DNA of 64,000 nt from the NCBI GenBank assembly GCA_951799425.1, contig OX637391.1:21438551-21502550 (forward strand), read 5' to 3'. This document shows positions 1 through 64,000 of the stretch, in pieces. Source of the stretch: Ilex aquifolium. Lineage: Eukaryota > Streptophyta > Magnoliopsida > Aquifoliales > Aquifoliaceae. Under the pieces are notes generated by a model that was given only the letters and a program-made list of their open reading frames with translations, made no database searches and was not told the DNA's origin. Made by a program: the position numbers and the translations under genes. Numbering within the stretch: position 1 is the first letter of the stretch; each line of letters opens with the position of its first letter.

Positions 1-445
1 ACTAAAATGGTTACCAAACGAGTTTAAATTTTAAGTTATCTAAAAAATTGAAAACTGAATCGTTACCAAATGGACCCTTATATTTTTCATTATGTTTCCG
101 AAACGGGTCGAAAAGTTTTCAAAACATGTCGAAACGCTTTCGTTTCCTAGGTGACCGAAACAGTACACCGAAACAAAATTTTAATCATCGGCTTGACTCT
201 AACTATGTTTTCCTTGAAGATGTGCCTCTATATCTAAGGCCAAAGGAGCAGAGACGGTGTTGCTATTCACATTTCATTCTTATCGGACTGCCTATGTTCA
301 AGCATGGAAAGAATTATCTTTTTGACAAGTGTAACATCTCAAGTTGATGTATGGTTATTTGTGAAATCTATAATCTTTTGTTCTCCTGTTAGTGAAAATG
401 TCTCAATGATTGATGCCCTTAGGTTGATTTATTGGATTGTTATGC
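1..445. other. no recognisable gene (probable intron or intergenic)
   Basis: This is AT-rich sequence with one short open frame of about 99 codons (48-347). I recognise no domain, signal or codon pattern in it. If the RCC1-family exons at 29-31 kb belong to a gene whose 5' exons lie left of the window, this stretch is intronic. Confidence 0.4.
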
Positions 446-707
446 TGTAACGCCCCAAAACACACCCTGGACGGCATTACATTCTAAAACATTCATATCA
501 TGAGAGCACTAAAATAATCCATCAATAAATAAGACTTCATAAAGTCATCCATAAAATTTATAGCATTATCCCAAAAGAATAGACCCATTTTGGCCTTTAC
601 ATCCCAAAAATCCAATAATGTAGCGCAGCGGAATTACAAAAGAAAACTAGACTTTACAAGGTTCAAAATGAATATCCTAGTCTAGTACAAAAAGGAAAGA
701 GGTCACT

Positions 708-799
708 CTATGCGTCCACCTCGGGGTCCACCGTCCCGTCAAGTGGAGTCTCCCAAGTAGCGGGCTCCTCGACCCTTAAGTCCTCCTCAAACGGGAAAT
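708..799 (-). other. conserved 92-nt LTR exon ending in a stop codon (acidic peptide)
   Basis: On the minus strand an acceptor-like ACATTTTTCAG ends at 800. The next 92 nt run in one frame to TAG at 708-710. The encoded tail reads FEEDLRVEEPATWE, then ends VDPEVDA. The same length, frame and acidic pattern occur in four other LTR families in the window (6107-6198, 19304-19395, 50795-50886, 59998-60089). No ATG opens this frame in the spliced model, so its translation is unproven. Confidence 0.55.
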
Positions 800-1107
800 C
801 TGAAAAATGTTAGCGGTAGGGGGTGAGCACGAAGCTCTGTAGAAAAATTCTCTCAAACTCATACAAGGTTTAGAAAAGCATTTAAAATGGTCGGTCTCAT
901 TTTTAACATAACATAGATACATAATTTAAAATAAAGCAGTGACATTTAAAAAGGATCTCAAGTTTATGTAAAACATTACTTAAATGAATAAACGAGTACC
1001 ATATGCAAATAATCACCATTAATTGCCATAAACAATTTCCAACAATTCTTTCGGTAGGTGGCATACTTTAGGGTAACCTCCACCTCCCTTTAGATCATCT
1101 TTGTTTC

Positions 1108-1325
1108 TCAAGCATCCTTACAAGGAACCTCTTGAGAATGGGTGAGCATCCTTACAAGGAACCTCTCACAAATCATTACATGGCTTCCCAAGCATCCTTA
1201 CAAGGAACCTCTTGGGAAGGGGTGAGCATCCTTACAAGGAACCTCTCACAATTCATTGCATGGCTTCCCAAGCATCCTTACAAGGAACCTCTTGGGAAGG
1301 GGTGAGCATCCTTACAAGGAACCTC
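1108..1325. repeat. six hairpin cores with matched flanking stems
   Basis: The core GCATCCTTACAAGGAACCTC occurs six times (near 1112, 1145, 1192, 1225, 1272, 1305), in units of about 80 bp. Each core is flanked by complementary arms: TTCTCAAG/CTTGAGAA, GTGAG/CTCAC or TTCCCAAG/CTTGGGAA. CCTT/AAGG also pairs inside the core. The block lies in the predicted LTR intron. The Tekay-like LTRs carry only two cores. Confidence 0.8.
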
Positions 1326-1960
1326 TCACTCATGTGCATCACAATTAACCCAACCAAGCATACAATTTCCAATATTGATTTCAATTTATAATCATCTATC
1401 CAAAATCCCCCAAAATATATCATGTAATAATTCCACAACAAACAAAGAAAATACATGAGATCACAATAACATCATTGTTCTACCCAACACAAAGCACTAA
1501 GGGTTCCAAAATATATAATAAAGAAAGCATTTAAGAAAGAAATGCATCACTCTCCAAAAATGAGGGTTTTAAAACTAGAGAAGAGATTTCATGGGTATTA
1601 AATCCTAACTTTGTTCAAAACATGTAATCTTTGTCAAAAGCCTAAGAGATGATGATTTCATAACATATATATACCATTGATAGTCAAAACATACATATAT
1701 AAATACCCTAGTCTCAATGTAAGTGAGTGAGAGAAAACCCCTACCTTGATGTTCTTGGAAATCTAGGGCTTGGATCTTGAATCACCCTTAAATTCCTTGT
1801 TTTTCACCTTTGATCTTGTGTTTTTCTCTTCCCCTCTTTCTCTCTAATTTTTTCTAGGGTTTTAAGGTGTGTAATGAAGGCTAAGGGGATGGCAAGAAGT
1901 ATTTATAATGGGGGAAAAACCGGCTGTTTGCGAACTAAAATTGTCTGATTTTTACAGCGA

Positions 1961-2113
1961 CTACCGGTAGCTGATTTTGACTACCGGTAGCTCGGGTACA
2001 TTGGCACTCAACTACCCGTTGACTACCGGTAGCTCGGGTACACTGGACACTTGACTACCGGTAGTCCGAGTACACTGGGCACTTGACTACCGGTAGTTAC
2101 TACCGGTAGTTGA
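1961..2113. promoter_or_regulatory. six CTACCGGTAG palindromes in LTR U3
   Basis: Six perfect copies of CTACCGGTAG, most inside a longer repeat with CTCGGGTACA or TCCGAGTACA spacers, lie just upstream of the sense-strand TATA box. Their position suggests clustered binding sites in the U3 enhancer. The factor is unknown. Confidence 0.55.
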
Positions 2114-2377
2114 TCCCAGATTTACCTACTTCCTTTATTTTTCATTTCTAATCCATTCCAATCTCTTCCAAAACCATCCCAAACCTCTCCAACATATGTT
2201 TCTACCTCAAACCTATTTAGTACAAGTTCTAGGACATAAAATTTCATATTTTTACATACTAAAACTAAATTTCAAATATTATTTCCTCGAGTTATACTAT
2301 ATCAACATTTTTAAAACAATTATTTACTATATATCTATATACATATATAAAAGAAAAATGCGGGGTGTTACATATGC

Positions 2378-3333
2378 TGAATTTAATTGTTTGCAAAAAT
2401 GCTAATAGTGGAGATTAGAGGGAATTGTAAATTCCCAATCATGTATTTCCTATACTACCTCTAACCATAAATTTCCTGTGAGAGTTATATTTACTATAGA
2501 GCTAAATTTACATACCAATTATATTCGATATTCTATTTATAACAAAACTTCAGTATCTTGAGTATTCAATATAAGGTTTACAGGAATCCCCACCAAACAA
2601 AAATACAACCCTTTAACTTCAACATATGTTTACCTACATCACATTTGCCTTTTAATTGATAATTTGATATCATTCTCCTCTTACTGATTTTCACTTTGGA
2701 TATCCATAATAAAGTCATTTCAATACCCAAACACACACTCATACACATAACCATACATATATTAAAATTCAGTAGGCATAGATGTAGCATCTATCTATAT
2801 ACTTATTTCAAACATTAGTTATTCAATATCCTATCAAACCATCTCATTCCATTTCTTATGTAATTTTATTCCAATTACCTCTACTTCCAAATGCATATTT
2901 GTATTAAAGCATCACTAATTCAATTCATCAAACTTTTTGTTACAACGAAACCTATTCATGGGTTCTCAAATTTACATGCATTTATACCGTTGAAGCAATG
3001 CTAGAGATAAGTATCATAATTCCAAATTTATTTGCTCCCATTTATTCGCACCATCAAATTTTTCATATCAAAGTCTCCGCATCAGTGGTTATTATAATAA
3101 TCATAATCAACTACTATATTGATTTTCAATAATCTACTTCGCACGTTCTATATAGCATAGTCTTTGATGATTTATATCTTCTGAACATGCCAAAAAAGGA
3201 TGTTTTCATTGAGGCTTTTCATGTATCCAGGCATGAAGTTTGTAACATATTTTGGGGCATGTCATGAAGTGAAGTTTATTAATTCCACTTCAGTTTTTTC
3301 TTGTTAGGTTGATACTTCATTCGATGTTATGTA
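2378..3333. other. no recognisable gene
   Basis: This is AT-rich unique-looking sequence between the solo LTR and the copia insertion. I found no exon matching the RCC1-family gene, no RNA gene and no terminal repeats. It is most simply read as intron. Confidence 0.4.
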
Positions 3334-3801
3334 TGTAAAATTTTGTTTGATCAAAGAAATCAATCAAACCCTAATTCCAAGATCTAGAACAATCATGATT
3401 TTCACATACTCATATTGCGAAATTAAAACATCATAATATACATACCTGGAACCATTATTACAAACCTTGAATTACTTGAACAAGAATTGAACCATCCTTT
3501 GGTGTAGCCTGGAAATCGGTTTCTCTCTCCTAACCTTTATTCTTACAATACACAATTCGATGGGGCATGTGTATATTTATAGGTAGAGAGAGGGTCGGTT
3601 CCCTAGTTCAACATAAACTCTACTTCCCATCAAAGTAGAACATCAGGAAATCACTTCTTCTCATTGACCAATCAAAAACCATGAGTTATACCAGTTAAAT
3701 TAGGATTGGTAACCTTATCATTATCTAACCCAAATTAATTATCTGATAATAATCAGTAAAATCACATGTGCCAAATCATGTGGGCCACATTAATTCTTAC
3801 A
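3334..3801 (-). repeat. 3' LTR of the copia element
   Basis: This is the left LTR and is 3' in element sense. The adjoining internal bases at 3802 onward read, on minus, as an AAGTGGGAGAA-type polypurine tract, usual for plant copia elements. Confidence 0.92.
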
Positions 3802-5294
3802 TTCTCCCACTTGGCTCATATGATTATCTTACAATTGGGTATAGCAAGGTTTACATAAGCGCGCATTAAATCCAATCCATTACTACCTTAATTTGGCCAT
3901 CATAATATCACAATTAAACAACCCACTAATGCGAGTCATGGCGGTTGTACATCATTAACACGATATAGTCTCTTCCATGTACCACAACACTAGCAACCTA
4001 TCTAACGTGATCTATAATTGAGAAGTGTATATAATAAGGTCCAACAATAATGCCTTGTGCCGAAGACTATTCTTGTTATCATTCAATCAATCTTATACAT
4101 GTACGTACATTCTGAAAAACAAGAAATATCGTAAACAGTTTGAATAAGAACTGAAAGTGTCAAAGAAATAATCATTATGCAAAATCCTCAACATTAAGTG
4201 AACAACCATCATGACCTACAATCAAGACTCATTATGTTAACATCTTTAAATGTCTTTAGTAGCACTTTCTTTAATGGATTTGCAACCATGAGCTTCATGC
4301 TATTATGCTCTCTGGACACTTAGTAAAAAGCACATATGCGAAATCATCACGATAAGTTCTCAACGGCTTGGTCATAAAGTCGACAATTCCAAGTCCTGAG
4401 ATTAGAATTTCGCACCTATAATCCATAAATTGTAGCCTCAAAGCAAGCCACAATTTAACTATCATAATTTTCAATCATCACTAGATGATTAGACTTCTTA
4501 AATGTGAGCATATAATCATTTATACCTTGTAAATATCTTATAAGCTCGTAATGATCCATTTCAGGATCGGTTCAGTATTTACATAATATACCAACTGCAA
4601 GAATAATATCTGATATTATACACGTGAATGCATACATAAAACATAAGGAATCCATTACATTCTTTGGACATTACATACTGCTGAACTTATCCTTTTTACT
4701 TAAATTGGAGTAACATTAGCATAATAGTTCTCCATATTAAATCTCTCTAGAATTCTTCTTATATATACTTTATGAGATAACCCAAATAATCTATGTGATC
4801 GATCCTAAGACATTTAAATTACAATTACATAGGTTATCTCACCATATCTTTCATTTAATATTTATAGAGAGAAACTTGGTTTCATGTAATAATCAAAGAT
4901 TACTACTGACAAACAACACAATATCAACATATAGAGTTAAAAACCTTACTCCTACTAACTTTAAGATATATATACACCAATAATGATGTTTTCCTTAATA
5001 CTTAAAGAAGTAATGATATCAATAAACTTAAAATACCATGGTGGAAAAACTTCTTTATATCTATATGTTGACCTATTAAGTTTGCAAGTCAAGAGTTACT
5101 TCAATTCCCTTATTCAGAACCCTTTAGGTTAATCTTTATAGTTTCACATTTATATGGTATAACTCTAAATCATAATGAGCTACCAATGTCATAATGATTA
5201 TTAGTGAACCCTTCTTAGACACAATGTCTCAATTATGAGTGAAACCTTTGATCATAAGTTTGATTTCATATCTAACAAGATTTCAAACTTCCTT

Positions 5295-5435
5295 CTAGTT
5301 CATTGATTTCAATTAATCATTCATGACATTAATCCAATTAGCAAAACCATTACTTCCTATGGCTTGTGAAAATGATATTAAATCTTTACCTATCCCTAAA
5401 TCAAAATCAGATTCTTGTAGATATATCACGTAATC
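5295..5435 (-). pseudogene. copia reverse-transcriptase N-terminal remnant
   Basis: Translated on minus, this stretch gives a decayed version of the segment that opens copia reverse transcriptase. It includes a YLQESDFDLGIGKD-like piece, a FSQAIGS piece and a WINVMND-like piece, followed by stops. The pattern matches the plant copia segment of the form SF..A..S.....W..AM..E. I could not follow the YxDD region in the rest of 3802-5290, which is heavily decayed. Confidence 0.6.
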
Positions 5436-5716
5436 ATTCAGAATAGCTTATCTTATTTCTATTAGAGATTATCTTAATGCTACTCATGTGATATTTTTTC
5501 TGCTTTCGATTTATTGGTGACAATCTCAATATGGAGTGGTTAATCATTAATTTGTTGTTCAACATTGTCAAATCATTCAACAATTGTGGGAGCAACAACA
5601 TCATTACAAGTTATGGGTATAACCACTTTCTATGTGATTTATCACTCCCACTGTGACACCCCATTTTTTCCGGGGGTCCTGTATTAACCGTTGACAACCC
5701 GTCAACCCGCGGAAAT

Positions 5717-8234
5717 TGTAACGCCCCAAATACCACCCTGGACGGCATTACATTCTAAAACCATTCATAACATGAGGGCAACTAATAAAAATCCATAAAT
5801 GACCGGGGGTCCCTAATTTAACGAAATTTGGGCAGAGTCTCCTTTGTACGGGAAGCTCTACCCAAAACACAACCTGTGCAATTATATTAACTTGACCACA
5901 CAGGGTCCATTTAACCATCCAATAACAATAAAATTTCATTTACCATCTATACTATCCATAATGTTATCCCAAAAGAATAGGCCAAGTATGGCAGTTACAT
6001 TCCCAAAAGAATTACATGAATATACTGCAGCGGAATTTCAAAAGAATCTAGACTTTACATTGTTCAGAATTAAATCTCCTAGTCTAGAACAAAATAAGCT
6101 ACATCTCTAGATGTCCCACTCGGGATCTAGGTACCCCTCCAATGAGGCGTCCCCAAGGCCCGGCTCATTAGCGCCAAGCTCCTCCTCTATAGCATAATCT
6201 GAAAAAGGTTAGCGGTAGGGGGTGAGCACGAAGCTCTGTAGAAAATTTCTTCCAAACCCAAACAAGGTTTAGAAAACATATAAAACGGGTCGGTCTCATT
6301 TCACAAATAACATATATAGTATTTGAAGTAAAACGAGGACATTTAATTAGATCCCAAGTTTACGCATCAACAATAATTTAATGAATAAATGAAACCAATA
6401 TACAATTCATAAGTAATTTCCAAAACATAATCCATCCCACCATACACCATTTCCACAAGTTCTTGTGGCATCCCATACTACCCCAAAACTCTTGTAGAAA
6501 TCGTCTATGGTAAAGTGAACAATAACCCATACTAGATGTCCGACACTATCCACGTTACTAATCCGTTATCATTAGTGCTAGGAAATGTTCGTACCCACAC
6601 GGCGTACAAAGACGTCTACCCACACCATGTGGTAGGAAAAGTTCATACCCGCGTAGCATACAAAGCCGTCTACCCACTACATGATACCCGGTCAATAGTA
6701 AACCATGTTAGTATCGTACAACCCCTCAAGAGATAACATACCAACAAACATCTCACATTACCACCAATACCATAAATCTCCAATTTTTCCATCCCACCTC
6801 ACATGTAACATTTCAATAAAACAATTTAGGAAAAACACATGAGATCATCGAAATATCATTTTATTACTCAACACATAACACTAAATTTCCTTTTTAAAAC
6901 AAGACAAAAGAGTATCCAAGGAGAATCCACACTTCATGAATAAATAGAGTTTTGAAGTGAGGACATGTGAATGTTGGGTTAGGATATCAAGGGCCAATGG
7001 ATGTAAAGCTTGAAATCAAGAACAATTAAACACAAGGTCTTGAAATTAAGAATAAAGGAATAACAAGGTGGGTCATCAATGACAAAAGAACAATCAAGCC
7101 TTGACGTCCATAGCAACAAATATCAAGCTTGGGAATCCAAAAGTGAAGGAACAATCAAGTTTTGTCATTTATAACAACAAACATTAAGATTAGACCTCAT
7201 GAACAAGGGGGAAATCAAGAGGAACCCAATTTCCTTACAATTAGAATTTCGAAGGCACACCAAGAGATTTAGCGATTACCCAAGCACAACATAGTTTAGA
7301 ACATGTAATATTTAAGGTTAGGAATCAAGAGAAAATGAGAAATCAAAGAAAACACAATCTCCTTGAAAATTTGGGGTTTCAAAGGCATACAAGGGATTTA
7401 TGGCTATCAAGCCCTAATTTCGTTCATGATATGGTAAGGGATTACAAGAGCAACAAGAAATAGAGATTCCATAACATACATATAAGATTTGGAAGCAAAA
7501 CATACATAAATATAAACCCTAACCTCAATGTAAGAGAAAAGGAAGAAATCCCCTACCTTAGATCAAGACTTTAAACTTAGAACCCAAGTTCTTGTGATCT
7601 CCTCCTTCCCTTTTCTCCCTTCTTGATCTTCCTCTAGAGTCCTAAGAGAAGTGGGTTGAGAGTGGAATGAGAGAAATGAGGAAAAATGGGATGAAATGGT
7701 GTTATATTTCGGCCAAATCCCGATTTTTACTGTTCACAGTCTGTTTTGGGGGTTCTCCGAACTTACTGTTTTCCTTATTTTTGACCATGATACACTTTGA
7801 ATCTGAAAAAGTGCAAAACATGAAAGTTGTAGATCTAGATGTCTTAGGCATTGTGTCAAAATTTCAGCTCAATCGGACCATTGTAGCAAGAGTTATGACA
7901 ATTCTACGACAACTGGTCCGGAGTAGGCAGCATACCAGGAGGCGCGCCTCAGCGCCCATTTGGGCGCCCCAGCGCCCACATTCTGTCCAAAATGGCTCCC
8001 CTTGTCATTTCCAATCCAATTTTAACCCTTCCAACTCTAATCCTAACTTATCCCACATACTTTTCTACATCAACCTAATTAGTTCAAGTTCTATTATGAT
8101 TTATTTTGTACATTTACATACCGAAACTAATCTTTAACTACTCTTTCCTTGAGTTATACTATTTTAACATTTCAAATGAAATAGTTACTAAACACCTATG
8201 TCTTTTATTTTTATATACGCATGTGGGGTATTAC
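5717..8234 (-). repeat. 3' LTR of the non-autonomous element
   Basis: This is the left copy. It contains a weak ATATAA promoter box near 7703, a donor at 7556, an acceptor at 6199 and the 92-nt conserved exon at 6107-6198. A GC-rich palindromic cluster (GGCGCGCC and GCGCCCA repeats) lies at about 7940-7980, in U3. A 156-codon plus-strand frame (7667-8137) is antisense and unlikely to be coding. Confidence 0.9.
6107..6198 (-). other. conserved 92-nt LTR exon (copy in left LTR)
   Basis: An acceptor CTAACCTTTTTCAG ends at 6199. Ninety-two nt later comes TAG (6107-6109). The frame reads DYAIEEELGANEPG and ends LDPEWDI. An identical-length copy is in the right LTR at 12114-12205. Confidence 0.55.
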
Positions 8235-8335
8235 AATCCACCCCCCTTAAAGAAAGTTTCGTCCTCGAAACTTACCTCAAGGAACGAACAAATATGGATA
8301 CTTCTCCCGCATTTCTTGCTCCGATTCCCATGTAG
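8235..8335 (-). other. polypurine tract and last codons of pol
   Basis: Positions 8235-8251 read on minus as CTTTAAGGGGGGTGGAT, directly next to the 3' LTR, and match the Tekay-like element at 20805-20821. The next 80 bp still encode the pol C-terminus (REKYPYLF). After that, similarity to pol is lost. Confidence 0.8.
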
Positions 8336-8339
8336 CTTC

Positions 8340-10723
8340 TTCATAAGCATATCAAAATAACTCAAATGCAATTCCACCATTAGGATTACTCATCTTTCCT
8401 ATACTAACATCATGGTGTAATACAAAATTTGTTAATGGCATCACGGTAAGATTTATCTCAATTCCTGAAAATAGATACAACTTTCTTCAAGATTTCGTCT
8501 CTTACAACCCAAGAGGAATTTACAATCTTGAAATCTACCATAATTTCAATTCATAACTACACACTCCACACAAGTCAAGATTCTAAGATCAACTCTTAGA
8601 TTTCACATCAATTTGTACTTTCTCATAATACTCCTTACCGTCACCATTATAGTCATTAATCCAATAGCTTGCTGCACACTCTGGTATAAATTATAATCCA
8701 CCGATTCACAAGTCAAAATATGCTACAAGATAAGGACTTTGCATAGATTTGAAAGTTCTGAGAGAATATCTTAGATTCCACCAAAGTATACAAGTGAAAC
8801 CTAACCGCACTTGTTTTCCAATTATAGCTTCCAAAATATGTACACTAACGATCCATCAAATCCATTCAAAAGGAAATTTTTGGTAATTAACCAGCTATAA
8901 TACTTAAGCTAAGGATCAAGTTATATCTCCAAGATATTTGCTCTCGATCTACAATCTTGAGTTAGAACTAATAATCGTTTAATCAATTCTTAGTGGCTTT
9001 CATTCACATCACAACTCTTTTCATGATACCTATACCTCGAATCCTTCTGATACCATTCATTACAATGTACCTCTTGTAACATATCAAAATGTGAGGATAG
9101 ACTGTCAAGGATCCCAAAACTAAAATAATCTAAACTAAAATAGGACTCTTGATGATTCATACCATGTCAAAGCAAATCTTCATAGGCATTATCCTTGATT
9201 CTTCAATTTACTTCTTTTCCATTATCACCATCAACCATAAGTTCGAATCTTCTATACTCATACTAACATTCCTCAAGTATAACTAATCATTCCGATCTTA
9301 ACAAGGTACTAAAAGAGACAAGAAGAAGAACGTCCTATTCCCCCAACACAAATCCAATGACATTAAAAGATTTCCTCGAACAATAGAAGTTCACCTCAAA
9401 TTTAGGATATCATCCTCTTTTCATAATTGTCTACTATATATGACATCAAGCTTTTAACATCTATAATCTTTAATCCTACAATATCAAGGGTCAAAGGTAA
9501 TTACTACAACTTAGTCATGTTTCTTAGATTTCCCTTTTTCCATGTCTATAAATTCGTTTCTATAACTTGACCTCAATTTCAAATCCATATTTGTAAATAC
9601 AAGTCAACTATTAACTACACACTCACCCAATAGATTCTTGATTGTTAACATTTTAGAGAGTCTAACTATAGTGAATTAAGTCCACAACAAAATAAGATTA
9701 CCTGAGTATAAAGTCCTCAAGGAGTATCCTATGTATGATCCTTCTAAACCATCAATACTTCCAAAGTAAATTTAATCAACTCTCCGTAATATTTTCAAAC
9801 TAATATTGGGAACCTCAAGTAAGTGGTTATGAAACAACCTCCTATAGATTTAAGATCTATAACCACAATTCCAATCATGATTCCAAAAATAAGCTCCCAT
9901 TCGAGGTTACTTCACCACATTCCTTCAATTGCTCGTATTTGAGAATTATACTATCTCATATTATCGTAATCACCCTAGAGGAAAACATAACACTCCCATG
10001 GTTCATATCGTAAACCAAAACTACATTCATTCCTTAATTTCTATGCCTTTTAAGTAACACACATAACCTTCCATATCCTTATCATTAGGAACTTAATTCA
10101 TCTTAGAGAACCTCTAAGTTAACCTTATCTCCACACATCCCAATTGGGTTATCATATCCTTTGACTTCTAAAATATGAGCAATACTATTAGTGGAAGAGA
10201 ATACTTAAAGTTGACAAGCACCAAATCATAATCACCTTTTATATTGTTATCCATCAAAAGCACTTCAATCAATATGGGGGTGTCTCTCAATCAAAGCCTA
10301 AATAATGTGGAAGTTCACTTAAGGATAGGTCCTTTAGAATCTAAGAAGAAAGTACAACATTTTACTGTCTAAAGGACACCACAGTGCAGATTTTTGACCA
10401 ACTTTGAAGAATAAACTGATTTGACTCAAGCATTTTGAGCATGCATGACCTATATGGTTGGAAAGATATACGAGTTAGGGTTCTAACAAAAATAACGGTG
10501 CACAATTTGGACTTTCCAATGAAGAGATATGAACAAATTGGTGCGAGGTAGTCTGCCGGACTGTTTGGTTCCTTTATACTTGTCTAACTCAAGTTGGGTT
10601 TCTTTGTCACAAATCCTATCTCATACCCATCTCCAATATAAATAATATGACTCGCAATCAAGATCCATGCCTAATCTCATTTACAAACCAAAAGCCAAAT
10701 TATCATCCGTTTCCTAGACTAGT
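8340..10723. other. non-coding filler of the non-autonomous element
   Basis: This is AT-rich sequence with no long frame and no recognisable pol domain. It occupies the place of protease, reverse transcriptase, RNase H and integrase. Its origin is unclear: it could be decayed pol or captured DNA. Confidence 0.5.
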
Positions 10724-11542
10724 CTAAACCACATGATACGAACTAGCGTACCCATTTATGTCTAATACAACCATGTCTACCATCAATTCTCGCTCCCCAA
10801 TTCGAAGCATACCACCTATACACATCCTCTTAGTATCCAACCGTTCTCCCGTGGGCATGTCTATACTCCAAACATGTTCTAAATTCCCAAAGTCTAATCC
10901 CAAGTTATTTGCATAGGTGGGGTGTGGGAAGGAATGAGAAACATTAAACTTCAAAGAAAATACATGCCCAAGACTTTTAGAAAAAAAAACGATACCTTCC
11001 GCAATTGTATGGGAAACATCTTCCCCCGGTTGGGTCAGAATAGGAATTCTCCCTTGATCAATATTGTCGGGGGCTATATCTTCTAACGGGTTCTGCGGTG
11101 GTGGCTTCGGTGGTGGTGGCGTGTTTGCATTTACTTGTCCTATGGCTTGTTTGGTCTTTTTAGGAAATGATGGACATCTATTTTTGAAGTGCCCGAAACC
11201 GCCACATGCGAAACAGTGACGTGGGTCAGTGGCTGTTCGATTTCGAGTAGCCCTAGCTCCTTGAACCACTGGATTTCGTGGTCCTGAAGCTTGGTCAGGT
11301 CGGCAGTACGGAGCTGCCCTTGGTGCCACTCCACTGCTGCTAGCACCAGTCCTGATCGGGCCTCCCCTTGCTAAGTTCTGTTGTTGTTGGTTATTGATTC
11401 TATTCTGGTGTTGTACCAGAGTAGTTAGCTCCCTTATGCATCGATAAATGACATCCATGGTATCGGGAGGTAATGGTGGGGGTGGATTTGCTTGGCCACC
11501 ACGTCCCCGTCCACGTCCACGCCTACCCTCCATCCTGCACAT
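10724..11542 (-). CDS. shortened gag-protease frame of the non-autonomous element
   Basis: The frame has about 272 codons from the ATG shared with the Tekay-like gag (MCRMEG). The arginine/glycine-rich N-terminus (RGRGRGRGG), a proline run and a CCHC zinc knuckle (CFACGGFGHFKNRC) are kept. About 170 residues of the capsid core between the QN-rich segment and the GGPIR motif are missing. After the knuckle it runs in one frame into the protease region, but the catalytic Asp-Ser/Thr-Gly motif is gone (KFNVSHSF in its place), and it stops after GYASSYHVV. It could at most make an RNA-binding peptide. An ATG further upstream in the same frame (11570-11572) would extend it by ten residues. Confidence 0.6.
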   Translation of the reverse strand: MCRMEGRRGRGRGRGGQANPPPPLPPDTMDVIYRCIRELTTLVQHQNRINNQQQQNLARGGPIRTGASSSGVAPRAAPYCRPDQASGPRNPVVQGARATRNRTATDPRHCFACGGFGHFKNRCPSFPKKTKQAIGQVNANTPPPPKPPPQNPLEDIAPDNIDQGRIPILTQPGEDVSHTIAEGIVFFSKSLGHVFSLKFNVSHSFPHPTYANNLGLDFGNLEHVWSIDMPTGERLDTKRMCIGGMLRIGERELMVDMVVLDINGYASSYHVV

Positions 11543-11707
11543 CAATACACAATTTAGTTCCTCGATGTGCAAGACATCCTAAGTATCACTTTAGTCTGTA
11601 ACACAAGACGGGTGTGAAATCTAAATCAAACCCTTTTATTCAACTTAGTCCTAAGGCTCTAGTAGTAATCCATAACCTACAGCTCCCATGTAAGACCTAA
11701 AGCCTAA

Positions 11708-11719
11708 GCTCTGATACCA
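11708..11719 (-). other. primer-binding site, initiator tRNA-Met
   Basis: On minus this reads TGGTATCAGAGC, the standard plant primer site complementary to the 3' end of initiator tRNA-Met. It lies 4 bp inside the 5' LTR. Confidence 0.9.
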
Positions 11720-11723
11720 ACTT

Positions 11724-14242
11724 TGTAACGCCCCAAATACCACCCTGGACGGCATTACATTCTAAAACCATTCATAACATGAGGGCAACTAATAAAAATC
11801 CATAAATGACCGGGGGTCCCTAATTTAACGAAATTTGGGCAGAGTCTCCTTTGTACGGGAAGCTCTACCCAAAACACAACCTGTGCAATTATATTAACTT
11901 GACCACACAGGATCCATTTAACCATCCAATAACAATAAAATTTCATTTACCATCTATACTATCCATAATGTTATCCCAAAAGAATATGTCAAGTATGGCA
12001 GTTACATTCCCAAAAGAATTACATGAATATACTGCAGCGGAATTTCAAAAGAATCTAGACTTTACATTGTTCAGAATTAAATCTCCTAGTCTAGAACAAA
12101 ATAAGCTACATCTCTAGATGTCCCACTCGGGATCTAGGTACCCCTCCAATGAGGCGTCCCCAAGGCCCGGCTCATTAGCGTCAAGCTCCTCCTCTATAGC
12201 ATAATCTGAAAAAGGTTAGCGGTAGGGGGTGAGCACGAAGCTCTGTAGAAAATTTCTCCCAAACCCAAACAAGGTTTAGAAAACATATAAAACGGGTCGG
12301 TCTCATTTCACAAATAACATATATAGTATTTGAAGTAAAACGAGGACATTTAATTAGATCCCAAGTTTACGCATCAACAATAATTTAATGAATAAATGAA
12401 ACCAATATACAATTCATAAGTAATTTCCAAAACATAATCCATCCCACCATACACCATTTCCACAAGTTCTTGTGGCATCCCATACTACCCCAAAACTCTT
12501 GTAGAAACCGTCTATGGTAAAGTGAACAATAACCCATACTAGATGTCCGACACTACCCACGTTACTAATCCGTTATCATTAGTGCTAGGAAATGTTCGTA
12601 CCCACACGGCGTACAGAGACGTCTACCCACACCATGTGGTAGGAAAAGTTCATACCCGCGTAGCATACAAAGCCGTCTACCCACTACATGATACCCGGTC
12701 AATAGTAAACCATGTTAGTATCGTACAACCCCTCAAGAGATAACATACCAACAAACATCTCACATTACCACCAATACCATAAATCTCCAATTTTTCCATC
12801 CCACCTCACATGTAACATTTCAATAAAACAATTTAGGAAAAACACATGAGATCATCGAAATATCATTTTATTACTCAACACATAACACTAAATTTCCTTT
12901 TTAAAACAAGACAAAAGAGTATCCAAGGAGAATCCACACTTCATGAATAAATAGAGTTTTGAAGTGAGGACATGTGAATGTTGGGTTAGGATATCAAGGG
13001 CCAATGGATGTAAAGCTTGAAATCAAGAACAATTAAACACAAGGTCTTGAAATTAAGAATAAAGGAATAACAAGGTGGGTCATCAATGACAAAAGAACAA
13101 TCAAGCCTTGACGTCCATAGCAACAAATATCAAGCTTGGGAATCCAAAAGTGAAGGAACAATCAAGTTTTGTCATTTATAACAACAAACATTAAGATTAG
13201 ACCTCATGAACAAGGGGGAAATCAAGAGGAACCCAATTTCCTTACAATTAGAATTTCGAAGGCACACCAAGAGATTTAGCGATTACCCAAGCACAACATA
13301 GTTTAGAACATGTAATATTTAAGGTTAGGAATCAAGAGAAAAGGAGAAATCAAAGAAAACACAATCTCCTTGAAAATTTGGGGTTTCAAAGGCATACAAG
13401 GGATTTATGGCTATCAAGCCCTAATTTCGTTCATGATATGGTAAGGGATTACAAGAGCAACAAGAAATAGAGATTCCATAACATACATATAAGATTTGGA
13501 AGCAAAACATACATAAATATAAACCCTAACCTCAATGTAAGAGAAAAGGAAGAAATCCCCTACCTTAGATCAAGACTTTAAACTTAGAACCCAAGTTCTT
13601 GTGATCTCCTCCTTCCCTTTTCTCCCTTCTTGATCTTCCTCTAGAGTCCTAAGAGAAGTGGGTTGAGAGTGGCATGAGAGAAATGAGGAAAAATGGGATG
13701 AAATGGTGTTATATTTCGGCCAAATCCCGATTTTTACTGTTCACAGTCTGTTTTGGGGGTTCTCCGAACTTACTGTTTTCCTTATTTTTGACCATGATAC
13801 ACTTTGAATCTGAAAAATTGCAAAACATGAAAGTTGTAGATCTAGATGTCTTCGGCATTGTGTCAAAATTTCAGCTCAATCGGACCATTGTAGCAAGAGT
13901 TATGACAATTCTACGACAACTGGTCCGGAGTAGGCAGCATACCAGGAGGCGCGCCTCAGCGCCCATTTGGGCGCCCCAGCGCCCACATTCTGTCCAAAAT
14001 GGCTCCCCTTGTCATTTCCAATCCAATTTTAACCCTTTCAACTCTAATCCTAACTTATCCCACATACTTTTCTACATCAACCTAATTAGTTCAAGTTCTA
14101 TTATGATTTATTTTGTACATTTACATACCGAAACTAATCTTTAACTACTCTTTCCTTGAGTTATACTATTTTAACATTTCAAATGAAATAGTTACTAAAC
14201 ACCTATGTCTTTTATTTTTATATACGCATGTGGGGTATTACA
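11724..14242 (-). repeat. 5' LTR of the non-autonomous element
   Basis: This is the right copy, nearly identical to 5717-8234. The donor is at 13563, the acceptor at 12206 and the conserved exon at 12114-12205, so the predicted intron is 1,358 nt, as in the left copy. Confidence 0.92.
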
Positions 14243-14477
14243 GAAATACCCGTGGATGTCGCTTAACCCGATACCGCAGCACCACATTCCCTTTACCGGG
14301 ATAAAAAAAATATACAAGTCCAATTTCTTTCGGTTGGTTGACCTATCCGAGATCCAATATACCACCATTGGTATCCCCTTATTATCCATTTGTAACATTA
14401 GAAGGGAGGAAAACATAGCCCAAAGACTTGGCAAAAGAATATATAAAAAAAAAAAAATTCTGAATTTTGGAGAGCGT

Positions 14478-14567
14478 ACCGGTACGCGTACCGGTACGCT
14501 ACGCCTACTGGACCTAACCGTACCGGTACGCTACGCCTTCTGGACCTAACCGTACCGGTACGCCTGG
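14478..14567. promoter_or_regulatory. GTACCGGTAC palindrome cluster in U3 of the split solo LTR
   Basis: Four copies of TACCGGTAC, two overlapping as GTACCGGTACGCGTACCGGT, are spaced by CTACGCCT(A/T)CTGGACC repeats. The ACCGGT core matches the palindromes in the other LTR family. In element sense the cluster is downstream of the predicted acceptor, near the LTR 3' end, so its position differs from that at 1961-2113. Confidence 0.5.
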
Positions 14568-16799
14568 CCCAGAATTGCCCTTTTTACCTATTTTTCATTT
14601 CCAAGCCATTCAAAACCCTTCACAATTCATCAAATACATGTTTGACAAGGATTTCCATATAATACACAACTTATACAAGTTCCATTACAATTAATTCCAT
14701 AATTTACACATCAAAATGGAATTTATACAAAAGTTTTACAAAAACTCGAACTAAGGCCACAAGTCGGCCCCCTTCATGTTTGATGCTCTCCAAGTGAGCC
14801 ATCCGCCGGTGCAAACCCCACACCTGAAATGTTTCCCGTATAGGGTGAGCCAACGCCCAGTAAAGTAAACCCTACAAGGGCTACTCTCCCCCTAGATGCT
14901 CATGCTCATGCAACATTCATTTGCAAACAATCATTTCTCACAAGGACATGCATCCTAAGTTGGAATGCAATACTACCATGCCATGAAATGAGATGTCACT
15001 CCTTCATGCATTTCAACTCGAGTCTTCACCGACTCCTACAACACGATGCAATGTCAAAGTGTTTCATTTCATCATTTATGTTTCATCAAATGACATTTTC
15101 AAAGCTAGGGTCTTTCTTGGGATCGGAATTTTTCATGGACTCATACCAATGGTCTTCCACACCCGTACACTTTATGGGCTCTTATACCAATGGAGTGCAC
15201 CCCCCAAATCACCGGGTCTTTCACCCGAGAGGTCGTCATGCCTCTTCTTGCTCATCCCGACCCAATTTATCATGCAATCATGGACTTAGCTAGGTCTTCG
15301 ACCCAACTTTTCCCAAGTCATTTCGTCAATCACCAAGTGTGGCGTTGACATCAACCATGCACACACCCATGTAATGAGATGCTTCCGTGCACATGCAATG
15401 CTATGTCCCATTGCATACCACATGATGTTCAATATGTCAAGAACAACCCATACACAATTTCAACACCTCCATGGTAAATTTATATCCTAAGCATATAATT
15501 ACCATATTCATTTCAATGTTACTATATCAACATATGCATATATCAACAAGCACATTTAATTACAAATCATATCATATGCATATGATTCCACAAGTTAAAC
15601 TTAAGCATGTTATTTCAATTCAATTAAAACAACTACTTCCATTCAAACAAGGCATTTAATCAAACACCATTTAGGCACAATTTATAAATCTCATAATCAT
15701 GCCTCAAATTTCTCCAAGTTACATAATAATTCACATGTAACTTCATACACCAAAGTTAAGCTAGAAATTAGATTTAAACCATCTCTATGCTCACTTTTCC
15801 ATTTCTATGACCATAAACCTATATATGAAGGTCTATCCTAGGCATAGCATATCAAAACTTTAGACTACTAACATCTAAGGAAAGATTACACCAAATTAGG
15901 GAGAACCCTACCTCTTGAAGCGTAATTACCCGAAGGAAGCTTCAAGAACACTTTCCTAGCCCAAGACTAGATTTCCCCCAAATCTCCTCTTTTGGATCTT
16001 CGGTGAAATCCCCCGTTCTTGGTGTGGTTGTGTAGCCCTCATCGAGAGAATCGACTTTGACTCTTGGTTCGACGGATTCCGAGCGACGGAAGTCCGGGAA
16101 ATCGCCGGAGAAAGCTTGAAGATCAAGGTTTTCTCTCTTTTCTCTCCCTCTTTCTCCCACACGTTGAAGACCAGCACAATGGCAGAATTTTTCTGCCTAA
16201 AATGCAGATATTTGTCTCTATTTATAGTTCTAATACTCGACCCACGTCGCGCCACGTGTCCTTCGCTTAATCGGGTCCGATTTCGTCCCGAAACGATTCG
16301 TTTGATCCCAGTTTAAGTTCAAATTAATTTTATTTGAACTTTAACTTAATTTTAAGGAAATTTTATAAAATTTATTTATGGGGACGTTCGTAAGGTAAAT
16401 CGCCACGCAGTCGCCTCGAATGACGTGCAAAATCCGACTACTTCGGAATTCGACGAAATTTGACAAGATGACTAAATTTCGCGATACGAATTCAACAGCG
16501 AACTCCGTTTCCTCATCCGAGGTCTAGAACATGAGTATTTTAAATATGCATTATAGTGGCAAATTACTATTTTGCCCTTTTTTGGAAAAAGTTTAAATTT
16601 CCCGGGTTTTACACCCACTGATTTCACCATTCTTAATAAATCTGACATTATCAATACATATAATTCTCATACTATGGGTAGGATAGTGAAACTTATACTT
16701 TTTGGATTTTTTCTGATAAACTATAAAGTTACTATTAATCGTTCTAAAATCCAATTTCTTTTCAGATGTCTCAAACTCCAAGAGCATTCATCCATAAAA

Positions 16800-17460
16800 A
16801 TCACGTAATATACTCCTAAGCATTTTCACTATGTATATCATTATGCTATCACGTACTAGACATAGTGTGCTAAGTAGAAATATCATACTTTTCAAGAAGT
16901 TTAACAAATAGATAAAGTCATTATCTTTAACCATCATACCTTCCCTAATATTTACCACTCCGATCTGATGACTTTCACTTTTCTATATACATATATTTCA
17001 ACATTAATAATATGTACCTTAATGGCAATCTCTACTTGGAATTTTTGAGATAACGATAATGTGAAAAATCATCCATAAACGTGATAACACATTCTTTATG
17101 TGTCTGTATAGATAAGTTTAAAGAGTTTTGCACTTCTAGAATCCTTCTTGGTGTTTTCGATTCATTTTTCCTTAATAGAATCTATACACACCAAATCAAT
17201 AAAATTATAGATCGAAAACGATATCATATTTGATTTGTTTCTTCAACATTTCTCTAATTATGTGACCTAGTCATTTATGTCACAACATAAAGAATTTTTC
17301 ATTTATCGGACTACAATAGGTTCTAAACATTATGATGCAGGGTTAGAAGAGACTCAAAAAATAGGTCATCAACCTTTAATTTATACAAACCATTATGAAG
17401 AATACCAGAATGCTAAAAATGTATTCTTAAACAAACGAACACTTTATTATCATATTTGAA
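16800..17460 (-). pseudogene. copia integrase remnant
   Basis: Translated on minus this gives a decayed copia integrase. A CIDSIKEK-like piece follows the zinc-binding region, then a LIYTDT piece with the first catalytic Asp, KVIRSEW in place of the RSDRG motif, a KYDI-like stretch, and a short MLRSIL piece as in RNRTLxDMVRSM. Frames are broken throughout. The integrase lies upstream of reverse transcriptase, which fits Ty1/copia. Confidence 0.65.
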
Positions 17461-17959
17461 AAGATTAACAATCATCATGAAGTTTAGATAAGAAAATCAA
17501 ACTTCAAAATACTAGGAACATAAATTATTATATAAATTATGATTGATATCTAGAAACAAACAAAAAGTCCCAACCATCTTAAATTGGGCTTTGACCTGAT
17601 TAACCATAAATATCAATTTATGATTTAACATTTTGGGTTATGAGAAATCCCTAGCATCGAATTTGAAACATTTGTTGTAGCAAATTTAAGTCAATCCATA
17701 ATGTGCTACTAAAATATTCTTCTTTAAAGTGTGATTCGAAACATACAAAAGCTTGAATACTTATCTTTCCTTTCGAATCATGCCATTCGTTTATATCAAT
17801 CATTTTAAATATCTCAACTTTTTCATAAATGACACATTATTTATTTCTCTTATGAGCTTAAGTAGCTAAGTAGGCTCTTGGTCTTAGAATAGTGTCTTAA
17901 GTTCTTAAGTCTTGTTTCCACTTAAACAAACATAATAGACATACATTATCATGCTACAT

Positions 17960-18130
17960 ATCATCAATATAGGTTCATATCAAGGGACGAAGAGTTCAAA
18001 TTAAATTACATAAAAGAACTCGTCTATCCTTAAAACCATCAACTTAGTAGCTAAAATTATGAGGATATATTTATGCATCCCACATGTACTATCAAATTTC
18101 ATAATGGTAAGTTCAGCCATCATTGTCCAA
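17960..18130 (-). pseudogene. copia gag remnant
   Basis: On minus, a piece MKFDSTCGMHKYILI followed by LRIDEFFYVI resembles the copia gag segment of the form KFDG...HI..M and L...F.V..IL. It sits between the integrase remnant and the leader repeats, as expected. Surrounding stops mark it as dead. Confidence 0.5.
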
Positions 18131-18872
18131 TAAGAAACTCATCAATAGTTCAATAACATTCTTGCATAACTATGTAACATTAATAAGCATTATCCATATG
18201 CAAAAGTACTAACTTAATATTTTTCATAATTATCATTCGCATAATCATAATGTCCAGTCTATTCAATCCCTTATAGGCTTTGTGCAAAACTTTTTTCATT
18301 AGAACTACTTGATTCAGTAATAGCACTAAAGTGTCAGACAAGTAGTCAAAATACATAAGTGAAATTGAATTTGTTCACATCAATCTGAAAATACTCATTC
18401 CATTAAGTATCGAACTAGACAAAGTATGTGAATGTAACAATACATGAACTAACAATAAAAGAAGGTAATTGCTCACTACATTAATGCTTTGATTCATCTA
18501 TAAGTTTAACCATAAGATAGAATAAAATATATATTCTAATAAGCAATAAGTAGTACTATCGTGACTCTCTTTTGGGTAGTAATCACGATATACTAATACA
18601 TTAACCATTATGGTGATTCTCTCTCACCTAATAGGACTAATTAATAATATATTCATAATTAGGTAGCTCTGTCACCTTTGGGCATCCGTTCCACACCCAT
18701 TATGAATATACATCAATCATCCTATTCCAGTTAATTAATCACTTGAAAGGTGGTGCACCTTTGGGCCGATTCCTAATATCCAAGTGATCAAGAAACTGCG
18801 ATTTGTAAGTCATTATTTTAATACATCGGTAATGTGTATTAAATATCAATTATATGATTTAATACTTATTAG

Positions 18873-19039
18873 TCATTCTAGTTGGGCCACTTTGGCGGCT
18901 ACCGAACTATGTCATAATATAGGCATTAAATCAAAATAATGACATTACACAAAAAATTATTTTAATATCACAAGATAATTGATATTAAAATTGATTATTT
19001 GATTTGGTATCTATAAGTCATTCTAGTTGGGTCACTTTG
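18873..19039. repeat. copia leader tandem repeats, left part
   Basis: Units of about 127-145 bp begin TCATTCTAGTTGGG, continue (T/C)CACTTTGG and then an AT-rich stretch. Starts are at 18873 and 19018. The array is cut by the gypsy insertion at 19040 and continues at 27321. Confidence 0.8.
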
Positions 19040-20804
19040 TGTAATACCCCAAAACACACCCTGGACGGCATTACATTCTAGAACATTCACATCATGAGAG
19101 CACTAGAATAATCCATCAATAAATAAGACTTCATAAAGTCATCCATAAAATTTACAGTATTATCCCAAAAGAATAAACCCATTTTGGCCTTTACATTCCA
19201 AAAATCACATAATGTAGCGCAGCGGAAATAACAAAAGAAAACTAGACCTTACAAGGTTCAAAATGAATATCCTAGTCTAGTACAAAAAGGAAAGGAGGTC
19301 GCTCTATGCGTCCACCTCGGGGTCCACGTTCCCTTCTACGGGAGCTTCCCAATGTCCCGGCTCGTCAGTTCCGAGCTCCTCCTCTAGACAAAGACCTGAA
19401 ATATGTTGTTTGTAGGGGGTGAGCACGAAGCTCTGTAGCAACATTCCTCCCAAACTTTAACAAGGTTTATAAAAGCATATAAAATGGCCGATCTCATTTC
19501 ACAAATAGCATATATAATCTTTGAAGTAAAACATGGATATTTTAGTAGATCTCAAGTTTAAGGAACAACAGTAATTGAATGAATAAGTGAAACCACTATA
19601 GAGTTAGTAAACCATTTCCAAATATAATTCAATCCACCATACACAGTTTCCAACAATTCTTTCGGTAGGTGACATACTTTAGGGTAACCTCCACCTCCGT
19701 TTAGATCGTCTTTGATTCTCAAGCATCCTTACAAGGAACCTCTTGAGAATGGGTGAGCATCCTTACAAGGAACCTCTCACTCTTGTGTATCACAAACAAC
19801 CTCAACCAAGCTTACAATTCCAATATTGATTTCAATTTACAATCATCTATCCAAACTCCCCCAAAATATATCATGTAATAATTCCACAACTAACAAAGAA
19901 AATACATGAGATCACAATAACATCATTGTTCTACCCAACACAAAGCACTAAGGGTTCGAAAATCCATAATAAAGAAAGCATTTAAGAAAGAAATATATCA
20001 CTCTCCAAAAATGAGGATTTTAAAACTAGAGAAGAAATTTCATGGGTATTAAACCCTAGCTTTGTTCAAAACATGTAATCTTTGCCAAAAAGCCTAAGAG
20101 ATGATGATTTCATAGCATATATATACCATTGATAGCCAAAACATACATATATAAATACCCTAACCTCAATGTAAGAGAGTGAGAGAAAACCCCTACCTTA
20201 TGCTCTTGAAGAAACCTAGGGTTTGAGTCTTGAATCACTTGTGAACCCTTTGTCTTTCCTTGTTTTTCACCTTTGATCTTGTGTTTTTCTCTTCCCCTCT
20301 TTCTCTCTAATGTTTTCTAGGGTTTTAAGGTGTGTAATGAAGGCTAAGGGGATGGCAAGAAGTATTTATAGTGGGGGAAAAACCGGCTGTTCGCGAACTA
20401 AAATTGTCTGATTTTTTACAGTGACTACCGGTAGTTAAACTATGACTACCGGTAGTTCGACTATTCTGGGCACTGGACTACCTGTTGACTACCGGTAGTC
20501 CGAGTACACTGGGCACTTGACTACCTGTTGACTACCGGTAGTTGATCCCAGATTTGCCTACTTCCTTTATTTTTCATTTCTAATCCATTCCAATCTCTTC
20601 CAAAACCATCCCAAACCTCTCCAACATATATTTCTACCTCAAACCTATTTAGTACAAGTTCTAGGACATAAAATTTCATATTTTCACATACTAAAACTAA
20701 ATTTCAAATATTATTTCCTCGAGTTATACTATATCAACATTTTTAAAACAATTATTTACTATATATCTATATACATATATAAAAGAAAAATGCGGGGTGT
20801 TACA
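19040..20804 (-). repeat. 3' LTR of the Tekay-like element
   Basis: The LTR is 1,765 bp. It has a predicted donor at 20196, an acceptor at 19396 and the 92-nt exon at 19304-19395. Four CTACCGGTAG palindromes lie at about 20430-20545. One G fewer than in the 5' LTR near 19417 closes the read-through frame found there, but not the 92-nt exon. Confidence 0.93.
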
Positions 20805-20821
20805 ATCCACCCCCCTTAAAG
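20805..20821 (-). other. polypurine tract
   Basis: On minus this reads CTTTAAGGGGGGTGGAT, directly before the 3' LTR. It is the expected plus-strand primer site. Confidence 0.85.
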
Positions 20822-20845
20822 AAAGTTTCGTCCTCGAAACTTACC

Positions 20846-23800
20846 TCAAGTAGCGAACAAATATGGATACTTCTCCCGCATTTCTTGCTCCGGTTCCCAT
20901 GTAGCTTCCTCCACTCCATGGTGTTGCCACAAAACTTTCACCAGCTGGATGACTTTGTTGCAAAGCTCTTTCTCCTTTGTGTCGAGAATTCTCACCGGTT
21001 GCTCTTCATATGTTGCTCCGTCTTGGATTTCAATCTCCTCCAAGTTCACGACTGGAGTTGCATCCGAGTGACACCTTCTCAACATGGACATGTGGAACAC
21101 ATCATGTACTCCGGATAGCTGGGCTGGTAGTCGAAGTTGATATGCCGCCTTGCCTATCGCTTTGATTATCTCAAACAGTCCGGTATATCTTGGCGCTAGC
21201 TTCCCCTTCTTGCCGAATCGAAACACGCCCTTCTTGGGTGACACCTTGAGAAATACGTAGTCTCCCACCTTGAATTCTAAGGGTCTTCGTCTGTGGTCCG
21301 CATAGCTCTTCTGTCTACTTTGCGCCGTCCGTAGCCTCTCTCAGATGAGTTGAATCTTCTCCGTAGTTTCTCGAACAATGTCCGGTCCCAACAAACTACT
21401 CTCACCGGATTCTAACCAACACGTCGGTGATCGGCATGGTCTTCCATACAATGCTTCATACGGTGCCATCCCAATACTTTCCTGATAGTTGTTGTTGTAA
21501 GCAAACTCCACCAACGGTAAGTGGTCGCTCCAACTCCCCTTGAAGTCCAACGCGCAAGTGCGTAACATATCCTCCAAAATCTGGATCACCCTCTCGGATT
21601 GGCCATCCGTTTGGGGATGAAAAGCTGTACTGAAATGTAACTCCGTCCCCATCGCTTGTTGTAGACTCTGCCAGAATCTCGCCACAAACCTAGAGTCACG
21701 ATCCGACACAATCGAGAGCGGAACGCCGTGTAATCTCACTATCTCACAGATATACAACTGGCTCAAAGTCTCGAATGTATCCGTGGTCTTCATACCCAAA
21801 AAGTGAGCGGACTTGGTGAGTCTATCCACAATGACCCACACTACATTATGCCCACGCAACGTCCGTGGTAAACCCGACACGAAGTCCATGGTGATGTGAT
21901 CCCACTTCCACTCTGGAATAGGCAAAGACTGTAGGACTCCTCCCGGCCTTTGATGCTCAATCTTCACTTGCTGGCACACCACACATTTTGCCACATACTT
22001 GGCCACATCTCGCTTCATTCCCCTCCACCAGTATTGACGCTTCATGTCCCTATACATCTTTGTGCTACCGGGGTGGATAGCAAACTTGGAGCGATGACAC
22101 TCTCCAAGTATTTCCTCCTTTAGGGACGAATCATTGGGAACACATAGCTTCTCCCCATATCTCAACTCTCCATTCTTCCAAGACCATCCTTCAATCACTT
22201 CTCCATTCTCTAATCGGGCTCTAATAAAATCGAGTTCCGAATCCAGGCATTGCAACTCCACCACTCGTTGCAGAAGCGTCGGTTGAGCTATAAGGTTGAA
22301 TATATAGGGTTGATACTCCGGTCCATCCACCCATAGATCGTACTCCTCCAATGCATCAATCATTTTCCACCTATTTACCGCAAGAGAATTGATTTCACCC
22401 CGAGACTTCCTGCTAAGAGCGTTGGCAACTACATTGGCCTTCCCCGGATGGTAGTTGAGCGTGAACTCATAATCTTCCAAGTACTCAATCCACCTTCTCT
22501 GCCGGAGATTCAAGTCTTTCTGTGTGAAGATATACTTAAGGCTTTTATGGTCCGAGAACACTTGAAATTTCTCCCCGTATAAATAACATCTCCACAACTT
22601 AAGAGCAAACACCACCGCAGCTAGCTCCAAGTCGTGTGTGGGATAATTCTGCTCATGCACCTTGAGTTGCCTCGAGCCATAAGCCACTACCTTCCCTCCT
22701 TGCATTAGAACGCATCCCAAGCCTCTTAGTGAAGCATCGGTGTAGACATCGTAGCTTTCCCCACTACTCGGAATGATGAGGATAGGTGTCGTCGTCAACT
22801 TCTCCTTCAAGGTGCGGAAAGCTAGTTCACACGCTTGAGTCCACGAAAATTTCTCCCCCTTCTTTGTAAGGCGAGTCATCGACATCGCAAGCTTGGAGAA
22901 TCTTTCCACAAACCTACGATAATAGCCGGCTAACCCCAAGAAACTCCGTACTTCTGTCACGTTCTTCGGTGGTTCCCATTTCATCACGGCCTCAATCTTT
23001 GCGGGATCAACCGCTACTCCTTGCTCGGACACAACATGGCCAAGGAACTTCACTTCCTTCATCCAAAACTCACACTTGCTCATCTTTGCATATAACTTAT
23101 GTTCTCTCAATGTTTGTAGCACCATAGAGAGATGACGAGCATGTTCCTCTTGAGTCTGTGAGTAAACCAATATGTCATCAATAAACACAATGACAAATTG
23201 ATCGAGGTAAGGCCGGAAGACTCTGTGCATCAATTCCATGAAGGCTGCGGGGGCATTAGTCAATCCGAACGGCATCACCGTATACTCGAAATGACCATAC
23301 CGGGTACGGAAAGTAGTCTTAGGAATATCCTCCTCCTTAATCCACAGCTGATGATACCCCGTGCGAAGATCAATCTTGGAGTAATACTTTGAACCCTTCA
23401 ACTGATCAAATAAGTCATCAATTCTCGGCAACGGATACTTATTCTTCACGGTAACCTGATTCAACCTCCGGTAATCCGTGCACAACCGTAGAGTCTCATC
23501 CGTTTTCTTCACAAAGAGGACCGGGGCTCCCCAGGGTGAAGTGCTTAGACGGATAAACCCAATCGCCAACAAATGATCCAACTGCTTCCTTAGCTCCTTC
23601 AACTCCAAAGGTGCCATCCGGTAGGGAGCAATAGATATGGGTTCGGTTCCCGGATAGAGATCGATCTTGAATTCAATTTCCCTATGTGGCGGTAATCCGG
23701 GTAATTCCTCGGGAAAAACATCTGAAAACTCCGATACAATTAACACCACATCCGTGTGGAGTTTATCCTTGTTATCTCCCATCAAGCTAGCTAAGAAACT

Positions 23801-24345
23801 CAATTGACTTCCCGCTTTCGCTTTTAAGAATCTACTACCCGTAGTAGGAAATGGATGGAAAGAATCTCGGTTATTCACAAAACTAAAAACGACTCCTCCC
23901 GGTAACTGAAATGTAATCCGCTTGCGGAAACAATCCATTACCGCTCGGAAAGCAGACAACAAGTTCATCCCGAAAATCACATCATACCCCTTTATCTCTA
24001 AAGCAATCAAATCCACAATCAATTCGTGCTCCCCAATGCGAAGCACGCAATCCTTGCAAACTCGGCTAGAGTCTAACCGTTCTCCCATGGGCAAGCTAAT
24101 ATTCATAACATGCTCTAACTTCGCGAAACTCAATCCCAAATCAAGTGCGTATGTCGTGCGTACAAATGAGTGTGTTGCACCGGGGTCAAATAATATGCGG
24201 GCCCAAGAATTATAAATAAGGACGATACCTTCCACAACGGCGTTGGCAATGTCCTCCTCCGGCTGAGTCAAAGCAAATACTCGCCCTTGGTTGGCGCCGC
24301 CGGGGGCGTGAGCTTGTATCGGTCGCTGCGGTGCAGGCCTCGGGG
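20846..24345 (-). pseudogene. gypsy polyprotein (protease, RT, RNase H, integrase, chromodomain), disrupted
   Basis: On minus, protease, reverse transcriptase with FIDD (Y/FxDD) and the [10 protein letters not shown] motif, RNase H (VYTDAS, FSDHKS), and integrase with an HHCC finger (HPGSTKMY to CVVCQQ) and DDE residues follow in order. The last part (20846-21268) has the VGDYVFLKV motif and a C-terminal chromodomain-like segment (KVLWQHHGVEEATWE), typical of Tekay/Del chromoviruses. Defects: protease reads DPGA where the family has D-S/T-G; RNase H has NVVANALSR where Asp is usual in NVVADALSR; TGA at 21341-21343 stands where CGA is expected, and the frame continues in phase after it; and the join to gag is out of frame near 24342-24345. 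This copy cannot make a full polyprotein. Confidence 0.93.
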
Positions 24346-25362
24346 TGGTGGTTGGGCTGCTGGTACCTTTCTGGCGGTCTGGATCGGCCCCTGAGGTGGA
24401 TAGACTGGGCAATGCATCCGAAGATGTCCCACATCTCCGCATGCAAAGCAGGATCGTGGGATAAAACCGGCTCTAGTCTGAGTGTCTCCCTCTCCTCGGG
24501 CTGTCAAAAGTCGCTGTCCCCCTGTCTGATCTGGGCGACGGTATGGTGTCGGTCTCTGTGCCCCACTAGTGCTAGCACCCTTCCGTATCGGACCTCCTCT
24601 CGAGAAGCCCTGTCGTCGCTGGCTATCCTCTATGTCTCTCTCTACCAGTGCAGCTCTGTCCACCAAGTCCCCAAATTCACGGATCTTGAGAGCCACCAAC
24701 TTCTCCCTAATAGCCGGCCTCAGACCCTGCTCGAAGCGCTTGGCCCTGTCGGCCTCAGTAGATATAAATCCCATAGCATAACGGGAGAGCTCGTCGAACC
24801 GCCTCTCATACTCAGCCACGGTCATACCACCTTGTCGTAATGCAAGAAAATCCGCCTTCATTCGGTCTCTGACTGATTCAGGGAAATATTTATCTTGGAA
24901 AAGTTGATCGAATTCTTCCCAAGTGAGTATGTCGGTGTCCTTTCTCCTCTTTATGGCATCCCACCAATAGTCGGCCTCCCCCTCAAACAGGTAGGTCGCC
25001 AAACCCACTCTCAACTCCTCGGCAACTCCCATGCCGTCACAGATCTTCTTCACTCGGCGAATCCATCTATCCGCCTCCAAAGGATTGGAGCTCCCTTGGA
25101 AGTTGGGTGGTCGTTGTCGTAAGAATTCTCGAAGAGCTATCATCCTTCGGTCTCCGTTCTCATTGCCCGATACTTGAGCGAGAGGATGAGCTCCACCATT
25201 GTGGTTATTGTTACCATTTTGGTTTTGTACCAAAGTGGTGAGCTCCCTCAAGCATTGGTAAATGCCTTGCATGGCATCCGGAGGTGGTGGTGGTGGTGGA
25301 TTCGCTTGACCTCCACGGCCACGCCCACGTCCGCGTCCCCGTGTCCCGTCCATCCTGCACAT
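24268..25362 (-). CDS. Gag protein of the Tekay-like element
   Basis: About 364 codons from ATG at 25360-25362. It starts with an arginine/glycine-rich segment ([11 protein letters not shown]) and a proline run, then the retrotransposon gag core ([47 protein letters not shown]), and a CCHC knuckle, [14 protein letters not shown], near residue 308. Gag forms the cytoplasmic particle that packages element RNA. The final 30 or so codons are probably out of the ancestral frame: a one-base gain in the CCCC run (plus-strand GGGG at 24342-24345) separates gag from protease, whereas the related frame at 10724-11542 reads through without a shift. A programmed frameshift is possible but less likely. 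Confidence 0.88.
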
Positions 25363-25538
25363 CAATCTATAATTTAGTTCCCTTGATGTGCCAGATATAA
25401 ACTATAGTGATATGTAGGATGTCTTGATTTAAGCACAAGGCATATACAAAATTTAACTTAACAATTTCCCCCACCCTAAACCTACATCTCTAGTGGTAAT
25501 CCATAACCTACAGCTCCCATGTAAGATCTAAAGCCTAG

Positions 25539-25550
25539 GCTCTGATACCA
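25539..25550 (-). other. primer-binding site, initiator tRNA-Met
   Basis: This reads TGGTATCAGAGC on minus, 4 bp inside the 5' LTR. Confidence 0.92.
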
Positions 25551-25818
25551 AATTTGTAACACCCCAAAACACACCCTGGACGGCATTACATTGTAGAACA
25601 TTCACATCATGAGAGCACTAGAATAATCCATCAATAAATAAGACTTCATAAAGTCATCCATAAAATTTACAGTATTATCCCAAAAGAATAGACCCATTTT
25701 GGCCTTTACATTCCAAAAATCACATAATGTAGCGCAGCGGAAATAACAAAAGAAAACTAGACCTTACAAGGTTCAAAATGAATATCCTAGTCTAGTACAA
25801 AAAGGAAAGGAGGTCGCT

Positions 25819-25910
25819 CTATGCGTCCACCTCGGGGTCCACGTTCCCTTCTACGAGAGCTTCCCAATGTCCCGGCTCGTCAGTTCCGAGCTCCTCCTCT
25901 AGACAAAGAC
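25819..25910 (-). other. conserved 92-nt LTR exon in the 5' LTR
   Basis: The acceptor CATATTTCAG ends at 25911. The frame reads CLEEELGTDEPGHWE and ends VDPEVDA at TAG (25819-25821). Joined to exon 1 through the donor at 26712, the codon just before the junction is TAA, so spliced RNA has no AUG-initiated frame across the junction. Confidence 0.55.
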
Positions 25911-26878
25911 CTGAAATATGTTGTTTGTAGGGGGGTGAGCACGAAGCTCTGTAGCAACATTCCTCCCAAACTCTAACAAGGTTTATAAAAGCATATAAAA
26001 TGGCCGGTCTCATTTCACAAATAGCATATATAATCTTTGAAGTAAAACATGGACATTTTAGTAGATCTCAAGTTTAAGGAACAACAGTAATTGAATGAAT
26101 AAGTGAAACCACTATAGAGTTAGCAAACCATTTCCAAATATAATCCAGTCCACCATACACAGTTTCCAACAATTCTTTCGGTAGGTGGCATACTTTAGGG
26201 TAACCTCCACCTCCGTTTAGATCGTCTTTGATTCTCAAGCATCCTTACAAGGAACATCTTGAGAATGGGTGAGCATCCTTACAAGGAACCTCTCACTCTT
26301 GTGTATCACAAACAACCTCAACCAAGCTTACAATTCCAATATTGATTTCAATTTACAATCATCTATCCAAACTCCCCCAAAATATATCATGTAATAATTC
26401 CACAACTAACAAAGAAAATACATGAGATCACAATAACATCATTGTTCTACCCAACACAAAGCACTAAGGGTTCGAAAATCCATAATAAAGAAAGCATTTA
26501 AGAAAGAAATACATCACTCTCCAAAAATGAGGATTTTAAAACTAGAGAAGAAATTTCATGGGTATTAAACCCTAGCTTTGTTCAAAACATGTAATCTTTG
26601 CCAAAAAGCCTAAGAGATGATGATTTCATAGCATATATATACCATTGATAGCCAAAACATACATATATAAATACCCTAACCTCAATGTAAGAGAGTGAGA
26701 GAAAACCCCTACCTTATGCTCTTGAAGAAACCTAGGGTTTGAGTCTTGAATCACTTGTGAACCCTTTGTCTTTCCTTGTTTTTCACCTTTGATCTTGTGT
26801 TTTTCTCTTCCCCTCTTTCTCTCTAATGTTTTCTAGGGTTTTAAGGTGTGTAATGAAGGCTAAGGGGATGGCAAGAAG

Positions 26879-26886
26879 TATTTATA
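26879..26886 (-). promoter_or_regulatory. LTR TATA box
   Basis: On minus this is TATAAATA within CACTATAAATACTTC. Transcription should begin about 30 bp further along the minus strand, near 26850. The leader from there to the donor at 26712 contains no ATG. Confidence 0.7.
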
Positions 26887-27320
26887 GTGGGGGAAAAACC
26901 GGCTGTTCGCGAACTAAAATTGTCTGATTTTTTACAGTGACTACCGGTAGTTAAACTATGACTACCGATAGTTCGACTATTCTGGGCACTGGACTACCTG
27001 TTGACTACCGGTAGTCCGAGTACACTGGGCACTTGACTACCTGTTGACTACCGGTAGTTGATCCCAGATTTGCCTACTTACTTTATTTTTCATTTCTAAT
27101 CTATTCCAATCTCTTCCAAAACCATCCCAAACCTCTCCAACATATATTTCTACCTCAAACCTATTTAGTACAAGTTCTAGGACATAAAATTTCATATTTT
27201 CACATACTAAAACTAAATTTCAAATATTATTTCCTCGAGTTATACTATATCAACATTTTTAAAACAATTATTTACTATATATCTATATACATATATAAAA
27301 GAAAAATGCGGGGTGTTACA

Positions 27321-27800
27321 CTTTGGTGACTACCAAACCATAGCATAATATATATATGAAATCAAAATAATAACAGTATATAAACTATTATTTTAATATC
27401 ATGATATAATGAATATTAAAATCAATTATGCGATTCGATATCTATGAGTCATTCTAGTTGGGTCACTTTAGTGACTACTAAACTATATCATAATATAGAT
27501 CTCGAATCGAAACAATAATTTTAATATCTCAATCATGGATATTAAATATCAATTAAATGATTTAATATCTATGTATCATTCTAGTTGGGTCACTTTGGTG
27601 ACTACCAAACCATATCATAATATAGATACGAAATCGAAATAATGTCATCATATAAACTATTATTTTAATATCTCAATAATAGATATTAAATATTAATTAT
27701 ATGATTTGAAATCTATGAATCATTCTAGTTGGGTCACTTTGGTGACTACCAAATTATATCGTAATATAGATCTCAAATCAAAATAATGACTTTAAATAAA
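27321..27800. repeat. copia leader tandem repeats, right part
   Basis: This continues the array cut at 19039. Further units begin at 27449, 27576 and 27720. Joining 19039 to 27326 restores a 145-bp unit, which confirms the insertion point. Confidence 0.82.
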
Positions 27801-28384
27801 TCATAAGATTAATAATAATCCATTGCCAACTATTCATCATTATGACACACAAGATCTTTCATTAGACCTAAATAGATCAATCAATAAATAAAATCTTGTG
27901 CTTTAATAAAATTTTATACATTATACAGAATATCATGAATATATGAATCACTCAAAGTTCCATGATCTGTGCTTAGAATCTAAAGACAACATAAAATATT
28001 TTTGGGTCTTTTAATATAGCCAATATATATTAGCCAACAAACAAACAAAACTACAAGTGGAACACTCTGCCACATATTACGATTCATTGCACATAAATTA
28101 GATGACCAACAATTAACTATGACATAGACACCTGTTGGTAGATTACCCATACTAACGTTCTGGGGTTACGTGAAGTTAAACAATTAAAGAAACTATTATT
28201 AACTGAATCTCAATGATTCTGATCATGTGGGCTTTCCTTGCTGTACTATATATGTGGGTGACATAAATCGTACAAAAATCTAGAGTCCAAATACAAGTTT
28301 AGATCTAGATTCATTCTACGGTTCACAACGATGGTAATTAAAAATATATTTCTTTAATGGAAAATCACGAGAGTTCATAACACA

Positions 28385-28397
28385 GGCTCTGATACCA
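28385..28397 (-). other. copia primer-binding site, initiator tRNA-Met
   Basis: On minus this reads TGGTATCAGAGCC, 2 bp inside the copia 5' LTR (28400-28867). Confidence 0.88.
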
Positions 28398-28399
28398 CA

Positions 28400-28867
28400 T
28401 GTAAAATTTTGTTTGATCAAAGAAATCAATCAAACCCTAATTTCAAGATCTAGAACAATCATGATTTTCACATACTCATATTGCGGAATTAAAACATCAT
28501 AATATATATACCTGGAACCATTATTACAAACCTTGAATTACTTGAACAAGAATTGAACCATCCTTTGGTGTAGCTCGGAAATCGGTTTCTCTCTCCTAAC
28601 CTTTATTCTTACGATACACAATTCGATGGGGCATGTGTATATTTATAGGTAGAGAGAGGACCAGTTCCCTAGTTCAACATAAATTCTACTTCTCATCAAA
28701 GTAGAACATCAGGAAATCACTTCTTCTCATTGACCAATCAAAAACCATGAGTTATACCAATTAGATTAGGATTGGTAACCTTATCATTATCTAATCCAAA
28801 TTAATTATCTGATAATAATCAGTAAAATCACATGTGCCAAATCATGTGGGCCACATTAATTCTTACA
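28400..28867 (-). repeat. 5' LTR of the copia element
   Basis: This 468-bp copy is about 97 percent identical by eye to 3334-3801. On minus it holds a TATAAATA box (CCTATAAATATACAC form) near 28640. Confidence 0.92.
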
Positions 28868-28926
28868 ATGTATTGTAAGAGTTGCTCTTTTTGTTTTTTT
28901 TTTTTGGGGGAGGGGGGACATCTCTG

Positions 28927-28950
28927 TGTGTGTGTGCGCGCACACACACA
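28927..28950. repeat. 24-bp alternating purine-pyrimidine palindrome
   Basis: (TG)5 CGCG (CA)5 is a perfect palindrome of alternating purine and pyrimidine, of the class that can adopt Z-DNA or a cruciform. A T-run and a G-run lie just upstream. It sits in the RCC1-family intron beside the copia insertion. Confidence 0.75.
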
Positions 28951-29125
28951 TAGGGGGCAGTCTCATTTTTGTTTGACGTGCTTGTTTGTTTAGTTATGGC
29001 AACCTTGTTTTATTGAACCTGTGAAGCCTATTAGCAAAGATGTAGAAGTTATAATTTTAGGCCTTCTGATTTTATCAAATTGCAGCACAAATAAGGAGAG
29101 AATTTCATCCATGTTTTTTTTATAG

Positions 29126-31425
29126 TGGCTGGAATTTACGATGCATGGATTCTGGCTATATGCACCATTTTGTTGGTGCTGATGCCTCTTGCATAAGTTG
29201 GGGCCATGCGCAGTCGGGGGAGCTGGGATATGGACCTAATGGGCAAAAGTTTGTTTCTCACGTAAATTGTTTCAGACTTATATTTTGAGTGACTTTTTTG
29301 TCTCCTTATTTTCTCCTTTGTGTCTTTCTGCTTTGTAGATCTTCTGCACTCTCCAAAAAAGTAGACACTCTTGAGGGCATGCATGTTATAAGTTTGGTAC
29401 TTAAGATGCATACTTGAATGTTTTTATCCTTTAAACGTACTAACTGGCCTTATTTTTTTGTTTTAGTGTTGCTTGTGGATTCGCCCACTCTCTGGTGGTA
29501 GTTGATAGAACAAATGTCGGTGATCGACTTGATCAGGTAGAACTCTACATACTAGGCATAACAGATCACGGTTGCCCTTTTTCCAGTTTCTTATTGACTA
29601 GTTTGTGGTTCTATACTTGACAACATACATATTGATCAACTTCACAAGTTACAAAATTATATGAAAAATCCTATACATAATGGGGGTCGAAATAAAAGAA
29701 ATTTTGAAGCAGTGGGATGTATAGATGCAACTAGTGCTTTGAGGATAAGTTGTTTTGCAATATGAAGGTGTTAAATGGGGAGTTTTCAGGATTTAGTTCC
29801 TATGGATCTTGATTCCCTAATGATCCAAATACTATAACAATGTGATGTTTTCAGTGGAATGCTTTATTTGATTTGGTTATTATTATTGGGTAGAGCTATT
29901 CCTACCCCTTAAATATCCTTCCCCACCTCATTTAACTCAATCTCAAACTACTAAGTTCACCCCATGTATACCCACCCCATTAGTGTATAATCCATCCGGT
30001 CTATACCCACCCATCAATAACTAAGGTCACCCCATATTCTCTTCATCCATCATATATTCTACCCATAAACTAGTCTTCCTCCCCCAAGATTTCCTATTCC
30101 TATCCCATCTCACACACACATTTGTGTTGTCCATTCGTATTTTTAACTTAATTATTTTTGTCCCTTTATTTTTATTTAAGTTATTATATTTTTCAATTGT
30201 ATATGAATATTATCTATTGCATTTTAGATAGGAGATGCCATATGGATGATATAGTTCAGTTTGCACTAGATATTATCAATTGCATTCATGTACATGTATT
30301 GTATTTTAGGGTTTTAATATGCATTTTGAATAATAGTTTTTTAATCTTATATTTTATGTTTTTTTTTTTTATATTTATTACGAATATTTTCGATATATAA
30401 TATTATGCTTGTATATAGGTGAATATTATGAGTTTTTGATTAACACGGTATTTTTGATTAATGGTTTATGTATAAATGGGGTGAACTTAGTCATTATTGG
30501 GGTGGGTATAGATGTGATGGGTTTAGTTTTGAAATTAAAAAATTAAATGAGGTGGGAAAGGATGTATAAATGGTGGGATAGTCTCACCCATTATTATTTT
30601 AGTGTTTTGCTATTGCTTTTTGTTCTCTGTTTTATTTAGAAGGATATCTAGTAATCATTGTTTTTTTTTAAATTTGGACAGCTTGATGTCTATGATGGCA
30701 AAGCTTCTGGCGAAGGTATGGTCATGTACTAGTTGTACAATGTTGAGCTTATCTAGAATCGACCTTAATCAAATAATCAGTGTCTCGTAGGAGGCAGTGT
30801 TGACCTGAAAAGTTTTTGGCTGCCTGGGACATACATTTTGATACCTAAGTAGTAGTGTAACTTGTTCTGACTAGACGGAGTTACATATTAAGGCAAAGGC
30901 CCAGGTATCTGCCCGGGGTTGACTGGGACCTCTACCATGTCGAATAAACTTTATGATACTACTTGATCTTTTAGTCAGAAGTTCGAATATAGTCTTGGGA
31001 GTAGAAAAATATAAGAACGATTGATTTCTGTATTCTTTTTTTCTGCAGTGAGTGAAGAACCTGGGAGAAAAATTCCAGTTTCTAAAAAAAGTACCAAAAA
31101 GGGTGCTGCTACTAAAACATCTGAGAGCAACAAGAAGAGGAAGAAGTCAAAAGAATCATCAGAGTCGGAAGATGAAGATGAAGATGAAGATAGTGATGAA
31201 AACAATGATGACAGCGAAGCAGAGTTGAATGGGAAAGCAGACCACAAGAGGCAACGCGGTGGAAAAGCTTCTGGCAGAGGTCGAGGCAAGAGTGCTAGCA
31301 AGCCCACTGCAGAGCCTAAAAGCAGCAGCGGGTGTGGGAGGGGCCGCCCTCCTGTAGAGAAGGGCTCACAGAGCACAAAGGGAAAAGGAAATTCAGGGAA
31401 GAGGGGAAGACCCCGGAAGCTATGA
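29126..31425 (+). CDS. RCC1-family protein (RCC2/TD-60-like), last five exons
   Basis: Inferred exons: 29126-29248, 29339-29391, 29467-29536, 30682-30715 and 31049-31425 (TGA). The first three encode the final RCC1 beta-propeller blade, including WNLRCMDSGYMHH, CISWGHAQSGELGYG and ACGFAHSLVVVDR, followed by LDVYDGKASGE. RCC1-type propellers bind chromatin or small GTPases; the substrate here is unknown. The last exon is a disordered lysine-rich and acidic tail (a D/E-rich run around 31163-31225) with two AT-hook-like cores (CGRGRPP, KRGRPRK), which fits a nuclear protein. The 5' exons are not in the window, so the intron before 29126 probably contains the whole retrotransposon nest. Oddity: after the second exon the in-frame splice point is followed by TTTGGT rather than GT, so that junction may be damaged. 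Confidence 0.8.
29888..30589. mobile_element. Mutator-like MITE in the RCC1-family intron, 9-bp TSD
   Basis: A 702-bp element has imperfect inverted repeats of about 100 bp (GGGTAGAGCTATTC at the left, GATAGTCTCACCC at the right). Perfect 9-bp duplications ATTATTATT lie at 29879-29887 and 30590-30598. Inner arms share GGTGGGTATA and GGGGTGAACTTAG. There is no transposase. A 9-bp duplication with long arms points to the Mutator superfamily. Confidence 0.85.
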
Positions 31426-32995
31426 GCTACTACAATTTTCCTCTTGGGTATGTTATTTCTCGCTTAGTGGACTATTGTACTTACTGCTGTATTCACAGCG
31501 ATTTCGCATTGTTTTTGACGTTTTAGTTTTGACAATGTTCTGTTGGTGATCATAGGGGAACTATTGTGCTGAGTGCCGGGGGAAAAGAGTAATTAATGTG
31601 TTTGAGAAGGTTGCCTTCTATCCAATTTTCTAATTTTGGAAGAAGGGAGACCGTAAATTTTTCCCTTATGATTCAATTCTTAGTGAACTAATGGCAAAAC
31701 TGCTTATATGACGAGAGGTTTGGTGTTCTCTTTTTTTATTAGTAATAACTTCTAGTGTTTTTTTAATTTTTTTGTGGTTCAACGGCAAGGGTGTTTAGAC
31801 AAGTTTACAGTTTATCTTGACTAATTTTTTTATTTAGTCTAGTTAAAGGTAGATTATTCACATTTGGACTTGGACTAGGGTATTCATGAGGGAATAATTC
31901 TCTCATGGTCTGGTCCTAAGAGTTGTCAAGATTCGAATCAAGAATATTTGAATTTACACTCATATTTGAACATTGTACACACGTTAGAGGAAGTTATATC
32001 TGTCTTAGTTTTCTCAAAAATCTCTATTGTTCTTCAATTTCTTAGCTTTCTGTTATGTAATAAGCTTTGACTGTCATAGTTTACCTTGTCTAAATATAAG
32101 AAACGAAATTATCACACTTTGTGATTTTTCGAAAATTTAAGCAACCTTAAAAACTCCATAAACACCAAAAAGCGACCTAACGTGAAATAATGCTACTCCT
32201 TGGGTTGACCAAAACATCTTTGGGCCCTACTTACTTGTTCATTGGGTGTGTTAGGAAATCTAATTGATATAGAATTGATTCTTCCACGTTTCTATGAATC
32301 CCCGAAAGCAGAAACAAAAGGAAATCAGTCCACTGGATTGTTATCATCTTCCTCACCACCACAACCTTTATACGTGGCCACCAATCACTCCACTGGATTC
32401 CCTACTTGACGTTGCAAACTAACTTTGCCATCCCAATAATTCAGTGGGGACCAATTGGGATGAGGACCAGCAAAAACAAATGGCCAGAAATTAAGGTCAA
32501 AAAGGAAAGATCATTCAAAGGATTCATCCACTATCTCTACTAGACTAGGATCAGAGTTGCCCGAGTTCAAAGATCATTCAAAGGATTCATTGACTCGGAT
32601 TAGAGTTGCCCAGTGTTCGAATCAGAGTTGTTCCGAGTTCAAAGATCATTCAAAGGATTCATTGATTCGGATCAGAGTTGTTCTGAGTTCTAATCTTAAT
32701 AATCTTTTGAGGTTAGATCACGAAGAATTTATCACTTATGAATATCATAATCCGAGCATGGATAATCTGCCTTTGACTGGATCGGAGAGGAGATTAATCG
32801 AGGTGCAAGAAAGCTAACTCGAATATTTTTTACCATTCAACCAAAAAATAAAAAAATAAAAACCTCTTGCTTCTATATTCTAATAGATTAATACACACAC
32901 ACAAAGGGATAAAAATAAAGAAAAGATTTCATTGTCTTTTGTTTGGTCAAAGGTTTCTAATGCAGATTTGTTCTGACTGGCCACCTTGATTAATC
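31426..32995. other. intergenic: RCC1-gene 3' UTR, then P450 3' flank
   Basis: No gene is recognised here. The first few hundred bases are probably the 3' UTR of the RCC1-family gene. A 72-bp tandem repeat (about 32510-32700) contains GAGTTCAAAGATCATTCAAA at 32563 and 32635, with a partial copy before; it keeps an 86-codon frame open (32557-32817), which I do not take as a gene. Confidence 0.5.
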
Positions 32996-35159
32996 TTATG
33001 TTTGTCCATCATAATGTTTAGCCTGCAGGCAAAGAGCATTTTTCTTGTGCATTGTTATACCAGGTATCACATCAGTGTCTATATCTTCCTTCTTCATCTC
33101 AGCAGGTAGTTCCCAATCAAATGAGTAGAGTAAATTAGCAAGTGCATGCTCAACTAGTATTGAACCCATGTGTATTGCAGGACAGATTCTCCGACCAGCT
33201 CCAAAAGGAATTAACTCAAAATGTTGTCCTTTAAAATCAATATCACTGTCCAAAAATCTTTCAGGCAAGAACTCATCTGGGTTTTCCCAAGCTTCAGGGT
33301 CTCTTCCAATGGCCCATGCATTCACATAAACTAAGGTTTTGGGTTGGATTTCATACCCATCTATAATGCATTTCTGAGTAGTTTCTCGAGGAACTAGAAG
33401 TGGAACAGTTGAGTATAATCTCATTGTTTCTTTGACCACTGCCTTGAGATAAGGAAGGTTTTGAAGATCATCTTCATCTACTTTACCTTTTTCTACAACC
33501 AACTTTCTAATTTCTTCTTGCACTTTCTTCATCACTCTAGGGTTTTTCATCAGTCCCGTCATAGCCCAGACTAGAGTGGCTGCACCTGTGTCCGATCCAG
33601 CAACCAACATATTCTGCCATAAAAATGGAATAGAATAAAATAGGGTAATTATCATTTAGACTCCGACATATCTTCAATGAAGGCTGAAGCCCTCCAAACA
33701 TTACTGACACCATATAATGCAATTTTATTAAATTATTCGTGATATATTTTAAGAAAAATTTCGTCTACATTCTTTTTAGATAGATATATCTTCAATAAGA
33801 CCCCCTCTATTTTTTGAATTTTAATATGTAAAAAAAATATAAATTTTAATCGACTTGAATCGAATTTTAATTGACGCTAACAACTGAGGTTGAACTTGAA
33901 ACGACTCGAAATTTAATACGTTAAATTTTTTTTTAATATGCTCAAATTCTAATGCATAAAAAAAATAAAATTTAATAAGTTCGAATCAAATTTTAATTGG
34001 ATCAGAGTTTAATATGTAGAAAAATAAATTTTAATCGACTTGAATTTTAAACAAATTTTATGTAAAAAGATTGTTTGGGATTTATGTAGAGGTAAAGAAT
34101 AGGGTGTCAATGATATTTTGGATAATAAAAGAGGTCTGATTGAAAATATGTCTATGTAGGGACGTGTGGATAAGAATTACCCAATAAAATATTAAAGAAC
34201 TTTTTTTTCTCCCCTCAAATTATAAGAGTAGAAGTTCTAGGAACAAGAAAAAGTTTGAAGTTAATGATATTTGTTACCATGAGAACGGCTTTAATGTGGT
34301 CGAAATTGAGATCAATGGAACACAATTGATCTTCTTTCAGTTGAAGCAGGATGTCGATGAAGTCCTCTTGAGTACCTTTTGTCTTCTTTTGATCTGGATG
34401 ATCATCGATAAGTTGTTGGTAGAACGCATCCATTTCTGTAAAATTCTGCTCAAGCCGAGAACGTAATCCAGTGAGTTTATCAATCCAACCAAAGATCGGA
34501 AAATGGTCTGATACAAAGAGGATTCCAAACATGGCCTGAGTTTCATTAAGTAGTCTATGAAATCTACTCCTCTCAGCCCCTTCATCATCATACCTTTTAC
34601 CAAAAGCAACTCTACAGATAGTAGCACTTGTGAGAGACATTACTATGTCACTCAAATTTGTCAGCTTAGATGAAGAAGCTTGTTGAGATATTTTCTTGAT
34701 CATTCGACCAACTTCATCGTCACGAATGGGACGAAAGGATTGTACTCTTTTGGAACTAAAGAGATTGATAATACAAATTTTTCTGATCTCTTTCCAGTAG
34801 TCATTGTAGGGTGCAAAAACCATGTCTAGGCCATTATAAGACAGTTTTTGCTGACCAACCAAGGCAGGCCTGCTAGAAAATGCGAGGTCATGGGTTTTCA
34901 AGACCTCTTTTGCTATTCTTGCTGATGAAACTACGAGGGTTGGTACAAAACCAAGACGCAAGGACATGAGAGGGCCGTATTTCTTGGAAAGTTGCCATAG
35001 GTATTTATGGGGGGCTGAGTTATCGATCTGGTGTAAGTTTCCGAGGAAGGGTAGTCCTGAAGGACCTGGAGGACGAAGCAGTTCGTTATTTTTTATGTAC
35101 TTAGGAAGAACAAAGAAGAAAATAATAGGGAGAGCTAGAACACAAAAGAGTAACAACAT
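32996..35159 (-). CDS. cytochrome P450, CYP71 clan (CYP71/CYP83-like), two exons
   Basis: Exon 1 is 35159-34278 (294 codons) and exon 2 is 33613-32996 (205 codons plus stop). A phase-0 GT-AG intron separates them (ATG|GTAACA and GGCAG|AAT), giving 499 residues, the normal length. The N-terminus is a hydrophobic ER anchor (about residues 1-20), followed by the proline hinge PPGPSGLPFLGN. The I-helix oxygen-binding motif is AGSDTGAA, the K-helix is KETMRL (ExxR), PERF is present, and the heme loop is FGAGRRICPA with the cysteine ligand. The usual Gly after the cysteine motif is Ala here, common in this clan. Such enzymes are ER-bound monooxygenases of specialised metabolism; the substrate cannot be read from sequence. 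A TATTTAAAG box lies about 70 bp upstream of the ATG (near 35230). Confidence 0.93.
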
Positions 35160-36795
35160 TGTTGTATTGAGAATTGAGAGCTTCTATGGCTTATTCCAGT
35201 GAAATAATAACATGATGTCCTGAATCTTTAAATAGATCTCTTCCTCCAATTTCTTTTTTTTTTTTTAGTTTAATGTCAGGGATATTCAAGTCAATTTATG
35301 CGCACTTCGATTAATTTCCTCACCGGTTCGGTTAAAAGCAAATAATTCACATCGAGACTAGGGTATTTATGAAGGATAAATTCCTTATAAATAGACTCTA
35401 AAGAGTTATCAAGATTTGAATTCAGGATGTCTGAATTTATATCTCGCTTCTGTTAGCATCTGAATTTAAAGATATGCTTTTCAAACAAAAAATATCTTCA
35501 AAAAAGTTAAAGTTAAACGTGACACTGATATTTTACATAATTAAATAAGCGTGACGTTGATAACTTACATAATTTTTTGAAAATAACATTCCATGTAGTT
35601 CTTTTATCACAAAAAATCTAGATTTTTTCGCAGATTATAAAGTAAAAACACGCAATTTTCAGTCACCTAATACTCTATCCATTTATGTCCCTTTAGTATT
35701 GATGTAAAGGACCAAGACATTTGTTGTCGTATTATTTCAGTATGTTTGACAAGTTCATCAGGATCCTAAAATAATTGAGGCGGATCAGTTCCTTCTGGTG
35801 TTTTTTAATCAAATATTGTCACATCACAAACTTGTGGTTCTTGTTTAGCTATTACAGCTTTGTAAATTCATGTTTTGTGGAGTACATGTGCATGAAAAAA
35901 AAAAGGATTTCAAAGCCCAAAATCCCACAATGATATGGCAAATGACATTTGAATTGAAATCTTTTTGGTTCAGGAAACAACACGAAACGAACCCTTAGTT
36001 TTATCCTTATGTGTGGATTTGTAGTTGGTTGCGTCATTAAAAAATAATGCCATCCCAAGCACAGAGATCAACCCTCAAGAAACACCCTCTTTCCCTTCAG
36101 ATCAGCTTCCTTGAGAGAACCAACACTCTTCTTTGTCGCCATTCTTACACTTCCTAACAAACAGATCAACAAATCACAATACAACAGCATAACATTCATC
36201 GGCAAATATAAAGACGCATATTGATGGGGAGTGAATGGAGTATCAGTGATAAAGTGATTTAGAGATTGAGATTGTGGGTAAGATTTATCAAGTGTACATC
36301 TAAGCTTAACACATAGTGAAGAAGGTGAAAGGATAGAGAATAATAAATAAGGAGGGGATATGGTAGGATAGGATAGGGTAGGGTAAGGTAGGGTTGGGTA
36401 AAACTTAAAAATGAGTGTGATGCTTTCTGCGCATACTCGTATGACACATCTCGAGTATTTTTACGTTGACTTTGAGAGTAATGAATTAAGTTTTAATGAA
36501 CACCGAGTGAATACTTGTGATTTTTTTTAAAGAGGGTTTTTCGTGTCAACAAATCACTTGTATTATTTATTGTTTATATTTATAGACTTGTGATTGTTTG
36601 CACACATGCACTGTAAGTTTGATGATTTAAATGTTTGACATATAAATTAACCATAATTGTGTTTGAGTTTAGATTTTGAGATCGTCGTAAAATTGATTGT
36701 TTGAGTGAATAAATTGAATATTAATTAAATCTAATGGTCATGGGCATGGGTGGGTCTTTGGCCAAGCTTAAGAAGTCGATTACCTTTTTTTTTTG
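35160..36795. other. P450 promoter and intergenic sequence
   Basis: 35160-35245 is the P450 5' UTR with its TATTTAAAG box. 35500-35720 resembles sequence at 36975-37072 and 41600-41715, which shows that the upstream region was duplicated with the gene. No other gene is recognised. Confidence 0.5.
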
Positions 36796-36920
36796 AAGAA
36801 GAAGAAGAGAAAGGGAGAGCTAGAACAAAAAGAAGTAACAACATTACTTGATTGAAAGCTTCTTTGGCTTGTTCCTTTGTGTAATAATACTATGGTCTTT
36901 AAATAGATCTCTTCCTTTCT
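36796..36920 (-). pseudogene. P450 5' stub (first codons, 5' UTR and TATA box)
   Basis: On minus, ATG at 36842-36844 begins MLLLLFVLALP, matching the intact P450 start (MLLLFCVLALP). It then runs into a TTC/TCT run, A-rich sequence and a stop. The 5' UTR shares AAGCTTTCAAT-like and GAACAAGCC-like motifs, and AGATCTATTTAAAG is common to both promoters. Everything beyond about 16 codons is missing, so this is the broken 5' end of a tandem duplicate. Confidence 0.75.
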
Positions 36921-37630
36921 AATTTCAACATCGATATGCTTTGCAAACAAAGAGACAAACAGATACAAACATCATAAAAGTTATATTTTATGTTGCATAA
37001 TTGAATGAATGCGATGCCGACTACTTACATAATTCATTGTGGACATGAATTAGGTGGTTGAAAGATATATTTTGTAAGACCCGAACACGAATAAAGATTA
37101 TATGAACATTTATTATGAGCATGTTCGTAGGTGATAGGAATGTGTATGATTGGTAATTACTATTTAATTAGGAACATTGATATGAGACATGAACCTGTAC
37201 GATCGGTATTTTTAATATTTAGAGAGTGCATATGAATAAGGTATGAGAATTATTTAGATTGAATGACGATGAACGAATTGTTTTGTTTAAGTGTGTAGAG
37301 TTAAATAAGTATGCTTGAATGTGGCCTAATTTTATTATTTTATGTATGTTAGTGCATATGGCACTAAGTGGGTGCCAAGCATGTGATAGTAATGAGTGCA
37401 CTCTATATATACACATAAAGACATGCAAAGAGTGCAATGAGTGTAATGAGTGCACTCTCCACTAAGGAAAAAATTGTGTGGGTGTAATTTAGAGGGAGGG
37501 GGAGTGGACGGTTAGAGGGAGAGGGGGTGGGCACTCCACTAAGACTGATAGAAATAAAAAAAAAAGGAAGAACTCTCTTGAACCATTTGGGGGATCTTCG
37601 GCTAAGAAAAGAAAAAAACAAAGGAAATCT

Positions 37631-39172
37631 CACTACAAGAAAAATGGGTTTTTACGGCGGTAAAGTGCTGTCATAAAAAGTCTATTTGCTGTCACAAATA
37701 TTTTTTGTGACGGCATTGTGGCGGCATTGCCTCGCCATAATAAGTGTGGTCTCAAAAGGTTTTTACGGCAGCAACAGTCTGTCTCAAATAGTATTTATGG
37801 CAGCAAGACCCTGTCGTAAATAAGTTGTCACAAAAAATCCGACACTTTTATTTTTATCACGGCGGCAAAAGTGCTGCCTCAAATACCATATTTGGCTATC
37901 GTAAAAAATAGAAGATATATTTATGACGGCAACGATGCCGCCACAAAAAAAAAATTTAATTATTATAGACCATTAATAACTAATGTTATATACCCTGTGC
38001 ATATATACACTCCATACAACTTTTTTTTTTTTTGGGTGGGGGAATGAGGGAGGAAAGGGGCTTGAACCCTTGACCTCAAGAAGGCAAAGCTTTCACAATG
38101 TAAGGAATACCATTAGACCAAAGACCTATTGATATCCATACAACTACCCAATTTAATATATAGATAAACACAAAAGTAAATATAATCAACATTTTCAAAA
38201 ACATAGAAATATTTTCATATCCAAAAAAACAATCTCACGAGTTAAACAAAATGTAAAGTATGCACTTTTATAAAACATAACGATCTATGAGTACAAGAAA
38301 TTAATGCAAAAAGTTGAACATTTTTCCCGAACTATCTACTCTCACAGTGACATCTAAAAAAAATATAAAATTATTGTTACTATACTGAAATAATATTTAT
38401 ATACATATATACAATAAAGAACTAAAACAAGTTAGAATATACATCAACAGAGGGCCACACAATATTTCTCTGAACGGCTTGTCAAATTATGTAAATGATA
38501 TATAAACGAGTCATATCGTATACATTTTTTATAATTAGTTTCACCAATACCTAATTTGTTTATAATCGTATCATGACGGGTTCACTCGTTTACTAAACAG
38601 GTAGTTTAAGGAAGACTCAAACCCACTAATTTTATATCGTGTTAACGGGTCGTGTCATATTTTGACACTCTTAATTTTGATATAAAAACTTGACTTTGTA
38701 GAGTTTAATTTTTTTTTTCTTTGAACTAGAAATTGTCTTTTGATATTAAACTACGTAATTTTATAAAATATTACTTGTAACATGAAAAATAGTTGTTGCC
38801 AATACAAATTTTTTTTTAGAGTTTTTCTTTTTTAAACTATAAACTGTTTTTTTATCTAAAACAACATTTTAATATTTTATGAAATATTATATACGACGGG
38901 AAAAATGGCTGCCATAAATATAAAAAATTCTTTTGAATTTATAAATATTATTTGAGGCAGGAAAAACAGTTGTCTCAAATACAAAATTTTTTTTTTAAGT
39001 TTATGACACTATTTACGGCAGAAAAAATAACTGTCACAAATATTAACACAAACACGCTTTTTGTGACGGCAAACACAGCCGCCACAAAAAAATTGTCTCA
39101 AATACGTCTTTTGTGACGGCGAATACATCCGCCGTAAAAAATTTGTCACAAAAGCCCCTTTTTCTTGTAGTG
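37631..39172. mobile_element. non-autonomous CACTA element, TSD TCT
   Basis: Ends are CACTACAAGAAAAATGGG and the inverted match TTTTTCTTGTAGTG, flanked by TCT (37628-37630 and 39173-39175). Subterminal repeats of TTTGTGACGGC and GCCGTCA type crowd both ends, as in CACTA transposons, where they bind transposase. There is no transposase frame. It lies in the predicted first exon of the solo LTR. Confidence 0.9.
38022..38134 (-). mobile_element. tRNA-derived SINE with 11-bp TSD
   Basis: On minus, an A-box-like TGGTCTAATGG and a B box GGTTCAAGCCC are followed by a C-rich tail and an A-run (plus-strand T-run at 38022). Perfect duplications TCCATACAACT lie at 38011-38021 and 38135-38145. It is about 113 bp long, inside the CACTA element. 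Confidence 0.8.
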
Positions 39173-40339
39173 TCTCTCCAACTTGGAGGTCTCGGTCATG
39201 GCAAGGAACGAAAAGAATGGAACTTTAAAGTGGAGCTTGGTGGTGGGTTTAATGGTGGAAGAGTAGTGGTGGTGCTTGGGGGTGTAGGAAGTGGGTACAA
39301 AAAGTAAGTCATGTAATCTACCTTCTTTCCTTTTAAATGTATAGATAAAAAATTCTTAGTGTATGCATTTTGGGTATTGCATGTAAGTTAAGTGTGATAC
39401 TTGTTGAGTATGGGTACCATTGAGTGTTGCATGAAGGCTTAGCTTGATGCTTGTGTGAATGTGTAAGCATAACTAGAGTCATGGCATGAAATATAAAGAA
39501 AATTATGATTGTTGTGTGTGGGGTGGGTTTCGGCCAAGAGAGGAAATATATTGGTGGGTAGCTTAGAAATCTTGTGAAATGTTAATCGTCCCTTGAACTC
39601 TCATAAATCCATAGGTATGAATTAGTTACAAGAAAGCATGTGATTTTATGGTTTCATGGAAAAATGGAGTAAATTCAAGTTTACTTTTAGTATGTTTATG
39701 ATTTTATGAGAATGGTTGAATTTGGAGTAACTTGTATGAATATATTGATTTAGTTGATTCGAGAAGAATAATTCAACTAATTCGAGTAGATTAACTTATT
39801 CGATATGAATAGATTATTTTATTTAATTAGAATTAATTATTAAAATTCGGTTTGAATAAACTAATTCTTACTTAAGCAATATTATATATTAATGCCGAGT
39901 GGGTTGGTAAATATTGGGTGTACCAGATCTAGAGGCGAACACCTCAAAGAAAGCCACACTCAAAGTTTTGGCAGAAGGGTCGTCTACAAGATAGAATTCC
40001 ACGTAAGGTAGGTGCAATATCCTACATCTTTTATTGAGTAACAATTAAGCTTTGTTATATGTTTATGTTATGATTTTTGTTGAGACTATACAACTAAATG
40101 GTAGGATATCGTTGTATGATGGGAATTGTCTAAGCGATAAAGTAAGTTTTTGTGGCTTGGGTCGACTGTGTGGTGGAACAAAGACATGCGTTTCGAGTTG
40201 ACCGTGCGTGAGCTGAATTTATTTGCAAACATGATGCATTCCTATGATGAGATAATAATGAGGGTGTGTGCCATCGAAATGGCGAGAGTTGCGATGAGAG
40301 CGTGGCTCATGCAATCAATTGGAAATATTAAGTATATGA

Positions 40340-40945
40340 TTCGTCTTCGTGACGGGAAATATTAAGTATTTGTGTGACGTCTACGTGACGGGAAATATTA
40401 AATTTGTGTGTCGTCTACGTGACGGAAAATATTAAGTATAAGATTCGTCTACGTGACGGAAAATATTAAGTATAAGATTCGTCTTCGTGACGGGAAATAT
40501 TAAGTATTTGTGTGACGTCTACGTAACGGGAAATATTTGGTTTGTGTGTCGTCTACGTAACGGAAAATATTAAATATATGATTCGTCTTCGTGACGGGAA
40601 ATATTAAGTATTTGTGTGATGTCTACGAGACGGGAAATTGCCAAGTAGTTGCGTATCGTCTATGTGACAGGAAATATTAAGTGATTATAAGTCACCAATA
40701 AGACAATATTTAATTGCTTGATACGAATCATCTACGTGACCAAAATTAGCCTTGTGATTCGGGTTGATTAAACATCATCTTCATGATAGAATTAAATTAC
40801 GTATTTAAGTCATCTAAGTGACAAGAATGAGAAGTAATTATCTGATTTTGAATCTTCTAAGTGATGAGAATTATTTATGTGGTATATGTCGTCTAAGTGA
40901 CGAGAATTATTTGTGTAGCTTGAATTTCCTGTGTGGCCGGGGGTA
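40340..40945. repeat. minisatellite with CGTCTACGTGACGG core
   Basis: About a dozen irregular units of roughly 36-45 bp, each with TCGTCTACGTGACGGGAAATATTAAG or a close variant, become more diverged to the right. It lies in the predicted intron of the solo LTR. Confidence 0.8.
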
Positions 40946-41493
40946 TGCCTGAGAGAATTCGTTGTGTGACATAGTTTAATTATGTGAAAGCAACTATTTT
41001 AGTATTAAAATTTTGCATGTGGTTTATACAAGCTATGTCTATGTGATGTATCCGAACAACGTCTAAGTGCTGAAGTGTAATTTGAATGTTGGTAATTGCA
41101 ACGTGGTTAAGCTTGTTCCTAAATAAATAAAGTGTTTTCTCTATTTATTGTTGTGCTCATGATTATTGATTGCATCATTGCTCTCACTAATGGTCTCAAT
41201 AACTTTTCAGGAAAAACCCTAAAGACACGAGGAGTCCACTGCCGAGTTTAGAGAGTCGATTGAGATGTAATCGTGGGAGATGTTTTTTTTTTATGTCCTT
41301 CAAACATAATTTGTATGTATATAGGTCATAGTGTTATTTTTTTTATTTGTATCATTGTCTGTGATTAAGTAGGACTCATGGTGAACTTTTTATTCTAAAG
41401 GTTTTGGGTGAATTTCTATGTATAGGAAGGTGACAGAGATATGGGGTTGTTGATGGATGTGTTAGATATTGTACCCCATGTTGGGGTGTTACA

Positions 41494-41712
41494 TATTTAT
41501 TTACATTGTGATCTTTGAAAAAATCTATTTTTTTTGTTGTGAAAGAACTATAAGTTATTTGTCAATTTCTCGAAAGTAACCAAAAAAAAAAAAATAGAAA
41601 ATATCTTCTGAGAAACTAACAAATAACCAATAGTTCTTTCACAACAAAAAAAAAAGATTTTTTCACATATCACAAAGTAAATAAATATATCTTTTGGCCA
41701 CCTAATCCCACG
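41494..41712. repeat. fold-back element, left arm cut by the solo LTR
   Basis: Arms such as GTTGTGAAAGAACTATAAGT and, inverted, its near match around 41625-41645 pair over at least 85 bp around an A-rich loop. The pairing continues across the LTR insertion: 37047-37072 (AGGTGGTTGAAAGATATATT) is the inverted match of about 41690-41712. The LTR therefore landed in the left arm of a pre-existing fold-back. Confidence 0.75.
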
Positions 41713-41756
41713 TGGGATCAAACACGAGGACATATCAAATCAACCTTTAGATCTTA

Positions 41757-42438
41757 GAGTAACTCCAATAACGTTATCTAAAATAACTACTCAAAATATA
41801 TTTAAATATTATATTATCTACTTTAGTTAACTACTTTTTCAAATTCACTCCAACTACGCTATTTATTTTATCTAACCACTTCAACTAATTTTAACTAACT
41901 TTCAATAATAAAATTCAAAAAATAGCAATTAAACTATACATTGTATAAATTTAATCAATTATGGGCTACAAGAGTAAATATCATAAAAGATGGGCTATAA
42001 GAGTAAATATCATAAAATATATTTAATCAATTGGGGGGTTTACTGGATTTTTAGGGGGTTTTATTGAAATTTTTTTTTGGGTTTTACTGGATTTAGGGGG
42101 GGGGGGGGGGTTTGCTAGATTTTTTAGGGGTTTACTGGATTTAATCGCAACTCATCGTCTTCCCCAAGAAAGACACAGACCATACCTGCTTTGGAGCTTT
42201 GCCTTCAATCGGTGCAGCTTTGCCTTCAGTCTTCCATCGGTGGAGCAAGCCTTCTGCGATGGGGGTGTTGTTGGCGCAAAAACAGAATAACTAGCTGGTT
42301 TGCCTCGCTAGGGATAGCTAGCCAAATGAAGGCTATGAGAAATAGCTAGTGTGATAGCTAGCCTGTTGGAGACAAGATTTAAGCATTGCTTATGTAAAAT
42401 AGTTAAGAAGACTCGTTTACTTAGCCTTGGAGATGCTC
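41757..42438. mobile_element. PIF/Harbinger-like MITE, TSD TTA
   Basis: Ends GAGTAACTCCAA and TTGGAGATGCTC are inverted matches, flanked by TTA (41754-41756 and 42439-42441). The terminal GAGCATCTCCAA is a common plant MITE end. It is 682 bp with no transposase. An internal G-run (about 42098-42109) lies between TTTACTGGATT repeats. Confidence 0.7.
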
Positions 42439-42441
42439 TTA

Positions 42442-44862
42442 CCGCCTCAGTTGTAATTTTAGTCCTTTAAAATGGGTCAAACGGGTCTGTAATTGTGGTG
42501 GTATATGAATTCGAAATTGATCCAAAGTGGCCCATAATAAATGGGCCATATTAATTTTTTTAATTTTTTTTTGTGATTTTCACCCTGTTTATTAAACGAG
42601 GGTTGAATGGTTTTTGACATAGTGATGAATGTTAATTCTGTTCCAATCTTATGAGTATCGCTTGATAATAAAAATAAGTAAATTTATCTTTAATAACATT
42701 TTTTAAGTGAAAAATACTTTATTAAAAAAAATACAAACAAAAAGGATATTTATCATCTTTAGTAAATAAATAATACAATTCTTCGTGTATTTGAACTTGG
42801 ACAAATAAAACAAAACCTGGACAAAGTAAAAACAAAAATAAAAATTAAGCACTACTTTAAATAGATTTTTCAAAAAAGCTATTAGACAATTCCAAAGTTT
42901 TATTGGTAAGTCAAAAAAATAAGAATGTCCTTACAAAATCACATTGCAATTGCTAGCAAGAACAGCACTTTTGACATGCTCTATTTTTTTTTTTTTCTGG
43001 AAAGGGCTGCAAAAATCCTCTGCAATTAAATTGCAACTTCGAACTATATAGAGTTTAGCTTCTTATCAAATTAAGCTCTTTTATTGCTTATTTCCGAAGG
43101 AAAAGTGATTCATTCTTTTTTTTTTTTGGTTATAAGTTGTACAGACTTGTGTCGACTACTCTCGAATTCAGCGGCTGTCACCGTAACTTGAGCATAGTTA
43201 GAGTATGTCTTTGAGAAGGAAAATGTTATTTGAACCTAATTTGAGAACTTAATTTAGGGACTTAATGATATATAACCATTAGATTGGTTGTGGGCTCCAT
43301 CTAACATTAAAACTCACAACTAATCTAATAGTTGCATTGAAACCATATCAGTAGGTTCTCAAATAAGATCCCTATAGCATTGCTTTTTTGAGAAACAAGG
43401 GTGACTAACCCTTAAGGAGTGTGAGAAAAAATTGAACTGGAGACATTTAAATTATTAAATATCAGACTCAACCATTGAACCAACCCTAAGGGTTGAAAAC
43501 TGACTCCTTCACATGCAGCTCATATGGACGTTTTCAAAATTAAATGTGTGCCTGCATCAAAGAATATAAAATCCACACCATGATACACATAACTTACAAA
43601 ATTCTTCTGTTATTTTTAATTTAGAAATCCACACCATGTTATTTTTAATTTCGAAATTCTTCTGTCATCATATGGACGTTTTCTAAATTCTTCTGTTATT
43701 TTTTTTTATCACAAGCTTTATCTGACCCCATAAATCAATATCTAACCCATTTATTCAAATTTATTCCCTTGTACAGCAGACATATTAGTTAGGAGAGGCC
43801 TTAGGAGGCTTCATCCATGTTTTCTTTTTTAATTTTAATTTTAATTTTACTAAACAAAAAACTATTCTTCAGTGAAACTCTTTCACATGGTATATATAAC
43901 CATCCTCCCTCTTACACCTTATACAACTTCTCATTGTCTATATCCTAACTCCTTCGGCTTTCATAAAATCTTTCAATCACACATTTCTCACATATATATA
44001 TATGGGTTATTATTTATGTTTGAACATGAAGGATGAATATTATAAAACAAGCTCAGAATATCAATCTCGTACATTGCATGGGGCACAAGTATGTATAGCA
44101 TATGCTGACAATAATGAACACACAAGCTCATTTCACCAATGTCAATCAAGCATTATTATTTCTGGTCTTCAAAGCTGATTTGCATTATAGTTAAAAAGTA
44201 CTAATCTGCAACAAGGCAAACAAGTCATTCCACATAGGGTGCAGGCCATCAGCCATTGAAAACAATATAATTGGCATTTTTTCAGAAAAAAATATTATTA
44301 AGCGAACTAAAATATCAGAATGAAAGATTAGTTAGTGATTGCTTTTGAGATCTATCGAGAGTTTAAATTATCTGGAAATAATTAACTTGGATGGATCTTA
44401 TCATATTTCTATTAGACCCAAGAAGTTGATTATAAAAATTGTCTAGTGGTTGCGTGAATTTGCTGAAGTTACAATGAGACAATCACATATATATTGAGGG
44501 AAGGATTAAAATAAATTGCAGGCCTAATCATTCACTTAGAAAAGTTGTCCATTGAGTAAATGCAAAAGCTACTTGATTGATATTTTTTTTGATAGACAAC
44601 GATATTTTTACATTACAGTGGAGGAGGAGGGAAAGGGAAATTGGAACCATCAACTTTTCACTCCATTATAGAGGGCTCCAACCATCCGGGTGATACTAAA
44701 GAATTCACAAAGTCACTAGGCCTGTGCTTTGGCTTCTTTTAGCAAACTATAGGGATATATGATACATACAGATGAGACTTGTTTTGCTTTTGTTCTTTCA
44801 TAGGTAAGAACTGTAGTAGTAGATATATATGATCTAATATCCTTCTTCATTAATGACATATC
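42442..44862. other. no recognisable gene
   Basis: AT-rich sequence without a supported frame or RNA gene. It contains one possible SINE (43380-43500). The last 150 bp or so are the 3' flank of the P450 stub. Confidence 0.45.
43380..43500 (-). mobile_element. possible degraded SINE
   Basis: On minus, GGTTGGTTCAATGGTTGAGT resembles an A-box head. CCAGTTCAATTTTT could be a decayed B box, and a T-run on plus at the other end would be the tail. No target duplication is visible. Confidence 0.4.
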
Positions 44863-45211
44863 TTCCCGTCGTAAAGTTTAGCTCGAAGGCAAAGAGCATT
44901 TTTCTTGTGCATTGCAAGACCGGGTATCACATCAGTGTCTATTTCTTCCTTCTTCATCCCAGCAGGTAATTCCCAGTTGAATGAGTACAATAAATTAGCA
45001 AGTGCATGCTCCACTGTGACAGATCCCATGTACACAGCAGGACAAATTCTTCGGCCTGCTCCAAAAGGAATTAACTCAAAATTTTGTCCTTTGAAGTCAA
45101 TAGAACTGCCCAAGAATCTTTCAGGCATGAATTCCTTTGGGTTTTGCCAAGCTTCAGGATCTCTTCCAATGGCCCGCCCATTCACATAAACTAGGGTTTT
45201 GGATTGGATTG
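44850..45211 (-). pseudogene. P450 3' stub (CYP71-clan C-terminus)
   Basis: About 118 codons match the C-terminal part of the P450 at 32996-35159: KTLVYVN, GRDPEAW, MPERFLG and the heme loop FGAGRRICPA. Similarity begins abruptly at about 45211, within the residues that follow the K-helix region. Upstream sequence is unrelated, and an in-frame ATG at 45308 is not part of the family. The I-helix, K-helix and all of exon 1 are missing, so it cannot be an enzyme. Confidence 0.85.
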
Positions 45212-45599
45212 TTGAGATATGTTTGGTGCCGAGGTTGGCTAAAATAACAAGTAATTTACCACTCGAATACATTATTTTGTTCATACTAAACATAACATAC
45301 TTGACCAATAAAATAAAAAGACATAATTATCCCTTTATGCCTATAAAATTACTTAGAACAACTACTATCACTACATAATTCAAAGGACATAAATAGCCTT
45401 TCATTTATCTCTCTCTATGTATACACATGTATTTTAGACTTAGATATATTTAAAATAATAAAAACTAAATGACAAATAATATAAAAGATTGAAATGTAAA
45501 GATCTTTGAAAATCTATTGAATTACATTCTAAATAAAAATATGGACCATTAATTTTTATTATAATAAAACATAAATGCAAAAATATGACATGTCATTGA

Positions 45600-45688
45600 A
45601 CTCAATTATAGATATATTTATCATATAAATATTAAAAAAAATTACCACCTAAATTTGTTCACGTGCAACGCATGTAGTGCGTTACTAG
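45600..45688 (+). mobile_element. possible Helitron 3' end
   Basis: A short hairpin (AACGCA, loop, TGCGTT at 45667-45683) is followed by A, then CTAG at 45685-45688 and a T. This matches the Helitron end rule (hairpin, CTRR, insertion before T). The 5' end was not located. Confidence 0.4.
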
Positions 45689-45689
45689 T

Positions 45690-46417
45690 TACTTTAAAAT
45701 ATAGCAAACTTGAAATTTTTTTTCAACTTTATCCCCCAATAATACAACTTTGTTATCCTTATCCTTAAGAATTAATGAAATACTCCTATTTTGTCCATAA
45801 ATGATTTTACAAAGATAATTATGCCTTAAACAAAAAAATTGGCTTAAATGTAAAAAACTTTTGAGTTTCTAAACTTTTAAATCTATTATAAATTATAAAT
45901 TACTGCTATAAATTCACATTTATCATGTCAAGATTTATGAAAAACTTTTAAATCTCTAAACTCCCCTTACACAATTGCATAAAGAGAATGCCGTCCAAAT
46001 TTTAGTTAACTCATTTAATATTATGCCTTTTAGTTTTCCCGACTCCCACTTCGAGAAGCTAGAGATATGGACCTTTTGCTATATCCACTTAATTACCCTA
46101 GTTAGTGAAACCTTTCTTGTTTTGTTGCCTATAAATAGAGGACTCTAGTAGTGTAAATCCCAAATTTTTGTTATTTCTTTTTACTCTCTACATAAAATTT
46201 ATTCTTGTTCTATTTGGTGAGGTGAAAATAGTAGGGAACAGAAGAAATAAGAATATCTATACATGCTCTCTTTAAATACAAAAAGCCTATTTTGTTTGGG
46301 GGTTTATGCTTTGATGCTAATACTGTGTTATTGTTCATTGTTCTTTTCAATTGTTTTGTTTATTCATTCTGCATGGTTGAGGCCTAATAATTATTTAGAA
46401 AGGTTGCAGTATGGAAT
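45690..46417. other. no recognisable gene
   Basis: AT-rich sequence. A TATAAATAG box at about 46131 lies upstream of the ribosomal protein fragment that follows, but no coding exon is seen between them. Confidence 0.4.
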
Positions 46418-46635
46418 TTGGTAGGTCCCAAAGTTTTTGAGGAGATTCTGGTGCACTGCAATAAAGGAGATGCTGCACAAAATGCCAAGGGTTTGAATGC
46501 ATCAATCAATAGTTTGGGACTTACAACAGGGCAAAGGCCTATAAAGACAGAGAAGGTCATTGCCACCTTCGAGTTCAAAGAAGGTCAACCGCTCGGTATT
46601 ACGGTCACTCTCGGGCAAAATGAAAATTTGTTGCA
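46418..46635 (+). pseudogene. plastid ribosomal protein L5 (uL5c) gene fragment
   Basis: The frame contains GDAAQNAKGLNASINSLGL, then TGQRPIKT and EGQPLGITVTL, the signature of nucleus-encoded chloroplast ribosomal protein L5, which binds 5S rRNA in the plastid large subunit. Only about 70 residues of the middle are recognisable. The transit peptide, the start, and the C-terminus with its LGLPRTRDF-type motif are missing or lost (after about 46635 the frame is unrelated). Several conserved residues are changed, so it is a gene relic. Confidence 0.75.
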
Positions 46636-46744
46636 TTTCACATCAATTCTGCCTGTTTTTATTCCAACTCTTGAACTCTGTGATTCCATTTTGTTAGACA
46701 TTGACATGCACTTCATGGCCAAGATCCTGATATCCCTATAAAGG

Positions 46745-49700
46745 CTAAATAAATCATCTGCATCAACTACTTTTTGCTTGAATGAAGGTTTCCTAATAGT
46801 GTAGTTGGTAAGCCTAGAGGAATGCATATCCCAAAAAGATAAAGAAACTCAAAGACTACTGGTTCTTATGGGAATGCCATTCAGCGAATTGTGGTCTGAC
46901 AAAGGTGGTGCACAAGAAGTAGCTTAATCAGCACCATTTTGACTCAGGGTCTTAAGCATTATTGTTTCTTAAGGTGTCAAGAGCTACTTCTATTTTTTTT
47001 TTTTCCTGCAACTAAAGCGCATTACCTAAATGGACTGGTTGTGTAACTAACCCTCCAACTGGTATGACTGCATTATTCTTTCATTCAGATGGCTTTGAAT
47101 AGGGTTAATTATTTCCATAATGCTCATGGCATCATGTCTTGGCTACTGCATACAAGAAGAGCATGCAAAATATTATAGCAAGCTTCCCATTTCTCAAGTT
47201 TAATTTAATTATTGAATTTGCTAGAGAATCAAGATCGAGTTTCAATTGAAAAATATTTTTCTTTCTTTTCAAAACAAGAACAACGAAGAATGATTTTGAA
47301 AATAGAACAATTTATTTAAAAAAAAATTATTCAATGCAATTATAACTGATCCTAATGATTAACAAATAAGAAAGTATTCTATTGGAATAAACAAAATTAG
47401 TAAAAAGTCCTTTGTTGGTCATGCAAATTAATAACTGATTTGGACCAGCAGTCAGGAGAAAATCAAGAAGGATGCACTGATTGAGGGACATGCAAGAAAG
47501 TTTTTAGCCCAACGACAAACGAACCTATGGGCGGAGCATTTTTGGGACTAGTCTGTTTCACATTAGCCAATAGGAAAATTCCTTGCACGTAATGAAGGGA
47601 TCCATTGAAAAGTTACAACACCAAAATTGGGGACTACACGAACTAATGATAGAAAACAAGAACACTTTTCGGCCAAGTTCCATTAATTAATCATAACAAA
47701 TATTGTGGAAATTATGTGCAAACCTATTTTCGTAGGAATGGAAACAGAATTTCCTCAAAACCATATCCATTGAAATATAGAAAGGTAGCCCGGCTACAGT
47801 CAGAATCTTACTATCTATATTGACTTACGTTAGAGGGAAGGTATATTTTGTTGATCATGCTGGAGAGGGAACCATTCCTTCATCCTCGCCCGACCACTTG
47901 CTTTTTTCCGATTTCCTTGCGTTTTGATGAATAGGGATCATACCATGACATTCGTACACACTTACAACGAAGGCCTTGCCAATTTGCAATGCACGGAATC
48001 CTGATCCCCTATCCAATCTTAATATTATTTTTGACCTTATGGAAACTAAACATAGATGAATTTAAGTATTTCATAAAAAAATTGAAATGAGTTATTTTTT
48101 AGACAATAATGGTGAGATCAATTAGATGGATGAAATGGAGGAATCTGATTAGTGAAACGTATTAATAAAAAATTTTAGAAAAATAAGGTTTCGTACATTA
48201 TTTTGATTTTGTTTTACATTATTCTAATGGATTGTTACTTAACTGCTTAAGCATTTTTGTATGATCATGGTATACCTTGATTGCAAACTTTTTGCGTAAT
48301 CAAATGCCCATCATTAGCTATCCCTCACACACAAAAAAAAAAAGATGTAATGGCCTACAAGTTTGTAATATCCTCCATAATACAACACGTCTATAAGAAC
48401 TCTCACTTGTATCAAGATTTTTCAGTTAGACTACCTTAGTCAACATTGAATTATGAGGAATTGACTTATTTGAATTGACATGGGAGATCATGTTAGGCCA
48501 ATATTCAGTATAGTTTTTCTTGTAGTAATTTTGATGTTAAGGCTTTAATTTTATTCCATAAAACACAAAAAACTCGATGAAAAATAATTGTGTCATTACT
48601 ATGTTATGAGAGTTGAAAATGGTTGTGATTTTAAGAAAATACGTTGTACAAAGTATTAGAGCCAATACCTCACAAATGAAATTATTTGAGATTATTAAAC
48701 AAATATTGATGCCCACTTTAAGCTTCCCCATACCCAGGCCTTTAAAATGTTCTTTTATTAAATGTGTATTTTTCTAATAAACACAAAGGTATATAAAGGT
48801 TAGTATCCAAAAAATTTCCAAATCTTACGATATGACCAAGACTTTCATTCTGAAAAATCAAAACCCACATAAATACGACTGAGAAATTGCCAATACCGTC
48901 AGCAATAAAAAATTCTATTTAGTTTATTTAACTTGGTATTTGTGTATCAATTTTTGTTTCACAAGATTTTGATTCATCCTGCAAAATTTTTGTCAAACAT
49001 TTCACCCAAAAATATTCTTGATTTTATCGTTGGTTGTAATTCTGATGTGTAAGATTGTTCATGGTTTGAAAATGAAAGAATATGAGAACGGAAAAAGAGT
49101 ATAAGGTGGGTAGTTTTGTAAATAATTGTCAGGAATTTATAAGATATGGATCACGTACAACTATTCAATTCAAAAGGAAATATGCACTCATCGTTATTAA
49201 CTGTCCAAATTAATTTTATAATGTATTCCAGTTTACATTATAAAAAAATATTTTTCGGTATTAGAATAAGAAATAATTGAGTTGTTTTAAAGAAATCCAA
49301 ACACCTTCTCAAACATAAATTACTAGGAATCTTTTGATGTTCCTATCTCAAAAAGATATTAACACCCATTATTCTCATATAACTCATGCCTCATGATGAA
49401 CAATATTGCTACATCTTTCTTTATTCATGGACGCTAAATGTGTCAACTCTATCAGTGAAATCTCAAAAATTCTAGGTGAAAATGATATTTGGAACCAAAA
49501 ATTTCTTTAAACCATGGCTTAACAACTTTATTATTCTTTATATACACAATCATGTTATCACTTCGGTATTTATCACTCATTTGATTATACAGTTCAATGT
49601 ATAATCTGTAATGTCTACCGTAGTTAGTAAACTAAAATGTCAAAATCACCAGTAAACTAACTAATATGTATATCATGTCTTTTCTAATAAAATAAATGTC

Positions 49701-50330
49701 AAAATTACAAGTAAACTAGCTAATATGTATATCATGTATTTTCTAGTCTTAGAAAGTATAAAATGATTCTAGTATATTCAAAATTTATCTAGATAGGTGC
49801 ATAACAAGTCCAAATTGTGTCAAAAATTCATATTCATTTAATATAAGTGTATCCTAATTGTTGTGCAAAAAAAAGAGGGTGAGTATAATTAAAAATATTG
49901 AAGAAATATTTAAAATACATATAGGTAATATTAAAAAAAAATTGAGGATGCTTTCAATCAGATTTTACACTCACTTCGAGTCTTTGGCTCAAGTGGTGGT
50001 GGGCCCAGATTTTTTTTCCTTTTAAGTAGAATGGTTTTTTAAATCTTTGGGGTGAATAGTGGTGGGTCTAGTACTTTTGTCTTTGGTTTTGAATGGACAC
50101 AAGTGATATATTATATAAATATATAATATATATAATAAAAAAAAATTGAGGGGGGCACTTGCCCACCCTAGACCAAGCTTAGCTTTACCCTGTTTGCATC
50201 TCTAAATATTTTGTTGAGCTTGGTTAGTCTTAGACATGCAGAATAACATAAAAATATGTTTTGATATCTAACATCACTACACACAATAAAAACAAAAACA
50301 TATAATCCATATCGGCCAAAATAAACAACA
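46745..50330. other. no recognisable gene
   Basis: About 3.6 kb of AT-rich sequence. No frame, RNA gene or bounded transposon was supported. It probably consists of old decayed repeats. Confidence 0.45.
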
Positions 50331-50387
50331 AAAATATAAAATACAATTCAAAACAGTTCACGTGCAACACACGTGTGCACCAACTAG
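50330..50387 (+). mobile_element. possible second Helitron 3' end
   Basis: GTTCACGTGCAACACACGTG shares its opening with the sequence at 45,655-45,675. GTGCA/TGCAC arms (50362-50366 and 50376-50380) form a hairpin, followed by CAA, CTAG (50384-50387) and T. The 5' end was not found. Confidence 0.38.
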
Positions 50388-50794
50388 TAATAATCATATC
50401 ATTATATCATATCATATCATATTACCTATAAAAGTACTGTAACGCCCCAAAAACCACCTTGGAAGACATTACCTTCTAACACCATTCATACCATGAGAGC
50501 AACTAATAAAATCCATAAATAACCGAGGTTCCTTAATTTAACAAAATTCGGGGAGAGTTTCCTTTGTTCGGGGAGCTCTACCCAAAACATAACATGTGCA
50601 ATTATACTACATTGACCACACCGGGTTCATTGATCCATAAAATATTTACAACATTATCCAAAAGAATAAGCACAAACCATGGCTACTACATCAAAAGAAT
50701 TACATTTGAACTTAGCAGCGAAATAAACAAAATACTAGACTTTACATGATTGTACATAATCGTTCATAGTCTAGCACAAAAATAAACGACATCT

Positions 50795-50886
50795 CTAGAT
50801 GTCCCACTCGGGATCCAAGTACCCCTCTAATGAAGCTTCTCCATGGTCCGGCTCGTTAGCACCGAACTCCTCCTCCAGCCCATAAT
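50795..50886 (-). other. conserved 92-nt LTR exon
   Basis: The frame reads DYGLEEEFGANEPDHGE and ends LDPEWDI. Without splicing it also continues upstream into an open 89-codon frame from 51064 that contains MRPTGSY and FFYRASCSPP. Confidence 0.55.
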
Positions 50887-51887
50887 CTGTAAAATGTTTA
50901 ACTATAGGGGGTGAGCACGAAGCTCTGTAGAAAAATCCTCTCAAACTCGAACAAGGTTTAGAAAACAAATAAGAACCGGTCGGTCTCATTTCGTAAATAA
51001 CATATATCAATTTTGAAGGAAAAACAGGACATTTTAAATAGATCTCAAGTTTAAGCCGTAACAATAATCAAGTGAAAAGTTAAGGTAAATTTCATAACAA
51101 TATACAATTTCCAACTTTAAGCCATTTAGGAATGGCGCCTTCCGATGCATTGTCCCATACCAATGCACCGGCCAAGATGATCCAACCCATCATCCCATGT
51201 ATATTAGTTCATCATTGTACCATATATGTTGATTGCTTCTCATGAATCTACCCAACGATTATACATAGTCCACCAATTACCATCACAATCACAAACACTT
51301 TAGGAAAGGGCGTCTACCATCTCAATGACAGTGACGAGTCCCTTCCCAGGGAAAGTATATCATCACTTGTTCGAACTCCTGTGAACGATAGTGGTCGCAT
51401 TACCAAATGACAATCCACTACAAGTGTTAAGAAATCATCTCACCCCCACTGGGATAGACTAACCTCTAACACTCTATGGCATCTCTCGATGGCAATCCAA
51501 GTCCATCACAACAACCATACAAATGAGAAAACCAAAATATTCTCAATTCACCAAAAATTCCAAATAAATACAAAATCCACAATTTCTCATTTTACAAGCA
51601 TATCTCAAAAATTCCCAAATTTATCATGTAACAATTTCAATGACCAATTAAGGAAAAATCCAAGAGATCACAACAACATCATTTATTACTCAACACAAAG
51701 CACTAAAGTTTTAGAAATCAAGAACAAATGAATATTGAGAGAAAAGTCCACCTCTCATGAGAACAAGAGTTTTCAAAACAAGAAATAGAGGTTTCATGGC
51801 AATCTAACCATAGCCTTGTTTTAAAAATGATAATATTTGCAAGAATATCAAAAATCAAAGATTTCCTAACACATATCTAAGATTTAG

Positions 51888-51893
<6 letters not shown>

Positions 51894-51942
<49 letters not shown>
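51894..51942. repeat. TA microsatellite
   Basis: An uninterrupted (TA)n of about 48 bp inside the solo LTR, in the predicted leader intron. Confidence 0.95.
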
Positions 51943-51943
<1 letters not shown>

Positions 51944-53029
51944 CCCTAGCATCAATGAACAAGAGTGAGAGAAACCCCTACTTTGAATCAAAGATTCCAA
52001 GTGAAAGCCCAAGCCCTATAGACCTTCTTCTTTCATTTTCTTCCTCCCTTAATCTTCCTCTAAGGTTCCAAGAGGTGTGGGGTGAGAGTGGAGTGAAAGA
52101 AATGAGAGTAAAGGGCTGAAATCAGTGTTTTAAACACAGCCAACCCCGAAAAACACTGTTCACAGTCTGTTTTTGTTTTCTCCAAAATTACGGTTTTGCC
52201 ACTAAAATCTCCAATTTGATCCATATGACTATCCTAAGGTTTTTCGACGTTCCGGATTCATTTTTAATGTTATTTTAACCTAAAAATATTTATTTTTATG
52301 ATTTATTTCAAACTAAAATAAATTTACACTCGAAATACTAAAATTACTATTTTATTCTTACGGTTTCAATATATTGATGAAAATGCAAAATGTCATATTT
52401 TTTTATTTTAATATTCAGCCTTTTATACTTATTTGAAGCCTAAATGTACTCATTATTCTTATATTTTGATTTAGGATGTAAATGGAGACGTTAAATGTAA
52501 AACGGAACTAATTGGACGGTTTCGATATCGCTTCGTTATCTGGGCATAACTCTCTCATCCGAGCTCCGATTGAGATGATTCAAGATGCTATGGAACGCTA
52601 AGAAATAGTTCTACAACTTCCATGTTTTGAGTTTTGAGAGATATTGACTGCATCAAGATCCAAATTGGGCTTGAAGTTGCAGCTAGTACACTGTTCACGT
52701 GCATTGTTTATATTCTAAAATCTAGTGCACGAAAATTCCAGTGGACTTTATTTTATTTTTACGTCATTACATATATAAGAATCACTAAACAAGTACATTA
52801 CTATATTAATATAAATATATGGGGGTTTACAAGTACGTAAATGTTTAAAACTTTTATTTTATATTTTTAACCTTAACTAATCCTTTTAAGTCAATTTTAT
52901 CCTTCAAACATACATAACCGAAAGAAAGTACACATTATGTGCAGTAAATAAATCCGTTGGCCATCAGAAGTCAAACTGTTTCATCTTCCATAGCTTCGTT
53001 AACATCACAGACATTAATCTACTTCTTGA

Positions 53030-54441
53030 CACTACACAAATTTGTTTTTTAGCGACGAACAATAAAATTTATTGTAAAAAAAGTGATTTTCGACGACAAT
53101 TTCAAATGTTTGTCGTGGTAAACTTTTTTAAGATATTTTTGGCGACCATTTTTTGTAGTCGTCGCCAATAGTCTTTGCAAAAACGTTCCCTCCAAAAAAA
53201 ATTGGCGTCAATGTTGGCGCTAAATGCTAATTTTATGGGTGACAAAAAAAATTGTCGCCAAAATAATTTTTCAGTCACAAAATTTTTGTCAAATAACAAA
53301 AGTAAGAAAACAAAAATAATAATACTTAGCGACAATACATGTTTGTCATAGAAAAAAAAAGTTAAATTCTTTTTTGTTTGGCGACAATTTATATTTGATC
53401 GCAGAATATCACTACAAGAAAAATATTTTACTGCGACGACTTTTTACGATGTGTAAGAAAAATTATCGCAAAAAAAAAGACATTTTACGACAAATATTAC
53501 GTTTCATTGACAAAAAGTATTATAATGATCTTCAATGATTGAAGCACTACAGTGAATTTACTTTGATTTGTTTCAAAATAAACAAAAAAAGATTAATATA
53601 ATGGTCAGACACGTTTAATAAACAGGTCGTGTTTGGATGAGACCTGTCAAACCGTTTATCACACGTTTACCCGTTTAAATAAAATTAATATAATAATAAA
53701 TTAATAATTTTTTTAAAAAATTAGCCAGAAAAAAAAGATATAAAGAAATCAATACATAAAAAAAAAGAAATAAAACAGTAGTTCAAAGACAAAAGGAGGG
53801 GAGATGGGAAGCAGTTCAAAGACAAAAGCAAACCAATGTCTTTTATTTTTGTCCCACATCGGCAAATGAGGTGAGATAGAGAGGGCTGACTTGCTTATAA
53901 AAGACAGTGGCCTCTTGCTTTTTTTTTTAGCCTTAAAGTTTGATTTTTATGTGAGATTTGACTAGAAATTCCTTTTTTTTTTAGGTAAGTGCAACTGACA
54001 GTAAAAAAAGTAGAGTATTAAAATTTGTTGATATACTTTTTTTAAAATTAAAACGGGTTAAAGGAGTCGTGTCGTGTTACCCGTTTATAAAATTTGTTCA
54101 TTTGTTATTTGGTGTCGAAAATATGTTAGTCGCAAAAAATGTACCTTGATTTTCAACGACAAATATTATGTCATCGTCAAAGAGAAAAAATATGACCATA
54201 ATATAATTTCTTTCGGCGACGAAATTTTTTTGTGACAAGTAGATGAATTTTTAAGCAACTAAGTTTTTTGTCACTGATAATTTACTTTAAAGACGATACT
54301 TTGGTCATCAAAAACTTTTAGTGGCAAGTTTGCCGCGACAAATTGGTGACCAAGCTTTTTTGTCGCAAAAAAATTTTAGCGACGAATTATACACTTTTAG
54401 CGACAACTTTTTTTGCCCCTAAAAACATTTTTCTTGTAATG
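53030..54441. mobile_element. CACTA-like block, possibly two nested ends
   Basis: CACTACACAAATTTG at 53030 and CACTACAAGAAAAATA at 53410 both look like CACTA left ends. The right end is TTTTTCTTGTAATG at 54441. Subterminal GCGAC and GTCGC motifs crowd both sides (TTTAGCGAC, GGCGACAAT). The outer 3-bp flanks are TGA and CGA, so no perfect duplication is seen. No transposase frame is present. Confidence 0.65.
53851..53903 (+). promoter_or_regulatory. snRNA-type promoter motif pair (USE plus TATA)
   Basis: GTCCCACATCG (53851-53861) is a perfect match to the plant snRNA upstream sequence element. TTATAAAAG follows at about 53895-53903, 34 bp later, the spacing used by Pol II snRNA genes. The sequence downstream (ACAGTGGCCTCTTGC then a T-run) is not a U1, U2, U4 or U5 RNA that I recognise. 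Confidence 0.5.
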
Positions 54442-55100
54442 CGACACGTTATAGTCTTCCCGCTTGGCCATTTCATCGATCTTCTTCTTGAGTGACAGTG
54501 AAGGAACAGCTAGAGGTGAACTCTAGGTCGCCTTCAATAGTGCTTCGAAGAATTCAAAATGATTTCAGTGGATTTCTCCATTGAAACCTACTATACTTGA
54601 AGAAGCTCCAACACAACCAACACAAGAAAGTAATTCAAATAATTTATTTTCTTATTATCTCCTTTTTTTTTTTCTTGGATCACGTTTTAGGGATGATTGC
54701 TAAAAAAAGAAAGAATATAAGGAACAAAGGGGTCTGACCAAAAAAAAAAAAAGAGGAAGGAACAAAGGGGATTGCTTCTTTTTTTTTGTTGTCTGCCGCT
54801 GTAAGTATGATATACCTTACTTTTTGATGCTTGTATTATCTCTATGCATCTCACGCCCTTGTTTTAATAGAGTTATATACTAAAAACTTATTTTTTGTAG
54901 TGAAACTCGTTTTATTAATTAATAAGAGTTTGTTTGTTTTTCCATTTTATTGAGAATCTATGTGGACAAAATATTTACATTCTGGTATGCATGTATGTCT
55001 TATATTTTACATTGCAGTAATAAAAAAAATGGTCAACAATAAACATATTTGTATTCACATCCAAAATCAAATTACAAAGATAGAGGAGAGAGAAAGAAAT
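54442..55100. other. no recognisable gene
   Basis: AT-rich intergenic sequence with poly-T and poly-A runs. Confidence 0.4.
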
Positions 55101-55109
55101 TTAAGCACT

Positions 55110-55625
55110 GGTTGCAGTGGGGGCGAGCAGTGGTGATGGTGAGAGACGGTGATAGTTGTGATGGATGATGACGACCGATTGTGATGGCTGCAGTCGTGGG
55201 AGGCAATGGTGATGGTGGTGGTGGGATAGTAGGGGTTATGGTGGTAAAGGTCATAGTGAGATAGTGACGGTGGTGGTAAGGTGGCGACAACAGTGGTGGT
55301 GGTGATGATGGGGCACTAATGGGGTGGTGGTGGTGACAACGACAGTGGTGGTGGTGGGGCAATTGTTGTTGTAAAAGAAGTGATGGTAAGGTGGCAGTAG
55401 TGGTGGCAGTGACGGTGGTAGTGGGGCTATAGATGTGGTAAGATGGCCACAGTAATGGTGGCGATAGCGGTGATGGTGGTGGTAATAGTGGTGGCGCTGA
55501 CGATGGTAGTTGGGCGATGGATGTGGTAGGGTGACGATAGTGGTGGTGGCAGTAGCGGCGGTTGTGGTGGTAGTGGTGATTGTGGTGGGGGCGGTAGGGG
55601 TGGTGGTGATAGAGGTTTTGGTGGG
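55110..55625. repeat. GGT/GAT/GTGGTG-rich trinucleotide repeat tract
   Basis: An irregular G-rich tract built from GGTGGT, GATGGT and GGCGGT. The His/Thr/Pro-rich minus-strand frames here (for example 55251-55640) are by-products of the repeat, not genes. Confidence 0.85.
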
Positions 55626-55639
55626 ACTATTTCCAAACA

Positions 55640-57896
55640 CTATTTTTTTTTTTTAAAGTATTTATGAAAAGTTATAAGTATGAAAAACACTTTTAAAAAG
55701 TTACCCCAAACACACCCTTAGTGACCTATTTTTCCTATTAAATTTAGAGTGTTAATATTAGCGGTTGGATTAACTTCAAAATAAAATTTAAAGAGATCTC
55801 AACTGCGGATAGAAAAAATCATTTTATTTATTTTTTGAAATTTGAATTATATTGTATTTTATTATATAGATTTTCTCAATTCATTAACTATTATTACTAC
55901 CACTCATGTTATTCGTGTAAGTACACCAATCTCATATGGAAAAGATAACTAGAGAGAATTAAACATCACTTAATACAGGAATTTAGTTAATAGAATGGTG
56001 CTACACAAATAGTGTCAAAGGCCAAATTAGCAAGCCTTTCGTAAAAATAATAGGGACTCCGATACATTCTGGCTTTTACAAGGAGCAAGCATAAAATTAC
56101 GTAGCATATAGGGCACAGGCACTCAAGAAAGAAAACTGCTGGACAGACCCACCATGCAGAACATTTAAAATAAACGCGGAAACAATTACCGGTCACTTAG
56201 AATGGGACCGAAATTGGGCAAAGGAAAAAGTGACAACACAGATGAAAAACTTGCCTGACCATATGACCATCAGAGCATACTATAAAGTGAAATCAGAAAG
56301 TAAACATATACTTTGGCGAGTAAACACAAAAGCAACACACTACAAAAGTAATTTAGGCATTCATAGAACAAAAATTGTTAAATTCTAGCCACAGTGAATA
56401 TTCTAACCACAATAAAACAAAGAGTGCATTGCACGGGGTAGCCTGGTCTTCTGATGTTGCAGATATAGAACAACAGGCATGGCCTTACAGGGTTCATTAG
56501 ATACGAAAACTGAAGGGGAAGAAGCTGTAGCATTGTAAGAACTTTTGATGAACTGACTCCAATTCAATTGCTCCAAATCCTTTGAAGTCATATACCCAGA
56601 TTGGAACGAAACCTAGAAACAGAAAATGGCGAATGAATCATCTAATTATTCGACCTTCTAAAGCAAAATTTGCAGTTTAAATGCTTCAAACTGATTGTAA
56701 AATTAGGTGTCCAAAAGAATTTACAACCACATTCCTTCATCAACAGTAAACTCCAATGTCTTGCAGTATAGGCTGGATAGCTACTTCAATCGTCATACTT
56801 ACTAGTTACTGCAGTCTAAAATTTGGTCAAACTATCATTCTGCAAAACCTATCAATCATGAATAATCAAGTCATTGAGATCTGGCATGTTTGCAGTATCG
56901 ACAATGAGGATTAGATTAGGGAATAAGAAATAGTTTCCTATAAGCCTATAAAATAGGAGTATAAAACATCAGGTTTAATGTAGACAAGACCGCTATTCAT
57001 TATGATCCCCTGTTTTTTTCCAAACAAACAAACAAACAACCAAATAAGCTAGCTATGAGGAGCCAGAAAATTAGTGATAAATCACCCTACCAAGATCAGC
57101 TGTAATGTGTGGATGCATGTATAACTCTGCCCAGTTGCTCTGCATGCAGCAGGACAAAAAAAATCAAGCATGATGATGGTAATTCACCTATGCAGAGTAC
57201 ACACATTCTTGTGGCCCATTAAGCATAGCCACAGTTGCAGACAATAGCAATGTAGCAAGAACGGGCTAATAGCTTCTAACCACCCCTTAAAATATTTTTC
57301 CTAAACAGATTAAGAAAATTAGACACAGTGCATTTATAATGAAGACAGCCTGTTTGCATAACACATTAATCAAAACCTCAATTCAACTAGTTGGGTTCGT
57401 TATCCTAATCAAATCCCACAGTATCAAGTCTAAAAGGCATAATACAAAGACAGCTTTGAAGGCAATCGTTCAAATTGTACAAGAACAATGACGTAATTTG
57501 TTGAGCAGCTTATCACATTAACAGGCTCATAAGCATGACAGAACTTGCCCCATAAGTGACTTAGATAGAACAGAAGATGAACCAGAACAACAAAGTTGTA
57601 ATAGATGCTGGACACATGATAAGGGCGAGAAAACAAAACAAATACTAGCACTGAGATTAAAACATGGTGCTAGTTCTGTCTTTTAACATTAAATCACAGC
57701 TTTTACACCTCTTTCGGAACATCCAAAGAACATCACTAAGAGCTCCACTTCAGGCTTTCACAGTTGAGCTCTAGAACTAACATCCCTGCTGAATGCTATA
57801 TGCAAATGAGGACCCCAAATAAATTTTAGGGAGTGCCTCAAGAGTTGCTGATGCCCAAATGCCTTTCACTCCAGCTACCAAAATTTCAACCAATAA
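55640..57896. other. 3' flank of the PPR gene, no certain gene
   Basis: This sequence is less AT-rich than its surroundings and repeat-poor. It could hold 3' UTR and introns of the PPR transcript. A 62-codon minus frame (56403-56591, beginning MTSKDLEQLNWSQF) has a fairly gene-like composition but no family that I recognise. Confidence 0.4.
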
Positions 57897-59120
57897 TCAT
57901 GTCCTGGCTTCTTGTGACTCACGAGAATTGGCCTCAGAATCAGCAATAGCCAAACCAAGATCCTGTTCAAGCTTTTCCCAAGCCTTCAAAACATTAGGAG
58001 GGAACTTCTTCTTCACTGTTCGAATCAACCCTTTTGCCTCCTTCATTTTCGACTTCTTCACCAACCCTTCCACCAAATACTTCAAAGTATTAAAATCCGG
58101 AATCTTATGCACTTTGACACTCTCCTTAAACACCTTATACCCCCTCTCAAACTGCTCATTCCTACACAAATAATACATCAAAGTCCTAAAAGTCGCTGCA
58201 TTTGGATGACACCCATATTTTTCCAATCCCTCGTAAACCTTCTTTGCCTCATCCAATCTACCAGTCCTAAAATAACAAGTCATCAAATAATTGTAACTGA
58301 TGGCATCTGGTTTCAACCCTGTATTGCTCATTTCCTCAATCAACCCCTTCACAGTCTCTGGATCACCACCGTGTGAATTCATTATCCGAACATTATACGC
58401 CCCAACATCCAGTGGACACCCTTTTTGAACCATCTCATTCCAAATTCTCTCAGCGTCCTCATTCCTCCCTTTCTTATACAATGCATCCATCACCGTGGTG
58501 TAAGAAATAGACGTTATTTCAATATCTTTTTCCCCCATGGTTTTCAATGTTTCCATAGCCAAATCAAGCGAACCCGAATCACAGTACGACTTAACTAAAA
58601 TCCCGTACGATATTTTATCCGGTAAAAACCCGTACTTTTGGGGAATTTCGTCGAACAGTGTGGGTACTTGATCGAAGAGCTTTGATTGATTACCAGCTGA
58701 TAAAAGGGCATTGAAGGAAATTGCTGATCTGGGTGTACCCAGGTCGTCCATTTCATTATAGATTTTGAGGGCGTGATCAAACATGCCAACGCGGCCATAT
58801 GATCGAATGAGGGTGGAAAGGAAGGGTTCTTCGGTGATTTTGGGATCATTTTTGTGGGATTCAATGAGTGTTTCGATCTCGGTGAAGCGGTGGGCCTTTG
58901 CAAGGCGTTTAACGGTGAGGTCTTGGACGTATCGAGAAGAGATTGGGGAAGAATAGTGATTGGAGACGGAGGAGTAGATTTCTAGGGCTTTGTCAGGATC
59001 GTACTCGAATTTGAGCTTAGCTTTGGCTTTGGAGATGGTAATGCTGGCTGTTGTGGTGGCTGTAGCAGCGGCGGCGGTTGATAGGCGGCGGGCGTGGCGA
59101 AGGGCGACAGAGGAAGACAT
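57897..59120 (-). CDS. P-class pentatricopeptide repeat protein, probably mitochondrial
   Basis: A single intronless frame of 407 codons from ATG at 59118-59120. The N-terminus (MSSSVALRHARRLSTAAAA) is rich in Arg, Ser and Ala with few acidic residues, a mitochondrial presequence type. The sequence then closely follows the small family of Arabidopsis At4g36680/At2g18520: KAKAKLKFEYDPDKALEIYS, LIESHKNDPKI, SFNALLSA and DKISYGILVKSYCDSG, and it ends in the KGLIRTVKKKFPP segment typical of the family. Roughly eight 35-residue helical repeats (for example NYLMTCYFRTGRLDEAKKVY) form an RNA-binding solenoid; no E, DYW or SMR domain follows. I chose this ATG by family similarity; an upstream in-frame ATG at 59246 adds a low-complexity Phe-rich stretch. 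The gene appears intact. Confidence 0.93.
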   Translation of the reverse strand: MSSSVALRHARRLSTAAAATATTTASITISKAKAKLKFEYDPDKALEIYSSVSNHYSSPISSRYVQDLTVKRLAKAHRFTEIETLIESHKNDPKITEEPFLSTLIRSYGRVGMFDHALKIYNEMDDLGTPRSAISFNALLSAGNQSKLFDQVPTLFDEIPQKYGFLPDKISYGILVKSYCDSGSLDLAMETLKTMGEKDIEITSISYTTVMDALYKKGRNEDAERIWNEMVQKGCPLDVGAYNVRIMNSHGGDPETVKGLIEEMSNTGLKPDAISYNYLMTCYFRTGRLDEAKKVYEGLEKYGCHPNAATFRTLMYYLCRNEQFERGYKVFKESVKVHKIPDFNTLKYLVEGLVKKSKMKEAKGLIRTVKKKFPPNVLKAWEKLEQDLGLAIADSEANSRESQEART

Positions 59121-59770
59121 TTCTAGGGTTTTCGGAGGTTTATGGTTTTGGCGAGGAAATGAGAGCAGTGTCGGGGTAAAAAAAAATTTCTTTTGATTTA
59201 AGCTGAAAAAAAAAAAACTCATTTGATATGAGTACGAGTCTAACATTAAAAAAATATTTTAATTTTTTTTATTAAAATTTAAATTTTAAATTTGGGTAAA
59301 AATTTAAATTTGTCATTCATCGCAGTTTGATTGTAAAAATTTTGATTTCGTCAATTTTATTTCAAAAATTCAAATATTCAGTTAATTTGGTTCTTGACAC
59401 TAACTGTCATCACAAAAATACACGAAAAACATCATGTGCCTGTTACCTGCAGATTTTTAAAGGTATTTCTGGTATTTTATTACAATCTATGCTTCCAAAC
59501 AATATTATTCTCGGGGTGAATTATACTTTACACCTTGAAATATTTTAAATTTTTCACTTTATACTCTCAAATATTAAATTTTTTACATTGCACCTTCAAT
59601 ATATTAAAAGTATTACAATGTGGTTCTTCTATTAGCTTTTCTTTAGTTTTTTCGTCAGTGTCAATGGGTTAGCTTTTGAAACAAAAATAATTAAAGTTAA
59701 CAGAATGACCATATTGCAACACTTTTGATACATTTAGGTGCAATATGAAAAATTTATGGAAGACATTAAC
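59121..59770. other. PPR promoter side and AT-rich intergenic sequence
   Basis: No gene. Sequence around 59515-59770 contains loosely inverted pieces (TTACACCTTGAAATATT, TTTAGGTGCAATATG) that may be an old MITE. Confidence 0.4.
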
Positions 59771-60925
59771 TATCTATACAACATCCAACCATGAGAGCAT
59801 CTAAAATAGTCATTAAATAATAGAAACCATTCAACATTCAACAACTAACTAGATAAATTTTCAAAAAAAATATAAATGATTCTTTAGGTTTATATTCAAA
59901 CCAAAATAATAGTCTTCAAACTAACTAAATAGAAAATATTTATAACATTGTCACATAACTAAATTTCAAAAAACAACTAAACTAGACAAAAACAACTTTA
60001 AACTTCTAAATCTGGATCCACATCCTGATCTAGCTCAGCCTCAAAATCATCATGTTCGTCTAGTATGATACCCTCTTCAAGTCCATAATCTGAAAAATGT
60101 TATATCGTGGAATGAGCACAAAGCCCACTAGAAAAACATTCTCAAACCCAAACAATGTTTCGAAAACATAAAACAGGTAAGTTGCAGGTTGTAAAATAAA
60201 TTCATAAACTTTGAAGTAAAATAATGACATTTGAATACGATCTCAAGTTTACTATACAAAATAGTAATTTCATCACAAAGTATAATAATTTGCCAATACT
60301 ATAACTCAAAACATAATATCTCATTGTACGTAGGTAAACTACTGTAAATCTATACACCGAACCTATCTCGTATACCCACCACAAACACAAATCATCTCAA
60401 TCAATCCCTACAAGGTCACAACAGTCATAAACTCTTTAGAAATGATGTCTATCGACTCATTCAACATTGACGAATTATTCTCTATTATAGTATATTAGCA
60501 ATCAGCTTCGAACCTTCGTGAACAATAGTGATTGACTCTCATAAGAAATCAAACCCCCTACAAGTGTTAGGTAACCATCAAACCCCTCGAGGTAAAAAAA
60601 AGCCTCTAACACTCTATGATACACATTCGAGTGTAATCCCCGTTCATTAACCCACCCATCCAAAAGATAATACAACACTTTTTCCACAAAACCACATGAT
60701 AAAAACACGTAAGAAGATAAAAATCGCGACATAACCATAGTGACATAATCACTATGTATAACAATCTTCTATTGTGACATACATGATATCCACAATGACA
60801 CAATGATAGCCACAGTACACAGACACTGTATATAATAACCTTCTACTACGATATACGTGATATCCATAGTGACAACCACAATAACACAATCACTGTATAT
60901 AACGACCTTTTACTGCGATAGCAAT

Positions 60926-60958
<33 letters not shown>

Positions 60959-60960
60959 CG
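59770..60960 (-). mobile_element. decayed LTR related to the solo LTR at 50,438
   Basis: Matches run in the same order as in 50438-51490: CCATGAGAGCA, TCTGAAAAATGTTA, GAGCACAAAGCCCACTAGAAAAA, CAATGTTT, CTCTTTAGAAA, CTACAAGTGTTAGG and CCTCTAACACTCTATG. No clear ends or duplication are visible. A TA microsatellite is at 60931-60958. The conserved exon (59998-60089) survives. Confidence 0.75.
59998..60089 (-). other. conserved 92-nt LTR exon in a decayed LTR
   Basis: On minus, TAACATTTTTCAG ends at 60090. The frame DYGLEEGIILDEHDDFEAE runs to a TAA at 59998-60000, ending VDPDLEV. Length and frame match the intact families exactly, despite heavy nucleotide change. Confidence 0.5.
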
Positions 60961-61394
60961 CTCATATACATATTCATGAATATAGTAATAGGTCGATACC
61001 ATTTGAGAGTAAGCGCTTCCATCTGAGCTAAAACCTAAAGGTGTTAACAAGGGTGCATACTTATTCTCTTATAGACCTTTCACCAGGGACTATAGTGTAT
61101 GGGCAACCACTCCCTTTCCCCGGCTATGCAACAAGGCTGGCCCTGTGATGAGTGTGGAACATTGCATACTAAGCATCCTCATTACATCCAATTTAACTTG
61201 CTTTGTAGTGAATTTTTGGGAAAATGGATTCAAATTGATAATTAATGGAGATTGGTTTGATTGCAGGTAATAGTCTAAAAAGGGCAAGCATAAAGCACCC
61301 TATCGAGTGATCAAGGTCAATGGGGAAGGAAGGATCTCATGACGGATGGCTAGAGAGCTCAAGGAACCAAGAGTTTCAAGACAAGGAGAGGACC

Positions 61395-61640
61395 TACCGC
61401 TAGGAGCCTTACGACCTACCGGTAGAAGAGCCTACTAGAAAGCAGCTTCTAGTGCCTCCCTGCAAGACCTACCGATAGGAGATTTACGAGATACCGGTAG
61501 AGGAGCCCACTAGAAATGAGCTACTGGTAGAGGACCTGTAATACCTACCGGTAGAAGAGCCTACTGGAAAGCAGCTTCCAGTGCCTCCTTGAAAGACCTA
61601 CTGGTAGGATACTTATGAGCTATCGGTAGAAGATGCCCAG
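61395..61640. repeat. CTACCGGTAG-type repeats in a decayed LTR
   Basis: Repeats of GACCTACCGGTAGAAGAGCC and CTACTAGAAAGCAGCTTC(C/T)AG type occur with variants (CTACCGATAG, ATACCGGTAG). They probably belong to the LTR of the Tat-like element whose primer site follows at 62,917. Confidence 0.55.
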
Positions 61641-62916
61641 AAGGCCTAGATCCTTCTCAAAACGACTCCACTAACTACGGGGCCCACCTTGTGTCACCTA
61701 ATCCATGCTCTGACACTTCTAACACTCCATGATGATCTCATATCCCCTGTTTTCAGACTTTAAGCATGAGGGGGTGTGTGGCCAATGTAGAGAGAATGAG
61801 TGATTGGAAAAGCATGGGAGGACCATGCCTTGACTGATTTTGAAAGTTTTTGTGGACAACCTCTCTCCAATCACTCCAAGTCAGTCACTCATGCTAAGAG
61901 AGAGGGGGATGGACGAAAATATAGGGACTTCCTTAAAAAAATTACAGATTATCATACTTTTAGAGAGAGAAGTTCCAAGGTAGAAGATGAAGTTCTAGAG
62001 AGAGAAAGTGGGGTTTTACATTTTTCTTCACCATTTTAATTGTAGTAAGCTCCATTTCACATGTAATCTTTCTTTTTTGCACTTTAATCTCTTTTAATCA
62101 AGTTGTAATTAACTTTAGTTAAGTTTTCTTGTGGTTCATTTCTACATTTGGGTCCTATTTCTTTTAAGCTTTACATTTTGGGTATGAATGGTTTTTCTTT
62201 TGTAGTTTAAACATTCTCTTACATTAATACAAGTCCATGCTTGGTTTCACTCCCATGTTTCTCTACTTCATGTTTGTTCTTGCTTTTATCATGCATAGCT
62301 AAACTTTTAGTTGGTTAATCCAAGAGGGATTTCCTCTTAGGTATGTGAAATCGACTCTCTTTCATTCTTCCTCGTTGTGTAAAGTGTTTGGTTTGACTAG
62401 GTTGAGTGCGGACGTGGTTGTGGGCTTTTGATACACCGTAGACTTGTCACGGGGTATGCTCTTGCCCAACACAACTACATTAGTCCCTCACTTCCTACAA
62501 ATCAATCAAACACCGATACACCATTGGTTGAATGAAATTAGTTGATTTGGCATTCCCATTAGAATGATCTCTATGAATTAGCCTACCTTACTTTCTAGCA
62601 TATTTCTTAACTCACAATTCACCAAACTTCAAATCACAAGATTTTTCAATTTTCATTTTTTCACAAATCACTCTTCAAACACCCGACCTCGCCTTCCCTA
62701 AAGCGACGACCTTGGAATACTTATTCCAACGACATTGCGAGTCTCTCTACGCTTGGGGAGCACTTTTGCACACACACACGTTTTTGTTCATCCACACACA
62801 ATTTCCCCACTTCTTGCATTGAACTCGAGGGAGAGTAACACTCACCAATTTCTGTAAGCCATATACACACAATCGGGTTCGTGTTGGAGGTTAGGAAAAA
62901 TGACTGTAAGTATTTT
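61641..62916 (+). other. probable rest of the Tat/Ogre-like 5' LTR
   Basis: There are no clear LTR boundaries. An 80-codon frame at 61800-62039 is not recognised. The region ends at the primer site, so it is most simply the LTR and leader. Confidence 0.4.
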
Positions 62917-62935
62917 TGGCGCCATTGCTGGGGAA
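62917..62935 (+). other. Tat/Athila-type primer-binding site
   Basis: TGGCGCCATTGCTGGGGAA closely resembles the TGGCGCCGTTGCCGGGGA primer site common in plant Tat, Ogre and Athila elements, with two changes. Confidence 0.75.
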
Positions 62936-63089
62936 GGCTAAACGTCGAATTTGAAGGTGATTTGGGGGACAACAGAGGTAAGTCCTGTGATTCGCATCCC
63001 AGGCTGAGGTAAGTTGCTCTTTTGTATATATTTATGTATAAATTTTCAATTGTAATTAGTGTTTTTGCATGTGGGGATGTGACAATCAA

Positions 63090-63646
63090 AATAGACTAGT
63101 GAGACGTGCCCTAGGACCAAATATGAATATAGATCAAGACCCACCCGAGGATACCGGAGACAATTTTGGGGATGATGCTGCTAATAATCTAAGGGGCGGG
63201 GGAATGCAAAATCCTCGAGTGCCAAACCCCCAAATGTAATTTTCCCCTCCGAGAAATGAAAGAAATAATATCCCTATTGATCCACCGGCGAGATCAATGA
63301 GAGATTATCTCCAACCTACCCGAAGCACCACCCTCTCATGCATACTTCTACCTATGCAAGCACATGGCTTCCTTGTCAAACTGGGCATGTTGCAAGTACT
63401 TCCTCAATTCCATGGAGTGGAATGAGAAAATCCTTATCTACACATTAATGAATTTGAGAAAATAGTTGGAACATTCATTTCAAATAATGCCATGAAAAAC
63501 ATGGCACGCTTGAAACTATTTCCTTTCTCCCTCAAGGACAAAGCAAAAACTTGGTTGAACTCGTTGAAACCCCGCTCGATAAGTTCTTGGGCATAAATTT
63601 TATCCGAATTTCTACACAAATTTTTTTCGGTATCCAAGACAACTGC
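63090..63646 (+). pseudogene. Tat/Ogre-like gag remnant
   Basis: On plus, decayed gag motifs appear in order: LPQFHGVE, then a stop, ENPYLHINEFEKIVGTF, LKLFPFSLKDKAKTWLNSL and ISSWA, then a further stop. These match the gag core of Tat-lineage gypsy elements. The remnant is cut at 63647 by the start of another repeat. Confidence 0.7.
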
Positions 63647-63703
63647 TGTCACTCCCCATCCCAGTCTCCCAAAGATGAGACGCGAATAGGTTTTTGATAC
63701 ACC

Positions 63704-63755
<52 letters not shown>

Positions 63756-64000
63756 CTGGATTAATAAAACATTAAATAATCTCACAGGTGCAACAACACC
63801 ACCCATCACCTTAGTCATTAAGCATGATGGTAAAACATGTCTCATAACCTGTACCATATATATAACACCTGTACCAATTGTTTGTTTCCCAGGTGCAACA
63901 AAGTATGCTTGTTGAGTCTATTTACAACATATACTATTATCCTCCTATAATAATCTTTCACTCAATCTAATATACAACCCATCAAATAATTATACAGACC
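63647..64000. mobile_element. start of another LTR-like repeat, runs off the window
   Basis: TGTCACTCCCCATCCCAGTC begins abruptly inside the gag remnant and looks like an LTR start. A TA microsatellite fills about 63711-63753. The other end is outside the window. Confidence 0.45.

What the first reader, a model, noticed from the sequence alone, without database searches (positions are those of the whole stretch)
25819..26712. LTRs of five gypsy families share a leader intron and an exactly 92-nt exon encoding an acidic peptide
On the minus strand each LTR has a donor of GTAGGG type, an intron and a CA(T)nCAG-type acceptor. From acceptor to stop is exactly 92 nt in every family: 708-799, 6107-6198 (and 12114-12205), 19304-19395 (and 25819-25910), 50795-50886 and 59998-60089. 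The frame is the same (two bases complete a split codon, then 29 codons and a stop). Aligned without gaps, the peptides keep EE at positions 5-6, an acidic middle, DP at positions 25-26 and a final D/E plus hydrophobic residue before the stop. Predicted introns are 945, 1358, about 802 and 1095 nt in the four families with a clear donor. The first exons I checked contain no ATG, and in two families the codon before the junction is TAA. The peptide therefore either starts elsewhere, joins another donor, or the constraint is not translational. I know of no description of this arrangement.
Basis: partly seen in the sequence, partly recalled or inferred. Interest (0 to 1): 0.85.

Follow-up and report, generated by a model that had tools for sequence, protein, structure and literature searches.

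The report
Protein-coding splice exon hidden in LTRs
The terminal repeats of a large group of plant retrotransposons carry a short exon that evolves like real protein code for a 29-residue acidic tail, probably an extra end for a spliced element protein, although no RNA or protein evidence could be examined here.

Summary
All seven copies lie at the stated coordinates, 92 nt from acceptor to stop, in one frame. A genome search anchored only on the intron's 3' end gave 4,834 matches (reversed control 0). At 80 distinct LTR places read, a stop sits at nt 90-92 in 78, and 72 are fully open. Across 21 divergent exons the frame shows protein-level constraint (synonymous fraction 0.43 vs 0.27 expected, z 5.8; other sense frames 0.2 and -4.0). 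So the constraint is translational, but the LTR leader intron is not a likely route. LTR exon 1 has no ATG in 10 of 10 representative sequences (8.6 expected) and in-frame stops in 5 of 5 elements read. It fits an AUG-free leader spliced to the acceptor just before gag ATG. In six full-length copies the one strong conserved donor in gag-pol is GAG|GTAAGT, 1 nt after the gag-pol stop, in the exon's phase. Best model: the exon is the last exon of a gag-pol mRNA, in the 3' LTR, giving an acidic C-terminal tail if the in-frame stop is read through. Splicing and readthrough are inferred; no RNA was available.

The parts
708..799 (-). 92-nt acidic exon, LTR A (solo-like LTR about 446-2372)
1743..1744 (-). 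LTR exon 1 donor CAAG|GTAGGG of LTR A (GT)
   Evidence: intron 945 nt
6107..6198 (-). 92-nt acidic exon, 3' LTR of element B
8270..8279 (-). gag-pol end of element B: stop TGA, then G|GTAAGT (donor GT starts at 8275)
11531..11544 (-). acceptor TGATGTGCAG|G directly before gag ATG (A at 11533), element B
12114..12205 (-). 92-nt acidic exon, 5' LTR of element B
19040..20804 (-). 3' LTR of element C
19304..19395 (-). 92-nt acidic exon in the 3' LTR of element C (proposed last exon)
20839..20848 (-). gag-pol end of element C: stop TGA, then G|GTAAGT (donor GT starts at 20844); proposed donor for the acidic exon
25351..25364 (-). acceptor TGATGTGCAG|G directly before gag ATG (A at 25353), element C; proposed partner of LTR exon 1
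25539..25550 (-). primer binding site TGGTATCAGAGC, element C
25555..27320 (-). 5' LTR of element C
25819..25910 (-). 92-nt acidic exon in the 5' LTR of element C
25911..25947 (-). conserved intron end GCTTCGTGCTCAC...TTTCAG before the exon
26713..26855 (-). ATG-free LTR exon 1 (TATA at 26886, donor GT at 26712; start assumed 32 nt after the start of CTATAAATA)
50795..50886 (-). 92-nt acidic exon, LTR D (donor GT at 51981)
59998..60089 (-). 92-nt acidic exon, divergent LTR fragment E (stop TAA, no donor recognised)

Best explanation
The LTR carries a terminal coding exon. Shown from sequence: a 3' splice-site-like sequence, then exactly two bases plus 29 codons plus stop, under purifying selection for an acidic peptide. 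Inferred: the element makes two kinds of RNA. Unspliced RNA is the genome. In the mRNA, an AUG-free LTR exon 1 is spliced to the acceptor directly before gag ATG, removing the AUG-rich leader and the primer site. The donor 1 nt after the gag-pol stop is spliced to the acidic exon in the 3' LTR, removing the polypurine tract and U3. The exon is then in phase with gag-pol, so reading through the stop (mostly UGA) adds one split codon (Asp, Gly or Glu in most) plus 29 acidic residues after the integrase/chromodomain end; otherwise the exon is 3' UTR. The 5' LTR copy is there because both LTRs are copied from one template.
For: Coding: on a tree of 21 divergent open exons, synonymous fraction 0.428 vs null 0.270, 0 of 1000 shuffles as high; other sense frames z 0.2 and -4.0; changes per codon position 72/58/127; pN/pS 0.48 vs 0.84 and 1.35. 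E4, E11, D24 invariant in 21 of 21, net charge -7 to -13. The frame is closed upstream: an in-frame stop lies 4 codons before the exon in 47 of 87 readings. Leader: 0 ATG in 10 representative exon 1 sequences (from 28 copies with a recognisable TATA box and donor), 8.6 expected, 58 in equal lengths just inside the intron, 23 just upstream of the TATA box. Gag acceptor: TGATGTGCAG|GATG in 5 of 6 elements (L095 has CAAG) while the mid-leader varies. Pol donor: 7.5 bits in 6 of 6, next conserved site 2.9 bits (matrix approximated by me); 0.12 such sites per shuffled L097 region; phase 1 as required. 13 of 15 gag-pol ends in the fetched regions have G|GTAAGT. On the window's minus strand G[AG]GGTAAGT occurs only at the two gag-pol ends.
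Against: A stop precedes the donor in 97 of the first 100 of 1,801 listed gag-pol ends (92 TGA, 5 TAA, 2 GGA, 1 TGG; several from tandem arrays; the pattern itself required RRTAAG, so it does not test the donor). TAA is a poor readthrough codon and UGA-G is not a known strong context (recalled). The phase match alone is 1 in 3. Stop and donor lie in a predicted stable hairpin (elements B and C: -19.2 and -15.7 kcal/mol, z -3.4 and -3.3), which could by itself explain their conservation. No gag-pol end/exon join exists in the genome (0 matches), and no convincing exon 1/exon 2 join (22 matches, control 16); spliced RNA lacking primer site or polypurine tract would hardly retrotranspose, so this is weak either way. 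The exon is less conserved in DNA (0.695) than the 92 nt before (0.859) or after it (0.767), and gapped alignments opened 1.3 gaps per pair in it (2.6 before, 4.6 after) although lengths are equal. L100 lacks the donor yet has intact exons. No RNA or protein data.
Confidence: 0.4

Rival explanations
1. The exon is the last exon of a separate accessory protein, with a start in gag and an internal gag or pol donor of phase 1, as in the Cer1 CERV protein of C. elegans.
For: Cer1 makes a regulator from a spliced mRNA whose first three exons share the gag frame and which ends in a distinct C-terminal exon (abstract and passages of PMC10309623). No leaky stop is needed. L097 has weak phase-1 donors in gag at 136 and 319 (2.8 bits).
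Against: Besides the gag-pol end no donor conserved in the six elements scores above 2.9 bits.
Confidence: 0.22
2. One reading: LTR exon 1 joins exon 2 in the 5' LTR and the peptide starts at a non-AUG codon or an unseen start.
For: Both splice sites lie in the same LTR and the donor is recognisable in most window copies.
Against: Exon 1 has stops in the peptide frame in 5 of 5 elements read; no near-cognate start is kept in the first residues of exon 2 (positions 1-7); 17-22 ATGs would then precede gag and exon 2 shows no ATG avoidance.
Confidence: 0.12
3. The acidic exon is joined to upstream host exons: an LTR in a host intron gives host transcripts a terminal exon.
For: It has the marks of a terminal exon (acceptor, short frame, stop).
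Against: Would not be expected to create selection on the peptide across LTR families. Not tested directly.
Confidence: 0.04
4. No translation: the conservation is of an RNA signal (splicing enhancer, packaging or 3' end signal) and the frame is incidental.
For: Flanking non-coding DNA is more conserved than the exon; GAGGAGGAG resembles purine-rich splicing enhancers (recalled).
Against: Frame-specific synonymous excess, z 5.8, with none in the other two sense frames; stop at nt 90-92 in 78 of 80 places.
Confidence: 0.08

Closest known systems
CRM centromeric chromoviruses with the integrase end inside the 3' LTR
   Same: A portion of the integrase lies within the 3' LTR (one figure-legend passage of PMC3059260).
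   Different: Here a splice junction is needed and a stop intervenes. The words 'intron' and 'splic' do not occur in that paper's main text.
Ogre (Tat lineage) of legumes
   Same: A plant Ty3/gypsy element with an intron spliced from a subset of transcripts (passage in PMC6317226).
   Different: [quoted passage not shown]
BARE1 of barley
   Same: Separate RNA pools for translation and replication, one of them spliced (abstract and passages of PMC3735527).
   Different: The intron is 104 nt at the end of gag, not in the LTR; a Copia element (recalled).
Cer1 CERV of C. elegans
   Same: A Ty3-like element makes an extra protein by splicing gag-frame exons to a 3' exon (abstract and passages of PMC10309623).
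   Different: 517 residues; [quoted passage not shown] sequence relation not tested.
Additional ORFs of plant Ty3/gypsy elements (5' aORF of sunflower Tekay)
   Same: Extra conserved protein in Tekay elements (abstract and passages of PMC11728184).
   Different: A 402-residue ORF at the 5' side of gag-pol; the ORF search there used minimum_length 300, which would miss this exon.
Spliced isoforms of expressed sunflower LTR elements (Tyran, Varan)
   Same: Plant LTR-element RNAs with spliced introns found by direct RNA sequencing (passages of PMC7730604).
   Different: The isoforms described encode truncated GAG or RT-RH; the passages seen do not describe an LTR exon.
MMTV sag (recalled)
   Same: Protein encoded within the LTR and expressed by splicing.
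   Different: Long ORF with its own start; animal retrovirus; not compared here.

Membership tests
Plant chromovirus, Tekay/Del clade | gag, protease, RT, RNase H, integrase on one strand in this order | tested here: met
   Pfam gag, RVP_2, RVT_1, RNase H, H2C2, rve (rve below its cut-off) in element C; L097 gag-pol frame open to codon 1497
Plant chromovirus, Tekay/Del clade | chromodomain at the integrase C-terminus | tested here: inconclusive
   L097 C-terminal 400 aa: Chromo E 0.0027, 18.0 bits, below the 25.1 cut-off, but at the expected end (353-396)
Plant chromovirus, Tekay/Del clade | RT phylogeny within Tekay | not tested
   no reference RT set was on hand; the name is a working label
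Spliced plant LTR retrotransposon (Ogre-like strategy) | spliced transcripts shown | not testable with these tools
   no RNA data; splice sites inferred from conservation
Spliced plant LTR retrotransposon (Ogre-like strategy) | intron between gag-pro and RT frames | tested here: not met
   single gag-pol frame in L097; predicted introns are in the leader and across the 3' LTR
CRM-type pol end in 3' LTR | unspliced pol frame continues into the 3' LTR | tested here: not met
   stop before the LTR in 97 of 100 listed ends; the LTR starts about 40 nt downstream in the six elements
Stop-codon readthrough extension | conserved stop followed by in-frame conserved coding sequence to a second stop | tested here: inconclusive
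   the sequence pattern is there, but only if the predicted splice is used, which is not shown
Stop-codon readthrough extension | measured readthrough | not testable with these tools
   needs reporter or ribosome profiling

The most novel reading that the evidence does not exclude
A plant Ty3/gypsy lineage encodes an acidic C-terminal tail for Gag-Pol in its LTR, reached only when a post-stop intron is spliced and the gag-pol stop is read through. Splicing thus both marks RNA for translation and sets the fraction of integrase that carries a tail, for example one that steers integration.
Probability: 0.27. Interest if true: 0.82.

Novelty: new variant of a known kind. Interest (0 to 1): 0.66.

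Why it matters
LTRs are treated as regulatory DNA. Here LTR copies by the thousand in one genome match the signal in front of a selected coding exon that ORF searches miss, because it is 29 codons, has no start and needs splicing. It would give a plant chromovirus a route to separate translation from replication RNA and an unrecognised protein part, and it makes concrete predictions that long-read RNA of this plant could test.

Tried and rejected
Unspliced reading: in-frame stop 4 codons before the exon in 47 of 87 readings; in 25 readings none was found in the up to 30 codons looked at, so the unspliced frame is open there but not generally. Antisense coding: the one low antisense ratio (0.588; others 1.19 and 1.64) I put down to shared third positions. 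Retrocopied spliced junctions as an RNA archive: gag-pol end/exon 0 matches; exon 1/exon 2 pattern 22 matches vs 16 reversed control: 9 look like LTR acceptors with CAG changed to AAG, one (C4:51727122) shares 9 letters with the exon 1 end of L086 but its exon side does not match, the rest look like chance; exon 1/gag pattern did not complete. Whether other lineages with TTTCGAGGACGAAATT lack the donor: not completed. Eight loci of other TGTAACACCCC repeats (L001-L008): no acceptor match. Relatives outside this genome: 48 matches in viral contigs, none with the peptide, one with a 29-codon frame by chance; gag-pol-end pattern 0 in viral contigs, 2 matches in bacterial genome records, not followed. 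Pfam on four peptides and Rfam on the window: nothing. Coding in the conserved intron end was only looked at by eye. Two notes hold slips: says 17 of 20 for the second pattern (it is 16 of 20, plus 5 of 5) and says about 90 TGA and 7 TAA (it is 92 and 5).

Full report
What was checked. The seven 92-nt stretches were read directly on the minus strand; each follows an NCAG acceptor and ends with a stop in the same frame, and the GTAGGG donors give the stated intron lengths. A profile of the peptide finds these seven places and nothing else in the window.

More than chance. The window lies at C1:21438551-21502550 of an 800-Mb genome. A pattern taken only from the end of the intron, so blind to the exon, matched 4,834 times with 0 in the reversed control. 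Of the first 30 loci 27 are of this LTR type and 24 of these have the first in-frame stop exactly at nt 92. In 20 further regions, chosen by me for LTR pairs and unusual variants, it is 34 of 35 readings. A second pattern anchored about 160 nt upstream and excluding the common sequence gave 73 matches, control 0; 25, picked by me for variety, were read and 21 have exactly 92. Seven places were read in both of the first two sets, so the tally is 80 distinct places: 72 open with the stop at 92, 78 with a stop codon at nt 90-92 (for 55 places, for 25). In the other two frames of the first set the first stop falls at 6 and 8 different places. The 8 failures look like point nonsense changes, one lost stop (L115), and L064, which does not resemble the exon.

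Is it protein? 62 of 72 distinct exon sequences are open (the 72 include the unrelated repeat); 21 of the 62 differ from each other at 9 or more positions (only open ones were used, which biases against stops but not towards synonymous change). On a tree of these 21, 110 of 257 changes are synonymous against 27% expected when the same changes are placed at random on the same parents (z 5.8, 0 of 1000); the other sense frames give z 0.2 and -4.0. Changes concentrate at third positions (127 vs 72 and 58). Residues E4, E11 and D24 are invariant, positions 20 (E/D), 23 (V/L) and mostly 27 and 29 exchange alike residues, and net charge is -7 to -13. This is evolution of a protein. The neighbouring non-coding DNA is even more alike between 12 representatives (0.859 before, 0.767 after, 0.695 in the exon), so the exon changes fast but in codon steps. 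In that call the gapped alignments opened 1.3 gaps per pair in the exon (2.6 before, 4.6 after); as the open exons are all 92 nt long I take these as alignment noise.

Where does it start? Probably not in LTR exon 1. In 10 representative exon 1 sequences (from 28 copies with a recognisable TATA box and donor, 20 distinct; counted from 33 nt after the TATA match to the donor) there is no ATG, with 8.6 expected from their own dinucleotides, 58 in equal lengths just past the donor and 23 just before the TATA box. That sharp edge is independent evidence that exon 1 and its donor are real. But in the peptide frame exon 1 carries stops in 5 of 5 elements read, in two of them directly at the junction. 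If exon 1 were joined to exon 2, 17-22 ATGs would precede gag, and exon 2 itself shows no ATG avoidance (33 vs 37.9). What exon 1 fits is the acceptor directly before gag: TGATGTGCAG|GATG in 5 of 6 elements, with a branch-like ACTRA some 20-25 nt before it in 5 of 6, while the middle of the leader varies. Joined so, the gag ATG is the first ATG of the mRNA.

What then joins exon 2? In six full-length copies (window C, L088, L089, L094, L095, L097; internal identity 0.80-0.97) the gag-pol region holds one strong conserved donor, GAG|GTAAGT, 7.5 bits in all six against 2.9 for the next (matrix approximated by me); shuffles of the L097 region give 0.12 such sites. It lies 1 nt after the gag-pol stop, so a splice to the 3' LTR acceptor removes the polypurine tract and U3 and puts the acidic frame in phase with gag-pol. 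Of 15 gag-pol ends in the 20 fetched regions 13 have G|GTAAGT; the exceptions are L093 and L100. The window's minus strand has this donor only twice, at the two gag-pol ends. The difficulty is the stop: 97 of the first 100 of 1,801 listed ends have TGA (92) or TAA (5) there (several are tandem-array units). So a tail on Gag-Pol needs readthrough. The same stretch folds into a strong hairpin that includes stop and donor; this may regulate splicing, or may be the real reason for the conservation.

Reading. Shown: exact-length, frame-conserved, protein-constrained exon at an LTR acceptor; ATG-free exon 1; a strong phase-matched donor after gag-pol. Inferred: the two splices. Speculative: readthrough and a role of the tail. 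The closest precedents are the spliced RNAs of Ogre and BARE, the spliced CERV product of Cer1 and the LTR-coded integrase end of CRM (passages read, not whole papers). A recent review says that plant LTR elements generally lack introns, with Ogre and EVADE as exceptions (passage of PMC12786077). I saw no description of this arrangement in the listings of nine searches of open-access papers (one search returned none, and several listed only the best 8-20 of 56-108 papers); subscription papers are not covered.

Noticed in passing
window 8237-8283 and 20806-20852, minus strand: The gag-pol stop, the GTAAGT donor and the stretch up to the polypurine tract fold into one hairpin around the palindrome GTTTCG AGGA CGAAAC (-19.2 and -15.7 kcal/mol, z -3.4 and -3.3); 2,518 TTTCGAGGACGAAAYTT sites in the genome.
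   Followed up: partly
intron end just upstream of the acceptor, as in window 800-847, minus strand: GAGC-UUCGU-GCUC mini-hairpin overlapping the conserved GTGCTCA motif upstream of the acceptor (one sequence folded, z -2.7).
   Followed up: partly
G000:C1:28176952-28262615, 25344430-25421946, 18778373-18795541: Regularly spaced gag-pol ends or LTR acceptors (about 5.1, 6.9 and 5.7 kb apart), as expected of tandem arrays of whole elements sharing LTRs.
   Followed up: no
window 3333-3801 and 28399-28867: 469-bp direct repeat, 97% identical, with a primer-binding-site motif right after the second copy (28397-28386): possibly LTRs of another element into which elements B and C inserted.
   Followed up: no
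window 18812-19039 and 27319-27814: Element C is flanked on both sides by copies of one repeat, so it probably inserted into a small tandem repeat.
   Followed up: no
window 34215-35159 and 57897-59246, minus strand: Frames matching cytochrome P450 (part) and pentatricopeptide repeats.
   Followed up: no
L100 (G000:C1:202700-211300): A shorter element with intact acidic exons whose internal 3' end differs and lacks the GTAAGT donor.
   Followed up: no
G000:C1:25542523 and 25548030: Two gag-pol ends with GGA in place of the stop before the donor; these would not need readthrough.
   Followed up: no
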